The notes: a model not told the origin generated them from the letters alone. Shown: positions 1-64,000, counted from the stretch's first letter. The stretch is 64,000 bases of DNA from Magnetococcales bacterium (GCA_002753515.1 PEAK01000003.1:1-64000); one strand, 5' to 3'. Translations and numbers: made by a program.

Positions 1-193
1 CATGATTCAGGAAGGAAAAGATGATGCCGAGCGCGGCCAGGGTCAACAACAACGCGTTCATCAAGGCGGCGTGACGTCCCACCCGGATCCATACCGGACG
101 TCCCATGCCGACTCCAGCCACGGGGGCCACCACCTGGAGCAGGGAGAGCATCAGGGCGACAATGGTTGCAAAATGGGCCAGTTCAATCCACAT
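1..193 (-). CDS. ccmF: CcmF-type cytochrome c haem lyase subunit, N-terminal fragment
   Basis: Reading leftward from an ATG at 193, the frame stays open to the window edge (64 codons). The peptide begins MWIELAHFATIVALMLSLLQ and has a second hydrophobic stretch near residues 43-62. The 'E-L-(A/G)-H-F-A' opening followed directly by a membrane helix and a 'GVGMGRPVWIRVGR' loop is typical of the CcmF/NrfE start. CcmF is the membrane haem lyase of System I, which attaches haem to CxxCH motifs in the periplasm. Only the first tenth of the protein is present, so the haem-handling WWD region cannot be checked. A System II pair is encoded at 32167-33999, so both maturation systems may coexist. Confidence 0.75.
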   Translation of the reverse strand, partial: MWIELAHFATIVALMLSLLQVVAPVAGVGMGRPVWIRVGRHAALMNALLLTLAALGIIFSFLNH

Positions 194-274
194 GCTGGTA
201 CCTGCTGGTCTTATTGAGAATTATTGCAAAATTTGCATTATGGGTTATGAAGGGAATGGGGCTGTTGGTGTTAA

Positions 275-313
275 GGTTTTGACTTTGATTTTCTTACCTG
301 AAGGGTATACTGT
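275..313 (+). promoter_or_regulatory. Conserved promoter-like module, copy A
   Basis: GGTTTTGACTTTGATTTT is followed by AAGGGTATACTGT. Related sequences occur at 43303-43344 and 50513-50554 on the minus strand, each ahead of a gene in the same orientation. It can be read as a -35-like TTGACT/TTGATT and a -10-like TATACT, though spacing in this copy (15 or 21) is not ideal. The downstream gene is the NHL lipoprotein. This is the weakest of the three copies. Confidence 0.35.
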
Positions 314-320
314 TTGCATT

Positions 321-358
321 GAAATCGCAACCAATGCGGGACACGTGGTTTTCCATCG
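321..358 (+). repeat. Solo left half of REP/MITE-like element
   Basis: About 32 bases match the left end of the element copies at 19378, 25024 and 29280 with five differences (for example CGCAACCAATGCGGGACACG). The palindromic core and right end are missing, so this is probably a decayed remnant. Confidence 0.5.
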
Positions 359-552
359 CCATTTCCGCTCCAGATTGCAGTATTCGACGGCAGGTTCTTA
401 ACTGGGAGTCGGGAAAGAGTTGGAAAGTTCCCTGGACTCTCGCGGAATCCTGCCTTTGAATGTTTTATTTGGGGGCAGGGATGACAAAAACTACGAATCC
501 TTCAAGTATAGCTGTGGTTTGGTCCTTAAGGAGGTATCAGGAGGTTACCCTA

Positions 553-2190
553 ATGATGTATTCGTTTTTTTGGCGGATCCTGCTGGCATGTACAGCTCTG
601 CACCTACTGCTGTCGGGGTGCGTCACCACACCCAAAGGGGGGGGGGATTTACCGGAACTCGTTTTTCCCAGCCCACCCGACCAGGCCCGTTTTGCTTACG
701 AGCGCAGCATTTTCAGCAGTGCCGACAGCCAACCCAAGGAAAGTACCGCGACTTCGGAATTAAAATCCATGCTTGCGGGAAAATCGGAAGTTGCTGGTGA
801 GGTCCTTGGCAAACCTTACGGTGTCGCTGTGTATAAGGGGGTGGTTTTTGTCTCCGATACCGTTCATCGGTCTGTAATGCGCTTTGATCCCGCACGTGGT
901 CTGTTTTCTGAAATTGGTAAGAAAGAAACGGGTACCCTGATGAAGCCCATGGGTCTCAGTTTGGATGCAAAAGGGAATCTATACGTGATGGATTCCACCT
1001 CCAAACGGGTCATGGTCTATAATAATGAGGGTGATTTTTTACGTTCCATCGGGAAACGGGAAGAGTTTGAACACCCTTCCTCTGTTGCTGTCAATCCCGA
1101 GGGAACGCGGGTTTTTGCAGTTGATACCGCTGGACCACGCAGCCAGCCGGAATTTCATCGCATCCGCGTTTATGACGCCACCAATGGAAACTTCCTTTAT
1201 GACATTGGTCGTCGTGGGGATGGTGATGGCGAATTCAACCTGCTGCGCGATGCCACGATTGGCAAGGATGGATTGCTTTACGTTGTCGATGGGGGTAATT
1301 TCCGGATCCAGGTTTTCAAACAAGATGGCACATTTGTAAAAAAATTTGGTGAGGTGGGACGACATCTGGGTCAGTTTGCGCGTCCCAAGGGGATTGCTAC
1401 CGACAGCCAAAACAATTTGTATGTATCCGATGCCTCCCATGGTAATTTTCAAATCTTTAACAAGGATGGACAACTCCTCCTTTTCGTGGGGGACCGGGGC
1501 AAGGAAACGGAACGGGCCAAATACCTTCTCCCGGCCATGATCACCGTCGACGAAGATGGGCGGGTTTACATGGTTGACCAGGGGTATCACAAGGTCGATA
1601 TTTACCGTCCCATATCATTGAACACCAAGGACGGTTTCCTGGGAAAAGCCTACGAGACCCTGGGTAAAATGCGTCCCACCAAGACACCCAAGGATGCGGC
1701 AGCCACCAAGGATGCGGCAGCCACCAAGGATGTGGCAGCCACCAAGGATGTGGCAGCCACCAAGGATGTGGCAGCCACCAAGGATGTGGCAGCCACCAAG
1801 GATGTGGCAGCCACCAAGGATGCGGCAGCCACCAAGGATGCGGCAGCCACCAAGGAAACGGCAGCCACCAAGGAAACGGCCAACCCGGAAAAAGCACCCA
1901 ATTCCAAGGATGCTGCCACGCCACCTGCGGGGTCTGGACAATCCGCCAATCCCAAGCCAGCGGCTGCGACGCCTGCGGCGCAAGCGCCAACAGCTTCACC
2001 CCCGGCGCAAGCACCAGCAGCGCCGAAGGCTTCGTCATCATCGGAAGCTGCACAACCTGCCGTGTCGGCGGCTCCCCAGGTACCTGCACCCAATCTTCAG
2101 GTATCGGACTCGGAAAAGCCTGCTAGCGGTACGAACAGTGGTGTTCAACTCAGAAAGGACGCCAAAATGAAACGGCTTGGTGAACCGTGA
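553..2190 (+). CDS. NHL-repeat beta-propeller lipoprotein with a tandem Ala/Lys-rich tail
   Basis: The 545-residue protein starts at the ATG 8 bases after AGGAGG. Residues 1-23 are a lipoprotein signal ending in the lipobox LLSGC (Cys23). Residues about 90-360 form NHL-type blades with repeated patterns such as GKPYGVAV, LYVMDSTSKRVMVY and LYVSDASHGNFQIF. Residues 380-440 are a tandem hexapeptide KD(A/V)AAT, followed by a long Ala/Pro-rich, probably disordered tail. A G10 tract at 637-646 (residues 29-31, just after the lipobox) could slip and switch the gene off. Two triheme cytochromes follow, and a second NHL lipoprotein at 36710-37804 also sits among cytochromes, so a scaffold or binding role in an electron-transfer assembly is likely. 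The exact partner is unknown. Confidence 0.85.
   Translation: MMYSFFWRILLACTALHLLLSGCVTTPKGGGDLPELVFPSPPDQARFAYERSIFSSADSQPKESTATSELKSMLAGKSEVAGEVLGKPYGVAVYKGVVFVSDTVHRSVMRFDPARGLFSEIGKKETGTLMKPMGLSLDAKGNLYVMDSTSKRVMVYNNEGDFLRSIGKREEFEHPSSVAVNPEGTRVFAVDTAGPRSQPEFHRIRVYDATNGNFLYDIGRRGDGDGEFNLLRDATIGKDGLLYVVDGGNFRIQVFKQDGTFVKKFGEVGRHLGQFARPKGIATDSQNNLYVSDASHGNFQIFNKDGQLLLFVGDRGKETERAKYLLPAMITVDEDGRVYMVDQGYHKVDIYRPISLNTKDGFLGKAYETLGKMRPTKTPKDAAATKDAAATKDVAATKDVAATKDVAATKDVAATKDVAATKDAAATKDAAATKETAATKETANPEKAPNSKDAATPPAGSGQSANPKPAAATPAAQAPTASPPAQAPAAPKASSSSEAAQPAVSAAPQVPAPNLQVSDSEKPASGTNSGVQLRKDAKMKRLGEP
637..646 (+). repeat. G10 homopolymer inside the NHL lipoprotein gene
   Basis: Ten consecutive G bases encode Gly-Gly-Gly plus the first base of Asp, right after the lipobox. 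A one-base change would frameshift nearly the whole protein. Confidence 0.9.
1690..1869 (+). repeat. Ten in-frame 18-bp tandem repeats
   Basis: Ten units of AAGGATG(C/T)GGCAGCCACC encode KDAAAT x2, KDVAAT x5, KDAAAT x2 and KETAAT, and a degenerate unit follows. Units are nearly identical in DNA, which suggests recent expansion. They code for a flexible linker and are not a CRISPR. Confidence 0.95.
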
Positions 2191-2518
2191 TTGGGTAGAT
2201 GTTGAGACCCATCTGGTGTGAACAGGTGTGACGGGAGCCGGTGAGAATGAATTTCGAACCGGCTGTCCCGATTGCAGGAATGTGTTTGTGCCACGAAGCA
2301 ATCTTTTTTTTGGGGGGGGGCTATCAATAAACATGCTCTGCTGTTACGGCATGAGTCGTATCGGAAGAGGGGGGGGGCTTGGATTGCCGCACGAACCAAG
2401 TGCCGATATTTTTGTCTCTCCAAAACATAAAGTCGTTTAAATAAATTTTTGTTTTCAAACCGTGTTATGGTCCATGTATCAACATTTGTTCAGTTCCAAT
2501 TGACAGAGAGGTTGACCC
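2191..2518. other. Intergenic region with two G9 tracts and a weak hairpin
   Basis: No gene is supported. An imperfect hairpin at 2233-2269 (GGGA-GCCGGT against ACCGGCTGTCCC) may end the NHL transcript but has no T-run. G9 tracts lie at 2312-2320 (preceded by a T run) and 2369-2377. The last part is AT-rich and probably contains the promoter of the cytochrome gene at 2519. Confidence 0.5.
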
Positions 2519-3655
2519 ATGACAGAGGCTGGTTTGAGAGGAAACAAACATTGGACGAGGTATGTGTCGCTGTTTTTATTCTGGGTCGGTTGCGTTTTTT
2601 TTCAGCCATTTTTATCGGCCTGGGCAACGGAACCTTCGGCACAGGAGCTGTATCAGAAATATTGCGCATCATGCCATGGGCGCAAGGGTGAGGGCAGTAC
2701 GACACTTTCTGCTGGGATGGATCCACCTCCGCGAAAATTTACGGATCCTTCAGGTTTGGTGGAGTTGACTCGGGATCGGATGATGCAATCGATACGGAAT
2801 GGGCGTCCCGGGACGGCCATGTCGGGTTGGAATCGCATTCTTACGGAAGCCCAAATCACGGGTATCGTTGATTACATCCAGGATCGGCTCATGCCTTCGG
2901 TTCGTTCGGTGGATGCGAGCCCGGGCCGGCGTTTGTTTGCCCAACATTGTTCGGTGTGCCACGGGGACAGTGGCGAAACTGCCGTGTGGGCACAAAGTGG
3001 TCTGAATCCTTCGCCGCGTAATTTCACTATTGACAAGGCCCGTCAGGAACTTACTTTGGAACGCATGTTGTTTTCGGTGCGCTTTGGTCGCCCGGAAACG
3101 GCCATGCCTGCATGGTCCGGTCGTTTGACGGATACGGAAATTCAGGAGGTTGTGCATTATATTCGCAACGCTTTCATGTTTCCGGGTGGGGAGAAACCGG
3201 AGGTTAAAGAGGTTGACACGGTGGGGAAAGGGAATGTGTTGGCGGCGGAGGAGAATGAAGGATCCTTGAATTTGGAGGCCATGCGCGAGCCCATGCCCCA
3301 GAATTTGACGGGGGATCCGGAATGGGGGATGCGTTTTTATCTGGCCAATTGCTCTACCTGTCACGGCAAGAATGGGGATGGTCGTGGTCCGAGGTCGGAA
3401 TTTATCGAACCCAAGCCACGTAATTTCCGCCATCCGGCCTCGCAGCACAAGTACAATCGACCACGTTTGTTCGCGGCGATTGCCAAAGGGGAAGTTCGCA
3501 GCGAAATGCCCGCCTGGGAAAAGGTATTGTCCCCCCAGGAAATCGCCAATGTTGGTGAGTATGTTTTTCTCACCTTTATCAAACCGGGCCAAGATCGGGA
3601 ACCTGAAAAGCCCGGGATAGTTGAGAAGGATATGAAAAAGGGTGAGAAGCAGTGA
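2519..3655 (+). CDS. Triheme class I cytochrome c (three fused domains)
   Basis: The 378-residue protein has a Sec signal (residues about 12-37) ending AWA and three cytochrome c domains with haem motifs CASCH, CSVCH and CSTCH. Each domain carries a downstream methionine in a conserved setting (TAMSGW, TAMPAW, SEMPAW), the usual sixth ligand, so three His/Met haems are expected. The first two domains are very alike, which suggests internal duplication. A Glu-rich linker at about 225-260 precedes the third domain. It probably shuttles electrons in the periplasm. It is followed by a second triheme protein and a hemerythrin on the same strand, a likely operon. Confidence 0.9.
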   Translation: MTEAGLRGNKHWTRYVSLFLFWVGCVFFQPFLSAWATEPSAQELYQKYCASCHGRKGEGSTTLSAGMDPPPRKFTDPSGLVELTRDRMMQSIRNGRPGTAMSGWNRILTEAQITGIVDYIQDRLMPSVRSVDASPGRRLFAQHCSVCHGDSGETAVWAQSGLNPSPRNFTIDKARQELTLERMLFSVRFGRPETAMPAWSGRLTDTEIQEVVHYIRNAFMFPGGEKPEVKEVDTVGKGNVLAAEENEGSLNLEAMREPMPQNLTGDPEWGMRFYLANCSTCHGKNGDGRGPRSEFIEPKPRNFRHPASQHKYNRPRLFAAIAKGEVRSEMPAWEKVLSPQEIANVGEYVFLTFIKPGQDREPEKPGIVEKDMKKGEKQ

Positions 3656-3725
3656 TCCATTGATTTTGAGGGTGGTTGTTTGTTGGTCCTGGTGATGCTC
3701 TATTTTAAATGATCGGAATCAGATC

Positions 3726-4775
3726 GTGGTATTGCGGGCGGCATTGACGATTGGGTTGTGTTTCATGGTCAACCCTCTGGCTATTGCTCAGGGGGTTGAA
3801 GGCGCAACCATGGTAACGGGACAAGAAAATCCGGTTGGTACGGAGCGTCGCCTGGATGTGCAACGTCATGAGCTGGGTCGAAAGATCTATAATTTCCGCT
3901 GTTATTTTTGTCATGGATACTCTGGGGACGCACGAACGTTGGCCAGCCGTTATCTCGCACCGAAACCGCGAAATTTTCAAACAACCGCGCCTGAAAGTCT
4001 TTCATTAGAAAGGATGATTGCATCCATTACTTCTGGTGTTTCCGGAAGTGCGATGGCGGGATTTGGCACTATTCTCGACAAGGATGAAATCAGTGCCGTG
4101 GCTGATTTTGTCCGTTGGGAGTTCATGATTCGCCACGATCCCAATACGCGTTACCACATTGAGGCCAATGGTTGGGACAATCATGAACGGTATGCCGAGG
4201 CTTTTCCGTTTGCGACGGGAGAGTTGGCGCTGGATACGCCTGATGATCAGCTGACGGCGGGGCAGCGTGAGGGTAAGCAACTTTTTTTTTCGGCCTGTAT
4301 TACCTGTCATGATCGAGCGCGGGTCATGGAGGAGGGACCGATATGGGAATCGCGACCGGTTTCTTTTCCCCGTAACGGGGTAACTCCGGAAACGGTGGGC
4401 AAACTGGATGCGGTGAGTGGGGCGTCGATCTATGCCGTTCATGACCGACCGATCATTGTGGCCGATATGACCGCAGAGGAACGGATGGGGGAGACTCTTT
4501 TCCAAAAGAATTGTGCCTTTTGCCATGCTGCGGATGGCACAGGAAAAAATTGGATTGGCCGTTTCCTGGAGCCGCACCCGCGTAATCTTACCGACAAGAC
4601 ATTTATGTCTGGACAAACGGCGACAACGTTACAGATGACACTTCGCGAGGGTATACCAGGAACGTCGATGCCGGCATGGAAATCGGTGCTTTCCGATGAA
4701 CAAATTAATGCCATTCTGCATTATATCCATCGTGTATTTCATCCGGTGGCTGGGTTGAATATTTCAGAGAGATGA
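3726..4775 (+). CDS. Second triheme class I cytochrome c
   Basis: The 349-residue protein has a short signal peptide (MVLRAALTIGLCFMVNPLAIAQ) and three haem motifs: CYFCH, CITCH and CAFCH. The first domain ends in SAMAGF and the third in TSMPAW, giving Met ligands. The middle domain (CITCHDRAR) lacks an obvious MPxW-type Met, so its sixth ligand may differ. The GTG start is uncertain: there is no strong ribosome binding site, and the frame is open upstream only to about 3696. Domain pattern and neighbours match the preceding triheme gene, so both probably belong to one periplasmic electron-transfer unit. Confidence 0.85.
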   Translation: MVLRAALTIGLCFMVNPLAIAQGVEGATMVTGQENPVGTERRLDVQRHELGRKIYNFRCYFCHGYSGDARTLASRYLAPKPRNFQTTAPESLSLERMIASITSGVSGSAMAGFGTILDKDEISAVADFVRWEFMIRHDPNTRYHIEANGWDNHERYAEAFPFATGELALDTPDDQLTAGQREGKQLFFSACITCHDRARVMEEGPIWESRPVSFPRNGVTPETVGKLDAVSGASIYAVHDRPIIVADMTAEERMGETLFQKNCAFCHAADGTGKNWIGRFLEPHPRNLTDKTFMSGQTATTLQMTLREGIPGTSMPAWKSVLSDEQINAILHYIHRVFHPVAGLNISER

Positions 4776-4799
4776 CATGATGTTTATTGGAACGCCGAC

Positions 4800-5324
4800 A
4801 TGACATACAATGTACTTTACAAGCGATTTAAGAGTATCGGTATTCCTGTTTTTGATCGTCATCATCAGGGACTTGCGGATGCCATATTAGTGATGGCTGA
4901 TTGCATGACCATTCATTCCCATGATAGCAATGATGAGCGTGTTGTGAAGAGTTTTAGCATTGTATCGGATCATATTCGCTCTATCATGTTTTCCCATTTT
5001 AGCGCTGAAGAAGAATTTATGACGTATGTTAATTATCCTGGCTATCAATCGCATAAAAAGAGACATGAAAAATTTATTCATGAGTTCATGAGGATAAGAA
5101 ATATTATACGTTATGAAGATAGCTCCTATATCTATGACATGTTTGTTTTTTTATTTAATTGGTTGATCAATCATGTCAACGCCGAGGATATTTTGTTAAG
5201 GGAATATTTTAAGGGGCAGGATGTGATAAATTTTGTTCTTTCAAATGAGGATAAGTGGGTGATCCCAACGAATAAGAGTTGCGTGGGATTGACGCATCGG
5301 GTGCTTAATATGTTGCGCAGGTAA
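4800..5324 (+). CDS. Bacteriohemerythrin-like non-haem di-iron protein
   Basis: The 174-residue protein has the hemerythrin fold signature: IPVFDRHHQGL near residue 20, FSHFSAEEEFM near 62-72, YPGYQSHKKRHEKF near 78-91 and WLINHVNAED near 122-131. The His, Glu and Asp residues that bind the di-iron centre are all in place. Members bind O2 reversibly and serve in O2 storage, delivery or sensing. There is no signal peptide, so it should be cytoplasmic. It lies 24 bases after the second triheme cytochrome and is more AT-rich than its neighbours. The next gene converges 11 bases away. Confidence 0.88.
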   Translation: MTYNVLYKRFKSIGIPVFDRHHQGLADAILVMADCMTIHSHDSNDERVVKSFSIVSDHIRSIMFSHFSAEEEFMTYVNYPGYQSHKKRHEKFIHEFMRIRNIIRYEDSSYIYDMFVFLFNWLINHVNAEDILLREYFKGQDVINFVLSNEDKWVIPTNKSCVGLTHRVLNMLRR

Positions 5325-5335
5325 GTGTTGTTTGT

Positions 5336-7351
5336 TTACGTATTAAAACCGCGTTTCCGCGACTTTTGAATATTAAGATAGGTATCCCGGTTGGGTAAAA
5401 TAATTAAAAATTCGGCACCTTCCGTCCTGGATGCTGTTGAGAAGACGGTGATCTGCCCTGCGTGGTCTTCGACAATTCCCTGGACGATCGATAACCCGAG
5501 ACCGGTTCCTTTGGTTTTGCCTTTGGAGGTGTAGAAGGGATCGAATATACGACCCTCGGCTTCTTCAGGGATACCGGGACCATTGTCGGTAATACGAATC
5601 CATATATGATTGTCCAAGGTGATGGCAGTGACTTTTATTTGTTTATCATAATTGTCTCCCATGGTATCCAAGGCATCCATGGCGTTATTGAAAAGATTGA
5701 CAAATACCTGACTGATTTGTTGTCGATCACAGACTAAAAGCAGATCGTTCGGTACATCCAGTGTAAGGGTGAAACCTTTTTTCAAACGATGATGCAATAA
5801 ATACTGGGCATCAACGACAGGTTCTATCAAGCGGCACTCAATTTTGTCCGCTTCCATGCCGCCGCGTGAGTACCCCTTCAGACTATCAACAATTTTTGAT
5901 ATCCGTAAGCAGCCATCGCGCATCCCTTCCAAAGTTTCTTCCACTTCATCAATAAAGAAACCGACCCGACCTGTTGAATCTTGTTTTTGGTATTCGTGTA
6001 GAATGGGTCGTGCGATGCCCCAATATTGTTTGAGGAAATCGATATTTCCCAGGATGAATGAATTGGGATTGTTGATTTCGTGGGCCATTCCCGCAGAGAA
6101 CGTGCCCAAGGTGGCCAGACGTTCGGCGTGAACCAACTGTTTGGAACGGGCTTTCACCATTTCTTCCAATTCACTGGAGTGCTTTTTCAGGTCCAGTGAC
6201 ATGATCATCAGGTCTTCGTTGTTTGATTGCAATTTCCCAAAAACTCTGCCGGTAAAGAGGATGAGCCAGACACAGATGATGAGGACAGCGGCTGTACCGC
6301 CACTCATCAATAAGAAGAGCAATTTATTGGCCCATCGGGTTGTTTCGCCAAGTGTTAAGGAAAAATTGATTTCCAAAGTGGTTAGCAAATGGTCTATACG
6401 AATGATTTCAGTGAGTACGTTATTTCTTTCAACCTGTGAAAAGCTGCCAGCCCCAGAAATCAATTGATGAAGTTTTTCAGCCTGTTCATCCAATTCTTCG
6501 ATCAGGCCATCGGCACGCGACCATATGGCTACAGCTTTATCGATAGATTCCAAATGGCGAAATTGTCTGAAAAGGTAGGCCATATTTCTCACATCACGGG
6601 GATGATTTCCACCTTGGATCAATCCCCTATAGGCCACCTCAAGGTCGGCATCTCTTTTTTCAAGCTCCAATCGAGCCTGTTTGTCCCCCAGGGGGATTTC
6701 TATAAATTTTTTGTAACCATTAAATTCATGTATATCCCTTGTTGCTGCATATTGGATCAGATCAATAACAGCACCTTTCTGACTTTTCGACCATAATCCT
6801 TCCGCTCCGACAAAAGCCCGCAGCCCGGAAAGTGTTTCAATGCCAGCCATAACAGTAAACACCAGAGATGCCAGGATGATGGCTATGGAGATAATATAGA
6901 TATATGGGGTTTTTTCGACGCCCATCTGATCCGAATGGATGGAATGGCATCGTTGCAACACCCAATGATCAATCAATGGGGTGCTTAATGCTGTAACAGC
7001 GATTGCGTCAATGATATCGGTTTGCAAATCGGAAAGGTCGTTTTGCAGCCAATAAAGAATCGTCATTATGAAAAGTTCGTTAATAAATACGATCAGCCCC
7101 AGCCTTAGAAGGCTGGATTGGATTGGAAAGCAAAGTTTATTGTCAGTATTGCTGGGTTTAACTACTAAGAAATATATAATTATAATTGAAAAAAAGGTCA
7201 GAAGGGTTGGATCGATCAGGCTTATTAATATTTCGTTAAGAAATGAGTATTGATCGGTATTGTTAAAATAGGACATCAGCACCATGATCATCCCCTCACT
7301 CAGGGAGATTGCAAGTGCTACGATAAGGATGTTTTGTGAGCGCTTGGACAT
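5336..7351 (-). CDS. Membrane sensor histidine kinase with a large extracytoplasmic helical domain
   Basis: The 671-residue protein has several N-terminal membrane helices (residues 1-180, including a DAIAVTALSTPLIDHW segment also echoed in the HD-GYP protein at 47841). A periplasmic domain of about 180 residues follows, starting GLRAFVGAEGLWSKSQKGAV and containing PLGDKQARLEL. After a further membrane helix near 345-365 comes a coiled coil, then the HisKA motif with phospho-acceptor His in MAHEINNP, and an ATPase domain with N (LFNNAMDAL), G1 (DNGPGIP), F (FDPFYTSKG) and G2 (GTGLGLS) boxes. It should therefore be an active autokinase. No receiver is fused. The receiver protein at 8323-8793 is a possible partner. 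The ligand is unknown. Confidence 0.88.
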   Translation of the reverse strand: MSKRSQNILIVALAISLSEGMIMVLMSYFNNTDQYSFLNEILISLIDPTLLTFFSIIIIYFLVVKPSNTDNKLCFPIQSSLLRLGLIVFINELFIMTILYWLQNDLSDLQTDIIDAIAVTALSTPLIDHWVLQRCHSIHSDQMGVEKTPYIYIISIAIILASLVFTVMAGIETLSGLRAFVGAEGLWSKSQKGAVIDLIQYAATRDIHEFNGYKKFIEIPLGDKQARLELEKRDADLEVAYRGLIQGGNHPRDVRNMAYLFRQFRHLESIDKAVAIWSRADGLIEELDEQAEKLHQLISGAGSFSQVERNNVLTEIIRIDHLLTTLEINFSLTLGETTRWANKLLFLLMSGGTAAVLIICVWLILFTGRVFGKLQSNNEDLMIMSLDLKKHSSELEEMVKARSKQLVHAERLATLGTFSAGMAHEINNPNSFILGNIDFLKQYWGIARPILHEYQKQDSTGRVGFFIDEVEETLEGMRDGCLRISKIVDSLKGYSRGGMEADKIECRLIEPVVDAQYLLHHRLKKGFTLTLDVPNDLLLVCDRQQISQVFVNLFNNAMDALDTMGDNYDKQIKVTAITLDNHIWIRITDNGPGIPEEAEGRIFDPFYTSKGKTKGTGLGLSIVQGIVEDHAGQITVFSTASRTEGAEFLIILPNRDTYLNIQKSRKRGFNT

Positions 7352-7448
7352 ATTAAAGCCGTCACTACCATTCCATCCCGAGGATTATCAATTGCATGTT
7401 GGTTATCTTGTGGGAAACAGGGGCGATATCGGTGTATAATGAATTTTA

Positions 7449-8276
7449 TCATCTTGATTTTTTGAAAAAGCGCCCGATATCATGTACTATTTCTGAATGT
7501 TTTCTCGGTAATGGATCGGGACCGGAACTTAAAGCAAAATATGAAGCGCGATCCGCTGCCAATTGCTTGAGGCGTTTGGCGTGAAGGTCACGAACCAGTT
7601 CCCTGATGGCATGTCCCTTCTCCTTCGGCATGGTCGGTAGGATCATGGAGCAGATCTTGCCCTCAGGATTCATTGCGTTACGGGATTGTGTCGTTGAGAG
7701 CGCCCGTACCACCCCCTCCAACATGATAGGCAGGTGCGGTTGTTTACGAATCTCCAGGTTCAAGCTTTCCCCCAAACTGGGTGTCCAATCGGAGGAGGAG
7801 GGATATAAAAATTCTACTTTTGTTTCACTGATCTTAATGAGGTGAACATTGGGAAACTTTTTCGGCATTGTCGAGGATGTTGCCGTAATTTTTACATGGA
7901 TATGATCCATGGGTTCAAGATCCACTCCCAAACGGACCTGCGTTTCCATCAGAAGGGATTCGGTGAGTATGGCACCAAAATTGATTGATTTACCGTGTAA
8001 TTCAAGTCCTATCCCTTTGTCATTGACATGGACAACGCGGCAGGGGAATTCTTTATCGGAGCCCAACGAGGGTAATTTCAAGAAGCCGGCATCACCAATT
8101 CCAAAGCCATGGTTAGTATTTGGAATTACAAGGAATGCGCCACGCAAAGAGACGTCGCGGGTCAGTCCCCATGCGCTTTGACCGTTGGCGGATCTCAATA
8201 TTGCTTCTTTTTTAAATAAGACACGCTCATGGCTCCGACGATGGTTGGAAGATGAGTCCGTTTTTTCCAGTTCCAT
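7449..8276 (-). CDS. PilZ-domain c-di-GMP receptor protein
   Basis: The 275-residue cytoplasmic protein starts MELEKTDSSSNHRRSHERV. The RRSHER sequence near residue 13 and DVSLRGAFL near 41 match the two c-di-GMP contact motifs of PilZ domains (RxxxR and (D/N)xSxxG). The second half (about 130-240) may be a degenerate PilZ-like barrel. A longer in-frame extension upstream overlaps the receiver gene and is not used. It follows the receiver gene by 46 bases and the diguanylate cyclase at 8888-10657, so it probably reads the signal made by a neighbour. The output (motility, attachment or exopolysaccharide) cannot be told from sequence. Confidence 0.85.
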   Translation of the reverse strand: MELEKTDSSSNHRRSHERVLFKKEAILRSANGQSAWGLTRDVSLRGAFLVIPNTNHGFGIGDAGFLKLPSLGSDKEFPCRVVHVNDKGIGLELHGKSINFGAILTESLLMETQVRLGVDLEPMDHIHVKITATSSTMPKKFPNVHLIKISETKVEFLYPSSSDWTPSLGESLNLEIRKQPHLPIMLEGVVRALSTTQSRNAMNPEGKICSMILPTMPKEKGHAIRELVRDLHAKRLKQLAADRASYFALSSGPDPLPRKHSEIVHDIGRFFKKSR

Positions 8277-8322
8277 GTTTTTTATCCTGCGTAGATACGT
8301 TGCTGACTGTTGATCCGCACAC

Positions 8323-8793
8323 CTAACGTTCTTTGGACACTTCCTCGGTTCCTTCTTCTGCCAGGTATTCCTCCCACAACAATTCGCCCCAGCGTTCACA
8401 ACGTCCCAGGGCTTCGGTTGCAATTTGCCCCAGCAGATCCATGGAGAGGGGTTTCTTGACATAATCGGATGCGCCAAAAGAAAGGGCTTCCATGGCCCGG
8501 TCCAAATCACTGGCGCCGGTGATGACAACGAATTGAATCATGGGGTATTTTTTCTTGGCTTGTTTGATAAATTGCAAGCCATTGCCATCAGGTAGGTTGA
8601 TATCCTGAAAGATGATTGCCGGGTTTTCATCTTCAAGTTTGGATAAGGCTTCTTCAACGGATTGCGCCCGGACAAAGTTGACATCCGTGAACTGTGGTTG
8701 GAATCGCATGTAACGCTCAATGCTTTTGATGATTTCCGGCTCATCATCCACAGTCATCATCGTAATTTTTCTTGAATCCTGGTTTGTTTTCAT
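8323..8793 (-). CDS. Stand-alone response regulator receiver protein
   Basis: The 156-residue single-domain receiver has the acidic pair in TVDDEPE (about 15-20), phospho-acceptor Asp in FQDINLPDGNG, the Thr of VITGAS and the Lys of YVKKPL, so phosphorylation should work. No output domain is attached; the tail is a short acidic helix ending AEEGTEEVSKER. It lies between a diguanylate cyclase upstream and a PilZ protein downstream, so it probably links the nearby kinase (5336-7351) to the c-di-GMP circuit. Confidence 0.88.
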   Translation of the reverse strand: MKTNQDSRKITMMTVDDEPEIIKSIERYMRFQPQFTDVNFVRAQSVEEALSKLEDENPAIIFQDINLPDGNGLQFIKQAKKKYPMIQFVVITGASDLDRAMEALSFGASDYVKKPLSMDLLGQIATEALGRCERWGELLWEEYLAEEGTEEVSKER

Positions 8794-8887
8794 TGAAGTC
8801 CCCCGTAAAGAGTTATAGAATGGTGTGCTGTGCAGAAGTTTTTTTATTATGCGAAGAAAGCAGGTGTGTGGTTAGGTAGATCTTACA

Positions 8888-10657
8888 CTATGTAGATACC
8901 GGACCAGATTGTGAGGCCTGTTTTTCAAAAATACCGACCATGTCTTCAGGTAATTCCTCATCCATAACAGGGGTCGCCGAACAAACCTGGTTACGTCCAT
9001 TACGTTTGGCTTCGTATAACGCATCGTCCGCTTTTTTGATCAACTCTTCGGGATTTTTGACTTCGCATGCCGGCATGGCCACAACACCTAAACTGACGGT
9101 TACCTTTAAGCCGTCAACCACCATTTGTTCGACACGCCGCCGGAAACGTTCCGCGACCACGAAAGCACCTGTGACACTGGTATCCGGCAGCAGGACACAA
9201 AACTCCTCACCGCCAAAGCGACAGGGGAAGTCAACAGCGCGAAAATGATCCTTCATTGCCCGGCCAATGGCTTGCAAAACCCGATCACCCTGATCATGCC
9301 CATAAGAATCATTAAATTTTTTAAAATGGTCCACATCAAACAAAATAAATCCGAACAGGTGGTTATAGCGTTGCGCCCTATGGACTTCCTTGTTCAAAGT
9401 TTCATCAACAAAGCGTCGATTGTAAACCTGGGTCAATACATCCGTGATGGCATGGAGGCGCAGTTTGTCTTCCAATTTTTTCTCTTCGGTGACATCCCGA
9501 AACATGAATGAGGAGCCTATGGGACGCTTCTGATCGTCGAAAAGAGTAGCTCCGTGGATTTTTATGGCGCGATTGTTGTAAACTACCAGATCGGGAATAT
9601 CGCGTCCACGATGATTCAATACGGCGTTCATGTAGTTGGGATCATCAATAATGGAATCCCAACCGCCATCGACAATTTGCTTCACGCTTTTACCCAACAT
9701 GCGTTCTGCCGAAGGGTTCACCAATACGACCTGTTGCTGCCCATCGGTGACCACAATGCCATCCAAGGCACCCAGGATGATGGTTGACAGTTTGTCCTGT
9801 TCCCGTCGCAATCCTTCGTAGGTTTCCCGTAATTTAAAGATCATCATATTGAAGGATTTGGCGATTTCACTGATTTCATCCCGCCCTGGAACCTTGATGG
9901 TCATGTCCAGGCGTCCACCTGTTACCATTTCCATGGCATCCCGAACATGGCCCAAAGGTCGAACCAGTGTGTATCGAATCATCAGGTAGAGCAAGAGCAA
10001 TAAAATCAATACCGCCACCGAGGCGATAATCGACGCTTGAAAACGCGTCAAGGCGATATCCAACTCAGCCTGGGTCAAGGAAGTTGTCAACTGCACAACC
10101 CCCCGCAACTCTTGATCGCTGCCATGACAGTGGTAACACTTTTCACCGTTCATGACCGGGGCCAGATAAATCAGCAGGTCGCGATTGTCCTCGCCTTTCA
10201 AGTAACGTGGCAGGAGTCGCAAATTGGTATTGACCCACAGCAGATCGGGATCTTTGGTGTCCAATACTTGCCGCGTTTCTTCAGAATCCCGGGCCAGGAA
10301 CTCCTGCTCCCCCAGTCGGCGATTAACGGCCTCAATGGTTTTGTTGTCGAGGAAGGCTTCTTGTCCGTTGCTGCGCAAAATTTTGAAATCAATAATATTT
10401 TTATCGCTGCGAATATCGGTCACGAAATCATGGGCAATATTGGCATATCCGGCCTTCATGATTGTATGCAAGGCGCTGATAACATTTGTAACCATCATGG
10501 TCATGGTCCGTTCGTTCTGGGCCATGATGGTTTTCTCTTGGCGATCCACCGAAAAAAGAATGATCCAAAGCAACAGGATGATCACAGCACTGGCTGTGGA
10601 AATCATCACCCGGGCGCTGATACTGAGAGATTGAAACAGGTTACTGGCAAAGCTCAT
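8888..10657 (-). CDS. Haem-binding (DUF3365/Tll0287-like) diguanylate cyclase with HAMP and PAS
   Basis: In this 589-residue protein a first membrane helix (about 20-37) is followed by a periplasmic domain with one haem motif, CYHCH at about 175-179. A second helix (about 210-232), HAMP, a PAS domain (about 290-400) and a C-terminal GGDEF domain follow. The active-site signature is FGGEEF, and RAVD lies exactly five residues before it, forming an intact product-inhibition I-site. The cyclase should make c-di-GMP from GTP. The periplasmic domain resembles DUF3365/Tll0287-like sensors, and the covalent haem suggests redox or gas sensing. A paralogue is at 50765-52480. Confidence 0.9.
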   Translation of the reverse strand: MSFASNLFQSLSISARVMISTASAVIILLLWIILFSVDRQEKTIMAQNERTMTMMVTNVISALHTIMKAGYANIAHDFVTDIRSDKNIIDFKILRSNGQEAFLDNKTIEAVNRRLGEQEFLARDSEETRQVLDTKDPDLLWVNTNLRLLPRYLKGEDNRDLLIYLAPVMNGEKCYHCHGSDQELRGVVQLTTSLTQAELDIALTRFQASIIASVAVLILLLLLYLMIRYTLVRPLGHVRDAMEMVTGGRLDMTIKVPGRDEISEIAKSFNMMIFKLRETYEGLRREQDKLSTIILGALDGIVVTDGQQQVVLVNPSAERMLGKSVKQIVDGGWDSIIDDPNYMNAVLNHRGRDIPDLVVYNNRAIKIHGATLFDDQKRPIGSSFMFRDVTEEKKLEDKLRLHAITDVLTQVYNRRFVDETLNKEVHRAQRYNHLFGFILFDVDHFKKFNDSYGHDQGDRVLQAIGRAMKDHFRAVDFPCRFGGEEFCVLLPDTSVTGAFVVAERFRRRVEQMVVDGLKVTVSLGVVAMPACEVKNPEELIKKADDALYEAKRNGRNQVCSATPVMDEELPEDMVGIFEKQASQSGPVST

Positions 10658-10742
10658 ATGATGGTGATCCAGCGTAAAGAATGTCTTGGGAGGAGATCCA
10701 GGTCAAAAGATTATATGGGTGGGTGTCCACCTGTTGATACGA

Positions 10743-10763
10743 GGGGGAGGGGACACCTCCCCC
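10743..10763. terminator. Perfect 8-bp GC hairpin between genes
   Basis: GGGGGAGG (10743-10750) and CCTCCCCC (10756-10763) flank a 5-base loop. A T-rich run follows about 12 bases later on the plus strand only, whereas both flanking genes are on the minus strand, so a terminator role is uncertain. Confidence 0.4.
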
Positions 10764-10847
10764 TGGTCGCATGTTTTTTTTTCTTCGATCAGTCGCATGC
10801 AGATGATTTGGCATTCCGCAATACGAAATCAGCATTCACGCATGGGA

Positions 10848-12248
10848 TCATTTTTTGGGATAGATTCTGGCGACGCCACCATAGCTGCCCACCCATTGTG
10901 AACCATCCTGGGAAAAAGTCATGGAAAAAACATTATTGGAAAACAGGCCGTCGGCGGTGGTACTGACGGTAAACGTGCCATTGTCCTGCATGGAAGCCAA
11001 TCCCGCACTGGTTCCCACCCACAAGCGCCCTTTCTCATCCCGGTGGAGCATGAAGATGTGGTTGGCGGGCAGACCGTTATCTTTGGTAAGATTAGTCCAC
11101 TTTTCACCATCGAAATGGGCCAAGCCCGCCCCCCAGGTACCACACCACACCCCACCTTTGCCATCTTCGACCAAAGAGATGATATAGTTGGGGTTATAAG
11201 CTGTTTTGACATGCCCTAAACCTTGTTCCTCTTTTTGGCGGGCATGGTGACTCGAAACAGCACCCGGATCGCTGTCAAAGGTATTTTGTCCCTTAACCTT
11301 TTCATAGGGGGCGCCAACGCCATCGGCATGGGTCCAATGTTTCCATTGGTTATCTCGAAAGAGGGCCAGTCCCCCTTCGGTAGCCAGCCATATGTCGCCA
11401 TTCTTGCCTTCCGCGAGCCCGTAGACCCAATCGTTGGGTAGGCCACCCTTGGTATTTTCCACCGTATAGGTGCGCCATTTGGAAGAATCCTGGAGGTCGC
11501 CTCCCACGATATGGTTGGCCCCGGACCAGGTTGCAATCCATACATCGCCATTGGCCACCTTCATGACATCGTAAACAAAGGCGTCAGCCAACCCCTGGGG
11601 AATATTGAAAGAGGTCCACTTTTCTTTTTCCTGATCGTAAAGGGACAACCCACCGCCATAGGTGCCCACGACAATGGATTTTCCCAAAGGTCCGACATGG
11701 AACACACCATTGGCCAGAAGACTACCGTTTCGGACATCGAACAGACGATAATCGTCCTTGTTGACGTCATAGCGGATGACGCCACTGGACGTTCCAACCC
11801 ACACGTAATCGCCCTGGGCGAACATCGATTTGACATTGCGATTGCCAACCCGGAAGTGGGTGAATTTCCCCTTGTTGGATTCGTCTTTGGAATCAGCTGC
11901 TGCTTGGGGTTGTCCCTGCGCCGGTGCCTGGGTTTGTCCCTGTGGTGCAGCCAAAGGTTGTCCCGGAAGCGGAGTCGGGTGTGCCGCACCCGCAAGTTGT
12001 CCGGTCGTTGCCGGATGGGCGAAACCAGATGCGACATCCTCAGGGGAGAGGGGGTTTCTACCCTTCATAAGCGGGGAAAGTGGTTTTGAAGCGACTTCAG
12101 CTTTTGCGGGTGCCTTGTTTTCCTGAACAACGGGGGCATTTTGTGTGTTCGGAGTGGTTGTCCCCTGCTGCCGACCAATCACATAGGAAACCACCGCAAC
12201 CGCCAGGGCAATACCTACGAATACCAAGTTTTTCCATTGGGCTTGCAC
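10848..12248 (-). CDS. Membrane-anchored seven-repeat regulator-propeller protein
   Basis: The 466-residue protein starts at a GTG with AAGGAG seven bases upstream. A single N-terminal helix (VFVGIALAVAVVSYVIG) anchors it; residues 30-125 are Pro/Ala/Gln-rich. About seven propeller motifs follow: VWVGTSSGV, IVVGTYGGG, VWIATWSGA, IWLATEGGL, VWCGTWGAG, LWVGTSAGL and QWVGSYGGV. These 'two-component regulator propeller' repeats usually form the periplasmic sensor of hybrid kinases, but here no kinase is fused. Four bases separate it from the upstream propeller lipoprotein, so the two are co-translated and may work as a pair. Confidence 0.82.
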   Translation of the reverse strand: MQAQWKNLVFVGIALAVAVVSYVIGRQQGTTTPNTQNAPVVQENKAPAKAEVASKPLSPLMKGRNPLSPEDVASGFAHPATTGQLAGAAHPTPLPGQPLAAPQGQTQAPAQGQPQAAADSKDESNKGKFTHFRVGNRNVKSMFAQGDYVWVGTSSGVIRYDVNKDDYRLFDVRNGSLLANGVFHVGPLGKSIVVGTYGGGLSLYDQEKEKWTSFNIPQGLADAFVYDVMKVANGDVWIATWSGANHIVGGDLQDSSKWRTYTVENTKGGLPNDWVYGLAEGKNGDIWLATEGGLALFRDNQWKHWTHADGVGAPYEKVKGQNTFDSDPGAVSSHHARQKEEQGLGHVKTAYNPNYIISLVEDGKGGVWCGTWGAGLAHFDGEKWTNLTKDNGLPANHIFMLHRDEKGRLWVGTSAGLASMQDNGTFTVSTTADGLFSNNVFSMTFSQDGSQWVGSYGGVARIYPKK

Positions 12249-12252
12249 TTAT

Positions 12253-13461
12253 TCACTCCTTTTTTGTGTTTGCATGACCAATCCTGACCACCTTTCCCCT
12301 GGTCCCCGCCCATATTTCCCCGGCAGCCGTTGCCGTGATGGCGTAAAAATGCTGATTTGCAAATGCGCCATCATGAGGGAATGCCCTCCATTTTCCATTT
12401 TCAAAGACACCGATGCCATTTTCGGTACCGGCCCAAACCCGCCCTTTTTTATCCATCACCAAGCTGTAGACCACATTACCCGGCAGTCCGTCATTTCGAG
12501 TATAACTGGTCCAGTTACCGCCGTCGAAACGGCTGATCCCTCCGCCCCAGGTTCCAGCCCATATTGTGTCGGCATTTTCCAGGGCCAGAGAAAAGACATA
12601 GTTGGGGTTATAGGTGGGTGCGCCGGCATTGAAGATACCCAAATCATGACGTCGCCGCGTCCCCAGACCGGTATTGGTGCTGGCTTCAAGTTGGTTGGTG
12701 TTTTCCCCACCCAACCCATCTTTGTGTGTCCATGCCTGCCACTCCCGACCATCCAGGCGGCTGATGCCACCTTCGGTGCCAAACCAGATGCGGTTTTTAG
12801 CATCGACCGCCATGGCGTAGACCCACTCGTTGACCAGCTCACTCACGAAGGTTTCCATGTGACCCGTTTTCAGGTCCATGCGGTTGACCCCGGCCCAGGT
12901 TCCGATCCAAAAGCTGCCATCGGGATGTTGGGCGAATGAATAAACCCAGTAGTCAGCCAGACCATGCATGGGAAAATAGGTCTTCCATTCGCCATTCCTG
13001 TAACGGGAAGCGCCTCCGGCATTGGTTCCGAACCATTGATACCCTTCCCGATCCTGGCCAATGGCGAAAACGTACTCATTGGCCAATCCCTGGGCCCGCG
13101 TAAACGTGTTACGCACTTCCAATCCGCGCAACTCGATTTCCAGCACGCCTGCGGATGTTCCGACCCAAAGGGATTTGTTTTCCTTGTCGGCCATCAGCGC
13201 ACGCACGTACACATCGGGGCCGACTTCATAGGTGTCCAGGATGACTTCGGTCGCAGCGGCAGAATTTCCCGGGGAGTTGGAGGTACCCGGGGCATTCGGT
13301 ATCATTCCCGCAGTCTGAGTGGTGCCGCCGGTTTGCGGGGCAACCATCTCTTTGCCAATGGTGGCTTGACCGGTTGTCTTGTTGCTTTTGCCATTATCGG
13401 AGGAGGGGGAACACCCGGACAAAACCACCGAAACCAGAGTCAGGATTAAAAAATAGTTCAC
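12253..13461 (-). CDS. Regulator-propeller lipoprotein
   Basis: I place the start at a GTG (13461) that overlaps the stop of the cytochrome gene as GTGA and has AGAAGG eight bases upstream. This gives a 402-residue lipoprotein with signal MNYFLILTLVSVVLSGC. An ATG at 13536 is an alternative with a longer N-terminus. Seven W-x-G-T motifs are visible (LWVGTSAGV, QWFGTNAGG, FWIGTWAGV, IWFGTEGGI, IWAGTWGGG, VWAGTENGI, IWAGTRGKV), fitting a seven-bladed propeller. Sequence and NPNYVFSL-type linkers closely match the next gene (10848-12248). It probably sits in the periplasm or outer membrane next to a monoheme cytochrome. The function is not known. Confidence 0.82.
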   Translation of the reverse strand: MNYFLILTLVSVVLSGCSPSSDNGKSNKTTGQATIGKEMVAPQTGGTTQTAGMIPNAPGTSNSPGNSAAATEVILDTYEVGPDVYVRALMADKENKSLWVGTSAGVLEIELRGLEVRNTFTRAQGLANEYVFAIGQDREGYQWFGTNAGGASRYRNGEWKTYFPMHGLADYWVYSFAQHPDGSFWIGTWAGVNRMDLKTGHMETFVSELVNEWVYAMAVDAKNRIWFGTEGGISRLDGREWQAWTHKDGLGGENTNQLEASTNTGLGTRRRHDLGIFNAGAPTYNPNYVFSLALENADTIWAGTWGGGISRFDGGNWTSYTRNDGLPGNVVYSLVMDKKGRVWAGTENGIGVFENGKWRAFPHDGAFANQHFYAITATAAGEIWAGTRGKVVRIGHANTKKE

Positions 13462-13802
13462 CGCTGCAACCTTCTGATATGAGCGATGATATTTGTAATC
13501 TGGCTTTCGGTATACACCGAACGGAAGGATGGACATGTTGTTCCCCCCTTGCGGATGCGGTCCAACAGCAGCGCATTGCCCTGCATGAGACCATTGGTTG
13601 GGTCGGCTGGACGCGAAAAGTCGGGGGTTCCGGGCATTGTGCCGCGTCCCGTGGCGCCGTGACAACGCCCACAGGATTCCGCGTAAAGTTTTCCCCCTTC
13701 AAACGGGTCAGCAGCTTCCAGGGGGGGAGCCGCGAGCAGGGATAGCAAAAATCCTGTGCCGGTCAGGAGATGCAACACACCCAATCGTTCCATTTTTCTC
13801 AT
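13458..13802 (-). CDS. Small monoheme cytochrome c with an unusual sixth-ligand region
   Basis: The 114-residue protein has a signal peptide ending APPLEA, then one cytochrome c domain: CGRCHGATG near residues 44-52. The C-terminal helix EsQITNIIAHIRRL is typical. Where most class I cytochromes have (A/S)MP-(A/S)-F the sequence reads GTTCPSF, so Met is replaced by Cys at the expected haem-ligand position. The ATG overlaps the upstream stop (ATGA), and the stop overlaps the next start (GTGA): strong translational coupling with a Sel1 protein and two propellers. Confidence 0.85.
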   Translation of the reverse strand: MRKMERLGVLHLLTGTGFLLSLLAAPPLEAADPFEGGKLYAESCGRCHGATGRGTMPGTPDFSRPADPTNGLMQGNALLLDRIRKGGTTCPSFRSVYTESQITNIIAHIRRLQR

Positions 13803-14542
13803 GGTTTGGCTCCACTCGATTTGGTTGCTTTTTGAACTTTCTCTTCAAAGCTGCGAACCTTGTTGGGATCGGGTTTTTGCCCCAGGGTTCCGAAGCTGTA
13901 TACCTTGATCAATTCCTTGAATGCGGGAAGGTACCCCATATCAGCCGCATCCATTAATAATTTTAAACCTTCCTTGGGGTCAGGCGTATCGACAAATCGG
14001 TCGGAAGCGATGACACCGGACAGGACGACCATGGCTGCTCCGAAACGCTGATCAGCAGCTTTGCGAATCCAGGTGACCCCCTCTTTGATACGTTCTTTTC
14101 CATAACCACCGGAAATAAGCATTTCCCCCAATCCGAGGGCTCCTTCGGGGTCTTCCGCTTTGGCGGCTTTTTCGTACCACTGCAATGCTTCCTGGTTTTC
14201 ACCGGAACGGTCAAGGGCTTCGGCCAATTTGACCATGGCAGGGACGTGTCCGGCAATGGCCGCACCCCGGAAATACATGATTGAGGCGACCAAATCATTG
14301 ATTTTGATAGACTCAAGCCCTTCACGATACAGGGCTTCCGGTTTGGGGGCTTCTGACTTGGAGGTATCTGGTTTGGGAGCCTCGGGTTTAGGGGCCTCTT
14401 GTTTGGATGTATCGGCAGTTGCTGTTCCTGGTTTCGGGTCGGCAGCCATGAGGGGTTGAGCCAGAAGTGTCAGACAACCCATGGTTAAACAGAGATATTT
14501 CCACATTCTTCCTGAACATCCGGTCTTCAGATCGCTTTTCAC
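13799..14542 (-). CDS. Periplasmic Sel1-like/TPR repeat protein
   Basis: I choose the GTG at 14542, seven bases after GGAGG, giving 247 residues. A signal peptide (WKYLCLTMGCLTLLAQPLMAAD) is followed by a Pro/Lys/Glu-rich linker of APKPE-type repeats (residues about 42-65). Sel1-type helical repeats come next: MYFRGAAIAGHVPAMVKLAEAL, LQWYEKAAKAEDPEGALGLGEM, VTWIRKAADQRFGAAMVVLSG and LKLLMDAADMGYLPAFKEL. Such repeats usually mediate protein-protein contacts. It is the first gene of the cytochrome-propeller operon and may be its assembly scaffold. Confidence 0.8.
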   Translation of the reverse strand: MKSDLKTGCSGRMWKYLCLTMGCLTLLAQPLMAADPKPGTATADTSKQEAPKPEAPKPDTSKSEAPKPEALYREGLESIKINDLVASIMYFRGAAIAGHVPAMVKLAEALDRSGENQEALQWYEKAAKAEDPEGALGLGEMLISGGYGKERIKEGVTWIRKAADQRFGAAMVVLSGVIASDRFVDTPDPKEGLKLLMDAADMGYLPAFKELIKVYSFGTLGQKPDPNKVRSFEEKVQKATKSSGAKP

Positions 14543-14769
14543 CAATTTTCCTCCATTCAATTTCGACCAAACCAGGACACGGTCACTTCAGCATGCCAAA
14601 GCGGCAGTACATAAGGTATTCATTTCAAGCAAATGCAAAACCTTCAAGATGATGATCGGTACCTTGCCATTGATAGCCGATGATAACACCCCCCAGGCAT
14701 GCAGGTAAACAATTCTTCTTACGCAATTTTATGGGTTCTGGTCCCGTCATGATCCGTCTCCGCTGACGC

Positions 14770-16152
14770 CTAAAGCTTGGGCACATTGGCCAACTCCAAT
14801 TTGCGGTAGAGGCTGGAAAGGCCGATACCAAGAATTTTTGCCGCCTGTTTGCGATCTCCCTGGCAGGTGTTAATGACTTCCAGCATGATTTGCGTTTCAA
14901 TTTCCAGCATGCGTTCCCGTAACGTTTGCGGACTTCCCCGTTGGTTGTTATCGGTGACCACGGTTTGCGGGGCGAACTGAGTCAGCACATCGGGCAGATC
15001 GCCCAGGCCGATGATACCATCTTCGGTCAAGACGCTGGCCCGTTCCAAAGCGTTTTCCAGTTCACGGGTATTTCCCGGCCAATGATAGGTCATGATGGCG
15101 TCCCGGGCTTCGGCGACCAGGGAGAAGACGACATTGTCGCCAAATTTTGCGGCATTTTTGGATAGAAAATAATCGACCAGTGTTTCCAGATCCTGTGGAC
15201 GCTCCCTTAAGGGGGGGATATGAATATTGAACACATTGAGTCGGAAATACAAATCTTCACGGAAAGTTCCTTCCCGTACCATGCCCTGGAGATCCTTGTT
15301 GGTTGCGGCAACGATTCGGACATCCACCTTGCGGAATTCTTCGCTGCCAACGGGACGAACCTGATGTTGTTCCAGGACGTGCAGGAGTTTGACTTGCAGA
15401 TGGTGGGGTAATTCGCCGATTTCATCGAGGAACAGGGTGCCATGATCGGCCTGGACGAACAGTCCCTTCTTGATACGATCCGCCCCGGTGAACGCCCCTT
15501 TGACGTGACCGAAGAATTCACTTTCCAGCAATTGTTCGGGGATGGAGCCGCAGTTGACGGGGACGAACAATCCTGCGGAACGACTGCTGGCGGCATGGAT
15601 GGAACGGGCATGCACGCTTTTTCCCGTTCCCGATTCGCCTGTGATGAGAACCGTATGATCGGTAGCGGCAATTTTTTGAATTTGCCGTTCGATTCGCCGC
15701 ATGGCCGGTGAAGCCAATGGACAAAAATCTTTACCGGAGGCGCGGGCGATTTGTCGCAGGGTGCGGTTTTCATCCTGGAGACGAATGACGTTTCCCAATT
15801 GTTCCAGGCGGCGCAACACATCTTCCTTGCGCAAAGGTTTGATGAGATAGTCATAAGCCCCGGCGCGCATGGCTTCGATGGCGGTATCCATGGAGGCAAA
15901 GGCTGTCATCATCAGGAATTGTGTATCCAGGCCCAGGGCCCGGACGCGGCGCACCAGTTCGATGCCACTCATGCCTGGCATTTTGATATCGCTCAACACC
16001 AGATCAAAGGAACCTTTTTCAATCAGTTCCAGGGCATCGTCACCGTCGACGGCCTGTTCGACCGCATAGCCGGCACGCGATAACATACCCATCAGCACCT
16101 GTCGAATGGCTGGTTCGTCATCCACAACCAAAATTTGTAACAGATTATCCAT
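14770..16152 (-). CDS. NtrC-family sigma-54-dependent response regulator
   Basis: The 460-residue regulator has a receiver domain (1-120: VDDEPA, LSDIKMPGMSG with phospho-acceptor Asp, MMTAFAS, LIKPL). An AAA+ domain carries Walker A GESGTGKS, the sigma-54 contact loop GAFTGA, Walker B TLFLDEIGEL and an arginine-finger region with FREDLYFRL. The C-terminal Fis-type helix-turn-helix reads RKQAAKILGIGLSSLYRKL. All motifs needed to activate sigma-54 promoters are present. It overlaps the upstream histidine kinase by 8 bases, so they form a cognate pair. The downstream Sel1-cytochrome-propeller operon is a natural target, but I found no clear -24/-12 site in front of it. Confidence 0.92.
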   Translation of the reverse strand: MDNLLQILVVDDEPAIRQVLMGMLSRAGYAVEQAVDGDDALELIEKGSFDLVLSDIKMPGMSGIELVRRVRALGLDTQFLMMTAFASMDTAIEAMRAGAYDYLIKPLRKEDVLRRLEQLGNVIRLQDENRTLRQIARASGKDFCPLASPAMRRIERQIQKIAATDHTVLITGESGTGKSVHARSIHAASSRSAGLFVPVNCGSIPEQLLESEFFGHVKGAFTGADRIKKGLFVQADHGTLFLDEIGELPHHLQVKLLHVLEQHQVRPVGSEEFRKVDVRIVAATNKDLQGMVREGTFREDLYFRLNVFNIHIPPLRERPQDLETLVDYFLSKNAAKFGDNVVFSLVAEARDAIMTYHWPGNTRELENALERASVLTEDGIIGLGDLPDVLTQFAPQTVVTDNNQRGSPQTLRERMLEIETQIMLEVINTCQGDRKQAAKILGIGLSSLYRKLELANVPKL

Positions 16153-18574
16153 CGCCCCCCCCAGGCATCATAGTGGCCGGAACGGGCAAGCGGAGCTTGA
16201 AACGGGCTCCATGACCCGGTTGGCTGTCGATAGTGATATCACCGCCATGTTCGCTGATAATATTGAAGCAGAGCGAAAGTCCCAAACCGGTTCCGCGCCC
16301 TACGGCTTTGGTGGTGAAGAAGGCGTCGAAGGCGTGTTCCCGGACATGTTCGTCCATTCCTGGCCCGTTGTCTTCGACTTCGATGATGACCCAATCGTCA
16401 TGACTGCTTGACGTCACGGTTATGCAGGGATCTTCCCGTTTCATGCTATCCAAGGCATCGGCGGCGTTGATGATCAGGTTGATGAACACTTGACGCAATT
16501 GACCTTCGGATCCTTCCACGGCGGGTAGGGAAAAATCCAGATTGACCTTGGTAGCCAGGTTGCCCACGCGCTTGTCGAAGCGCATCAGGCGCATGGTTGA
16601 TTCGATCAATCCGTTGATGTCGAGGAGATGACGATCATCCACCTGGGGTTGGGAAAAGGCGGACACTTCCCGGGTGATGGTCAACAGGCGTTGAATTTGC
16701 TGTTGGACCAAAGTGAGTGGTTCGACAAAAGTCACGGGTTGTCCGCTTTCGATACAATCAAGCAGTTCGTCCACCAAGCCGGAAATAGCGGCAATCGGGT
16801 TGCCGAGTTCGTGGACGATACCAGCGGCCAGTGTTCCAACGGCGGCCATTTTTTCCTGTTGGAAGGATTTTCTCCGTGCCGATTCCAATTCGGCCTGGGC
16901 ACGCCGCCGTTCGCTGATATCCCGGACAGTGGCGATAAACTGGTTGCGATGGTTGTGGCACACATGGCTGACTGTTAATTCCAGGGGAAAACTTTCGCCG
17001 TTCATGCGCCGGGATTCCATGACGCGTTCAAAAAATATTTCACTGCGGGTTGGGGTTTCGGAGTAGGTCTCTTTTCTACACGAATTAAACCATTCCAAAT
17101 AATTGTTGATATAGTCACTATGACGTTCGGAGTGTTCCTTGGGTACGAGTATGTTGATATTTTTTCCCAACATGCCATTGGCTTCGATACAGAATATTTT
17201 TTCCGCTGCCGGGTTGACCGATTCGATGATGCCATCGCAATCGACGGTGATGATTCCTTCGACCACATTTTCCATGATGGTGCGAAGGCGCAGTTCACTG
17301 CGACGAATGGTTTCATCGGCAAGCTTGCGTTGCGTGATATCTTCTTTGACGGCCAGGTAATGGGTTGGTGTGCCATCGGGGTCGCGAATGGTGGAGATGA
17401 ATGCGTATTCCCAGAATGGTTCCCCGTTTTTACGCAGGTTATGAAACTCTCCGCACCATTCATTGCCATCCAGCAATGTTTGCCACATGATGCGGTATTC
17501 TTCAGGGGACATATGACCTGATTTGATAACGCTTGGATTTTTTCCCAGGACTTCGTCAGCGGAGTATCCGGTGACCTGACAAAATTTGGGGTTGACGTAT
17601 TCGATGCGGTTTTGCAAATCCGTGATGACGACAGAAACCGGGCTTTGTTCCACGGCGCGGGTTAATTTGCGCAATTCGGCTTCGGTACGCCGCCGTTCCT
17701 GGATTTCCCGTCCCAAATCCTGGTTGATTTCAACATAACGTTGCGTCCGTTCCGCCACGCGCATTTCCAGGGAGGCATTGATCTGACGAATGTGACCGAG
17801 CATGGAGACGAGAGCCAGGTTTTGCTGGGAGATCAATTGTTGGGCGCGTCGCACGATGAAAAATAAGATGAAATAGAGCAGCAGGAAGGCAACGCCGGAG
17901 AATCCGATGGCGAGGTTGCGCACATGGGAGAGTTCGTTGAAGGAGGCGGAGACATCGTAGTAAAGTTCAAACACCCCTTCGACTTGACTTCCCAGATAGA
18001 GGGGGATATGACTGGAAACGAGGTCGTTTTCCCCCAAAACGCCTTCTGAAGTGGCATGGTTACCGGCCAGGATCAATTGGCTGTGTACGTTGCCGGCCAT
18101 GGCTGAAACAAATCCCGGGCTATCCTTTTGCGTTTTCCCGATTTCGCTGGTATTGGTGGAATAGACGGTAACGCCCCGTTTATCGTGAAGTTTGACTTTG
18201 ACGACATCCAGGTCGCGAACCAGGTAGCGCACGGTATAGTCGAGACTGGCGAGTATGGATTGGACCAATACTTCATTGGTTCCCAGCCGGTTATCCTCCC
18301 GCAGCAATCCCTGTAACAAGGGCCAGAGTGAATTTGCGAATGCCCGTGTCAGTGCGACATTTTGTCGTTCGACCAAATGCTGTAGAATTTCAATTTGCAT
18401 TTTGTTCAGATACCAACCCAACGTCGCACCGACCACGATCATGGCGATGAAACTGGTCAGTGAGAAATGGCGCACCAAAGGGAAAGGGGGGGGGATTCTC
18501 CCTTTTGCGATGTCAGCGGAATCGGAGGGTGCAATGCCATTCGGTAGGGAGATTGCAGGGTCTACGGAATTCAT
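16145..18574 (-). CDS. Sensor histidine kinase with Cache-like periplasmic domain and two PAS domains
   Basis: The 809-residue protein has membrane helices near 38-57 and 220-242 around a periplasmic sensor of about 160 residues (containing VTVYSTNTSEIGK, a Cache-like feature). A coiled coil follows, then PAS1 (about 310-430, ending VKEDITQRK) and PAS2 (about 435-560, ending VRDISERR). The HisKA motif has phospho-acceptor His in AGIVHELGNP, and the ATPase domain has INAADAL, DNGPGMDE, FDAFFTTK and GTGLGLSL. It should be an active kinase for the overlapping NtrC regulator. A C9 run (18486-18494 on the plus strand as G9) codes for Pro28-Pro30 ahead of the first helix, where slippage would abolish expression. 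Confidence 0.92.
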   Translation of the reverse strand: MNSVDPAISLPNGIAPSDSADIAKGRIPPPFPLVRHFSLTSFIAMIVVGATLGWYLNKMQIEILQHLVERQNVALTRAFANSLWPLLQGLLREDNRLGTNEVLVQSILASLDYTVRYLVRDLDVVKVKLHDKRGVTVYSTNTSEIGKTQKDSPGFVSAMAGNVHSQLILAGNHATSEGVLGENDLVSSHIPLYLGSQVEGVFELYYDVSASFNELSHVRNLAIGFSGVAFLLLYFILFFIVRRAQQLISQQNLALVSMLGHIRQINASLEMRVAERTQRYVEINQDLGREIQERRRTEAELRKLTRAVEQSPVSVVITDLQNRIEYVNPKFCQVTGYSADEVLGKNPSVIKSGHMSPEEYRIMWQTLLDGNEWCGEFHNLRKNGEPFWEYAFISTIRDPDGTPTHYLAVKEDITQRKLADETIRRSELRLRTIMENVVEGIITVDCDGIIESVNPAAEKIFCIEANGMLGKNINILVPKEHSERHSDYINNYLEWFNSCRKETYSETPTRSEIFFERVMESRRMNGESFPLELTVSHVCHNHRNQFIATVRDISERRRAQAELESARRKSFQQEKMAAVGTLAAGIVHELGNPIAAISGLVDELLDCIESGQPVTFVEPLTLVQQQIQRLLTITREVSAFSQPQVDDRHLLDINGLIESTMRLMRFDKRVGNLATKVNLDFSLPAVEGSEGQLRQVFINLIINAADALDSMKREDPCITVTSSSHDDWVIIEVEDNGPGMDEHVREHAFDAFFTTKAVGRGTGLGLSLCFNIISEHGGDITIDSQPGHGARFKLRLPVPATMMPGGGDG
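18486..18494 (-). repeat. G9/C9 homopolymer at the 5' end of the sensor kinase gene
   Basis: Nine G on the plus strand read as the last base of Ile27 and most of three proline codons in the kinase. It lies early enough in the gene for slippage to act as an on/off switch. Confidence 0.85.
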
Positions 18575-18622
18575 CAGCGGTTCCCATTACCACTTTAACG
18601 TTTCAAGAAGGAGCGTTCGACG

Positions 18623-19159
18623 ATGTTACGCATTGCTTGGTTGAGTCTGGCTATCATGATAGGTGTCATCGGGCTGGTTCGGCCAGGGATTGCCAAAGAT
18701 CCCAACCATGTTCCCGCTGCCAAGGATGGATATCACGACCCCAGTAACAGATCCCTGGAGTCTCTGCAAAAACCGGCCCAGGCACTCAATGCATTCCCCC
18801 ATGATCGCCTGGGTGAGGTCAATTGGGTGCAAACCCTTGATAAAAACCTGATTGCTCCCCGGGCTGACCTGCTTGGCAAGGCATCCATGAAGGTACTCAA
18901 CCAGGATATTGTCATGACCAACACCAAATCCATGCCCCATGTTCGTTTCCCCCATGCCACCCACACGCGTTGGCTGGATTGCAGCAACTGTCATCCCAAG
19001 CCTTTTCTCCCTGTGGCAAAGGGCAATGCCATTACCATGGACGCTGTTCTACGGGGTCAATTTTGTGGTGCCTGCCATGGTCGGGTTGCCTTCACGCCCT
19101 TCATATGCGAGCGGTGTCACAGTGATGTCCATGCGGGATCGCCTAAAAAGTGGTGGTAG
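18623..19159 (+). CDS. Triheme c7-type cytochrome
   Basis: The 178-residue protein starts after AGGAG and carries a signal peptide ending PGIA. It has three haem motifs near the C-terminus: CSNCH, CGACH and CERCH, with extra histidines in FPHATHTRWLDCSNCHP that can serve as distal ligands. The N-terminal half carries HDPSNRSLESLQ and VNWVQTLDKNLIAPRADL, shared with the cytochromes at 38186-38782 and 39832-40509. The family resembles c7-type triheme domains, small periplasmic electron carriers. It is transcribed away from the kinase-regulator pair and followed by a strong hairpin. Confidence 0.88.
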   Translation: MLRIAWLSLAIMIGVIGLVRPGIAKDPNHVPAAKDGYHDPSNRSLESLQKPAQALNAFPHDRLGEVNWVQTLDKNLIAPRADLLGKASMKVLNQDIVMTNTKSMPHVRFPHATHTRWLDCSNCHPKPFLPVAKGNAITMDAVLRGQFCGACHGRVAFTPFICERCHSDVHAGSPKKWW

Positions 19160-19211
19160 GATTTCACGGTCCCTGTCCATCGTCTGTCCGGGGTGAATTT
19201 TCTCACATATT

Positions 19212-19263
19212 GGAAAAACGCGCCCTCCCTTCTCATGTTTGAGAATGTGAGGGTGTGTTTTCC
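19212..19263. terminator. Long hairpin after triheme cytochrome gene
   Basis: Arms of about 24 bases (starting GGAAAAACGCGCCCTC and ending GAGGGTGTGTTTTCC) pair with four or five mismatches around a TGTT loop. The right arm ends in a T-rich stretch, consistent with transcription termination on the plus strand. Confidence 0.55.
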
Positions 19264-19377
19264 AAGTGCTTGTCGGGTTGGTTACGGGTATTCAGGGAAG
19301 CTGGTGTTCCATCTTTGCGGTTGGGTGACATTCCGGAGTTCCGGTGTTGCAGTGGCATCAAAATTGTAGCTTGCGAA

Positions 19378-19530
19378 TTAAACCGCAACCAACACGGGAT
19401 ACGTAGTTTTCTAGCGTCATCCCCGCGAAAGCGGGGATCCAGGGAGTCTACACACCTTTCCCTGACTTTCTGGATCCCCGCTTTCGCGGGGATGACAATA
19501 ACTACACATTCCAAGATGGCTGCGGTTTAA
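19378..19530 (+). mobile_element. REP/MITE-like element, copy 1 (153 bp)
   Basis: The ends are imperfect inverted repeats (TTAAACCGCAACCA and TGGCTGCGGTTTAA). Inside are two palindromic modules of the type GTCATCCCCGCGAAAGCGGG and its reverse. No coding capacity is present, so movement would depend on a transposase elsewhere. Confidence 0.75.
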
Positions 19531-19599
19531 GGTGTCCCAGCACGCCTTCCCCTCCCCATGTTATTTGGCACCGGCCATTCCATTTCAGGAGAACTGCCT

Positions 19600-21675
19600 T
19601 TGTTCGTGTATTTATGGATTTTGGTCGTTCTTCCCGCTGCGGCTTTTGTTGTCAGCACCTTTTTTTCGGAACTGTCGCTTCTGAAAATAATTTCTGATGG
19701 GTATGGTATAACGATCTCATTGTTCTATTTTTCCATCCTGGTTGTCGTATCGTGGCTGGCATTTCGTACCGCCTACTCAGGGTTTGCCCTGGGGTTTGGT
19801 TTTTTTACGGTTGGCTATACTCCCAAAGAAATCCGCAGGGCCATCATTCACCAACGAATTACCCGAAGCAGTCGGTCCCAGTTCAGCCAGCAAATGCAAC
19901 AGGAGCTTGTGACCCTCAGGGAAAAAGAAGCGAAACTGGAGATGATTCAGAAGGTTTTTTCCCACCTCACCGAGGCGGTTGTTATCACCGATGTTCAAGG
20001 GACAATCGCATCGATCAACAACGCTTTCGTTGATATTACCGGATTTCCTGAAAATGAAGTGATTAGCCAAAATATGCGTTTGCTGAAAAGTGGCCGACAC
20101 AGTGCCAGCTTCTACATTGATATGTGGCAGGCCCTGCTTACCAATGGACTGTGGACCGGGAATATATGGAATCGACGCAAAAATGGTGATGTTTATCCGC
20201 AGTGGACGGTGATAAAGGCCATCTATGACCGAGAGGGCGGCATACGCAATTTTGTCGGCATTCTGTCCGATCTCACCGACATTCGTGAAAGCCAACAACA
20301 AATTGAATTTGTAGCTAATTATGACGTTCTGACCGAACTTCCCAACCGGATACTCCTCAAGGACCGCCTCAGTCAAGCCATTATCCAGGCCAAACGCCAT
20401 AAACAATTGGTAGGTCTGTTGTGGGTGGGGTTGGATCGGTTTAAACAGGTCAATACCAGCGGTGGTCGTCTATTTGGGGACCAGGTATTGAAAATCCTGG
20501 CTCAGCGCTTGCGGGATGGCATGCGGGAAAACGACACCATTGCTCGCATTGGTGGCGATGAATTTGTCTTGTTGGCGACCCAGTTGGATGACATTGCCCA
20601 TTTTCGCCTCATCGCGGAAAAAATATTACAATTATTGGGTCATACCCTGCAATTGGGTGGTCACACCCTCCATTTTTCCGCCTGCATCGGGATTACGGTG
20701 TATCCCATCGATGTCGATTGTGCCGAGTCGTTGCTCAAACATGCGGAAACGGCCATGCATCAAGCAAAAAAACTGGGTGGCAACACATACCAGTTCTATA
20801 CCCAACAAATGGGTGATGTGGCCATGCGGCGTTGGAATACCGAGGTGGGCCTGCGGAGGGCGCTGGAACACAAAGAATTTGTATTATTCTACCAGCCCCA
20901 GTATGATGTTTTTACTGGAGCCCTGGTAGGTGTTGAGGCGTTGGTCCGTTGGAACAGCCCCCAATTTGGTTGGGTTACTCCCGATCAATTCATTCCCATG
21001 GCTGAGGAAACCGGTTTGATCGTCCCTTTGGGTGAATGGATTCTCATGGAGGCTTGTGCGCAAAACAAGCGTTGGCAGGATGCGGGCTTTCCCACGATTC
21101 AGGTGGCCGTCAATGTTTCCCCCAGGCAGTTTAAAAGTCCTCATCTGGTGGAGGCCGTGGAAAAATCCTTGCTTAAGACAGGACTTGACGCACAATGGCT
21201 GGAATTGGAGATCACCGAGAGCATGTTTCTCGAAGATGAGAAACGGGCCATCGAAATTCTCGGGCAGTGGCGCAGGCTTGGACTCCGTCTGGCCATAGAT
21301 GATTTTGGAACAGGGTATTCTTCCTTGAGCTGTTTACGCAATTATCCCGTCCATTCCCTTAAAATTGACCGTTCTTTCATTAATGATAGTGCTCACGATG
21401 ATCAAAGTGCGGCCATAGTCAAAGCTATTCTGGCTGTGGCACGTGGTCTGAATCTAACTGTAGTCGCCGAGGGTGTTTCTTCTGTGGAGCAATTGGAGTT
21501 TCTCCGTCAATCGGGTTGCAACAAAGTTCAGGGCTTTTTATTCAGTCCTCCCATTCCCAGTAATGAGATTGTCGAATTGATGCAGGATGCCGTTTTTGTG
21601 AGTAATCTTCACACGCATGCGAATACTTGGCCACGACATCACAATGTGAACGCAATTTGCACCGAACTGTCTTGA
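19600..21675 (+). CDS. Membrane PAS-GGDEF-EAL protein (c-di-GMP turnover)
   Basis: I favour a TTG start at 19600, seven bases after AGGAGA, giving 691 residues; an ATG at 19558 lacks a ribosome binding site. Two to three membrane helices come first, with no clear periplasmic sensor. A PAS domain follows (about 130-240, ending GILSDLTDIRES), then GGDEF with intact signature IGGDEF and RxxD (REND) five residues upstream. The EAL domain keeps EALVRW, NVSPRQF, EITESMF, DDFGTGYSSL, SLKIDRSF and VAEGVSS. Both cyclase and phosphodiesterase sites look functional, so the net activity cannot be predicted. It heads a plus-strand block of signalling genes. Confidence 0.9.
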   Translation: MFVYLWILVVLPAAAFVVSTFFSELSLLKIISDGYGITISLFYFSILVVVSWLAFRTAYSGFALGFGFFTVGYTPKEIRRAIIHQRITRSSRSQFSQQMQQELVTLREKEAKLEMIQKVFSHLTEAVVITDVQGTIASINNAFVDITGFPENEVISQNMRLLKSGRHSASFYIDMWQALLTNGLWTGNIWNRRKNGDVYPQWTVIKAIYDREGGIRNFVGILSDLTDIRESQQQIEFVANYDVLTELPNRILLKDRLSQAIIQAKRHKQLVGLLWVGLDRFKQVNTSGGRLFGDQVLKILAQRLRDGMRENDTIARIGGDEFVLLATQLDDIAHFRLIAEKILQLLGHTLQLGGHTLHFSACIGITVYPIDVDCAESLLKHAETAMHQAKKLGGNTYQFYTQQMGDVAMRRWNTEVGLRRALEHKEFVLFYQPQYDVFTGALVGVEALVRWNSPQFGWVTPDQFIPMAEETGLIVPLGEWILMEACAQNKRWQDAGFPTIQVAVNVSPRQFKSPHLVEAVEKSLLKTGLDAQWLELEITESMFLEDEKRAIEILGQWRRLGLRLAIDDFGTGYSSLSCLRNYPVHSLKIDRSFINDSAHDDQSAAIVKAILAVARGLNLTVVAEGVSSVEQLEFLRQSGCNKVQGFLFSPPIPSNEIVELMQDAVFVSNLHTHANTWPRHHNVNAICTELS

Positions 21676-21733
21676 AATCCATGAAACGCGGGACGCATCG
21701 AAACATGAGTGTTGTTTCAGGAGCCCATCCATA

Positions 21734-23872
21734 ATGGCTTTGCATTTTTATAAAATAAAACACAGATTTTCGGCTTTATTTGTCATCCTATTGGGCTTGG
21801 CTACAGGCTCCATTGGCTGGTTTTCTTTTGAAATGACCCAGGGAGCGGTTATTGACAGTGCCTTGAGCATCATGCACGATGATTTAGAGCATGTTTATGG
21901 TAAATGTGAAATGTTCCATGAGCGTGCCCGGAGTACCATGGCCATTGCATTGGAAAATCCATTATTCAAGGAATATTACTCCCTGCCGGCGACCAAGGCT
22001 GGCAATCGTTACGATGACAATCATCATCTTATCCTGACCAAGGAACAGCAGGTCATACGCGAACAATTGGACAATTGGACCTATTCGTTACAAAAGCGTT
22101 TTCCCATTGTGGAAACCTGTTTAATTGATGCCACCGGCCAGGAACATACGCGCACGGTACGGGGGGAGCGGGCTTCCCTGGCGGATATGTCACCTGACGA
22201 GAAGGATGCGCCGTTTTTCCAACCAACGTTCAAGTTGCCCGCCGGAGAGGTTTATCTGGCGGAGCCCTACATGTCGGGTGATGTCAAGGAATGGGTTTTC
22301 GCTTATACCTCGCCGGTGGTCCTGGGGGATGGTAGCAAACCCGCTTTTTATCACTTTGAAATTCCCTTGACCTTTTTTAAAGAATTTATTTTGACGGCAT
22401 TTCCAAAGGATGCGCAGTCTGGCAAGGTTAATCCGTTGAAGAATCCGCTATCTGACAGGTTTTTCATTCTTTCTGCGGAAGGTTTGATTATTATTGATAG
22501 TCAAATGGAGAGCAGTTTTGTCCTTAAACCTGGAAAAGGGGAGGGGGAACCGGCGCTGCTTCGGGATTATCTACCAGTGAGTGATACCATTTCGGATAAT
22601 CCCGAATTTCGTGCATTGATGCAGCGGGCGAGGAACTCCGAAGAAAACCATGGATCCTTCGCGTCTGAGGGAGAACGCTATTTCGTCAGTTTCAAGCCGT
22701 TACCCGTTTTCGGCTGGAGTCTTGTTCGTATCAAATCCTACGAGAACCTGCTGAAAGGGAGCATGACCCTTTCCCATATTCGCAACATCATTATTCTGGT
22801 CACTTCGGGTATTCTGATCGTTGGTTTTGTGGTGGTGCGCGTGGTATCTGATAAAATCACCCGTCCCATCAATAGTTTGTCCAATGCCATGCAAGATCTG
22901 CAAGAGGGTCGGACGTGTGCCGATGTTATGACCGATACAGAGGATGAACTGGGTAACATCGTGCGTCATTTTAACTATATGCGCCGGGAAATTGAGAAAA
23001 ATCGCGACTTTCTCGTCCAGGAACGCAATAAGTTGACGACGATCATTCATAGCACACAGGAAGGGGTGGTTGTTGCGGATGCGGATGATGCCGTGGTTCT
23101 TGTCAACCCTGCTGCGGAGCGACTCCTGGGCAAAACGGAGGAACAAATCGTCAAGGGTGGTTTTTATTCGCTGCTGGATGATCCCGACTATGTCCAGGCG
23201 ATTATTGACGGGGCTAAATTTGGGGAACTTTCCGATATTGTCGTTTTTAACAAGTTGGTATTGTGTTTCTATGCCTCCAAATTTCTCACGGCGGAGGGCA
23301 ACAAGCTTGGCTCCGCAGCCTTGATGCGTGATATTACCCGGGAAAAGAAGCTGGAAGAAGAATTACGCACACTGTCGTTTACCGATAAATTGACCGGGCT
23401 GTTAAACCGACGTTGGCTGGAAGAGTCCTTGCCGCTTGAATTCAATCGAGCCTTGCGTTACGGGCTTAATTTATCGATCCTGTTTTTCGATGTTGATCAT
23501 TTTAAAAAATTCAATGACACCCATGGTCATGATATGGGGGATCTGGTACTGAACAAGATTGGGGAAATTTTGCGTACCACATTTCGCCAAAGCGATTATA
23601 CCTGCCGCTACGGAGGGGAAGAGTTTTGTGTTGTTTTGACCAATACCGGGGCGGATCAAGCGTGTTCTGTAGCAGAAAAGTTGCGTGTCAAAGTTGAATC
23701 GACCCTGATTCGTGATATGCGGGTGACGATAAGCATTGGGGTTGCGTCCAATCCCCAGTCCAATTCCAATGATGAAAAAGTTTTGCTCAAATTGGCGGAC
23801 AATGCATTGTATGCGGCCAAGAAAAATGGGAGAAACCGGGTTGTCCGCTGGGATCAGATCGATGCAACATGA
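21734..23872 (+). CDS. dCache-HAMP-PAS diguanylate cyclase
   Basis: The 712-residue protein has a first membrane helix (10-33) and a large double-Cache-type periplasmic domain (about 35-345, with RFPIVETCLID, GQEHTRTVRGE, PYMSGDVKEWVF and KPAFYHFEIPLTFF). A second helix (about 352-372), HAMP, PAS and GGDEF follow. The catalytic motif is YGGEEF, with RQSD forming an I-site five residues before it. The sensor domain is strikingly similar to that of the chemoreceptor at 25180-28113, so both probably detect the same ligand. The haem-protein gene that follows begins within about 85 bases. Confidence 0.92.
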   Translation: MALHFYKIKHRFSALFVILLGLATGSIGWFSFEMTQGAVIDSALSIMHDDLEHVYGKCEMFHERARSTMAIALENPLFKEYYSLPATKAGNRYDDNHHLILTKEQQVIREQLDNWTYSLQKRFPIVETCLIDATGQEHTRTVRGERASLADMSPDEKDAPFFQPTFKLPAGEVYLAEPYMSGDVKEWVFAYTSPVVLGDGSKPAFYHFEIPLTFFKEFILTAFPKDAQSGKVNPLKNPLSDRFFILSAEGLIIIDSQMESSFVLKPGKGEGEPALLRDYLPVSDTISDNPEFRALMQRARNSEENHGSFASEGERYFVSFKPLPVFGWSLVRIKSYENLLKGSMTLSHIRNIIILVTSGILIVGFVVVRVVSDKITRPINSLSNAMQDLQEGRTCADVMTDTEDELGNIVRHFNYMRREIEKNRDFLVQERNKLTTIIHSTQEGVVVADADDAVVLVNPAAERLLGKTEEQIVKGGFYSLLDDPDYVQAIIDGAKFGELSDIVVFNKLVLCFYASKFLTAEGNKLGSAALMRDITREKKLEEELRTLSFTDKLTGLLNRRWLEESLPLEFNRALRYGLNLSILFFDVDHFKKFNDTHGHDMGDLVLNKIGEILRTTFRQSDYTCRYGGEEFCVVLTNTGADQACSVAEKLRVKVESTLIRDMRVTISIGVASNPQSNSNDEKVLLKLADNALYAAKKNGRNRVVRWDQIDAT

Positions 23873-23956
23873 TTGGGAATCATGTTGAAAATTTTTTTGT
23901 CCATGCCGACAATTGAAAAAAAACAGATATTGACCATGAGGGAAGGGAGAGAGGCC

Positions 23957-24943
23957 TTGAAAATAGCGTGCGTAACACCCCATGTGACGTCTCAAAAGCC
24001 CCTTATAAGATTGCAGGGCGTTGGGCGATTCGCTTTGGCAATGGTGGTTATGTTTACGGCCTGGCAGATGCCCGTGATGGCTGAAGAGAAACATGAAGAG
24101 GGGCCAGGGCCGCAATTGAAACCGGCCCAGATGCCTGAAGCGATAAGCATTGCTGTTCCCCTTCTGACGGCGGCCCCCGCTGTGGGCGGACAACTCACCG
24201 ATTGGCTTGCCATTGGTGGGAAACCGGTATCCATTCCGATACGCTCGGCTCTGGAAGTCGATCCTGAAAATCACACAGGAAACATAGTGGTGGAACTCGT
24301 TACGGGTGTTTTCGGAGATCGCTTCCATGTTTTTGCGCGTTGGCCTGATAATGCTCCCGATATTCGTTTCCGTTCCTGGCGTTGGCGCGGGAGTGCCTAT
24401 GATATGGATAAGAAACAATTGGATGATGTTTTTGCCATGCGTTTCCAGCTCAGTGGCGATTATGACGCGTGCATGTTGAGCAAAAATGATTATCGTGTCG
24501 ATGTTTGGGCCTGGACTGCTGGACGCAGCAATGCTGCGGGACTCGCCGAAGACCGTTTTCACATCATCAGTCACAAGCGTTTGGACGATGCCGCAGAGGT
24601 TTCCAGTCCCTACGGCACCATTTACATCGCCGATCGTCTGGATGCGGGCGACCCGATTTATACCGTGATGGACCGTCCTCCGAAGGAGAAACAGGGGACT
24701 ATGCTTTCTTCCGTTCTCCTCACTGGGAAACCCTCTGGAAGCAGCACCGATGTGACAGCCCATGGGGAATGGAAGGATGGTTATTGGAATTTGTCCATGT
24801 CGCGCCTTTTGAATACTGGACATGACGATGATGCCGTTTTTGGCAAAGGGGCGACCATTGCCTCGGCAATTGCGGTCTTCAATCATTCCACGGAGGAGCA
24901 TAAGAGCGTATCCGGTACGCTCAACTTGGTTTTCCCCCCTTGA
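23957..24943 (+). CDS. Exported ethylbenzene-dehydrogenase-like haem-binding protein (paralogue 1)
   Basis: The start is uncertain: a TTG at 23957 has a GGGAG site seven bases upstream, while ATG 23936 does not. A signal peptide (FALAMVVMFTAWQMPVMAEE) leads to a domain of about 270 residues with ITVPLLTAAPAVGGQLTDW-like opening, VFARWPD, FRSWRW, FAMRFQLSGDYDACML, YRVDVWAWTAGRSNAAGLAEDR and WNLSMSRLLNTGHDDDA. These resemble the b-type haem domain of ethylbenzene dehydrogenase gamma subunits and related cytochromes. No CxxCH is present, so any haem would be non-covalent. A close paralogue is at 52571-53539; both lie next to diguanylate cyclases. No molybdenum enzyme partner is in the window. 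Confidence 0.78.
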   Translation: MKIACVTPHVTSQKPLIRLQGVGRFALAMVVMFTAWQMPVMAEEKHEEGPGPQLKPAQMPEAISIAVPLLTAAPAVGGQLTDWLAIGGKPVSIPIRSALEVDPENHTGNIVVELVTGVFGDRFHVFARWPDNAPDIRFRSWRWRGSAYDMDKKQLDDVFAMRFQLSGDYDACMLSKNDYRVDVWAWTAGRSNAAGLAEDRFHIISHKRLDDAAEVSSPYGTIYIADRLDAGDPIYTVMDRPPKEKQGTMLSSVLLTGKPSGSSTDVTAHGEWKDGYWNLSMSRLLNTGHDDDAVFGKGATIASAIAVFNHSTEEHKSVSGTLNLVFPP

Positions 24944-25023
24944 TAGTTTAAGTTAAGTTTGTGTCTGGCCAATACCATCCAGGGAGTGGATCTATTTTAT
25001 TTTTGGGATCGTGTTTCCGAATG

Positions 25024-25120
25024 TAAACCGCAACCAACACGGAATACGTAGTTTTCTAGCGTCATCCCCGCTTTCCCGGGGATGACAATAACTACACATT
25101 CCAAGATGGCTGCGGTTTAA
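25024..25120 (+). mobile_element. REP/MITE-like element, copy 2 (97 bp, internally deleted)
   Basis: It has the same ends as copy 1 but only one palindromic module (CGTCATCCCCGCTTTCCCGG). About 55 internal bases are missing. It sits 60 bases before the chemoreceptor start. Confidence 0.75.
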
Positions 25121-25179
25121 GTGGGGTTTATCTTGGTCGTTGGAGTGGTTGGGAGGGGATTCGTGATGGAGAAAGATCT

Positions 25180-28113
25180 TTGAATATTAAATATCGACTT
25201 GTAATTGCGTTTTCATCCATTCTTATTATTATCCTGGCTGTGTCCAGCGTACTATCCTATCTGTTGACACGAATGGCTGTTGAAAAATCGGCCATTGAAG
25301 GGATGAAAAACAGTTTGGCCGAGTCGAGTCACAGGGCCATGGCATTGCATAGTCGTGCCAAGGATATGATGCTCATTGCCCTGGAATACCCGAATTTTGT
25401 CAACTATTTTTCCCTTCCTGATTCCCGGGAAGGGAATAAATACGCTGAAAAAGAAGGAAAAAAAGTCATTCAGTTTACCGAAGCACAGCGAAATTTGAAG
25501 AATGATCTGGATGTTTGGATCCAGAAAATGCAACATCGTTTTCCCATTGTTGAGACATGCGTGATTGATAAAACGGGTCAGGAACACACCCGCTTGACGC
25601 AAGGGGTCGTTGCTGCGGATGACGATTTCTCCAGTGAGGAGAATGAATCGCCTTTTTTTGGACCTAGCTTTGAATTGGCCAAGGGTGAGGTTCATATCGC
25701 CTACCCCTACATGTCGGCTGACGCTAAGCAATGGGTCTTTTCCTATACCGCACCCATCATTTTGGAAGATGGTTCGAAACCGGCATTCTATCATTATGAG
25801 ATGCCAGTTACCTTTTTTCAGGAGAGCATTGACGCATTTCCTCATACGGAACATGGAAAACTGAGTACAGCCAAAGAAGAGGTGTCTGCGAGCAAGCGAA
25901 CGTTTATTCTCGATCCAAAAGGTTTCCTGATTGCCGACAGTGGCAACAAAAATATCGACACCAACTTGAAGGCGGGTCAAGACCCAGAAGAAAAACAAAA
26001 GCTGGAAGACTATTTCCCACCGGCGAAAAGTGTATCCGAGAGCAAGGAATTTGCAAAAATTATCAGCAAGATGCAATCTGGTGGAACCGGGGTGGAACAG
26101 TTTGAGGACAAGGGTATGCTTTATACGGTGGTTTTCCGCCCACTGTCGATTTTCGATTGGAGTATTGCCGAGGTCAAATCGCAGGACGCTTTGATGGCAG
26201 GCAGTGAGGAATCTTTGGTGCGAATGCGCGGAATATCGGCTTTGATCGCTTTGATTTCATTGGGAGTAGCCGTAGTCTTCATTTTTATGGTTGCTGGCCG
26301 TCTTTCACGCCCCATCGTCCGGTTGGCTACGGATGTGCGCCGTCTGGCCTCTGGCGATTTGACTTTCAAGGTGGATGAAGCTTCGTTGCCCGCTGGTGAG
26401 CTGAAGGAGCTGGGCCATTCCATCAATGCCATGGCCTCCAGCCTGACGGGGATCGCCCGTAACCTGGCTTTGCAATCGGAAACGGTGGAGGCGTGTGCCA
26501 ACAGCCTCAATGGCATTCGCAGTGAAGTGCAACAGGGTGCCGGGGTCATTACTGAAAAAGCGGGTGATGTCGGTCAGGCCAATCATTCACTGGCGAACCA
26601 TGTCGGTCATATCAAGGAATTGATGCTGGGTGTGCAACAAGGGATGGCTGAGGTGGAAGCGGCGTCGAACCGGTTGGTCGACAATATGGGGGAAATTGTT
26701 CGGGGGGCGGAGCGTGGGCAGGAGGGGGCCTCCACGGTGGCCGCTGCATCCGAGGAGATGACCGCCAATATCGCTGGAGTTGATCAAAGTTTGCGGGGTG
26801 TCCGCGAAGCCATTCTTTCTGTGACCAGTGCTACCCGGGAGATGGTGAACTCGCTGGAAGCCATTCAGCATCTGTGTCGTGAGGCCACCAAGATGGCCAA
26901 CGTCGCTTTTACCCACACCAGTGCCAGCAAAGAAGTGATGGAAAATCTGGAAATGTCCGCGCAGGAAATCGGCCAGGTGGTTGAGTTGATCAATAATATT
27001 GCGGAACAGACCAATATGTTGGCCCTGAATGCTTCCATTGAGGCGGCAGGGGCCGGGGATGCGGGCAAGGGCTTTGCGGTGGTTGCCAACGAGGTGAAAG
27101 AATTGGCGCGGCAGACTTCATTGGCTACCGACACGGTTTCCCAGAGAATTGGCGATATTCGCGATCAGACCAAGGAGGTGGCTTCAGCATCGGAACAGGT
27201 GTTTCGCATCGTCAAGATCATTCATCAGACCAACAAAGACATATCCATGGCTGTTGATGAGCAAAATCGCTCCATTCAGTCCATATCGCACGCCATTGAT
27301 GATGTTTCCCATTCTACAGAAATGGTTGTACACAATACGGAGGAACTCTCCATTGCTGCTTCTGAAGTTGCCCGATCGGCGGCGAATGCTCAGATCGAGT
27401 CAAGCAAAATTTTAGACGCGGCGCTTGAAAGCTCCGATGCCGTGGGAAAAGTTACCGAAGCGGCCAAAAATGCCCGGCATGGGGCGGATATGACGTTGGA
27501 AGCGGCGGAAGTGAGTCAATCGTCCGCCCGGAGTGTGTTGGATCTTGCCAAGGTGATGTACCGCCTGGCTCGGGAGACGGTGGGTGCGGCGACCGCCTTT
27601 GGACACGTTACCGATGTGACCTTGCTCTCGGCGACCGCCTTGAACAAGGTTCGTGCTGCTTTTGTCATTCCAACGGAAGGCATGTTTGATGCCAAGGGTC
27701 TCAAGGAACATTTCCTTGGCTGGATCAACTTGTTGGAAAAAGCGATTGTATTGGAGGCCGAAGCGGCGAAAGGGGCGGATCTCGACGCGCTCCTCTCGGG
27801 CAAAATCGATATTTTCCAGAAATGGTTGGATGGGGACGGTCAACGCAATTTTGCTGGTCGCTCCGATTTTATGGAATTGAGTGAAGTCTTTGCATCCGCC
27901 TCGGAAAGGTCGCGTGAGTTGGTACGGGTAGCTCAGGAGGCGGCGCAACGGCGGTCTGAAGCGGAAGCTGGGGGCGGGAGTGATGCGGATTTGCAGTCAG
28001 AGGCGGAAGCGTTGTTGAACAAAGCTCGTGAAGTCTTGGAATTTTTCCACGTTGATCGCCAACGTTTGTTCTTGATCATCGATCGGCTGTTTCGGGGTGA
28101 CATCCCTTTATAA
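25180..28113 (+). CDS. Methyl-accepting chemotaxis protein with dCache sensor and CZB-like tail
   Basis: The 977-residue protein starts at a TTG after GGAG. A first helix (about 7-29) and a double-Cache periplasmic domain (about 35-345) match the neighbouring cyclase (RFPIVETCVID, GQEHTRLTQG, PYMSADAKQWVF, KPAFYHYEMPVTFF). A second helix (about 350-372) and HAMP follow. The signalling tip reads NNIAEQTNMLALNASIEAAG and GKGFAVVANEVKELA. The C-terminal 150 residues resemble a chemoreceptor zinc-binding (CZB) domain (KEHFLGWINLLEKA, QKWLDGDGQRNF), but the usual Cys and later His ligands are not visible, so zinc binding may be lost. The protein should steer motility in response to the ligand seen by the cyclase. 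Confidence 0.92.
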   Translation: MNIKYRLVIAFSSILIIILAVSSVLSYLLTRMAVEKSAIEGMKNSLAESSHRAMALHSRAKDMMLIALEYPNFVNYFSLPDSREGNKYAEKEGKKVIQFTEAQRNLKNDLDVWIQKMQHRFPIVETCVIDKTGQEHTRLTQGVVAADDDFSSEENESPFFGPSFELAKGEVHIAYPYMSADAKQWVFSYTAPIILEDGSKPAFYHYEMPVTFFQESIDAFPHTEHGKLSTAKEEVSASKRTFILDPKGFLIADSGNKNIDTNLKAGQDPEEKQKLEDYFPPAKSVSESKEFAKIISKMQSGGTGVEQFEDKGMLYTVVFRPLSIFDWSIAEVKSQDALMAGSEESLVRMRGISALIALISLGVAVVFIFMVAGRLSRPIVRLATDVRRLASGDLTFKVDEASLPAGELKELGHSINAMASSLTGIARNLALQSETVEACANSLNGIRSEVQQGAGVITEKAGDVGQANHSLANHVGHIKELMLGVQQGMAEVEAASNRLVDNMGEIVRGAERGQEGASTVAAASEEMTANIAGVDQSLRGVREAILSVTSATREMVNSLEAIQHLCREATKMANVAFTHTSASKEVMENLEMSAQEIGQVVELINNIAEQTNMLALNASIEAAGAGDAGKGFAVVANEVKELARQTSLATDTVSQRIGDIRDQTKEVASASEQVFRIVKIIHQTNKDISMAVDEQNRSIQSISHAIDDVSHSTEMVVHNTEELSIAASEVARSAANAQIESSKILDAALESSDAVGKVTEAAKNARHGADMTLEAAEVSQSSARSVLDLAKVMYRLARETVGAATAFGHVTDVTLLSATALNKVRAAFVIPTEGMFDAKGLKEHFLGWINLLEKAIVLEAEAAKGADLDALLSGKIDIFQKWLDGDGQRNFAGRSDFMELSEVFASASERSRELVRVAQEAAQRRSEAEAGGGSDADLQSEAEALLNKAREVLEFFHVDRQRLFLIIDRLFRGDIPL

Positions 28114-28147
28114 TACCTTGATCTTTCTTCCCCCCTGTTTTTCGGGA

Positions 28148-28181
28148 GGGGGTCTGAGCGGGTTGTTCCACTCAGACCCCC
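28148..28181. terminator. Bidirectional terminator between convergent genes
   Basis: GGGGGTCTGAG and CTCAGACCCCC pair perfectly over 11 bases with a 12-base loop. The hairpin lies between the chemoreceptor (+) and OmpA-like (-) stop codons. Confidence 0.65.
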
Positions 28182-28223
28182 GATTGCTTACGGGTATTCC
28201 CGATATCCCGGTCAAGCCCATTT

Positions 28224-29177
28224 CTACTCGACGGCTATGAGATCCACGCGACGGTTCAAGGCCCGTAACGCTTTCGTTGAGTTGTCATTGAGTGGCTGAT
28301 TCTTGCCATAACCCGCTGTTGTAACGCGATCCGTGGCGATACCCAGTTTACGTAGTGATTCCTTAACGGAAGTGGCGCGTTTCAATGATAATTTATCATT
28401 GTACTCCAGCGTACCGGTTGCGTCCGTATGTCCCTGGGCTTCCACTTTAAGATTGGGGTGTTCTTTCATGGTTTTCATGACTTTTTTAAGTTCAGCTCTA
28501 AACTTTTTCTGAATGTGTGCATCATTCAGACGGAACAGGACGGTTCCCACAACCCAGCACCCATCCTTATTGACGACGACATCGGGTGGTGGTGTGGCAC
28601 ACCGGCTATCCTTGCGACGGACGCTGCCGCCGTCCGACTCCACCACGGTCAAATTGCCAGGTGAAGGGGGTGGTGGGGGGGGGGTATGGACAACTTCGGC
28701 TGGAGCCGCAGGTGGAACCTCGTCGGCGGCAGCCAAGTAAAACTGGGTACCGGAGCTGCCCAGGGCGTACCAACTCTCTTGGGGATGCCACTGCCACCAT
28801 CCCTTCACTTTCCAAGTGGTTTCGACTGCTTCTTCCCATTTTTCCGGTTCCGAATCAGGCTCAGCGAGATACAGTTGCGTCCCTGTTCGCCCCAATTCAT
28901 GCCAGCTTTGCTGGGGGTGCCATTGTAATGCCCCTTTTGCCAACCAACCTGGTTCGTCAGCTTTTGTGGATTCATTCTCAGGGGCAACATCAGCGGGAGC
29001 GAAATAGGTCTGGGTACCTGTTCGTCCAAGGACGTGCCAACTTTCCAACGGATGCCATTGCACTTGGCCATCCGCTTTCCAGGAAGTTTCCTCGGCAATG
29101 GCGAATCCGCCACTGCACGCCAGGAGAATTCCGATCACTGGAAACTTCAAGCGACGCCCAAATAACCTCGTATACAT
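28224..29177 (-). CDS. OmpA-family protein with three Trp-rich N-terminal repeats
   Basis: I start at the ATG (29177) six bases after GGGAGG; 317 residues. A signal peptide is followed by three repeats of about 45 residues, each with QWHP, SW and LG(R/S)(T/S)GTQ-x-Y (for example WHPLESWHVLGRTGTQTYFA). A proline run (HTPPPPPPSPG) leads to an OmpA peptidoglycan-binding domain with FRLNDAHIQ, VEAQGHTDATG, YNDKLSLKRA and LNRRVDLI, the Asp and Arg residues that grip diaminopimelate. I do not recognise the repeat. It could tether the envelope to an outer-membrane partner. A C10 tract (28675-28684) encodes the proline run. Confidence 0.85.
   Translation of the reverse strand: MYTRLFGRRLKFPVIGILLACSGGFAIAEETSWKADGQVQWHPLESWHVLGRTGTQTYFAPADVAPENESTKADEPGWLAKGALQWHPQQSWHELGRTGTQLYLAEPDSEPEKWEEAVETTWKVKGWWQWHPQESWYALGSSGTQFYLAAADEVPPAAPAEVVHTPPPPPPSPGNLTVVESDGGSVRRKDSRCATPPPDVVVNKDGCWVVGTVLFRLNDAHIQKKFRAELKKVMKTMKEHPNLKVEAQGHTDATGTLEYNDKLSLKRATSVKESLRKLGIATDRVTTAGYGKNQPLNDNSTKALRALNRRVDLIAVE
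28675..28684 (-). repeat. G10/C10 homopolymer in the OmpA-like gene
   Basis: Ten G on the plus strand encode part of the PPPPPP linker. Slippage would remove the C-terminal peptidoglycan-binding domain. Confidence 0.9.
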
Positions 29178-29279
29178 TGTAACCTCCCATTTCATTCGCT
29201 CATGAACCACATCGCGCTGTTCTGTCAACCAAGTGTGACTGTTTTCCCGACAGTGTGAAAAATATATTTGTATCCCATA

Positions 29280-29430
29280 TTAACCGCAACCAACACGGGA
29301 AACGTAGTTTTCCAGTGTCATTCCCGCGAAAGCGGGAATCAAGAAAGTCAGGAGAGGTAGGAAAGTCCTCTGGATCCCCGCTTTCGCGAGGATGACAATA
29401 ACTACACATCCCAAGATAGCTGCGGTTTAA
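29280..29430 (+). mobile_element. REP/MITE-like element, copy 3 (151 bp)
   Basis: It has the same inverted ends and both palindromic modules as copy 1. Its right end supplies the TAA stop codon (29427-29429) of the ankyrin gene. Confidence 0.75.
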
Positions 29431-30059
29431 CGTGCAGGGGGTGCCTTTTGGGACACGGTTTTGAAGTAATTGATAATATCCTTGTTCTCTGACTTATTGG
29501 CAATTTCAAAAGGTGTTTCACCTTTATTGTTTGGGAAGTGTATGTTTGCACCCTGTTCGACCAGCAAACGCGCCATGGCGAGATGCCCGGCCTCGACAGC
29601 GTAAAACAATGGTGACTCGCCACCCACGTCGCGCACGTCAACTGGAACTCCCATGGACAACAGAATGTTGACCACTTCAGGATGTCCACCGAAGGCGGCG
29701 TAGTGCAGTGCCGTCCAGCCACCGAAAACGGTTGCCATGGGATTGGCACCGCGCTGAATCAACATCCGCATGGCCAATACGTGTCCCTTATAAGCGGCGT
29801 AATGGATTGGGCTGACTCTTTTACTGTCTGCGATATTCACATTGACATTGGAGGAGAGGAACTCTCGCAACTCTTCATTCTTATTTTCGTAAATGAGCTG
29901 CCTGATTTTTTGGTTGACCGGGTGTTTACTGAAATCCAGTATGGAGACGGGAAAAGACATATGCGCTTCAACTCCCCCCCAGGCTATTGTTCCTGGTAAA
30001 ACACCCATTAGAAACCACACAATAATCAACATAACGAAATGACGTAACAACATTGCCAT
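29427..30059 (-). CDS. Secreted ankyrin-repeat protein
   Basis: The 210-residue protein has an ATG preceded by AAGGGGAG and an N-terminal hydrophobic segment (VMLIIVWFLMGVLPGTIAWG) that can act as a signal peptide. Ankyrin repeats start near residue 73: VSPIHYAAYKGHVLAMRMLIQ, WTALHYAAFGGHPEVVNILL, ESPLFYAVEAGHLAMARLLV and ETPFEIANKSENKDIINYF. Ankyrin repeats bind other proteins. The stop codon lies within the end of a REP/MITE copy, so the original C-terminus may have been longer or different. Confidence 0.82.
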   Translation of the reverse strand: MAMLLRHFVMLIIVWFLMGVLPGTIAWGGVEAHMSFPVSILDFSKHPVNQKIRQLIYENKNEELREFLSSNVNVNIADSKRVSPIHYAAYKGHVLAMRMLIQRGANPMATVFGGWTALHYAAFGGHPEVVNILLSMGVPVDVRDVGGESPLFYAVEAGHLAMARLLVEQGANIHFPNNKGETPFEIANKSENKDIINYFKTVSQKAPPAR

Positions 30060-30240
30060 GACTCCCCTTGCAAGGATGCCCTACGGGCGAAATTTCAAAT
30101 CAAGACTTTAAGTCACAATCGTGTGGGCTTATGCCCCAAACACCTCCCCCATTCTCCAGTTGCATGGCAATGATAACACATCTTCGGAGTCAGAAAAAAT
30201 ATTTTGAGGTACATGAGACCAAAAGCATCTCGTTGCGAGG

Positions 30241-32166
30241 TTATTTCTTATCTTTCCCATCGCCATTGGATTGATCTTGATGTTTTTTTATCTCGCTTTC
30301 CCACTCCCAAACAGCCGATCGGGCACGTGGCAACCATGGGTCCGTGTCTGGGCTCATGTGGATAAAACTGCGCATGGCCCCGAGCGCCATCTCTAAATTT
30401 CCTTCTGACTCCAGTGCAATAGCCAATCCATAGTAGGCATTGGTCTGGTAGGGATTCAAGAGCAGGGCTTCCTGAAAAAAATCAAGGGCGGCTCGGACTT
30501 TCCCCACCCCCAGAAGGGCATACCCCATGTTGACCTGAACCTCGGGCATACGGGGATATTCTTGTGAGATGACGTGAAATACGGCTATGGCATCGTTATA
30601 ACGCTTGGCTTGCAGCAATAATGCCCCTTCCAGGAAACGTTGTTGCAAAGAATCTTTGCCCGAGAGGCTGTTGGCGGATGTTTCCGGGGAATTTTCCGCT
30701 GGCAAAGTGGCCCGGGGATTGGTTGAAGGCATTTTTTCCAATAATTGCGCACCAATGGCGATGGTGATTATTGTGATGATCAGCAAGGGAAAGCGATGGT
30801 GGAACAGGCTGGGAAGCCTGGGGGGTCTGCGCATGTTTTTTTGCCCCAACACCGTGAGTGGAACCAGTGAGAAAATGACCACTCCCGCCATGGCTAAACT
30901 GCCGCCTGCTCCCGCTAGCACCATCCCAAGGATGCCGGACAGAGAGGTGGTGGTCAGACCGGGAATCTTGCGTTCTACCCCCTCAATTCCCAGGATTTCC
31001 AGCCCGGTTGCAAGCAGAATGACGCCAATGCCGAACATCCAGGGCTGCCATCGCTGCCAAAGGTGGTTATCAATGGTGACCTGGGATTCAGAAAGCAGGT
31101 GTCGCACAAGCCCCATATATCCCAAAGTGACGGCTCCAACCGCCGCATGATAATGGGCGGTTACCAGCACAGTATCCCCGTCGATCATAATGCCAAATAT
31201 GATCCCTTGGATCAGAAGAATAATAGAAAGGAACACCGATATCAGGATGGAATTGTTTTCTTTGAAAACAGACCTGACGGTTTGCCATCCGGGCCAAAGG
31301 GTCAGTATGGTTCCCGGGACGGGCCACCAAATGGTGTATTCCATCAAATTTGTAAACAATTGTTGATAGTTGCTGCTGGGGATCGGGATGAAAAAAACAG
31401 CAACAAGGCCAGCAATACCTGGAAGGATGGAGATGAGTAATACAATGGAAAGCCAGGGAGAGTACGGGGTGGAATGAAAGGATCGGGTCAGAAACAGCCA
31501 TACACCGAGTAACAATAGAACGTGGGCCAATTGCAATGTATGACCACTGGCCCAGAACAAAGTATTATAATCAGGTGTGGCATCCTGGACCCCGGTAAGG
31601 CGCCAAGTGATCACAAGAAGTGCGATCAGGGCCGTGAACCACGCGAAAGATCCTCCTGTAACATAGGCTTGAATCGGATGGCATCGTAACAGATTCTGCG
31701 GAGTCAACAGGGTGGATATGCCGTGGCTGGCGAGAATGAAGGCACCCAGCCCCAGAAGGACCAACCCGGTAATGAACACGACATTATGCAATACAGGGAT
31801 ATAATTGCTGAGAACGGCCTGTCCCGTGCCTGAGATCCCTGCAATCAACAATGTTATTGTTCCACCCCACGCCAGTGCCAAGGCGATTTGATTGGATAAT
31901 TGTTTGCTGGAGTCGCGAATACGCGTGATCAAGGCTCCGGTCATCGCCAGGAACCAGACTAATACCGCAAAGTTAACGTGATAGACCAATGCCCGGGAAA
32001 ACCCGGTTGTTGTCGTGGCCAGCCAAGGTGAAAACCATGGGATGCGGGAGAGGATCAAATACAAACCGAAGCAGGAGGAGAGGAGCAGGGCGGACAAGCC
32101 CAAACCCAGCCATCCCAATAAGGGGTGGGATGGCATTCCCGAAGCGGATCTGTACGGAGAGTCCAT
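30241..32166 (-). CDS. Divergent haem-copper-oxidase-like membrane protein with TPR tail
   Basis: The 641-residue protein has about 12 membrane helices (residues 15-480) and a periplasmic or cytoplasmic TPR tail (about 515-620, with YNDAIAVFHVISQEYP, ALDFFQEALLLNP and LEMALGAMRSF). The membrane part resembles subunit I of haem-copper oxidases: LVYHVNFAV (like the low-spin haem ligand), FWASGHTLQLAHVLL (like the first CuB His) and TAHYHAAVGAVTLGYMG (like the haem-binding HxH). The expected helix-VII His-His pair is absent; that stretch reads LMEYTIWWPVPG. It may carry haems but lack a standard O2-reducing centre. Its ATG directly follows the stop of ccsA, so it is probably cotranscribed with haem ligation genes. 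Confidence 0.7.
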   Translation of the reverse strand: MDSPYRSASGMPSHPLLGWLGLGLSALLLSSCFGLYLILSRIPWFSPWLATTTTGFSRALVYHVNFAVLVWFLAMTGALITRIRDSSKQLSNQIALALAWGGTITLLIAGISGTGQAVLSNYIPVLHNVVFITGLVLLGLGAFILASHGISTLLTPQNLLRCHPIQAYVTGGSFAWFTALIALLVITWRLTGVQDATPDYNTLFWASGHTLQLAHVLLLLGVWLFLTRSFHSTPYSPWLSIVLLISILPGIAGLVAVFFIPIPSSNYQQLFTNLMEYTIWWPVPGTILTLWPGWQTVRSVFKENNSILISVFLSIILLIQGIIFGIMIDGDTVLVTAHYHAAVGAVTLGYMGLVRHLLSESQVTIDNHLWQRWQPWMFGIGVILLATGLEILGIEGVERKIPGLTTTSLSGILGMVLAGAGGSLAMAGVVIFSLVPLTVLGQKNMRRPPRLPSLFHHRFPLLIITIITIAIGAQLLEKMPSTNPRATLPAENSPETSANSLSGKDSLQQRFLEGALLLQAKRYNDAIAVFHVISQEYPRMPEVQVNMGYALLGVGKVRAALDFFQEALLLNPYQTNAYYGLAIALESEGNLEMALGAMRSFIHMSPDTDPWLPRARSAVWEWESEIKKHQDQSNGDGKDKK

Positions 32167-32982
32167 TTAAACAACACCTTGATGGGGCGCTCTGGAAAGA
32201 AACGGAACTCCAAAGAAAACCAGGAAAGCAAACGTGAAAATGACCCAGATTAACAGGGCACCCACCATGGGAGGGGGACGAAACAACGGTCGCAAATGGA
32301 GATAAAGCGCCAATAGCAACCAGGTGTGCAGCGTCCATGTTTCCAGGGGATCCCAACTCCAATAGCGTCCCCAGGCATCCAGTGACCAGATGGCTCCGGC
32401 GACCAGCATGAGGGAGTGGAAAATAAACCCCAGGGCGGCAAATCGATAGGACAACTCATCCAGACGCGAATTATCCGGCAAGCGTTGGACATGGCGGGCC
32501 AGGGAACCCAGGGAACGCATCACTATGATGCCGCCAATGCCCACAGCTACCAAAATGGCACCCAGGGCTATTTTTCCAAAACCGATATGAACATACAACC
32601 AGATTGTGTCGTAGGTCGGGGGAATGGCGGTGTCTGCGGAACTGCTGACCATCATCCAACCCATGAGTACCAATAATGTCGGCAGCAGGACCACCGAAGT
32701 GGCGCGCAGGGTGGGATAAAACCAGACAAACAGGGTTACCGCCAAAGTCAGGCTCCACAGATTACTGGATAATATTTCAAACATGGATATGAAAGGACCA
32801 TGGCCCAATCTTTGCCAGCGTAGCCCAAGGGACAAACCATGCAGAATCAAACCCATGCTCAAGAGTAATAGCAGGATTCGCTCCCAGCCCCGGTTGAAAA
32901 TAACCACAATGACCGATACCAATCCGGCCAGCAGATAACCCAATATGGCGAGCCATAACAGGCTTTCTTCAGCCATGATCAT
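32167..32982 (-). CDS. ccsA: CcsA-type cytochrome c biogenesis (System II) protein
   Basis: The 271-residue membrane protein has about eight helices and the haem-handling tryptophan-rich motif WGRYWSWDPLETW near residue 205, with flanking conserved His (FIFHSLML before it, TLHTWLL after it). CcsA delivers and ligates haem with ResB/Ccs1 in the periplasm. It begins 15 bases after resB ends and touches the downstream oxidase-like gene. Location inside a cytochrome cluster suggests dedicated maturation of its multihaem proteins. Confidence 0.9.
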   Translation of the reverse strand: MIMAEESLLWLAILGYLLAGLVSVIVVIFNRGWERILLLLLSMGLILHGLSLGLRWQRLGHGPFISMFEILSSNLWSLTLAVTLFVWFYPTLRATSVVLLPTLLVLMGWMMVSSSADTAIPPTYDTIWLYVHIGFGKIALGAILVAVGIGGIIVMRSLGSLARHVQRLPDNSRLDELSYRFAALGFIFHSLMLVAGAIWSLDAWGRYWSWDPLETWTLHTWLLLALYLHLRPLFRPPPMVGALLIWVIFTFAFLVFFGVPFLSRAPHQGVV

Positions 32983-32997
32983 CGCGCCACTCCCATT

Positions 32998-33999
32998 TCA
33001 TTCCACTTTTTTTTCGGATACGGAAACATACTCTGCCCAATGATGGATGGAAAATTGTTTGAAATAATGCCAAGCCAAGCCAAAAATGGCTGCCAGGCTG
33101 GAGGCCAGTAACCAATTCATGGCTGGGTCATAATGGATGCGATATCCCATCCAGGATCGCAGCCCTTCAAACACCAAAACACCTTCGGAAAAACGTACCG
33201 TTGAGCCCTCTTTAAGCACATTGACCGACCCATCACCCGTTTCCAGTTTCAGTCGATAGCGGCGGGGGAGGTGAAGTTGCCAGGATTTTTCTGGATTGGC
33301 CAATTCTTCATCCAACAACAATGTGATTTTGATCCGAATCGCCGTTTGGGGTATGCGCCAATGGCGCACCTGTTCCATGATGGCCGGGTAGCTCGGGAGA
33401 TGCAGGGATGCTCGACTTGGTTGCAAACCATCCGCAGGAATCCATAAAAAGACCGGGGCAAATCCTTTGTTGGCGGTCGTGCGGAGGCGATAGCCCGCCA
33501 GATTCAAGGAAGTTCCATCGCCAATGGTTGCACTCCGGGTCCGTTGCCCCCCTTCCTGCCAGGTCACCTGGTTGCGTGTGATGCCCCGCTTCAATCCAGG
33601 GCCATAGTCCACTGTGAAACCATCCTGACGGAAGCGCATATTTTTCAGATGATCCGCATGCCACATGCCGCGTTCTTCGGACTGGGCGTAGCCGGAAAAA
33701 ATCTCTCCCTGAGTCAGTTCGACGGCCCCCTTGAAACTCGTTAAATAACTGGTAACGGCTGTTCCCAGCACCACCACTAACGCGGTGTGGAATACCAGCA
33801 GACCCGGTTGGGAACGAAACGTGGTATGGCATTGTAATGCTGCGCCAATATTGACAATAAACAATAGCCCGGCCACCGTTAATAAAACAGTATTGGATAG
33901 CATCCCCTGTGCTGACAAGGGCAAGCCACCCAGAAGCAATAGTAGAATTGCCAGAGAAAATTTCAGCGAGGCAAGGCTTGTCGCAAGCTTGGTAACCAT
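32998..33999 (-). CDS. ResB/Ccs1-like cytochrome c biogenesis (System II) protein
   Basis: I use the ATG at 33999, preceded by AGAAGGGG, giving 333 residues. Three N-terminal helices (SLKFSLAILLLLLGG, VLLTVAGLLFIVNIGAAL, GLLVFHTALVVVLGTAV) come first. A periplasmic domain of about 200 residues (VDYGPGLKRGITRN, GYRLRTTANKGFAPVFLW) and a last helix near 300 (NWLLASSLAAIFGLAW) follow. This topology fits the ResB/Ccs1 partner of CcsA. It is shorter than classical ResB (about 450-550 residues). It directly follows the 11-heme cytochrome gene. Confidence 0.8.
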   Translation of the reverse strand: MVTKLATSLASLKFSLAILLLLLGGLPLSAQGMLSNTVLLTVAGLLFIVNIGAALQCHTTFRSQPGLLVFHTALVVVLGTAVTSYLTSFKGAVELTQGEIFSGYAQSEERGMWHADHLKNMRFRQDGFTVDYGPGLKRGITRNQVTWQEGGQRTRSATIGDGTSLNLAGYRLRTTANKGFAPVFLWIPADGLQPSRASLHLPSYPAIMEQVRHWRIPQTAIRIKITLLLDEELANPEKSWQLHLPRRYRLKLETGDGSVNVLKEGSTVRFSEGVLVFEGLRSWMGYRIHYDPAMNWLLASSLAAIFGLAWHYFKQFSIHHWAEYVSVSEKKVE

Positions 34000-34136
34000 G
34001 ATCCCCTTCTGGCAAAAAGCCATGTCAATTGCAAAATCCAAACCTTGGGGGGATTCGCAGAGCAGGAGGCAGGCATAGTGATCAACAAGTGCTACCCATT
34101 GGCAGGAAAGGCACTTTTATTGTTGTGCAAAGCACA

Positions 34137-36710
34137 TTATGGAGCGCTGACACAGTTTTCGGTGCTGTCACGCATCCAATTCCGTCCATTTGTACCGTTT
34201 CCAGGTGCCCCGGATGACCCGCAACTCGCGGCCGTCCACTGACCACTGGCTTGCCATGTTTTAACTTTCAAGACGGAATTCATATAATAGGGGGACCGAC
34301 TATAAGCCGTCGTGGTCCCATTGCGAACCTGGGTACCCGCCGATTTTCCAGCTTCAGGACCCACATCGTTCAAATTGACCAGAAAAGCCTTGTTTTTCCA
34401 GCCATGGGGCACGGCGATATGGCACCAGTCGCAACGTATTTTTCCAAGTTTATCAGCATGATAGCCGTGTAGATTCGTGTCTTTTTCGCAACAGAATCCA
34501 CTCTTATTACCGCCCTTTACTGCATAGTCGTTATAGTTATGACATTTGAAACACAACGCTTCTTGATGACCAGAGCCCATGTTCGTATCCCAGGGGCCCT
34601 TGAGAATAAAATCGCTGGAGGAGCCGTGTGGTCCCCAAGGGCTGCCGGTATTGGGAGTGGTGACACCATTGGCTGTCGTTGAACCATGGCAATCGGTACA
34701 GTAGATGGTTTGGTTGCCGATAAACGTGCCACTGCTGCCATTCCACGGCGAGAGCCACAGGTTGGCGGCTGCACTGCCCCGTTCAGACAATGTGCGCAAT
34801 GTGGGTGCCATGACCGGGTGCCAGGAACGGTGATTGACGGCACTGGGTTCGGTACCACTGGTATTTTTTTCTCCCTGTTCGCTGGCGGGAGCCTGGAATT
34901 CCATGCCTTGATTGGTATACCGATCCCCTGCGGCAAAATTGTTTGTTGACAATCCTTTGGTCCCCGTAATAGCCGGACGACCCGCGTCATTGAAGGCACC
35001 GCCGTCGTTATAGGCGTTATTGGAGTGGCATTTGAGACAAACCTGGTATTCCTTGGTGACAACACCATCCAGAGAACAATCGGTTGGAGTCGTGGGATCA
35101 CCGCACAACATTTTGAAAGAGGTCGGCATGTCGCCAAAATTAGCCCCAACGTAGACAGGTTCAACACCTGTCCCCCCGCGTAAAACACCGGAAGCGGTGT
35201 TGCTGTGCTGTGTTGTAGCGCTGTGGGTATGCGTCGCCTGAGATGATGATCCGCTGCCATTATGGGCGCTGTTTTTCAAAGCCCGGTGCGGGTTGTGACA
35301 ATCGGTACATTCGACGTGGCGATTGTTCAGGTTCCCCTTGCCCAAGAGGAGGGGATCTTCGACAAAATTGGCCCCGGCATGCTGTGGTGCCCCCGACCAG
35401 TTCGACATTAAATCACTGGAAAGCCTGGCACCGATACTGTGAACCTCGGTACCAGCCGGTTGGTCGGTGGAAGTAATGGGCATGTGTTTGTTCCCGACAG
35501 TGGTGAAATCGGTTTTGATATCGGGAACATTGTTGCCCGTGCTGCTGAGGATACTCACAGAACTGGAACTGTGGCATTGATAACAGGTTTCCTCCAGGGC
35601 CGGATTGCCACTTTTCTTCGGTGATGCCGTGCTGTCATTGCCTTCCCGCAATAGACGGCGGGCACCCGGTACCGTATGCGGGTCATGACAGTTGAGACAT
35701 CCCGCTTGCCAAACCGCCGTATTGTCAGCGAACTCACGTTGTGCGGCAGGACTGCCAACGCCCGACTTGTAGGTTTCCGTAGCATCGGTTGGGTTGGCGT
35801 GGACCGATGTTGCCCAGCCGCTGACCCCTTTGTTATGACAAGCCAGACAGACGATATCGTTGAGGTCATTAAACGTGGTACCGCTGGGGGTGGATTTTTG
35901 AAAGCGGTTCAAGCGTAAAAATTTAATGCTGGTGGTCTCGTTGGGATCCCGGATGTGGGGGTCGTGACAAGAGGCACATTGCACTTTCTGTTCATCCAGG
36001 GGGAGAATCGGTTTCGGTGAAACCCCTGTTTGCCGCAAGCCCATGACATATTTGCCATTGGAATTGAACGGGGGCGATCTGAGTTCGCCATCGGCGGTTG
36101 CCAGGGCGGCATTGAACGTGAAGGAAATGGGGTGATCGTTGCTCAGATCCACTCCAAGATTTCTGGTAAAACCGGTATTGGCTCCAGATGCCCCACCAGG
36201 CATGGTGTTCCCGGTACCCAAGCCGGTCATGTTGATGGTGACCGATTGGTTGCCCCCTAAAACACTGACGGCACTGATGGCCATGGTCCCGTCGTGACAG
36301 GACAGGCACAACTTGGAGGTGCCACCGGGACCTTGGCGTAACTCATTGACATCGGCTTCAATGGAGGTCGATTCATAGGTTTTGGTATAGGTGGCACCGG
36401 AGAGCTGCCGGTTCCACAATGGGGCATTAACCCCTGAACTTTGCAAGGAACCATGCGGCGTATGGCAGAAAACACAGACTTGATCTTCGGATGTTGCTTT
36501 GACCGTGCGGGTGGGACCCCCGGGATAGTCTACCGATGAAAGGTTATGGTAGGTGCCGCGGACATCGGATATGCGTGCGGCCATGGAATCACCTGCTGCC
36601 ATGGCAATCAGAAAAACAAAAGCGACAAGGATTCCATCAATGGCCGGACCCCGGACATTAAGATTGAGGGTAATGTGTTTATTCCAAAGTGAAATGACGT
36701 GGAGTCGCAT
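34137..36710 (-). CDS. Undecaheme (11 CxxCH) c-type cytochrome with OmcE-like N-terminal module
   Basis: The 857-residue exported cytochrome starts at an ATG overlapping the NHL stop (TGATG). Eleven haem motifs appear in order: CVFCH, CLSCH, CASCH, CLACH, CLNCH, CYQCH, CTDCH, CLKCH, CTDCH, CFKCH and CDWCH. The first four lie in a module with TYHNLSS, CVFCHTPHG, APLWNR, CLSCHDG, LGVDLSNDHPISF, CASCHDPH, FLRLNRF and CLACHNKG. These match the order seen in the 4-heme protein at 44571-45401 and, from memory, Geobacter OmcE. Seven further haems follow. It is likely secreted or outer-membrane associated and would receive electrons from the porin conduit. No lipobox is seen. It is followed by System II maturation genes. 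Confidence 0.9.
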   Translation of the reverse strand: MRLHVISLWNKHITLNLNVRGPAIDGILVAFVFLIAMAAGDSMAARISDVRGTYHNLSSVDYPGGPTRTVKATSEDQVCVFCHTPHGSLQSSGVNAPLWNRQLSGATYTKTYESTSIEADVNELRQGPGGTSKLCLSCHDGTMAISAVSVLGGNQSVTINMTGLGTGNTMPGGASGANTGFTRNLGVDLSNDHPISFTFNAALATADGELRSPPFNSNGKYVMGLRQTGVSPKPILPLDEQKVQCASCHDPHIRDPNETTSIKFLRLNRFQKSTPSGTTFNDLNDIVCLACHNKGVSGWATSVHANPTDATETYKSGVGSPAAQREFADNTAVWQAGCLNCHDPHTVPGARRLLREGNDSTASPKKSGNPALEETCYQCHSSSSVSILSSTGNNVPDIKTDFTTVGNKHMPITSTDQPAGTEVHSIGARLSSDLMSNWSGAPQHAGANFVEDPLLLGKGNLNNRHVECTDCHNPHRALKNSAHNGSGSSSQATHTHSATTQHSNTASGVLRGGTGVEPVYVGANFGDMPTSFKMLCGDPTTPTDCSLDGVVTKEYQVCLKCHSNNAYNDGGAFNDAGRPAITGTKGLSTNNFAAGDRYTNQGMEFQAPASEQGEKNTSGTEPSAVNHRSWHPVMAPTLRTLSERGSAAANLWLSPWNGSSGTFIGNQTIYCTDCHGSTTANGVTTPNTGSPWGPHGSSSDFILKGPWDTNMGSGHQEALCFKCHNYNDYAVKGGNKSGFCCEKDTNLHGYHADKLGKIRCDWCHIAVPHGWKNKAFLVNLNDVGPEAGKSAGTQVRNGTTTAYSRSPYYMNSVLKVKTWQASGQWTAASCGSSGAPGNGTNGRNWMRDSTENCVSAP

Positions 36711-37804
36711 CAGCCGTCCCCTCCCAAAAACTGGAACACGACAACCCGGCCATTAAACATGTCGGCGACAAAAACGCGTCCCGCTGCATCGGTCCAGACA
36801 CCGCTGGGCAGGTAAAACTGACCTTTTTCAGAACCTGTACCACCAATGGGTAGCAGGAAGTTGCCGCCGCGATCAAAAACCAGCAGGTGATCGTGGAAGG
36901 ATTCGATCACATAGACATTGCCTTCCTCGTCGACAGCGACACCCTTGGGTCGAGTCAGATTGCCAACGAAATTTCCGCGTTTGCCAATGGTGGCGATATG
37001 CGAGCCGGCAGGATCCAGAACCTGCACCTGCGCATTGAGTGTATCCGCCACGTAAAGGCGATTTTTTGCAAAGGTCATTTGCGTTGGGGCATTGAACAGC
37101 GGCTCCTCGGCTGAATTGCCGGCAATGACATGGACCAGTTTACCGCTGGCATCAAACATTTTGATATTATCTTCCCAGGCATCGGAGACGTATAAAATCT
37201 CCTTTGCCGGATCAAACGCCAATCCCACAGGACGTTTCAATTGACCGCGTCCAATTTCCGCGAGAGGTAACCCGCGGCCGTCAAGGCGTGTCACGATGGC
37301 TAGTTCGGAGTCAACGACAAAGATATCATTATTGGCTCCTACGACAATACCGGCGGGGGCTGAAAAGTAGCTGTTCGCGGTTGCCTTGCGCCAAATGGCG
37401 ATCTCGCCTTTGAAAGGATCGAAAACAAAGATCGCTTTTTCGCCCATGTCGGTGACATAGATAACCCCTTTTCGGTCCACTGTGCCGCTGACGGGGCGCG
37501 CCAGATTATGATTTAAACTTTTAGGGAGTCCCGAATCCGGGTCGAGTCCGACCAGCCAGCGAACGGCCCCTTTGGCGGTACGAAAGCTATCATCTCCGGC
37601 AAGCCGAAAATTGTTGGCGCCGAAAATTTCTCCGACAAATTCATAACGCGGGGTTTGCGGGAGGGATGGCCAAACTAGTCTTTGGTTGGCTTTCATCCGT
37701 TCCGTACCCAAAGTCATCTCGTGTTTGGTGGCGACACAGGCAAGCAAAATGACCGGCAATGAAAGCAGCAAGGAGGCGAATGCAACCTTACGCGTGCGGT
37801 TCAT
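36710..37804 (-). CDS. NHL-repeat beta-propeller lipoprotein
   Basis: The 364-residue protein has a lipoprotein signal with lipobox ILLAC (Cys23), then about six NHL blades: ARPVSGTVDRKGVIYVTD, APAGIVVGANNDIFVVD, RPVGLAFDPAKEILYVSD, APTQMTFAKNRLYVADT, RPKGVAVDEEGNVYVIES and LPSGVWTDAAGRVFVADM. It overlaps both neighbours by one base (TAATG before, TGATG after), so it is translated together with a triheme and the 11-heme cytochrome. NHL proteins recur near extracellular cytochromes; here it could scaffold or position the 11-heme protein on the cell surface. Confidence 0.88.
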   Translation of the reverse strand: MNRTRKVAFASLLLSLPVILLACVATKHEMTLGTERMKANQRLVWPSLPQTPRYEFVGEIFGANNFRLAGDDSFRTAKGAVRWLVGLDPDSGLPKSLNHNLARPVSGTVDRKGVIYVTDMGEKAIFVFDPFKGEIAIWRKATANSYFSAPAGIVVGANNDIFVVDSELAIVTRLDGRGLPLAEIGRGQLKRPVGLAFDPAKEILYVSDAWEDNIKMFDASGKLVHVIAGNSAEEPLFNAPTQMTFAKNRLYVADTLNAQVQVLDPAGSHIATIGKRGNFVGNLTRPKGVAVDEEGNVYVIESFHDHLLVFDRGGNFLLPIGGTGSEKGQFYLPSGVWTDAAGRVFVADMFNGRVVVFQFLGGDG

Positions 37805-38178
37805 TAATAGTCTCCGGGTCCACCTGCTTTGTTGTCACCACGAATTCCCGTTTTCAAGCCGGGAAGTCCTGAATGGCACCGGTGGCAATGCTCCAACCCC
37901 CATGCCGTCTCATCATTATGACACATGCCACAAAATTTTCCATCCAGAATTGCGGCCATGGTGATGTCATTGCTGCCGACCTTCATCTGGAAACCCAGCT
38001 CATGGTGACACACCTTGCAACGAAAGCGTATCCGGTGAAACCAATGGGGATAGATGACCGGCCTGACCCCTTCCGCTTCCGCGTGGCGGTTCAGTACGAC
38101 ATCCGCATACTCTGCCAGCACGGGGGAAGCTGACAGGAGAACGATGATGGCAACCACGAACAGGGCCAGCGGGGTCAT
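37804..38178 (-). CDS. Small triheme cytochrome, family B
   Basis: The 124-residue protein (ATG 38178; TTG 38199 possible) has a signal peptide (LALFVVAIIVLLSASPVLA) and motifs CKVCH, CGMCH and CHRCH. It shares EYADVVLN, PHWFHRIRFRCKVCH, GSNDITMAAILDGKFCG and CHSGLPG with the protein at 40524-40973, so they are paralogues. Histidines in PHWFHR can ligate haem. Size and spacing fit c7-type periplasmic carriers. Confidence 0.87.
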   Translation of the reverse strand: MTPLALFVVAIIVLLSASPVLAEYADVVLNRHAEAEGVRPVIYPHWFHRIRFRCKVCHHELGFQMKVGSNDITMAAILDGKFCGMCHNDETAWGLEHCHRCHSGLPGLKTGIRGDNKAGGPGDY

Positions 38179-38185
38179 GGTTCGA

Positions 38186-38782
38186 TTAGTGTTTTTCAAC
38201 GGGTTGAACACCAAACTTACCTCGAAAGGTATCGGGTTTGACACTATGGCAGCGTGCGCATTCTGTCAGTGGGAAGGCGACGGCACCATGACATTTTCCG
38301 CAAAACTTGCCCTCCAGAATGGCCCCCATTTTGATGCCGGAGGTGCCAAATTTTTCTTTGAAAGGGTCCGGATGACAATTGGCACAGTCCAGCCATTCCG
38401 TGTGTGCCCTATGGGGAAATCGCACATAGGCATTATCACCCGTGTTACCAAGAATGAGATCCATGTCCAAAATTTTAATTGTGGTATCAGGCACGATATT
38501 GGTACGTGGGGTGATTATCCCATCGCGCAGTGCTTGTACCCAACGTACCTTGTTACCAACCGAATCGACCGGAAAGCCGGCAAAGGCGGCATCGGGCCTC
38601 TGCAACTCGTTGAAGGATGGGCCTTGCGGATCATGCAGACCGTCATTGGCGAACACATCCTTGGCATTGGCAGCAGGCACGAAACAGCATACGCTGCCTG
38701 CGATCCACAGCAGCACGAAGAGCAGGAGCTTGTTCTCAACCCACTGCGTTTTCTTCGACCTGATAGCCATGTTTCTCATCAT
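38186..38782 (-). CDS. Triheme cytochrome, family A
   Basis: The 198-residue protein has a signal peptide (LLLFVLLWIAGSVCCFVPAANA) and CANCH, CGKCH and CARCH. Shared features with 18623-19159 and 39832-40509 are HDPQGPSFNELQ, RWVQALRDGIITPRTN, RFPHRAHTEWLDCANCHPDPF and GKFCGKCHGAVAFP. The ATG overlaps the stop of the preceding helical-protein gene (ATGA). It probably moves electrons across the periplasm. Confidence 0.88.
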   Translation of the reverse strand: MMRNMAIRSKKTQWVENKLLLFVLLWIAGSVCCFVPAANAKDVFANDGLHDPQGPSFNELQRPDAAFAGFPVDSVGNKVRWVQALRDGIITPRTNIVPDTTIKILDMDLILGNTGDNAYVRFPHRAHTEWLDCANCHPDPFKEKFGTSGIKMGAILEGKFCGKCHGAVAFPLTECARCHSVKPDTFRGKFGVQPVEKH

Positions 38783-39732
38783 CCGGGAATATAGATTCCA
38801 GAGCCACGAATTGCCTTGATAAGCTCCATTGTGGAATCCTCCAATGTTTTAATGGCTTCAGCGAACTTGCCCGCAGCCCCTTGTTGATCGGCTTGGCGCC
38901 TGAGTTCAGCGGCCTGGGTGATAAATTTGGAAATCATGGGATCGGGTTTGCCGCCATCCTTGTTGAGCAGCATGCCAATGAGCATCTGGTGTGTATCGTT
39001 ACGATCCAGCTCATAACGATATTCTTCTTCTTTGGTTGCAAAATTAAGGGAACGCACCAGGGTGTCGCCACGTCGCAAATGCTCAATACCAACCTTGGCG
39101 GTTACATAGGCCTTGTCGAGGATGACGCGACCTTTTTCAACCTCTCCCTTGCTCGACAGCGCCCGCGCTTCCGAGGTCATCTGGTGGACTTGCTCGCTGA
39201 TTTTGGCGGAGTCCCCACCCGCTTTTTTCTCCTTGCGAATCCGATCCAAGGCATCCGTAAGGGCTTCGACGCTTTTCATGCGCCGGTCGAAGTCTTGGAC
39301 ATTTTTTGATGCATGGGTAGCACCACCATCGGCTTTGCGCACAGCTTCAAATACCAATGATGTTCCTTCACCCATCCGATCCGAGGCGCCTTTCAAATCA
39401 CCGCTGTTCAACAATCCACGCGCCTGATCCCTTTTGCCCCGCGCTTGTTCCAGCAAAGCAATGGCTTCGGCATTGCCGCTGGCCGCAACTTTTTTGGCAC
39501 CGGAGGATTTTTCAACCAGGGTATCCAGTGTTACCAAGCGTCGCTGCACCTGCTCTTTATCGGATCCCCAACGGGATTTCAAATTAGGGGACCCGACCTC
39601 ACCCGCTGCTTGAGATTGGGTAGCCTTCGGTGAATCATTGGCCTCATCCGTCCCCCCCAGGGCGTGCGTTCCATACGAAGCCAAAAGAATCGCCATCATG
39701 CTGGAACCAAGCAAGCGCAACGGACTTTTCAT
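38779..39732 (-). CDS. Exported helical protein of unknown function in the cytochrome cluster
   Basis: The 317-residue protein has a signal peptide (LRLLGSSMMAILLASYGTHALG) and is almost entirely predicted helix rich in Ala, Lys, Glu and Arg, with helical-hairpin patterns such as EQARGKRDQARGLLNSGDLKGA and DRRMKSVEALTDALDRIRKE. The repeat-like 'L..G....A...' segments suggest a TPR- or four-helix-like periplasmic scaffold. I do not recognise a family. No Cys is visible, so it binds no covalent haem. It is flanked by two family A cytochromes and overlaps the next gene by four bases, so it is surely part of the system. Confidence 0.8.
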   Translation of the reverse strand: MKSPLRLLGSSMMAILLASYGTHALGGTDEANDSPKATQSQAAGEVGSPNLKSRWGSDKEQVQRRLVTLDTLVEKSSGAKKVAASGNAEAIALLEQARGKRDQARGLLNSGDLKGASDRMGEGTSLVFEAVRKADGGATHASKNVQDFDRRMKSVEALTDALDRIRKEKKAGGDSAKISEQVHQMTSEARALSSKGEVEKGRVILDKAYVTAKVGIEHLRRGDTLVRSLNFATKEEEYRYELDRNDTHQMLIGMLLNKDGGKPDPMISKFITQAAELRRQADQQGAAGKFAEAIKTLEDSTMELIKAIRGSGIYIPG

Positions 39733-39831
39733 CGGGAAACCTCCTTATCATAAGTGGTGGGTCATACACCTGAACGACCCATTCTTGCCATTAATCCTTT
39801 ACATTGCCCAATCGAACTACCCGGCCAAGCA

Positions 39832-40509
39832 TTATTTGGGTTTCGCTGCGGGGGTCTTTGGCTTGGAATGACACAGGCGACATTCGCTCACTGGAAAAGC
39901 GACCTTGCCATGACATACACCACACTTCTGTCCCATGAGGATTTGCGCCATGGATATGGCATTTTTGCCCTTCTCGGGAATAAAGATATCAGGATGACAG
40001 TTGGAGCAATCCAGCCATGCCGTATGCCGGTCGTGGGGGTAGACCACGTCTGGCATGGACCCCTTGACTTCCCGAACGATATCCAGATCCAGGATCAAGG
40101 CTTCCGCATTGGGATCCTGGCGATCATAACGGGGATTGATCGCGTTGGATTTGAGTGTTTGCACCCAGTTGATATAGTTACCCGCATTACTGTTCGTAAA
40201 GTTAGTGAAGGCTTCCTTGGGGGGCTGCAATTGCGGGGTACCCGGGTTATCGGGATCGTGAATGCCGTCCGCTGCCTGGGCGGGATTGCGCTCAGATTTC
40301 GGTTTCATCAGACGGTTGAAGGTATTCGCCCCCGCCGCCTTTGGGGGAGCCGCAGCTTTTTCGGGTGCCGCCGCTGGTGCATCCTTGGGTTGAGGGGTCT
40401 CAGCCGCTTTGCCAGCCGGCTGTGCCGCATGGATTTGTGAGGGGCTTGCGATAAACAATGCTGCAAGGAAAATCACAGCGAACAAAAAGGGAATCGTCAC
40501 GGTCCTCAT
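39832..40509 (-). CDS. Triheme cytochrome, family A, with Ala/Pro-rich linker
   Basis: I start at ATG 40509, after AAAGGAA; 225 residues. A signal peptide is followed by a Pro/Ala/Lys linker (residues about 30-60), then the family A domain: HDPDNPGTPQLQ, INWVQTLKSNAINPRYD, YPHDRHTAWLDCSNCHPDIF, CGVCHGKVAFP and CRLCHS. Linker and tail (TPAAKPK) are longer than in the other two members. A longer upstream extension overlaps the next cytochrome gene and is rejected. Confidence 0.87.
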   Translation of the reverse strand: MRTVTIPFLFAVIFLAALFIASPSQIHAAQPAGKAAETPQPKDAPAAAPEKAAAPPKAAGANTFNRLMKPKSERNPAQAADGIHDPDNPGTPQLQPPKEAFTNFTNSNAGNYINWVQTLKSNAINPRYDRQDPNAEALILDLDIVREVKGSMPDVVYPHDRHTAWLDCSNCHPDIFIPEKGKNAISMAQILMGQKCGVCHGKVAFPVSECRLCHSKPKTPAAKPK

Positions 40510-40523
40510 GATTACGGTTCCTT

Positions 40524-40973
40524 TCACTTGGCCGGTTGCGAAGGTTTGAGCAGTTTTTGCACGGTACTGCCATGGACCTGCGTTGGGGTACCTGGTTTGC
40601 CGGAGTGGCAAAAATCGCAGTTGTCCACGGACCAGGCGATTTCCCCATTATGGCAAGCACCACAGAACTCGCCGTTGATAATTTTCAACATATTGATTTC
40701 GTTGCCACCCGCTTGAAATTTGAATCCCAGGTCGGCATGGCAAACCTTGCACCGGAAACGGATACGGTGAAACCAATGCGGGAAAATGGCCGGTCGCATC
40801 CCTGCGCCATCAGAATAATTATTGATGACAATATCGGCATACTCGGCCCGGGCCGGCGAACTGCCCATGATGGCGAGAGCCACCAGTGCCGGTATCGCAA
40901 CGCAAACAATCAGCCTGAAAACTATCGTTTTCATTTCAGGCCTTGCCAAGCCCATTTTCTTATTGCGCTTCAT
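40524..40973 (-). CDS. Small triheme cytochrome, family B
   Basis: The 149-residue protein starts after GGGAGG, two bases from the porin gene stop. A signal peptide (IPALVALAIMGSSPARA) precedes EYADIVINNY, PHWFHRIRFRCKVCH, CGACH and CDFCH. It is a paralogue of 37804-38178. It is the first cytochrome after the outer-membrane barrel and a good candidate for the periplasmic electron donor to the conduit. Confidence 0.87.
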   Translation of the reverse strand: MKRNKKMGLARPEMKTIVFRLIVCVAIPALVALAIMGSSPARAEYADIVINNYSDGAGMRPAIFPHWFHRIRFRCKVCHADLGFKFQAGGNEINMLKIINGEFCGACHNGEIAWSVDNCDFCHSGKPGTPTQVHGSTVQKLLKPSQPAK

Positions 40974-40975
40974 GA

Positions 40976-43021
40976 TTAAAACCTCCCTTGGTATTCACGC
41001 GTTGCCTCCAAAGTAACCAGTCCGAGAGTGCTTGTTATGCCTTTATCGTCTGCTAAGATACTGATTTCACCGCCCAGTCGTATAGTCAGTTTCCCAATGT
41101 GGTAGTATAGCAGATCCTGTAATCGCCATTCATGCCGAACGGGTTCAACGGACCCCATGGATACTACACTGGAAGTCATAGTCATTGACAGCTCATTGCG
41201 CAGATCTTCCACACCAAAAATCCCCAGGTTGGATACCGAGGCATTGGCACCAGCAGATTGGGCTATAGTTGCGTCCCCTTTATTATCATTCATGCGCGTC
41301 CAGTTCAACGTGATATGACCCTGCCATTGCCCATTATCGCTCTTTAATCCACTCCTGGAGAACTGGAGATTGGCCATCTGGTTATCCCTGGCCTCCGGGG
41401 CTAAAGCGCGCGTATCGGTGATACGCAGGTCTATATACGTTGGTATTTTATCCGAGCCGCTTTCGTAGCCTATTCCTATGCCATGTGTCAAGTCCGTACC
41501 CAACTGGGACTCCGGTAATTTTTCATTCACGCCTACGGATTCGTCCAACGACAAACGATAGGCTCCTTCCTTGCCTTCTTTATCATTTTCAAATCTGCGA
41601 CGCAGGCCATGTCCCAATCGTTCCTGTATGTTTTGGACTGGTTTTTTCATATCGGTCGCACTGTTGGCCAAGCTGGTGTTGGAGTACCAACGATGTTCAA
41701 ACGATGACCATTGCGATGAAGAAGAATCGTACTGATGGGACAATACTTGGGATGTACTGCCAATAGTGCTTTTCGCATCTGGTTGAGATGTTTGTTGTTC
41801 GACGATATCGTAATTTCCGGTCACGAAACCGGTCAGGCTGTTATGTTCATCGAATTGGTACATTGTTCCCAGCCGGGTATTGGCAGCGCGGCGCTGGCGA
41901 TTCATGCCAAACGCCCCGCTATCCATGCGAAGTTGGTATTTTTCTTCATCCTGGCTCAGTCGCAACGCCCCTGAGAAGGAGAGGGGATTTTCCAAGGAGC
42001 GCCAGAACAGGTCCGTACCTACCTGCTGTTGGTCATCAGCGGAGTGTTCTTGAAACGTTCCAGCAATTGTGTTAGCGGGATCCCTTGTTAAATAGACATT
42101 ATTAAATGATCCAACGGTAGCCAGGTTGTTGATGCTAAAATTTTCTTTTGGATTATAACCATGTGTCATGGTAATGCCACGATCACGACTGTTTGTGGAA
42201 TTCAAAGCTGTTTTCCGAACATTGCTGACACTGCGAACCGTCATGCCAAGGGTGTTTTGCGTAAATCGCTTGTCGAGACGCAAGCTGACCATATCGCTGA
42301 CATTTGTCCCTTCATCTCCGGTCAGGCCGGGCATTAAAAGTGTCTGCAATCTGGGACTGGAACGTTCACCCATATTATCGTTCCGATGTTCAGCTTGCAC
42401 GTTGGCACTGAAATCGTTGTCCTCATTCCTGTATTCCTGTTTCAATCCAAATTTTTGGGATGCCCGGGCAGATCCGTGCCCAGAGGTACCCCCTTCTGAG
42501 TTTGAACCGTTCATGCGGTTGAAATACAAGCTTGATGGAAAACGGCTTTGAGGGAAAAGTCCTAATTCGACGTTGGTTTGAAAATCAATGGCACTGACTT
42601 CTGTGAGTCCTTCGTCATTGGTGGTACCGTGAGATAGCGTCTTACTCATGGTTAGTCCTGCGTTAAAGTCCGATCGCCAACGTGAGATATAGGGTTCAAC
42701 GAAATATCCTACGCCACTGCGACTGACCTGGGTTCGATTGAACAGCACATGACCACCACTTATCGAGTTCACGGCTTTGTCGTCATAAAGCGTTTGGCTC
42801 CGTACACCGATGCCGCCAAATACGTTCCATGGACTCATTTGCAAATGGGGGCTGACAGTTTCAAACATGTCTGAAACTTCTGACATCTCTACCCCGTAAC
42901 CACGTTCTGCCGAAAAAGTGCATACCACAACAATCAGAAGTGATCCCCAAAGACCGACCCCACGGCTCCAGCCCGGGAAACAATGACCTAATGCGGATTC
43001 CCAGGTCAGAAACAGGATCAT
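40976..43021 (-). CDS. Outer-membrane beta-barrel protein (candidate porin of a cytochrome conduit)
   Basis: The 681-residue protein has an N-terminal hydrophobic signal (GLWGSLLIVVVCTFSA), no CxxCH, and long runs of alternating polar and hydrophobic residues with many Tyr, Ser, Asn and Thr (for example GVGYFVEPYISRWRSDFNAGLTMSKT). It ends in Phe (EATREYQGRF), the classic signature recognised by the barrel assembly machine. Its size suits a 20-28-strand barrel as in MtrB/OmbB-type conduits, where the barrel wraps a multihaem cytochrome. The next gene begins two bases away and encodes a triheme cytochrome. There is no N-terminal CxxC motif of MtrB type that I can see. Function is inferred from context. 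Confidence 0.75.
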   Translation of the reverse strand: MILFLTWESALGHCFPGWSRGVGLWGSLLIVVVCTFSAERGYGVEMSEVSDMFETVSPHLQMSPWNVFGGIGVRSQTLYDDKAVNSISGGHVLFNRTQVSRSGVGYFVEPYISRWRSDFNAGLTMSKTLSHGTTNDEGLTEVSAIDFQTNVELGLFPQSRFPSSLYFNRMNGSNSEGGTSGHGSARASQKFGLKQEYRNEDNDFSANVQAEHRNDNMGERSSPRLQTLLMPGLTGDEGTNVSDMVSLRLDKRFTQNTLGMTVRSVSNVRKTALNSTNSRDRGITMTHGYNPKENFSINNLATVGSFNNVYLTRDPANTIAGTFQEHSADDQQQVGTDLFWRSLENPLSFSGALRLSQDEEKYQLRMDSGAFGMNRQRRAANTRLGTMYQFDEHNSLTGFVTGNYDIVEQQTSQPDAKSTIGSTSQVLSHQYDSSSSQWSSFEHRWYSNTSLANSATDMKKPVQNIQERLGHGLRRRFENDKEGKEGAYRLSLDESVGVNEKLPESQLGTDLTHGIGIGYESGSDKIPTYIDLRITDTRALAPEARDNQMANLQFSRSGLKSDNGQWQGHITLNWTRMNDNKGDATIAQSAGANASVSNLGIFGVEDLRNELSMTMTSSVVSMGSVEPVRHEWRLQDLLYYHIGKLTIRLGGEISILADDKGITSTLGLVTLEATREYQGRF

Positions 43022-43377
43022 CCATTACCACCTTATTGAACCCTACGGTCTTAATGTATTCTATGCGACATTAATGTAGGTATGTTTGTGGTAGTCTCCC
43101 GGGTGGTGTGTATTCCACGCCCAGAAGAGCCAAGACCATCTCACTCCATTCAGCCATCAGGGTACAATAAGTTACCATCCCCACCATTCGCATCATTGAT
43201 GGGAAACGTTCAATGTGCGATCAAGATTATAGAGAGTAAGAACGGTATTACGACCCAAGACAGTACTACCTGTTTCAGGATATATTCGGCTGAAAAGTGT
43301 CTGGTACAATAGGCCCCGTGGGCAAAAAAATCAAGGTCAAAACCAAAAAGTTGATGGATCCTTTCTCTTCGCGATCC
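43022..43377. other. Intergenic region upstream of the porin gene
   Basis: I see no gene. It contains the conserved promoter-like module copy B (43303-43344) and the AAGGTGG ribosome binding site of the porin gene. It probably holds the main promoter of the porin-cytochrome operon. Confidence 0.55.
43303..43344 (-). promoter_or_regulatory. Conserved promoter-like module, copy B
   Basis: On the minus strand GGTTTTGACCTTGATTTTT is followed by GGGGCCTATTGTACC. TTGATT and TATTGT are separated by 17 bases, as in a sigma-70-type promoter. It is nearly the same as copy C at 50513-50554. The predicted direction is toward the porin gene, about 280 bases downstream. Confidence 0.45.
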
Positions 43378-44466
43378 TTATTTAGGCAATGGCTTATAAT
43401 AATCCTCATTAATGCGGATAGTGGTATTTTTACGTAACTTAGCCTTCAGTTCTGTAAGGGCATTATCCGATTTTTGGCGTTGGAGAAGTCCTGTTGCCCG
43501 TTCCCTGGCGTCCTCAAATGATACTTTTCTCGGGGGGGTACGTTTGTCCAGTTTGAAGATGGCATATCCCTCCAAAACCATGATGGGATTGGTGACCTCG
43601 CCGGGCTTGATTTTGGCCAGGGCTTCTTCCGCCTCGGTTGCCATCGTCCCCTTGTGGAGGCTATCCATTTTGCCACCGTTTTCTGCCGAGGCATCTCCCG
43701 AGTGGATACGGGCCAACTCGGGAAATGCTGCTCCCCCCTTCAATTTTTCCATAATGGTATTGGCTTCCTGGGATGCTTTCTCCCAGGCTTCCGAACCAGC
43801 GGAAGGATCTACTTTCAGAAGAATCAGCGATACTTCAATTTCTTCCGGTTTGGTAAATTTGTCGGGGTTGGCATTGTAAAAAGCCTTCACTTCATTGACG
43901 GAAGGGGGATCAACCTTGCGGACCTGCGCTTGCAACTGGTCAACAAGGCTACGATCCTCGATTTCGCCGATCAATGGAGCGATCATCACTTCCCGATTGG
44001 CTTTGTAACGTTCCGAGTCTCCATACCTTTTATCATACTCGGAAATGGTCTTTTGCACCAACTCCTGGTTTGGTTTCAATCCCCGTTTCTTGGCCTCCTG
44101 GACCAAAAGAACCCGATCAACGAGCATGTTGCCAATTTCACGCTGAAACTTGGCAACTTCAGCCTCCGGCGGTGCTCCGTGATAAAATTTTTGCCGCACC
44201 CCCATACTGACAGCTTGGTTGAAGGCTTCGGCGGAAATGGTCACCGAGCCGATAACGGCAAAAGGAGGCTTGGTTGAAGGTTCCGGCATCTTGCCAGGAG
44301 GCATTACAGCAGCGGGAGGCGTTGCAGCGGCAGGAGATGGTGCAATAGCTGGAGGCGTTGCAGTGGCCGATGTTGCCGCAACACCTTTTTGTTCAGCATT
44401 TGCATTAACTGGACATACCACTCCTGCAATCCCGAGGAAAAGGGATGCCACCAAAAGAACTCTCAT
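43378..44466 (-). CDS. Periplasmic parvulin-type (PpiC) peptidyl-prolyl isomerase
   Basis: The 362-residue protein has a signal peptide and an Ala/Pro-rich linker (residues about 25-65), then a SurA-like helical N-domain (about 70-190). The parvulin domain (about 205-315) has VSLILLKVDPSAGSE, FPELARIHSGDASAENGGKMDSLHKG and KPGEVTNPIMVLEGYAIFKLDKR. Such chaperones assist folding of exported proteins at proline bonds. It lies 104 bases after the tetraheme cytochrome gene and ahead of the porin, so its clients are probably the secreted cytochromes or the barrel. Confidence 0.88.
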   Translation of the reverse strand: MRVLLVASLFLGIAGVVCPVNANAEQKGVAATSATATPPAIAPSPAAATPPAAVMPPGKMPEPSTKPPFAVIGSVTISAEAFNQAVSMGVRQKFYHGAPPEAEVAKFQREIGNMLVDRVLLVQEAKKRGLKPNQELVQKTISEYDKRYGDSERYKANREVMIAPLIGEIEDRSLVDQLQAQVRKVDPPSVNEVKAFYNANPDKFTKPEEIEVSLILLKVDPSAGSEAWEKASQEANTIMEKLKGGAAFPELARIHSGDASAENGGKMDSLHKGTMATEAEEALAKIKPGEVTNPIMVLEGYAIFKLDKRTPPRKVSFEDARERATGLLQRQKSDNALTELKAKLRKNTTIRINEDYYKPLPK

Positions 44467-44570
44467 TATGTACTTTCCGGGAGGTTAAGTTGCGCTGGAC
44501 GTAACCTTAACTTGAAAAGGGCTTGTGCCCCCGAAGCACCGTAAACCGAATGGGCTTCGGGGGCAATGGC

Positions 44571-45401
44571 TTACTTATCGTGGCAGGCCAGGCAAACGGC
44601 GCTTCCCGTATTGCTGATACGCAGGAAGGAAACCGAAGTTGCGCTGGCGGTACTGGCATTGTGGGGATCGTGACAGCTTGCACATTCGACAAACGGCTGA
44701 ACCACACCGCTCAGGGTACGGGTATACAGCACCATATCGGTTTTATCGCGAACGTTGGTCGTACCCACTGAGGTGTCGATCCACCAAGCTGGATTGCTGT
44801 TGATGGTACTCTTGACACCTGCTTTGAAGCTACCATCTTTCAGAGTTGTCGCAGCCGCCGCACCGTCACCATCTGTGGATTTCCAACCGCCACCACCGTA
44901 TTGGATGCTGATGGGGTGATCGTTGGAAAGGTCAGCTCCCAGTTTTGGGAAGCCGGTCATCGAAACACCGCCGGCGAAATTGGCACCTGCAGCATTGTAG
45001 CCATCGGAGCCGGGGGCATTGATCATAACGTCCATGGCTTGGCTTCCGTCATGGCAGGAGAGACATGCCAAGGAGACGGAACCGACTGGGGCTTCACTGC
45101 CGTCCAAGGTTGTGGTGTTCAAGGACGAATAGCGGGTGTAGGAGGCTGTGGAGAGGCTCTTGTTCCACAGAGGCACTGGAGCTGACGTATTGGATCCATG
45201 CGGGGTATGACAGAAGACGCAAACCTCTGTCGTGGATGCTGTGGCACCCAATTGTGAAGTACCGCCGCTCCCCAAGTCGTGCTTGGAACCTTTGATACCG
45301 GCTTGAACCAACCCAACTGAAGCCAGTTGAATCGATACGACCGCCATGCCAGCAACCATTGAAAGCACAACCCCTTTGCGTGATAGGCTAGGCATCTTCA
45401 T
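44571..45401 (-). CDS. OmcE-like tetraheme c-type cytochrome (nanowire-type candidate)
   Basis: The 276-residue protein has an ATG after AGGGGA and a signal peptide ending GLVQA. The mature part starts GIKGSKHDLG and has four haem motifs: CVFCH, CLSCH, CASCH and CLACH, the last six residues from the end. The order KHDL, CVFCHTPHG, PLWN, CLSCHDG, LGADLSNDHPISIQY, CASCHDPHN, SFLRI and CLACHDK matches my memory of Geobacter OmcE, which polymerises into extracellular tetraheme filaments. Homology is recalled, not computed. It heads a block with a PPIase and a porin-cytochrome operon. An enlarged relative is the 11-heme protein at 34137-36710. Confidence 0.88.
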   Translation of the reverse strand: MKMPSLSRKGVVLSMVAGMAVVSIQLASVGLVQAGIKGSKHDLGSGGTSQLGATASTTEVCVFCHTPHGSNTSAPVPLWNKSLSTASYTRYSSLNTTTLDGSEAPVGSVSLACLSCHDGSQAMDVMINAPGSDGYNAAGANFAGGVSMTGFPKLGADLSNDHPISIQYGGGGWKSTDGDGAAAATTLKDGSFKAGVKSTINSNPAWWIDTSVGTTNVRDKTDMVLYTRTLSGVVQPFVECASCHDPHNASTASATSVSFLRISNTGSAVCLACHDK

Positions 45402-45722
45402 AAATAATCCCCTGTCTCAAAAACTCTAAGATTTGTGGTTATCGGTGCAACTCGAACCGTCCTGGTAGGACATAAGCAGAATTGGTGCCAATCGTTCCAT
45501 ATAAATTAAAATATTGTGATATCAATATATTGTCTTTGCAAATGATACCGTGGGATTGAGGTGCTGCCTCGATAGCCAAGCGATTCCCAGGAAAATCCAT
45601 GGGGACAAATTCCAGAATATTGGAAAATCGGGGTCACGACTCTCTTGAATATGAGAAAATTGTTAATAATTAGCTTCTTATATTAGATCATCCACGGTTT
45701 GATTTTTCAATCCCGCCATAAG

Positions 45723-45772
45723 TTCACGGTTCTTCCTGGTCGGGAATTTTCACGATTTGGAAGAACTGTGAA
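45723..45772. repeat. 14-bp inverted repeat
   Basis: TTCACGGTTCTTCC and GGAAGAACTGTGAA pair with one mismatch across a 22-base loop. No T-run follows. It may be an operator or hairpin upstream of the tetraheme cytochrome gene. Confidence 0.5.
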
Positions 45773-45869
45773 GTGAATGAGCCTCTTTATCATAAAGTGC
45801 ATTTTATGATCATCAGTATCTTTGATGGTTGAGCAATCCTTGCGTTAAGGCCAGCGAAAGGCGGCAATG

Positions 45870-46047
45870 ACCCGGTCTCGCATACCTGTTAATTGCCAAT
45901 TATCATGGAGAAGAAACTGACCGGGTTGGTATGTATTTGGCATCTTGATACAGTGCGCTGTTGAAACGCGGACTGTATCATGCCAGCTTGAAGGTGGGTC
46001 AGCACATGACGTAGCGTTGGTGCGTGTTGACCTCAACGAGACGCACC
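45870..46047. other. Cluster of three stem-loops, possible structured RNA
   Basis: ACCCGGTC/GACCGGGT (45870-45926, enclosing a small AATTG-CAATT stem), TGATACAGT/ACTGTATCA (45946-45980) and GGTGCGT-GTTGA/TCAAC-ACGCACC (46019-46047) follow one another. All stems are perfect. The last lies 35 bases before the ATG at 46082. Both a small RNA and a 5' leader are possible. Confidence 0.35.
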
Positions 46048-46081
46048 CAAGACGGGTGAATTCAATTTTTGGGGGTATCGG

Positions 46082-46981
46082 ATGGCTGATCTAAGAGATT
46101 TGGTGTTGAGTTCTTTTCTGGTTATGTTTCTCATTGTCGCTCTGCTCCATTTGGCTTGGAACGTTGTACAGAGTTGTATCGCCATTTGGCGCAAAAGTCT
46201 GATCTCATCGACCTTGATTGCCGTGGCATCTGGGATGATCACACTTGGAATCGGCCTGGCCATGGCGATATACTCCAGGAGAAGGTTTAAACATCCATTC
46301 AAGATCAGTAACTTGTGCGGTGATTCTCAATACTATGAATTGACTACGGCTGATCGGGTTGTTCTCTATCTGGTAGCACTCTACATACTGGTGCCCGTGG
46401 TATTTCTCTATGAACCCATTGTTCACGATATGCGTATGATGCAGAGTGTCCCGCGTTTGTTGATAGTGAAGCAACCAAGGCAACCGGAAAGCCTTGTGCC
46501 CAAGGAGATAGTACCTGAAGGGTCGAAGGTTCCTCATGAGCCGAATTCAGTGCCGACTAAGGATCAGGCCCCTTCGCAACCGCTTCCGAATACAGACAGT
46601 GCGAAAGTGCCCGAATCGCTGCCGGTTTCGTCAGACAAGTTGACTACGGATTCTTCAGCGCAAAGCAGTAGCCCTGCTGCCGTACCACCTTCAGAGCAGA
46701 AGTCGGGTGATTCCGAACCACCATCAGTTTTGCCTGAGTCTGATAAGGCGATATCGGAATCTGCTGCACAAAATGGTTCCCAGTCCGCACCGTCCCCGGT
46801 ACAGAAGCCGGGGGATTCCAAGTCATTGTCAGGAGATTCTCAAGGTCAACGTATTCGATTCAAGACGCCGGATGGCATCGTGGAAGGGACAGTGGAATTG
46901 CACAAATATGGCTCTTTCCTGGTTATATTGGATGGTGGTGGCAAGAAGTGGATCTTGGAAAGGGATGTAGTGCAGCCTTGA
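46082..46981 (+). CDS. Membrane protein of unknown function with Ser/Pro-rich linker and small C-terminal domain
   Basis: The 299-residue protein starts after GGGGG. It has three probable membrane helices (residues about 7-30, 40-62 and 98-118), then a low-complexity Pro/Ser/Glu-rich linker (about 135-250). The C-terminal domain of about 45 residues (IRFKTPDGIVEGTVELHKYGSF, KKWILERDVVQP) looks like a small beta-barrel. I do not recognise the family. Its neighbour 31 bases downstream is also an orphan. No haem motif is present. Confidence 0.7.
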   Translation: MADLRDLVLSSFLVMFLIVALLHLAWNVVQSCIAIWRKSLISSTLIAVASGMITLGIGLAMAIYSRRRFKHPFKISNLCGDSQYYELTTADRVVLYLVALYILVPVVFLYEPIVHDMRMMQSVPRLLIVKQPRQPESLVPKEIVPEGSKVPHEPNSVPTKDQAPSQPLPNTDSAKVPESLPVSSDKLTTDSSAQSSSPAAVPPSEQKSGDSEPPSVLPESDKAISESAAQNGSQSAPSPVQKPGDSKSLSGDSQGQRIRFKTPDGIVEGTVELHKYGSFLVILDGGGKKWILERDVVQP

Positions 46982-47012
46982 GCGGACGATTTTCGCAAAT
47001 GTGGAGGGTATT

Positions 47013-47726
47013 GTGCTGGAAAAAGTAATTGATTTTGCCAACGCTCAAAATATTTCTAAGGAGGAGGTGCTTCGGCGCATCCAGGCCAAGCTGTGGAAGC
47101 TTGTTTATGAGAAAGATTACGGTAGCATCGATGCCATGGTCGCTCATTGTATTGTAAGTCGTGAATATATTGGGAATGAGTTGGTACATCTCATGTCACG
47201 TGTTTGTGCTAAAGAGAATTGTCCAAAGAAGGATATTGAAGGGTATAAGCGTGTTTCAGAATTTGTTGGTGCTGAGAAAAGGAATCCAGCTCAGAAGTAT
47301 TGGATTTTATTGCTTGTCAATTTAGGTCAATATTTAAAATCGCGAACCTTTACTCTATCCCAGGAGCAACAAAAAAGAGTCAGGGCTTTGCAGGAGGCTC
47401 ATCTTTGTCATGGTTGTCTTGACCTTTTCAAGGTATCCATGGGTTTTCTAATTCCAGATGAATCTCTAGTCACCCTTGCCTATCGTTTCTATTCCGCCTG
47501 CAACTGGAATGAAGGTATCAATATTGTTCATGGTTTAACGGGTATAAGTCCCTATGAGATCGTCCCGAAGGAAAGGTTGCAATTTGATGGTAAAGTGCAG
47601 AAAGGTTCTTTGACGCATGGAATCAACAAGGCACTGATCGATGCTTTTGGACCAGAGAGTGAAGCCGAAGATTCTGCAGAAGTCACCGTGATATGTAAAG
47701 AAATTTTTGACTATATCAGTAAGTAG
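47013..47726 (+). CDS. Uncharacterised soluble protein
   Basis: I choose a GTG start five bases after GGAGG; 237 residues. The protein is soluble, mostly helical and AT-rich in codon use. Cysteines and histidines cluster at VAHCIVS, SRVCAKENCPKK and EAHLCHGCLDLF; the last gives Cys-His-x-Cys, not CxxCH. No known domain is evident. It is probably cotranscribed with the membrane protein at 46082. Confidence 0.65.
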   Translation: MLEKVIDFANAQNISKEEVLRRIQAKLWKLVYEKDYGSIDAMVAHCIVSREYIGNELVHLMSRVCAKENCPKKDIEGYKRVSEFVGAEKRNPAQKYWILLLVNLGQYLKSRTFTLSQEQQKRVRALQEAHLCHGCLDLFKVSMGFLIPDESLVTLAYRFYSACNWNEGINIVHGLTGISPYEIVPKERLQFDGKVQKGSLTHGINKALIDAFGPESEAEDSAEVTVICKEIFDYISK

Positions 47727-47840
47727 ATATTAATATTTTTAATGTTGTCCATAGATTTGAACCAGTTATATTATTCCTTGTGAATAAAGAGTGTTATTGC
47801 TGATCGTTTTGCCTGCAATCAAAATCAAATCCAACGCAAC

Positions 47841-50477
47841 TCATTCATCGCTATTGGCTAGTTTAATAGCAATGATATCGGGAAAAATATCGACAAAAAC
47901 GGAAACCAGATGGGGATCGAAAGCGCTTCCCGATCCCTTGATGATTTCCTGCAAGCTTTCTTCCGGACTCCACGCTTTTTTGTAGGGACGGTCACTGGTC
48001 AGGGCGTCGAATACGTCAGCGATGGCACAAATTCGTCCTTCAATAGGGATTTCCTCTCTTGGGACACCGATGGGATAGCCGGTACCATCCCAGCGTTCGT
48101 GGTGGGTTAGCGCGATGATATGGGCGGTATTCATGGGTTCGGCGTCATAGCCATGCAGCATCGTGGAACCAATCAAGGTGTGTTTTTTCATAATTTCCCA
48201 CTCATCATTGGTCAATCGATTTGGTTTCAGGAGAACATGATCGGGTATGCCGATCTTCCCGACGTCGTGCATGGGGGCTGCATTGGTGATGATGTCGCAA
48301 AATTCGTCGGAAAACCCGGCGGCTTTTGCCAGGAGTGCGGCATATTTGCTCATGCGAACGACATGCAAACCTGTCTCTTGATCCCGGTATTCCGCAGCCA
48401 TACCCAGCCGGTGGATGATGTCAAGCCGCGTTTTTTTCAGTTCGATATGTTTTGAATGTAATTCCACCTCCATGTTGCGGCGTTCGATTATCCCGGAAAT
48501 GGTGTATGCCATCGTTGAGAGAAAGGCTTCGGTGTCCCGGGAGACGATTCCTTTTTTGAGTTGCATATACATGACGCCAATGGGTTGACTGACCCCGGGT
48601 AAAGGAATGCAATAGTTACCCTGTCCCCGTTCGCTTTTCAAACAAAGCACATGATCGGGAACATCGGTTGGCAAACAAAATATTTTGCGGGAATCGTGTG
48701 ATTGGTGACAGAGGCACCGGGATGTGGAAATCCTTCGAACCTGGTGTAATTCCTCGTTATTGAGATTGGTATGGGCGGCCAATTTCATGTATTCGGATTC
48801 GTGATCCGTAAGGAATATGGCGCCCTTGCCGGTCAACCCGACCCAAGGGGTTGTACTCACGATTTGGAGGGCTGCACGCAGTTGATTTTCCATGTTCATG
48901 GGAACAAGTGACGTTTCGAGCAAGGAACTCAATGTAATTCGGGATTGGTGGGCGCGTTCATTACGGGAATCGGCCTCTCGACGATTGACGATCGCTTGGG
49001 AAAACAACCAGCTACCGATAGCGGATAGGCTGATGAGAAGGGCTTGAAAAATGAGCAGGTTATTCAGGAAAAATACATTTTGTGCGCCATGACCTTCTGG
49101 CGAAGCCCTGGAAATTATTTTCCATGATGACATTACCTGTGCTGAATCATTCTGCATTGGGGATGATATGGTGGTATTTGTCTGAACTGTCTCGGGTGCC
49201 GGTCCGTATTGTAAGGTAGTAAAGAAAATAATTTCACCACCATCCTCAATTTGGCCACTTTCAGTGTTGGTGATTTTTGTCCATTGTTTAATGCTGACAG
49301 GCAATACCTTGGCGCTCGATGGAAATGAATAGAGTAATTGGTTGCTATCAGAATAGATGGAAATTTGGCCAAACATGATCGAAGGATCTTTATTGAGAAG
49401 GGCGACGATATCATTCCATAAATACTCCAGAAATATCATGCCCATCATGTTACCATGGTTGTCCATCACGCGGGTTCCGAACTGCAGTACGGGAGCATTT
49501 TGTACTTGGTCCGTTGCGGTGGTTTGAGGACGTGTGATGAGAACATCGCCACTATGACCATGTGTTAGGCTTTGGAGTGCTGGCAATTTGGCGAAGTCAT
49601 TATTTCCTGGAGTATTTTTAATGATCTGGCCATTTTGGAAAGAGAGATGAAGTAGTGATACTCCCTGGGAATTGATGAAGAAAGCCTGGGAGAAACGTTT
49701 CTCAATTTCCAAAAGGTTGGACATATCTTCCAGGATCATGTTTTCGGCATCTTGTCGTCCAAGTTGTGACAAGTAGCGCGTGGAACGACGCGCCACTCCG
49801 AGCAGGCTGTTTGCAACGGCAGTTATCTCCAGCGACAAGTGGTCTTTAATAAAGTCAATTCTTTTAACGTTTTCTATTTCAATTACTTTATCTTTTGCCC
49901 GAGTGTCTTGGAAATAAATGGATTCCGTGATAAAGGTGAAAAGTATAAGCTGAGGAAGAAACAGCATGATAAATTGCCGTCGCACATTCCTCATTTTGTT
50001 TGAATCAGAAAAAGAATAAATCTGGTTAGGATCAATTGTTAAAATAAGGTAGACTATGGGGGATGCAAACAGGGCTAGGAATCCAGCATCGAAACTGGCT
50101 AAAGAAATAGTGTTATTAGTTAGTCCAACCAGTGGAACCGCCAACATGATTCCGCATTCAATTGAAAATACTACGGAGAATATTGCTATACCAATATTGA
50201 AAACAGAGAAGCGAAAAGTAGCACTATTGGAAAGAAATTTCCTTTCCAAGGGAAACCCTTTAAGTGACCACTTCACAATGAGAGGTGTGGCGAGAACTGC
50301 CAGCAGGAGGGCATCTTCCAGGGTGGAAAACCATGTTTCCATCCCTTCTTTGCCGACCATTTTGGGGATGATGAGCATGATGAAGAATTCAATGAAAAAT
50401 ATAATTAAAAAAATTCTTGATATTACAAAAGATGCAATCTTCCTGTTTTGCTGCGGTAAAAGTAGACTGGTTAACAT
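47841..50477 (-). CDS. Membrane GAF-HD-GYP c-di-GMP phosphodiesterase with Cache-like sensor
   Basis: The start is taken at ATG 50477 (878 residues). Several membrane helices come first (with EDALLLAVLATPLIVKW, similar to the kinase at 5336). An extracytoplasmic Cache-like domain follows (about 200-440, with FGTRVMDNHGNMMGMIFLEYLW), then a helix near 490-510, a GAF-like domain (about 545-690) and a C-terminal HD-GYP domain. The last holds HDVGKIGIPD, KKHTLIGSTML, ALTHHERWDGTGYP and ADVFDALTSDRPYK, all metal-binding residues in place, so it should hydrolyse c-di-GMP. A Cys/His patch (RCLCHQSH) in the GAF region could bind metal. A longer upstream frame exists but overlaps promoter-like module C. 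Confidence 0.88.
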   Translation of the reverse strand: MLTSLLLPQQNRKIASFVISRIFLIIFFIEFFIMLIIPKMVGKEGMETWFSTLEDALLLAVLATPLIVKWSLKGFPLERKFLSNSATFRFSVFNIGIAIFSVVFSIECGIMLAVPLVGLTNNTISLASFDAGFLALFASPIVYLILTIDPNQIYSFSDSNKMRNVRRQFIMLFLPQLILFTFITESIYFQDTRAKDKVIEIENVKRIDFIKDHLSLEITAVANSLLGVARRSTRYLSQLGRQDAENMILEDMSNLLEIEKRFSQAFFINSQGVSLLHLSFQNGQIIKNTPGNNDFAKLPALQSLTHGHSGDVLITRPQTTATDQVQNAPVLQFGTRVMDNHGNMMGMIFLEYLWNDIVALLNKDPSIMFGQISIYSDSNQLLYSFPSSAKVLPVSIKQWTKITNTESGQIEDGGEIIFFTTLQYGPAPETVQTNTTISSPMQNDSAQVMSSWKIISRASPEGHGAQNVFFLNNLLIFQALLISLSAIGSWLFSQAIVNRREADSRNERAHQSRITLSSLLETSLVPMNMENQLRAALQIVSTTPWVGLTGKGAIFLTDHESEYMKLAAHTNLNNEELHQVRRISTSRCLCHQSHDSRKIFCLPTDVPDHVLCLKSERGQGNYCIPLPGVSQPIGVMYMQLKKGIVSRDTEAFLSTMAYTISGIIERRNMEVELHSKHIELKKTRLDIIHRLGMAAEYRDQETGLHVVRMSKYAALLAKAAGFSDEFCDIITNAAPMHDVGKIGIPDHVLLKPNRLTNDEWEIMKKHTLIGSTMLHGYDAEPMNTAHIIALTHHERWDGTGYPIGVPREEIPIEGRICAIADVFDALTSDRPYKKAWSPEESLQEIIKGSGSAFDPHLVSVFVDIFPDIIAIKLANSDE

Positions 50478-50512
50478 AGAAAAGACCTGGTTGCACTTCG
50501 TTATGGGACTTT

Positions 50513-50554
50513 GGACAATAGGCCCTTTGGAGACAAAAATCAAAGTCAAAAACT
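50513..50554 (-). promoter_or_regulatory. Conserved promoter-like module, copy C
   Basis: On the minus strand AGTTTTTGACTTTGATTTTT is followed by AAGGGCCTATTGTCC. TTGATT and TATTGT are 17 bases apart. The chosen start of the HD-GYP gene lies 36 bases downstream. Confidence 0.5.
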
Positions 50555-50707
50555 GGCTATAGTGTTCATAACGATTAACAATAATTCATTTGCGATGCGA
50601 TTGACCTGGTTGAGCGATAGGTCTATCTTGGGGATGCTGGAATCAGGAGGACTGGTAAGGTAGTGGATTCCGGGAGCTGGTGCTGGTCAGGCCCAATTTG
50701 AGGCATC

Positions 50708-50733
50708 CCGAGTCATTATGGGTAATGGCTCGG
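50708..50733. promoter_or_regulatory. Hairpin just upstream of the haem diguanylate cyclase gene
   Basis: CCGAGTCATT and AATGGCTCGG pair over 10 bases with one mismatch around a 6-base loop, ending 31 bases before the ATG at 50765. It could be a leader hairpin. Confidence 0.35.
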
Positions 50734-50764
50734 AATCGGTTTTCAAGAATGGAACCCATGGGTT

Positions 50765-52480
50765 ATGATTAAATATTTTTCAACGGTGGGTGGTCGCATT
50801 TTGCTGCTCATCGGAATTGTGAACATTCTCAGTATGGCGGGGATGGTCGCCTTTTATGCCGACAGGCAGGAAGAGAGTATCCTGCAGCAGAATGAAAAAA
50901 GCCTGAACCTGACTGCCGAGACCGCGACACAGGGGTTGCGAGCGCTCATGCTGCGCGGTGACGCGGACATTGCCCAAAATTATGCAGACAATTTAAAAAA
51001 GGTCGGGACGATAGAAGATTTCCGTATCCTGCGCATTGACGGTAATGAGGCATTTTATGACAATAAAACAATAATATCTGTGAATAACAAATTAGGCAAA
51101 GAAGAATTTCAAACACGGGAGGACGAATCAGTTATTAATATTTTGCCAAATGACAATAAATATCTAGAAAAAGTTTTGGAGGAACGACGGCAGATTTCCT
51201 ATACGCAGCGAGAGCAGGGCATTGAAAAGTTGACTTTGCTCTTGCCAGTCATTGCCGAACAAAAATGTTTTCGTTGCCACGATAAGCAGCAGGCTGTACG
51301 TGGCGTATTGAAAGTGACAACCTCCTTGATGCCCGTGCGGGAGGCCATTCATGCAAGCCGTTCTCAGGCACTTATAATATTGGTTGGCTGTATTGTTGGC
51401 AGTCTTTTGTTGGTAGGACTTTTGATCCGTTGGTCTTTGGTGCAACGCATAACAATGGTTACGGCTGCCATGGAGAGAATTTCCCGTGGCGATTTTTCGC
51501 AGCGAATTCCGGTTTCAGGATTGCTGGAATTGGTCCGTATGGCTGAAAGTTTCAATATCATGACGGTTGAGGTTCTTCGGGGCTATTCTCGGCTGACCGA
51601 GGAACAAAACAAGCTGACCACGGTTATCCGATCGGCGCAAGAAGCCATTATTGTTACCAATGCTATTGGCGAGATCGTACTGATCAATCCTTCTGCCGAG
51701 CGTATTCTTGAGAAAACGTCAGATCAACTGCTTAAGGGAGGGTTCCTTTCGGTAGTTGATGATCCCGATTATGTACGGCGTTTCATTGAAATGGGTGGGT
51801 TGGGTTTGCCAGACACGTTGGTTTATAAAAATCGCGTGTTGAATTTTTTTGCGGCCACTATCTGTAACAATCAGAATCAACCGATTGGCAGTGCTGCGTT
51901 CATAAGGGATATCACTCAGGAAAAACGTTTGGAGGAAAAATTAAGGATCCTCTCTTATTCCGACAAATTGACCGGGCTATACAACCGGCGCCGTATGGAA
52001 GAATTGTTGGAAAAAGAGTATGAACGCGCCCGACGCTACAGCTTGCCGCTATCGATATTGTTCTTTGATGTGGATCATTTTAAAAAATTTAATGATACCT
52101 ATGGGCACGACATGGGGGATAAGGTGTTGGAAATGGTTGGCAAGGTTGCCAAAAATCATTGCCGCACGGTTGATTATGCTTGCCGTTACGGTGGCGAAGA
52201 ATTTTGCATCATTTTGACCGAAACCGAAGAGCGTGGCGCTTTTCATGCGGCGGACCGCTTTCGGCAGCAGTTGGCCTCTACAACCATTCGAGATGATATT
52301 CATGTGACTTGTAGCGTTGGTATTGCAACGTACCCCGGGGTCGTCAGTGATCCGGAAGTCGTTTGTGATGGATGGGAAACATTCCTTAAATTGGCTGATA
52401 ATGCCTTGTATGAGGCGAAAGCCCAGGGAAGGAACCGCGTGGTCCAATGGCGGCCTGGCATGATAAAAAAGAAGGGGTGA
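50765..52480 (+). CDS. Haem-binding (DUF3365/Tll0287-like) diguanylate cyclase with HAMP and PAS
   Basis: In this 571-residue paralogue of 8888-10657, a first helix (about 10-28) precedes a periplasmic domain with haem motif CFRCH near residue 172. A second helix (about 200-220), HAMP, PAS (about 285-390) and GGDEF follow. The active site is YGGEEF, with RTVD as an I-site five residues before it. It should make c-di-GMP under control of a covalent periplasmic haem. The converging neighbour is an ethylbenzene-dehydrogenase-like haem protein. Confidence 0.9.
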   Translation: MIKYFSTVGGRILLLIGIVNILSMAGMVAFYADRQEESILQQNEKSLNLTAETATQGLRALMLRGDADIAQNYADNLKKVGTIEDFRILRIDGNEAFYDNKTIISVNNKLGKEEFQTREDESVINILPNDNKYLEKVLEERRQISYTQREQGIEKLTLLLPVIAEQKCFRCHDKQQAVRGVLKVTTSLMPVREAIHASRSQALIILVGCIVGSLLLVGLLIRWSLVQRITMVTAAMERISRGDFSQRIPVSGLLELVRMAESFNIMTVEVLRGYSRLTEEQNKLTTVIRSAQEAIIVTNAIGEIVLINPSAERILEKTSDQLLKGGFLSVVDDPDYVRRFIEMGGLGLPDTLVYKNRVLNFFAATICNNQNQPIGSAAFIRDITQEKRLEEKLRILSYSDKLTGLYNRRRMEELLEKEYERARRYSLPLSILFFDVDHFKKFNDTYGHDMGDKVLEMVGKVAKNHCRTVDYACRYGGEEFCIILTETEERGAFHAADRFRQQLASTTIRDDIHVTCSVGIATYPGVVSDPEVVCDGWETFLKLADNALYEAKAQGRNRVVQWRPGMIKKKG

Positions 52481-52516
52481 GATAAATATCAGTTATATTA
52501 TGAGATGTGATGCCCA

Positions 52517-52546
52517 TGGGGCCGGGGATGTTGATTTTCGGCCCCA
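52517..52546. terminator. Hairpin terminator between convergent genes
   Basis: TGGGGCCG and CGGCCCCA form a perfect 8-bp stem with a 14-base loop, between the stop codons of the cyclase (+) and the haem protein (-). Confidence 0.6.
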
Positions 52547-52570
52547 CGGTGCTGGGTTGCAAAGCTAAGC

Positions 52571-53539
52571 TCAGGGTGGAAAAACTAGATTGATGGTATC
52601 AGAAACGCTCTTATGTTCATTAGCAGCACGGTTGAAGACTGCAACTGCCGATAAGATGGTTTTTCCCTGACCCAGTACGGCATCATCATCGTGACCTGTA
52701 TTCAAAAGGCGTGACATTTCAAGGTGCCAATACCCATCTTTCCACACGCCCACCGCCCTGACATCAGCAATACTCCCTGATGGATTCGCGGCCAAAGTAA
52801 TACTGGGTTCTTCGTCCTTTTGACGTTCTTTCGGGGCGCGAAGGTTGGTGTAAACAGGGGTGCCCGCATCGCTACGGTTCATAATGGAAACGACACCATA
52901 GGGGCTTTCATACTCAGCAGCTCCTTCGGTGGGATTGAGTGTGATGATTTGATAACGGTCTTCGGCAAGACCAGCCGCATTGGAGCGTCCGGCAGTCCAA
53001 TGCCAGATGTCCACACGATAATCTTTGCCACTCAACATGCAGGAGTCATAGTCGCCGTCGAGTTGAAAACGAACGGCGAAACCATCGTCAAGCTGTTTGT
53101 TATCTTTTTGATAACCCGTTTCTGTCCAACGCCAGGGACGGAAAACAGTATCCGCAGTCTTATCGGGCCAGCGGGCTGCCATGTAATAACGGTCTCCATG
53201 GACGCCGACTCTGAGTTCGACATCCAATGTTCCTGTCACATTATTGGAATCATGCTCCACAGCGGGATGAACCGTTACCGTGAAGCTTTCTTTGCTCAGG
53301 TTGGGCCACTCGTCCAATTGACCGTCGATGACGGGAGCGGCGCTCAGAACAGGTACATGGATCGTTTTCGCGGGGCCCATGGTGGCTGGTTTCAGGGGGG
53401 CGGAACCATCTTTCGCCAGGGCCGTACCTGACCAAGCCCCCATGATCAGAGGCAGCGTGATACCCAGTGCGGCCAATTTCCGTGTTCGGGGGGATGGCGA
53501 AGCGTGCAGCCGATCACTCAGGAAAGGGATATTATTCAA
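52571..53539 (-). CDS. Exported ethylbenzene-dehydrogenase-like haem-binding protein (paralogue 2)
   Basis: I start at a TTG (53539) that overlaps the cupredoxin gene by 8 bases and follows GGAGGGAG; 322 residues. A signal peptide (LAALGITLPLIMGAWSGTALA) precedes IHVPVLSAAPVIDGQLDEWP, MAARWPDKTADTVFRPWRW, FAVRFQLDGDYDSCML, YRVDIWHWTAGRSNAAGLAEDRY and WHLEMSRLLNTGHDDDAV. It is highly similar to 23957-24943. The fold resembles the b-haem subunit of ethylbenzene dehydrogenase-type enzymes, but no catalytic subunit is nearby, so it may act as an electron carrier or haem sensor. Co-translation with a cupredoxin suggests a redox pair. Confidence 0.8.
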   Translation of the reverse strand: MNNIPFLSDRLHASPSPRTRKLAALGITLPLIMGAWSGTALAKDGSAPLKPATMGPAKTIHVPVLSAAPVIDGQLDEWPNLSKESFTVTVHPAVEHDSNNVTGTLDVELRVGVHGDRYYMAARWPDKTADTVFRPWRWTETGYQKDNKQLDDGFAVRFQLDGDYDSCMLSGKDYRVDIWHWTAGRSNAAGLAEDRYQIITLNPTEGAAEYESPYGVVSIMNRSDAGTPVYTNLRAPKERQKDEEPSITLAANPSGSIADVRAVGVWKDGYWHLEMSRLLNTGHDDDAVLGQGKTILSAVAVFNRAANEHKSVSDTINLVFPP

Positions 53540-53996
53540 TTTGCAAGGCTCCCTCCATTCCTTGTTTACGATGGTCTTCGATGGTGCAGTACGCCGTATA
53601 GTTGCCCTTGATGACGGGTACGAAAAACAGTTCCAGAGTACCATTGGCCATGACTTCCAGTGCAAGCAGATGCGGTGCCTTGATTTCCCCTTGTTTAGGG
53701 GCTTCCACTTTGCGGGTGCTGATGGCCATGTAAAATTCGGGTGCGGTGAAATAATGCGCCTTTTCCCCTTCATTTTTCAGGACCAGCTTATAAGCTTTTC
53801 CGGCTTTGAAGGTGATGCGACCGGGTGTATAGCTATGTTCGTTGAGGGTGATGGTTACGGTCTCCATCTCCTTCCAATTGGCTTCGTTGACAATTTTTTC
53901 ACGTTGCGCGATTGGGTCCAGAACATCGGCGGTTGCAAAACCGGTGATGACGATCACGATCAATGCGGCCCATGAGGTCAGTGTGATTTTTTTCAC
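53532..53996 (-). CDS. Periplasmic cupredoxin (type 1 copper protein)
   Basis: I choose GTG 53996 (GGAGA eight bases upstream) over ATG 54011; 154 residues. A signal peptide (SWAALIVIVITGFATA) is followed by a plastocyanin-like domain. Candidate copper ligands are His in GEKAHYFTAPEF, then Cys, His and Met in YCTIEDHRKQGMEG, the usual H...C-x(n)-H-x(n)-M order. It should carry single electrons in the periplasm. Confidence 0.82.
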   Translation of the reverse strand: MKKITLTSWAALIVIVITGFATADVLDPIAQREKIVNEANWKEMETVTITLNEHSYTPGRITFKAGKAYKLVLKNEGEKAHYFTAPEFYMAISTRKVEAPKQGEIKAPHLLALEVMANGTLELFFVPVIKGNYTAYCTIEDHRKQGMEGALQIE

Positions 53997-54139
53997 GTGG
54001 GATCTCTCCATGAAAAAGTTGTATGGGATTCCAGGTCACTGTTTCCAGGTTTGCTATCAGATGGCTGCGCTTGATCCGAAGGCGCTTATTATTTGCTACT
54101 TGAACGAGAGTGTTATTGTTGTGCAGGCAGGGTGACCTG

Positions 54140-54760
54140 TCAATGATTTCTACCGATGAAGCGGCGACTGTAAGGGGGAAGATTGTTTTGGATTGTCAGG
54201 ATATGGTTGAGAATGTTTTTCTGGGTCTGTGGATTATCGCAGGTGTTGATGTCGATGGTGTTCAGGACCGTACGTATAGTCAGTGCCCGTTGACGTTCTC
54301 CCTGAAGCCAGGTCTGAATCATCCCCAATGCTTTGTGTTTGGTTCCGAGGTTGGTCTGTTGGTCACGAAAATCGAGGTCGGCAATCTGATCGGCATGAGA
54401 ACCAAACGCAGTCAGAATGGAGCGTACGTAGGTGACCCAAAGGCGATCAGCGATCAACAATGCCGTGAGGTTGACCAGCAGGGATATACCGATAACCCAC
54501 CCGGTTTCGGTGAGCATGGTTGAAAAAACATCGGAGGAAGTCCCTCTGTGGATGCGGTACAGGTTGGCGTCAATCAGGGTGCTGAAACGGTGATAAAGAT
54601 AGAACAGACCGGCGGCCATGATGGTCAATTCCAGTGCCAACAGGGCCAACAGCATGCGCATCTGAATTTTGTAATCGACATAGCGGACCCCCAACTGGCT
54701 GAACGGAAAGGAGAGGATCGACCGCTTGGTATGAGGTACATGGTTATCTGGATGATCCAT
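54140..54760 (-). CDS. Two-helix membrane protein with HAMP-like segment, no output domain
   Basis: The 206-residue protein has helices near 36-55 and 87-108 with a short periplasmic loop. A HAMP-like cytoplasmic segment (VTYVRSILTAFGSHADQIADLDF) and coiled-coil tail follow. It resembles the membrane part of a sensor without kinase or cyclase. It begins 12 bases after the 7-heme cytochrome gene. A similar small protein precedes that gene (55536-56114). The pair may assemble with the cytochrome; the function is unknown. Confidence 0.72.
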   Translation of the reverse strand: MDHPDNHVPHTKRSILSFPFSQLGVRYVDYKIQMRMLLALLALELTIMAAGLFYLYHRFSTLIDANLYRIHRGTSSDVFSTMLTETGWVIGISLLVNLTALLIADRLWVTYVRSILTAFGSHADQIADLDFRDQQTNLGTKHKALGMIQTWLQGERQRALTIRTVLNTIDINTCDNPQTQKNILNHILTIQNNLPPYSRRFIGRNH

Positions 54761-54772
54761 CGGGTTGTATCC

Positions 54773-55534
54773 TCACAAGTCGTGGCAGACAAGGCAAAGT
54801 TCCGAATGTTTTTTGGGTACGACCAGTCCACCATGTTCTTTGCTATAGCCGACGTGGCAGGAGATACAGCTTATCTTGCCATTGGGCAGGACGATGCTCT
54901 TGGGTAATTGGTCCACAGGGCGGTATCCACCATAGGATGTTGCTGCCTGGTAGGATTTGCCGATGGGATGGTTGATGGAACTTGATTTGTGGCGCATCAA
55001 TCCCAAAGAGTCAATACCGACTTGGTTTTTATCGGCTTTTTCATCATGACAGCTCATGCAATGGAGCGAGAACGTGTCCAGATGGAGGATGGCAGAGGTG
55101 TTTTTCGCATCCAGGTGACCAGCTCCGGCGAGTGAGGCTCCCTGATCCGGCATTTTTTCAAAAAATTCTTTGTTGTGGCAAGCCAGGCAAAAGGGGGCTC
55201 CTGAAACCGTTGTACGCATAAGCCTTGCCTGGGTTCCATGGACACTATGACAGGAGCTGCATGTCAAATCGCCTTTCCAGTCGAGGGGATATTCTTTGGG
55301 CAGGGGACGATTCGGGATGAAGCCGCTGGGGTGACTGAGAAGGATGGCCTGAGCGTGACAGGTTCCGCATAATTTTTCCTGGCTGGCGACCAGTACGGAG
55401 GCATTGGCGGCAGTTACTTCTGTGGCTACGTGGCACGTGACACAGGGGGTGTTGGCGATATGCACCCCCGTTGTACCCGCCATTCCCAGGAATAGGAAAA
55501 CGATCGCAATGGGCAGGAGGAGAACAATCCACAT
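54773..55534 (-). CDS. Membrane-anchored heptaheme c-type cytochrome
   Basis: The 253-residue protein starts at ATG 55534 (the upstream gene stops one base earlier). An N-terminal helix (WIVLLLPIAIVFLFLGMAG), possibly uncleaved, is followed by seven haem motifs: CVTCH, CGTCH, CSSCH, CLACH, CMSCH, CISCH and CLVCH. Additional histidines (VHGT, LSHPSG, NHPIGKS, PKKHSE) can ligate the haems. It probably transfers electrons at the periplasmic face of the inner membrane. It lies between two HAMP-like proteins, which is unusual for a simple electron carrier. Confidence 0.88.
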   Translation of the reverse strand: MWIVLLLPIAIVFLFLGMAGTTGVHIANTPCVTCHVATEVTAANASVLVASQEKLCGTCHAQAILLSHPSGFIPNRPLPKEYPLDWKGDLTCSSCHSVHGTQARLMRTTVSGAPFCLACHNKEFFEKMPDQGASLAGAGHLDAKNTSAILHLDTFSLHCMSCHDEKADKNQVGIDSLGLMRHKSSSINHPIGKSYQAATSYGGYRPVDQLPKSIVLPNGKISCISCHVGYSKEHGGLVVPKKHSELCLVCHDL

Positions 55535-55535
55535 C

Positions 55536-56114
55536 TTATAGTTTAACAAGGCTGTCCAGTTCCTTGAGCTTTTGCAGATTGTGTCGCAATCCATCGCCTA
55601 AATTGGGCTGTTCCAGTGCCAATTGTACACGAATGAGTTCCACCGATTCGCTGAAGGTATCGTAGTGATATTGTAAACGGTTGGCTGCCCCTGCCAAGCG
55701 CAGATGTTCATTTTTCAAGTCATCGGTACTTGCCAGGTCGCCAACGGAACAGGGGCCATTTTCAATTTGCCGCATCAACGCTTGAGTGAATTGGTGCAGA
55801 GGACCTGCAACGCGGTAGGTGCTGTAAATGGCAATCATCCAGGTGACCAATCCTGTCATGGTCAACAAGATGGAACCGGAAATGATAAGGGCTGGTTTGA
55901 GTTGTTGCCGGGTCATGATCAACGAGTGGAAAATACTCGCATAGTCATTACCTGGAGACGATTCGAGGTAAAGAAGCGTCGCTGTGAAGACGATACCGGA
56001 GGAGAGTCCCGTCCACAGGGCCAATTTGGCCACCAAGTGCAGATGGCCTACCATGACAGGGGGAGGGTGGTTGAGGGGATTGACGGATTCGACGTTGGCA
56101 GCAGAATCTGGCAT
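55536..56114 (-). CDS. Two-helix membrane protein with HAMP-like YRVAGPL motif
   Basis: The 192-residue protein has helices near 27-48 and 73-97, then YSTYRVAGPLHQFTQAL, a HAMP-start motif, and a helical tail. No output domain is present. Similar small HAMP-like proteins occur near cytochromes in some metal-respiring bacteria, from memory. It is the first gene of the operon. Copy 4 of the REP/MITE element ends about 18 bases before the start codon, so it may alter the promoter. Confidence 0.72.
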   Translation of the reverse strand: MPDSAANVESVNPLNHPPPVMVGHLHLVAKLALWTGLSSGIVFTATLLYLESSPGNDYASIFHSLIMTRQQLKPALIISGSILLTMTGLVTWMIAIYSTYRVAGPLHQFTQALMRQIENGPCSVGDLASTDDLKNEHLRLAGAANRLQYHYDTFSESVELIRVQLALEQPNLGDGLRHNLQKLKELDSLVKL

Positions 56115-56131
56115 TGAGTATTTCCCCAGGG

Positions 56132-56312
56132 TTTAAATCGCAGCCATCTTGGCATGTGTAGTTATTGTCATCCCCGCCCCCGATTAAAGCATTCGAGGGC
56201 AGGCTTCAGCGGGGATCCAGGAAACCTACACACCATTCCCTAGCTTTTTGGATTCCCGCTTTCGCGGGAATGACGCTGAAAAACTATATATTCCGTACTG
56301 GTTGCGGTGTAG
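56132..56312 (-). mobile_element. REP/MITE-like element, copy 4 (181 bp, reverse orientation)
   Basis: The ends read TTTAAATCGCAGCCATCTTG and GGTTGCGGTGTAG, an inverted version of copies 1-3. It contains both palindromic modules plus about 30 extra bases inside one. It is the most diverged full copy. Confidence 0.7.
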
Positions 56313-56367
56313 AATCCTTCAGATTGTGGAACGGACAACGTGATTATTTAGAGAAGGCGTCCTTTGA

Positions 56368-57384
56368 TTAATTATCGGAACGTTCCTCCATAATTTTCCA
56401 ACGGCCATCTTCCAATACCATGGCCAGGGTTTTCTGACCGGAATCCTTATGGTTGGCCGCACGATAATCCTGTTTAAACACGGCCTGGGCATGTGTTGGA
56501 TCAATAACGGTAATCTTGATTTTGGAAAGGGTAACGCGGATGGTGCCCGCTTGATTGATCACCTGGTTACGCCGAGTTTCCCAGGCGTCCCGACTGTTGA
56601 AGGAGGACGGGACACGAAATTGGGAAGAGTAGGCGCTGAGGTAGCCACGGGAATTTTTTTCAGACCAATCCTTGGCCCATTGCAGGATACTGGCCTCGAC
56701 GTCATTTTTAACGTTGGGAGTGGTTTGCTCGGCTGTTTTGGTTGGTGCAGGTTCTGTTTGTGTCGTTGTTACGGGTGCTGCTTGGGGTGCTGGACCATGT
56801 CGTTTGGAGGGGGTGGTCGGCGCAGCTTCTTTCTGGCTGTTGTTTTCGCTGGCATTATTGGGGCCTTGTTGGGCGAATAATTTGCGAATGACATCCAGCT
56901 TGGTTTGGGCGGTGCGGTTTTGGGAATCCTGGGACAATGCTTTGCCATAGGCCTGAGAAGCCATTTTTGCGTAGATATCGCCCAGATTTTCCTGGGCGGT
57001 GCCATAGGTTGGAAGGGTTTTGATGGCCTTTTTCAATGATTCGGCAGCCTCTTCATACTGTCCTTTCTCGGCGTAGAGGACAGCCAGATTATTATAGGGC
57101 TCTGGGAGGCTGGGGTAATCCGCGCTCAATGATTTGAACGTGGTGATGGCCTCATCGGGATGTTTTTGCTCTGTCTGGATCAGTCCTTTGAGGAAACGTC
57201 CCTGGGGATCTTTAGGATTTTTCTGGAGATAGGCATCGAGTTTGGTCATTGCTTCCTGGAAGCGTTTTTGATCTGCCATGGCATAGATATCATCGATCTC
57301 TGCTGCGTGGCCCCAGGTTACTGGCCAAAGCAGGATACCCACGAGGATGATGACGGCATGTTTCCTATGCGACCAGTCCGGCAT
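56368..57384 (-). CDS. Exported TPR protein with SnoaL/Cds6-like C-terminal domain
   Basis: I use ATG 57384 (GGAG upstream); 338 residues. A signal peptide (AVIILVGILLWPVTWGHAAE) is followed by TPR units (about 30-165: FQEAMTKLDAYLQKNPKDP, PDEAITTFKSLSADYPSLP, YEEAAESLKKAIKTLP). A Thr/Pro/Gln-rich linker leads to a C-terminal SnoaL-like domain (VEASILQWAKDWSEKNSRGYLSAYSSQF, VFKQDYRAA, LEDGRWKIMEER). Such pairs occur in envelope or glycan-associated proteins. It lies downstream of the glycosyltransferase cluster on the same strand. Confidence 0.83.
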   Translation of the reverse strand: MPDWSHRKHAVIILVGILLWPVTWGHAAEIDDIYAMADQKRFQEAMTKLDAYLQKNPKDPQGRFLKGLIQTEQKHPDEAITTFKSLSADYPSLPEPYNNLAVLYAEKGQYEEAAESLKKAIKTLPTYGTAQENLGDIYAKMASQAYGKALSQDSQNRTAQTKLDVIRKLFAQQGPNNASENNSQKEAAPTTPSKRHGPAPQAAPVTTTQTEPAPTKTAEQTTPNVKNDVEASILQWAKDWSEKNSRGYLSAYSSQFRVPSSFNSRDAWETRRNQVINQAGTIRVTLSKIKITVIDPTHAQAVFKQDYRAANHKDSGQKTLAMVLEDGRWKIMEERSDN

Positions 57385-57428
57385 GGCTGACTCCAAAGAA
57401 GGTAATATTTTTTTCAAGGGACAATATG

Positions 57429-59147
57429 CTATTTGGGTGGCGTTGTCAATATAATGTCAGGTTCAAGAGGGGGGAGAAGTCGATAGAGGGCGTAGTGGAA
57501 ATTGGACACTTGATAGTCTACGACCAACTCGTGGCGGTAGCGTTCGAGGAGACGGGTGCAAAAACCGTTTTGCAGGGGATCGGCGACGTTGCACCAAAAA
57601 TTGTAGTGAAAATAGACGCCTCCGCGAAAGCGTTGAAAATAATAGTGCATGGCCTGGTTGGGTTCCTCCAGGGCAATGGAAGCCTGGGCAGCATTGTTAC
57701 CCCACAGATGAAACATGCTGGGGTTATGGGTCAGGATCATGGCATCATTGGGTATTATCTTAGCCATTTCATGGGCGTGGTAATGATCGGCGCGTGCGGC
57801 CCAGGCTTCGCTGGTGATGGCGCGAACCTTGGGAAGAAAGGGGAGAAAGGCCAGCAACAGCAATAATGTCATGATGGTATACCACTGGCGTGCGGGGCGC
57901 CGTGTCATCGTCGCCAACCTGTGACCGATGGCCTGAGTGGCTCCCCCAGCCAGCAAAGCCAGTGGCAGGTGGGAGGGGATGGCAAACCGTATGTCGGCAC
58001 CATAATCGTACCGACCGGCATAAAAGAATAAAAAGATTCCCCAAAACAGGAGAAACCATATCCAGAGCAGCATCTGTCCGCGCCATGAACGCCGTTGTAA
58101 TACCCCCGCCAAGGCCAGCAGGGTGAACAGTGTTGGGAACTGTATATTATTGAAATAATAATTAAAATTTACAGAAAAATTATGCCAGAAATAGGCAGGA
58201 GCAAAGGGGGTGGTACTGCTGCCCCAAGGATTTTCATGGACCAGGAGGGCATGCATGAATACGGGTAAGATAAGGAAGGCAAACACCCCCAGGAACAGAT
58301 AACATCGGGATTGTAGGAAAAAACGCGGCCATTGAAGTAATATTAGGACAAATGATACCACGAGTATCAGACTGTTTTCCGGGCGCATGTGCAAACTGAA
58401 GGCGGCGATACTTGTAAAAAGCAGCAAGGCGACGTTGCTTTTTTTTTGTGCGGCGTGCAGTCCCGCCAGAACGGCCAGGGCGGCACTGACCGCTGCTGCC
58501 GGCTCGGCTGCGGTGGTATTGAACCAGTGGAGATTTTGCGGGATCATGACGGTGATCAGCGCCGCGAACAAGCCGGCCCAGAGGCTATGGAACACATGGA
58601 TGGCAATGGCAAACACGGTCACTGTTGCCACACCGAGGAGGAGATTGTTCAACAGGAATGCGGCGTGTTCATGGACTCCGAGCAGTTGATACACGGTGGA
58701 TACCAGGAAGGGGAACCCGTTGGGTTGTTTGTTGTATTCACCCCGTTGGCAGTAAAAGACGCCATATTCCTGATATCCTTCATTGCACATTTGCGCCTGG
58801 TTGGACCACACCATGTTCATGGCGATGCCCTGATAAATATCTTCATCGTAGAATATGCGATGGGTTGCCGGTGCCACCCATGCCGCCATCAGGGAGCCGG
58901 CGACTGCCAACAGCAGCAGCCCCCGTCGCACGGTTGGGGGCAGATGCCGGGCAAAACGAAGCAGGGATTGTCCGTTCAACAAGGTGGCAACGAGGATCAG
59001 TACCCAATGGGCATAAAGTAACCGGGGGGTGTGGTCCTGGAGGAAGGTTTGGATATCGGGTAGGGGCAGGGCGGCCACCCACCCATAGAGGCCCGCCAGG
59101 AGTCCATAGCCCGGAACCAGGAACCACCATGCCGGTTTGTTGTTCAT
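57429..59147 (-). CDS. GT-C (GT39/ArnT-like) membrane glycosyltransferase
   Basis: The 572-residue protein has about 12 membrane helices. After the first helices a loop carries RIFYDEDIYQGIAMNM, where the Asp-Glu matches the catalytic motif in the first periplasmic loop of GT39-type enzymes that use lipid-linked sugars. A long C-terminal periplasmic part begins near 440. The ATG directly follows the carbamoyltransferase stop codon. The acceptor could be protein, lipid A or a polysaccharide. Confidence 0.8.
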   Translation of the reverse strand: MNNKPAWWFLVPGYGLLAGLYGWVAALPLPDIQTFLQDHTPRLLYAHWVLILVATLLNGQSLLRFARHLPPTVRRGLLLLAVAGSLMAAWVAPATHRIFYDEDIYQGIAMNMVWSNQAQMCNEGYQEYGVFYCQRGEYNKQPNGFPFLVSTVYQLLGVHEHAAFLLNNLLLGVATVTVFAIAIHVFHSLWAGLFAALITVMIPQNLHWFNTTAAEPAAAVSAALAVLAGLHAAQKKSNVALLLFTSIAAFSLHMRPENSLILVVSFVLILLQWPRFFLQSRCYLFLGVFAFLILPVFMHALLVHENPWGSSTTPFAPAYFWHNFSVNFNYYFNNIQFPTLFTLLALAGVLQRRSWRGQMLLWIWFLLFWGIFLFFYAGRYDYGADIRFAIPSHLPLALLAGGATQAIGHRLATMTRRPARQWYTIMTLLLLLAFLPFLPKVRAITSEAWAARADHYHAHEMAKIIPNDAMILTHNPSMFHLWGNNAAQASIALEEPNQAMHYYFQRFRGGVYFHYNFWCNVADPLQNGFCTRLLERYRHELVVDYQVSNFHYALYRLLPPLEPDIILTTPPK

Positions 59148-60839
59148 TCAGGATGGTCTTTCCACCAAAAAATTGCCGATGATCAAGGCGGACAAGGGCG
59201 TTTGCCGCATCATGTCCAGGGCCTCCCGGGGGGTACGGACCAATGGTTGGCCGTGCAAATTAAAGCTGGTGTTGAGAACTACGCCATAACCCGAGGTTGA
59301 CTGTATTATTTTGAGCAAATCATAAAACGGTCCATCTCCGGGTCGTACCATTTGTGGGCGGCAAGAGCCGTCGATGCTGGCAACCTGGGCCAATTTGCTG
59401 CGGACAGCGGGGTGGAGGTGATACCCCATGGTCATGAAAGGGTTGCATAGCCCATCGTAGTCCAGCAAGATTTTCGGTGCATCCTCTTCCAGTATGGCGG
59501 GGCAAAAAGGTTGGTACCAGGCCCGGCGTTTGAGTGCCAGGTTCAGTCTGTCCCGCATCCCCTCCTGATCGGCGGCGGCGAGAAGGGAGCGTTGGCCCAA
59601 GGCGCGGGGACCGTATTCCATTCTGCCCTGGAACCAGCCGATGATTCCCCCCCGGGTGATTCTTTCCGCTGCGCAGACGGCGGGATTGGCCACTTCCCGC
59701 GCTGGAAGGCCGCATGCTTGGATGGCGCTGCCAATGGCGTCATGGGAGAACGCATCGCCCAAGGCCACATGGGTGAGTGGCTGGATGGGCGTATGGGGTT
59801 GCCGTTGCCGTTGTACCAGGGCGGCGGCCCCTACGGCAAGACCGCCGTCTCCCATGTGGGGAAAGATGAAACATTTCCCGCCCAGTCGGCGTAAGCGGGC
59901 ATTCAGACGAATGTTGGCAAACACCCCCCCGGCCAGGGCCAGTTGGTTGTTCCGGGTGGTTGCGATAACCTGGGAGGCCCATTGTTCCACGATGGTTTCC
60001 ATGGTTTTTTGTGCCATTTGCGCAAAGCGTTCCCAAGGGGTGGACCACAAAACCGAACGCAGATAATGAACCAGAGCGGCACCATGCAAACGACCGCGAA
60101 TGGTCATTTTTTCCACCTTGAACAGGTGGAGCAAAGCGTTGTCGGCATCGGCACAGGGGGGGGCGTAGTCGGCCAAGGCCATGACTTTGCCCTCGTCCTC
60201 CAGCTCGCGCATATTGAGCAAGTGGGTTACCTGTTCGTAAAACAGCCCCAGCGAATCCCGACCACCGATGGTTACCAGGGGATGAAGCAAGCCGCCTGAA
60301 AGCAGAGAAGCGCTGCCGGAAAGGCCGTCGCCGACGCCATCGAGTGTCAGCACCGTGGCATCCGACATGCCGCTGAACCAGGCGGCTGTGGCGGCATGAC
60401 AAGGGTGGTGTGGGCAAATGTGCAGGGGATGATCCCCCAGTCCCAAGGGGTGTAGTTCCCGTTTGATAAGGTGACGATTCAGGAAGTCGGTTCCCCAAAA
60501 TCCGGGCCATTGGGTGATGGTGTGTTTGAATCGATGGGTTATCCGCGTCCCCAGGGTGGGGGGGGTCAGTCGCCGCCGGATTTGATAATAACGTTCCCGG
60601 GTTTCCGGAATGAGTCGCGCCAGTGTTTTCGCCACATCGCGGGTTGCAATGGCCACATGATCCACATCCTGGGGTGTGATGCGGGCCAGATCCAGACACG
60701 TACCGATGGATTGCCGGGGAAAGCAGGCTTCAAGCTTTCGTCGTGACAGCCGTTCTTCGTTGACTGCGGCGACGAGCTGGCCATCCTTGAGGAGTGCTGC
60801 TCCGGCATCGTGACCATCCCACAGACCGAGTATAACCAT
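59148..60839 (-). CDS. NodU/CmcH-type carbamoyltransferase
   Basis: The 563-residue enzyme begins MVILGLWDGHDAGAALLKDG, with the conserved HDAGAALL nucleotide-binding segment, LTLDGVGDG near 165 and LALAGGVFANIRLNARL near 305. Its C-terminal domain has GRMEYGPRALGQRS, FCPAILEED and VLNTSFNLHGQPLV. These define the family that transfers carbamoyl from carbamoyl phosphate to sugar or antibiotic hydroxyls. With a GT2, a GT39-like enzyme and a radical SAM protein next door, a modified glycan is the likely substrate. Confidence 0.9.
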   Translation of the reverse strand: MVILGLWDGHDAGAALLKDGQLVAAVNEERLSRRKLEACFPRQSIGTCLDLARITPQDVDHVAIATRDVAKTLARLIPETRERYYQIRRRLTPPTLGTRITHRFKHTITQWPGFWGTDFLNRHLIKRELHPLGLGDHPLHICPHHPCHAATAAWFSGMSDATVLTLDGVGDGLSGSASLLSGGLLHPLVTIGGRDSLGLFYEQVTHLLNMRELEDEGKVMALADYAPPCADADNALLHLFKVEKMTIRGRLHGAALVHYLRSVLWSTPWERFAQMAQKTMETIVEQWASQVIATTRNNQLALAGGVFANIRLNARLRRLGGKCFIFPHMGDGGLAVGAAALVQRQRQPHTPIQPLTHVALGDAFSHDAIGSAIQACGLPAREVANPAVCAAERITRGGIIGWFQGRMEYGPRALGQRSLLAAADQEGMRDRLNLALKRRAWYQPFCPAILEEDAPKILLDYDGLCNPFMTMGYHLHPAVRSKLAQVASIDGSCRPQMVRPGDGPFYDLLKIIQSTSGYGVVLNTSFNLHGQPLVRTPREALDMMRQTPLSALIIGNFLVERPS

Positions 60840-60863
60840 TGAGTGCAACCGCCAGGAGGTGTG

Positions 60864-61589
60864 TTAAATTATAAGTAATTTTATAACGGAATAGACATAT
60901 CTCCACCACACTTGGCTGAGGCGAATGGAGGAGTATCCGTGGATACGTTTGTGTTCGTGGCTGGGAATTTCGGCCAGACGCCCCCCGACTTTCAAGGTTT
61001 TTATCACCATTTCCTGTTCAATGGTCGTGATTTCTTCCCGGAGGTCCAATTGCTTCAGCAGATCCAGACGCAGTGCCCGGAAACCGTTTTGACTTTCGCT
61101 CAACCGAACCTGGAAGCGCCAGTTGATCAGGGCGGTGATCAAGGCACTGCCTGACAGGCGGAAAAATTCGTCGAAGCCGCCGTGCAGTTCGCTGGAGCCG
61201 CCGATGAGTCGGGAGGCATGGACATGATCGGCGCTTCCGGCACGCAATGGGGCAATCAGTTTGGGGATATCTTCCACCACATGCGAGCCGTCGGCGTCGA
61301 TGAAGACGACGAGGGGTGTGGTGACATGGTTTGCCGCAGCCCGGATTGCCAATCCCTTGCCCTGTTCGGGGACGTTGATCACCTGAGCCCCACTTTGTAT
61401 GGCCAGAGCTGGGGTGCCATCGTTGGAAGCGGTATCCATGACCAGTACGAAGGGGGTCAGTCGCAAGCTGCGTGTGACGATATCGGCGATGGTAGCCGCT
61501 TCGTTACGGGTGGGGATGACGATGGTATAAGGATCATCGGTTTTGGCGGCGGGTGGTGTATATCGGGTTGTGGTCAATGTGGTGTTCAA
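60864..61589 (-). CDS. Family 2 glycosyltransferase
   Basis: The 241-residue enzyme starts at a TTG overlapping the radical SAM stop (TTGA). It has the GT-A fold: YTIVIPTRNEAATIADIV, VLVMDTASNDGT, GKGLAIRAAANHV and VFIDADGSHVVEDIP (DxD-like metal site). It resembles dolichol/undecaprenyl-phosphate mannose or glucose synthases. No membrane helix is attached apart from a weak hydrophobic tail (YVYSVIKLLII). It may make the lipid-linked sugar used by the GT39-like enzyme. Confidence 0.88.
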   Translation of the reverse strand: MNTTLTTTRYTPPAAKTDDPYTIVIPTRNEAATIADIVTRSLRLTPFVLVMDTASNDGTPALAIQSGAQVINVPEQGKGLAIRAAANHVTTPLVVFIDADGSHVVEDIPKLIAPLRAGSADHVHASRLIGGSSELHGGFDEFFRLSGSALITALINWRFQVRLSESQNGFRALRLDLLKQLDLREEITTIEQEMVIKTLKVGGRLAEIPSHEHKRIHGYSSIRLSQVWWRYVYSVIKLLII

Positions 61590-62629
61590 CCTTTATTAAA
61601 AAAACAGGCTAGTATAGACGGATAGGCCTCACAAGGCGTCCAACATCCCGGACATTCTTTCCTCCGTACTGCCGCACGGATCTCACGAGACGATTCCAAT
61701 AATTCTGGTATCGAAAAGCCATCCCGACGCAGGTTTCCCAAGGGTTGATTCCACATGGTGCAGGGATACACCGTGCCATCGGCCGCTAAAAACAACGAAG
61801 CCGCCAGGGCTTGGCAAGGGAGTGGGGATTGCCTGGTCTCCAGATAATTCTTTATTCGGAGCAGATAGCGGTTTTCCAAAATGGAAATGGGATCCAACCG
61901 CCAACGAACGTCTTTCCGAAACTGTTCCATTTCGGCGATTATTGCGACATTTCCCCCGGGGAAGGGGGGGGCGTGGCCTTCGGTTCGGTAGTAGTGTTCC
62001 GATCGGTGGTACAGGTTCATGTGAAAATTTTTAAGCCGTACCTTTGGGAATTGTTGTTGCACGGCCGTGACTGTGGCGGAAAAACTGCCCAGGTTCCATG
62101 GGCTCAAGGTAAATCCAAAAAAAATACGGAATTTGTTTGATTGCAGACCTTCCAGTTCCCGGTATAGCGCCATGGCCGCATTCCAGTTGCCCGGGATACC
62201 GCGCAGTCGATCATGAACGGATGGCGGACCATCCAGACTGATGGTCAGCGTGAACAATTCCGGGTTACAATCGATAATCTTGCGCACGCCATTCAGGGTA
62301 CGCTGGGGATCGACGGCGTTGGTGGGAACGTGGAAATGGCAACAGTGACGACAGTGAAACAGGGCCATGCGGACGATCTCCAGGGCGTCCTCGCGCAAAA
62401 AATATTCCCCGCCGGTAAAATCCAACCATAAAAAACGATTGTTGATCGAAAAAAAATTTTCAATTTCTGCACAATTCAGTTCATCCCTGGTTTGGTGCCG
62501 CCAGGTGGCGCAAGTCCGGCATCGGCTGTTACAGCGGTCGGTGCTGGCAAAGGTCAATTTGTAGGGCTGGATCGATTCGCGAAAATGGTCTTGTAGAATG
62601 CGTTTGGCCAGGTAAAAACGATTGCGCAT
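61586..62629 (-). CDS. Radical SAM/SPASM-like protein
   Basis: I start at ATG 62629; 347 residues. The [4Fe-4S] cluster motif CNSRCRTC (CxxxCxxC) lies near residues 32-39, followed by WLDFTGGEYF (the SAM-binding GGE) and LTISLDGPPSVHDRLRG. A C-terminal Cys set (LPCQAL, VYPCTMWNQPLGN, ECPGCWTPCEAY) resembles a SPASM/twitch domain. It heads the glycan cluster and might modify a sugar, lipid or peptide precursor; the substrate is unknown. Confidence 0.85.
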   Translation of the reverse strand: MRNRFYLAKRILQDHFRESIQPYKLTFASTDRCNSRCRTCATWRHQTRDELNCAEIENFFSINNRFLWLDFTGGEYFLREDALEIVRMALFHCRHCCHFHVPTNAVDPQRTLNGVRKIIDCNPELFTLTISLDGPPSVHDRLRGIPGNWNAAMALYRELEGLQSNKFRIFFGFTLSPWNLGSFSATVTAVQQQFPKVRLKNFHMNLYHRSEHYYRTEGHAPPFPGGNVAIIAEMEQFRKDVRWRLDPISILENRYLLRIKNYLETRQSPLPCQALAASLFLAADGTVYPCTMWNQPLGNLRRDGFSIPELLESSREIRAAVRRKECPGCWTPCEAYPSILACFFNKG

Positions 62630-62792
62630 GAAAAAAATCCATACTGGTTTCGTGAAAGGGGCGCAACGAGGCTTTGGCGAGTGAGTTCCCTGGACGGCCA
62701 AACCATTAACCCGTGCCGACTGTGAGTTCCCATTGAATGAGTTGTTTATAAATTGTTTTATACGCGTTGGTCCACAGTGTGTGGTTTACCGT

Positions 62793-63479
62793 TTACCAAG
62801 CGCGAGGTACGAAAGAGTCGTCGTTGGCCAAACGTACCGAATCGCCTGCTTGTATCAAGACGAATAAGCCATTTTTGATGGCAAAACGCACAACGTGTTC
62901 CTCAGCCACCATACCAGCAACCGCACCAACCACCCTTTTGTCGGCATACTCTGGGAAGAACTCCTTGAATTCGGACAGGCGTACCATATGTTCCCGTACA
63001 TCTTCTGTCGTTAATTTGCTTTTTACCTCGACCAATGACACCGTATCGGTATTGACGACAAACAGATCAATCTCCATATGCCGATCATTGGGTAAATCGG
63101 CTTCCATCCGTCGACTCACCTTATGAACCGGGATCCCTCGTTGCATAAAAATGGTTTTGCATGCAGGAGCAACCAATCCCTCAACAAACTCTCCCAATCG
63201 ACCTCCCAATTGCCCGATTTGCCTGGAAACCGCTTTGATTTTTCGGTCTGTTTCCTTCATCTGAAGGTCTGTTTCCTTCATCTGCTGGTTTGTTTCCTTC
63301 ATCTGCTGGTTTGTTTCCTTGATCTGCAGGTGTGTTTCCTTGATCTGCAGGTGTGTTTCCTGGAACTTGCGGTCCAACGCTATATCTCGCTCCCGGTTTT
63401 CCCGAACCATTTCCTGGAATTTACGGTCGGTCTCCTGGAACATCTTCCATACGTCATCAAAGGTTACGGCTTGAGACAT
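62793..63479 (-). CDS. Coiled-coil PD-(D/E)XK nuclease-like protein, copy 1
   Basis: The 228-residue protein starts MSQAVTFDDVWKMFQETDRK. Residues about 10-85 are a coiled coil of seven-residue repeats KE(T)xxQxK-type, encoded by nearly identical 21-bp units. The C-terminal domain has MEIDLFVVNTDTVSLVEVKSKL, matching the D...(E)VK core of PD-(D/E)XK nucleases, and RLSEFKEFFPEYADKRVVGAVAGM. Nuclease activity is not proven; such genes occur in many variable copies in some genomes. It lies in tandem with copy 2. Confidence 0.78.
   Translation of the reverse strand: MSQAVTFDDVWKMFQETDRKFQEMVRENRERDIALDRKFQETHLQIKETHLQIKETNQQMKETNQQMKETDLQMKETDRKIKAVSRQIGQLGGRLGEFVEGLVAPACKTIFMQRGIPVHKVSRRMEADLPNDRHMEIDLFVVNTDTVSLVEVKSKLTTEDVREHMVRLSEFKEFFPEYADKRVVGAVAGMVAEEHVVRFAIKNGLFVLIQAGDSVRLANDDSFVPRAW
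63246..63360 (-). repeat. 21-bp tandem repeats encoding coiled-coil heptads
   Basis: About five units of TGTTTCCTT(C/G)ATCTGC(T/A)GG type encode KETNQQM, KETHLQI and KETDLQM. Repeat number seems to differ between the two gene copies. Confidence 0.8.
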
Positions 63480-63532
63480 AGCGATATCCCCTGTCCCCGA
63501 TGTGATAGATAAAAGAATACCCGGTTTACCGT

Positions 63533-64000
63533 TTACCAAGTGCGTGGTACGAAAGAGTCGTCATTGGCCAAACGTACCGAATCGCCTGCTTGTATCAAGA
63601 CGAATAAGCCATTTTTGATGGCAAAACGCACAACGTGTTCCTCAACCACCATACCAGCAACCGCACCAATCACCCTTTTGTTTGCATACTCTGGGAAGAA
63701 CTCCTTGAATTCGGACAGGCGTAGCATATGTTCCCGTACATCTTCTGTCGTTAATTTGCTTTTTACCTCGACCAATGACACCGCATCGGTATTGACGACA
63801 AACAGGTCAATCTCCATATGCCGATCATTGGGTAAATCGGCTTCCATCCGTCGACTCACCTTGTGAACCGGGATTCCTCGTTGCATAAAAATGGTTTTGC
63901 ATGCAGGAGCAACCAATTCCTCAACAAACTCTCCCAATCGACCTCCCAATTGCCCGATTTGCCTGGAAACCTCTTTGATTTTTCGGTCTGTTTCCTGGAA
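63533..64000 (-). CDS. Coiled-coil PD-(D/E)XK nuclease-like protein, copy 2 (partial)
   Basis: The last 155 codons are present and the 5' part lies outside the window. It shares with copy 1 the core MEIDLFVVNTDAVSLVEVKS and the ending DDSFVPR(T/A)W, with only a few substitutions (for example EEL/EGL, LRL/VRL). The stop codon TAA is at 63533-63535, 54 bases before the copy 1 start codon in transcription order. Confidence 0.78.
   Translation of the reverse strand, partial: FQETDRKIKEVSRQIGQLGGRLGEFVEELVAPACKTIFMQRGIPVHKVSRRMEADLPNDRHMEIDLFVVNTDAVSLVEVKSKLTTEDVREHMLRLSEFKEFFPEYANKRVIGAVAGMVVEEHVVRFAIKNGLFVLIQAGDSVRLANDDSFVPRTW

Follow-up and report, generated by a model that had tools for sequence, protein, structure and literature searches.

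A probable Uet-type electron transfer locus with an OmcE-family cytochrome in a magnetotactic Magnetococcales bacterium

Gene content of the locus

A block of 13 genes, all on the minus strand and running from 45401 to 30241 (~15 kb), lies in the window analyzed here, a stretch of 64,000 nucleotides from a Magnetococcales bacterium (GCA_002753515.1, PEAK01000003.1:1-64000) to which all positions refer. At 4.33 Mb and 134 contigs, the genome is that of a member of the magnetotactic Magnetococcales: the nearest named GTDB loci come from Magnetococcales MAGs, against an initial assignment to Nitrospirota, and MamA was detected above its cut-off on contig 93. All of the genes that the original prediction had placed between 30241 and 45401 on one strand were recovered by gene calls and family scans, with the families it had named. 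The six cytochromes of the block contain 27 CxxCH motifs, compared with 0.08 expected from residue shuffles.

The first gene, uetA (44571..45401), encodes an exported tetraheme cytochrome of the OmcE family with four CxxCH motifs. It is followed by uetB (43378..44466), encoding a periplasmic prolyl isomerase (PPIase) of the SurA/PpiC type (Rotamase, 4e-18), and by uetC (40976..43021), whose fast-evolving 681-residue product is a predicted outer-membrane beta-barrel. Next are two triheme c7-type cytochromes assigned with TIGR04257, uetD (T1, 40524..40973) and uetE (T2, 39832..40509). T1 is the most conserved component of the block in alignments and is nearly frozen, with 72% mean identity outside the Magnetococcales. 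An exported helical protein, uetF (38779..39732), was assigned from its homologues and from its position, which is that of the Tenderia TPR protein Tel_16525 (PMC5371394). Two further TIGR04257 trihemes, uetG (T3, 38186..38782) and the extra cytochrome T4 (37804..38178), complete a set of four which comprises two classes of two copies each, T1/T4 (57/116 residues identical) and T2/T3 (67/151 identical). The uetH/I gene (36710..37804) encodes an NHL beta-propeller lipoprotein (NHL, 2e-19) in which Cys23 is kept among homologues, and uetJ (34137..36710) encodes an undecaheme cytochrome.

Many of these genes had been described as overlapping by 1 to 4 bases. Such overlaps were confirmed at three junctions only, uetF/uetG (-4), T4/NHL (-1) and NHL/uetJ (-1); there were gaps of 104 bases between uetA and uetB, 356 between uetB and uetC and 95 between uetJ and ResB, and some of the overlaps were start-codon artefacts. 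The TTG start called for T2 at 40611 is probably wrong, the ATG at 40509 after an AAAGGA box being the better fit, and the start of T4 is more likely the ATG at 38178 than the one called at 38244. With the starts so placed, the larger overlaps of T2 and T4 disappear.

The block ends with ResB (CcsB-type, 32998..34041), a CcsA-type heme handling protein (32167..32982) and a heme-copper-oxidase-like membrane domain fused to a TPR domain (30241..32166). The first two were assigned by family scans. With the WWD motif and conserved histidines of CcsA (H132 and H229, kept among homologues), this pair resembles the dedicated cytochrome synthases of System II (CcsBA). It differs from them in coexisting with other Cytochrom_C_asm copies, on contigs 47, 134, 62 and 94, which by their length are probably of the CcmF/CcmC type, and in ending in a TPR domain. 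Since ResB is found nowhere else in the genome, the maturation module appears to be dedicated. In GTDB loci that reach far enough, BLAST detected ResB downstream of UetJ in 36/53 and CcsA in 21/31, and a homologue of the TPR domain was kept in all 26 genomes checked. In Magnetococcales and several beta-proteobacteria the TPR domain and the oxidase-like domain form one protein, a further difference from System II; in gamma-proteobacteria the TPR domain is a separate protein, preceded by one membrane anchor. By analogy with CcmI/NrfG, it may serve as an apocytochrome chaperone.

The last gene had been predicted to encode an oxidase-like membrane protein, which is accurate for its fold (COX1, 2e-11) but not for an oxidase in the usual sense. 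In the ligand alignment, H63, H209, H338 and H340 were invariant; the AHYH pair was kept and the heme ligands H63, H338 and H340 were present, but there was no helix-VII HH and two of the three CuB histidines were missing, H209 being the only one of that set found. The missing helix-VII HH makes a standard oxidase unlikely. The domain, which gave no match against PDB sequences, may instead be a b-heme entry or exit point for electrons.

Relationship to Uet and other electron conduits

The undecaheme electron transfer (Uet) system was reportedly defined and named by Eddie in 2022. Uet is known from Tenderiales and Gallionella (PMC10734462; PMC12575090) and has been noted in Leptothrix (PMC13386937). 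Its published parts are the tetraheme UetA, the PPIase UetB, the porin UetC, the trihemes UetDEG, the NHL proteins UetHI and the undecaheme UetJ (PMC10734462). In Tenderia the trihemes are Tel_16515, Tel_16520 and Tel_16530, with the TPR gene Tel_16525 between trihemes, and the undecaheme is Tel_16545 (PMC5371394). The block was found to match uetABCDEFGHIJ gene for gene, in the order tetraheme, PPIase, barrel, triheme, triheme, helical protein, triheme, NHL and undecaheme. UetA, UetB and UetC precede the trihemes, the helical protein lies between trihemes (one of them extra) and is followed by the NHL protein, and UetJ has 11 CxxCH motifs. A Gallionella locus was also homologous to the block. 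The original view that this combination of genes matches no known cluster is therefore contradicted by the published Uet system (PMC10734462, PMC12575090, PMC5371394). The block is very probably the Magnetococcales version of this trans-envelope electron conduit, an assignment made from gene order and family descriptions, with descriptions of the Tenderia genes rather than Tenderia sequence as the reference.

Although the families are the same and the order matches, the block has four trihemes and one NHL protein where many gammaproteobacterial loci have three trihemes and two NHL proteins. In addition, ResB, CcsA and the oxidase-like/TPR protein follow the block, and the usual upstream trio and regulator module lie 12 to 45 kb away on the same contig. 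The Mtr, Mto and Pio porin-cytochrome complexes share with the block a large barrel and multiheme cytochromes, and MtrB is the nearest solved fold to UetC. However, gene calls and family scans found no MtrA-type decaheme gene, a trait of MtrCAB, in the block, which instead has separate trihemes and an undecaheme protein, together with a barrel that is unrecognizable by sequence. OmbB-OmaB-OmcB, PCC3 and PCC4 follow the same general porin-cytochrome logic but employ other cytochromes and inner-membrane partners and have no OmcE-type subunit. Relative to the Uet descriptions compared, what is new is that UetA belongs to the OmcE family, that UetJ has a UetA-like domain, that sigma-54 is probably involved, that the maturation module looks dedicated and that the system occurs in magnetotactic Magnetococcales.

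The genes had been expected to stay together in related genomes, and they did. As far as contig ends permitted, the whole set had the same arrangement in 17 relatives. Among 48 Magnetococcales genomes, UetA was present in 19, and every genome with the barrel also had UetA and UetJ (18/18); the one single-contig genome among the 48 had no UetA, barrel or UetJ. A GTDB scan with an alignment of the triheme T1 gave 284 relatives, of which 80 loci were kept, representing Rhodocyclales and other Betaproteobacteria, Gammaproteobacteria, Gallionella, Magnetococcales and one Nitrospirae MAG. Most of these loci had the same gene order, and the Magnetococcales formed one clade in the UetJ tree. An apparent lack of UetJ in Aromatoleum and Motiliproteus was rejected, as UetJ was located elsewhere in those genomes. 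Together, synteny, co-occurrence, a barrel model nearest to MtrB and homology to OmcE lend good support to the original proposal of an extracellular electron transfer (EET) locus joining a porin-cytochrome conduit to a nanowire-family cytochrome. No result that the proposal had named in advance as counter-evidence came up.

UetA, UetJ and the OmcE family

UetA matched OmcE over its full length (PDB 7tfs, E=9e-30) and matched the newer deposit 9yuq along its length (1e-27). In 60/60 UetA sequences, H41, H65, H68, H117, H162, H244, H247 and H274 were invariant, and all eight, the second histidine of CxxCHTPH included, are common to OmcE. UetJ is related to UetA at its N-terminus: its residues 1-294 aligned with UetA at 33% identity over 323 columns (E=2e-33), and it matched 7tfs at 1e-20. 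The heme motifs of UetJ were conserved across an alignment of 54 homologues. From this alignment with UetA over its N-terminal 294 residues, UetJ can be described as a UetA-like tetraheme domain plus seven more hemes. Its structure model was poor (pLDDT 60.5) and unfit for fold searching. UetA has the heme and distal histidine pattern of the Geobacter OmcE filament (PDB 7TFS). It differs from OmcE in that its operon also codes for the outer-membrane barrel and for an 11-heme protein that carries a UetA-like domain.

The ligand donated between subunits in OmcS and OmcE is presumably the second histidine of CHTPH. OmcE filaments require such a histidine, given to the adjacent subunit (PMC9473688; PMC12954529), and its retention in all 60 UetA sequences argues for a filament. 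We tentatively propose, while regarding it as somewhat doubtful, that UetA polymerizes like OmcE, that UetJ is a base subunit docking the filament onto the barrel, and that Uet is a conduit with a built-in nanowire. An OmcE-like sequence does not, however, prove polymerization. With a chance approaching even, the conduit may be the same but lack a filament, UetA and UetJ being soluble or membrane-bound terminal cytochromes whose likeness to OmcE reflects only a shared origin of the tetraheme fold. UetJ is no small subunit of a repeating kind and still retains these histidines, which therefore do not by themselves demand polymerization. A tetraheme paralogue further upstream, mainly in beta-proteobacteria, likewise persists though it has mostly lost the CHTPH histidine (H68).

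The attachment of cytochrome nanowires to the outer membrane is a standing question, and here an OmcE-family protein occurs in one conserved operon with a likely barrel, carriers, a larger cytochrome with the same domain and maturation factors. As there are close relatives in cultured strains (Aromatoleum, Dechloromonas and Sedimenticola), the question is testable. If UetA does form a filament on a UetJ base, then hundreds of Proteobacteria, magnetotactic ones included, would carry a genetically linked, sigma-54-controlled conduit plus nanowire.

Electron path and control of the operon

From its sequence, the block is very likely an EET locus, its most likely role being the transfer of electrons between the cell envelope and the exterior, in either direction. 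In the scheme that we infer, which extends to function, localization, polymerization, the link to a regulator and the direction of electron flow, the periplasmic trihemes UetD, UetE, UetG and T4 would shuttle electrons between the inner membrane and the ~28-stranded barrel UetC. UetJ, with its 11 hemes, and the OmcE-family tetraheme UetA would form the outer-surface part, in which UetA might polymerize through the CxxCHTPH histidine as OmcE does. UetB would assist folding, the NHL lipoprotein would act as an anchor or scaffold, and ResB/CcsA together with the TPR domain would attach heme as a dedicated System II.

OmcE serves outward electron transfer in Geobacter, and among the relatives of the block are Rhodocyclales, for example Dechloromonas and Aromatoleum. 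Undecaheme cytochromes have also been reported in Mn-reducing Dechloromonas (PMC13264449). These observations favor an outward respiratory path, with reduction of metal oxides or another extracellular acceptor, which we consider plausible but below an even chance. Against it, the published Uet hosts oxidize cathodes or Fe(II) (PMC5371394, PMC10734462), and the genome has dsrA, which would be compatible with lithotrophic sulfur oxidation. On balance, electron uptake is the mildly favored direction. The Tenderia trihemes are highly expressed on a cathode (PMC5371394), and no match to RuBisCO was found in the genome of the present bacterium. The presence of Uet in a magnetite-forming bacterium raises the question of whether extracellular iron redox chemistry takes place alongside magnetotaxis, for which no report was found in the literature searched.

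UetC had no Pfam or NCBIfam match, and outside the Magnetococcales its mean identity to the window copy was 23% among those still detectable. The AlphaFold2 model was a confident all-beta barrel (mean pLDDT 87.5) with ~28 long strands, as counted from the strand list, and its best Foldseek match was MtrB (6r2q_B, E 2e-8), but with a TM of only 0.36. That UetC is a transporter, of the TonB type or another, with the cytochromes as unrelated neighbors is highly improbable: many TonB receptors were listed by Foldseek (E ~1e-6 to 1e-7), but the model has no plug domain and ~28 strands rather than 22, its best match is MtrB, and barrel and cytochromes are adjacent in three classes and co-occur. The barrel did not, then, prove to belong to a known unrelated transporter family.

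A predicted sigma-54-type promoter, TGGCACcaattcTGCT (45475..45490, minus strand; TGGCAC-N6-TGC), is located 89 bp before the uetA start. Using a hand-weighted consensus, such a site was found before uetA in 24/57 loci, the other 33 being below the cut-off, compared with 5/100 other long non-Uet ORFs (p ~2e-8); the comparison with upstream regions of other Uet genes gave p ~2e-19. The plain pattern showed no excess over the whole window (33 versus 41 expected), the test by position before uetA being the only informative one. Predictions of sigma-70 promoters and of terminators were at chance level. The operon is probably under a sigma-54 switch, as judged from its sequence, and transcription would be driven from this promoter, probably served by a sigma-54 response regulator (14770-16152) and a PAS histidine kinase (16145-18574), both on the minus strand. 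This pair, at 14770..18574, is the candidate regulator of the operon.

At positions 0.5 to 19 kb, the window also contains homologues of genes neighboring uetA in other genomes, the regulator and kinase above among them. On the plus strand, these include an NHL protein (460..2190), whose homologues, mostly of 47-61% identity, immediately precede uetA in the majority of other genomes. Two cytochromes, each having three CxxCH motifs (2519..3655 and 3726..4775), are also on this strand, and in other genomes their homologues lie divergently upstream of NHL-uetA. Two Reg_prop beta-propellers (10848..13665, minus strand) have counterparts beside uetA in further Magnetococcales as well as in Motiliproteus/Thalassotalea. 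A fifth triheme, of the T2/T3 class and likewise with homologues next to uetA in other genomes, is encoded at 18623..19159 on the plus strand (TIGR04257, 61 bits). The functional neighborhood therefore reaches past the limits of the 13-gene block, to 460-4775 and 10848-19159.

Genes around the Uet block

The undecaheme electron transfer (Uet) block in the window is flanked on both sides by several c-di-GMP turnover genes (GGDEF, EAL and HD-GYP; 8888-10657, 19558-23872 and 47841-52480). A paired-CXXCH cytochrome with seven CxxCH motifs (54773-55594) was observed close to an ethylbenzene-dehydrogenase-like (EB_dh; heme b) protein (52571-53773), to which a second EB_dh protein (23873-24943) is similar. 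An EB_dh homologue was also found close to the Uet block of locus L043.

Split and possibly transferred loci

Uet genes were found at separate places in Aromatoleum/Azoarcus (loci L083, L084, L087, L089 and L094), with the barrel, triheme and ResB-CcsA-oxidase-like genes grouped and the undecaheme cytochrome UetJ apart; in Aromatoleum tolulyticum, UetJ is ~30 kb from the other Uet genes on the same contig. A syntenic Uet block was present on a contig of a Nitrospirae MAG (L142), suggesting inter-phylum transfer or mis-binning.

Related multiheme proteins

A gammaproteobacterial MAG (L140) encodes a protein of 1534 residues with 30 CxxCH motifs that includes a UetJ-like stretch, with two Uet-type trihemes nearby. 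A recent 16-chain deposit titled "putative multiheme cytochrome c" (PDB 9yuq) is OmcE/UetA-like.
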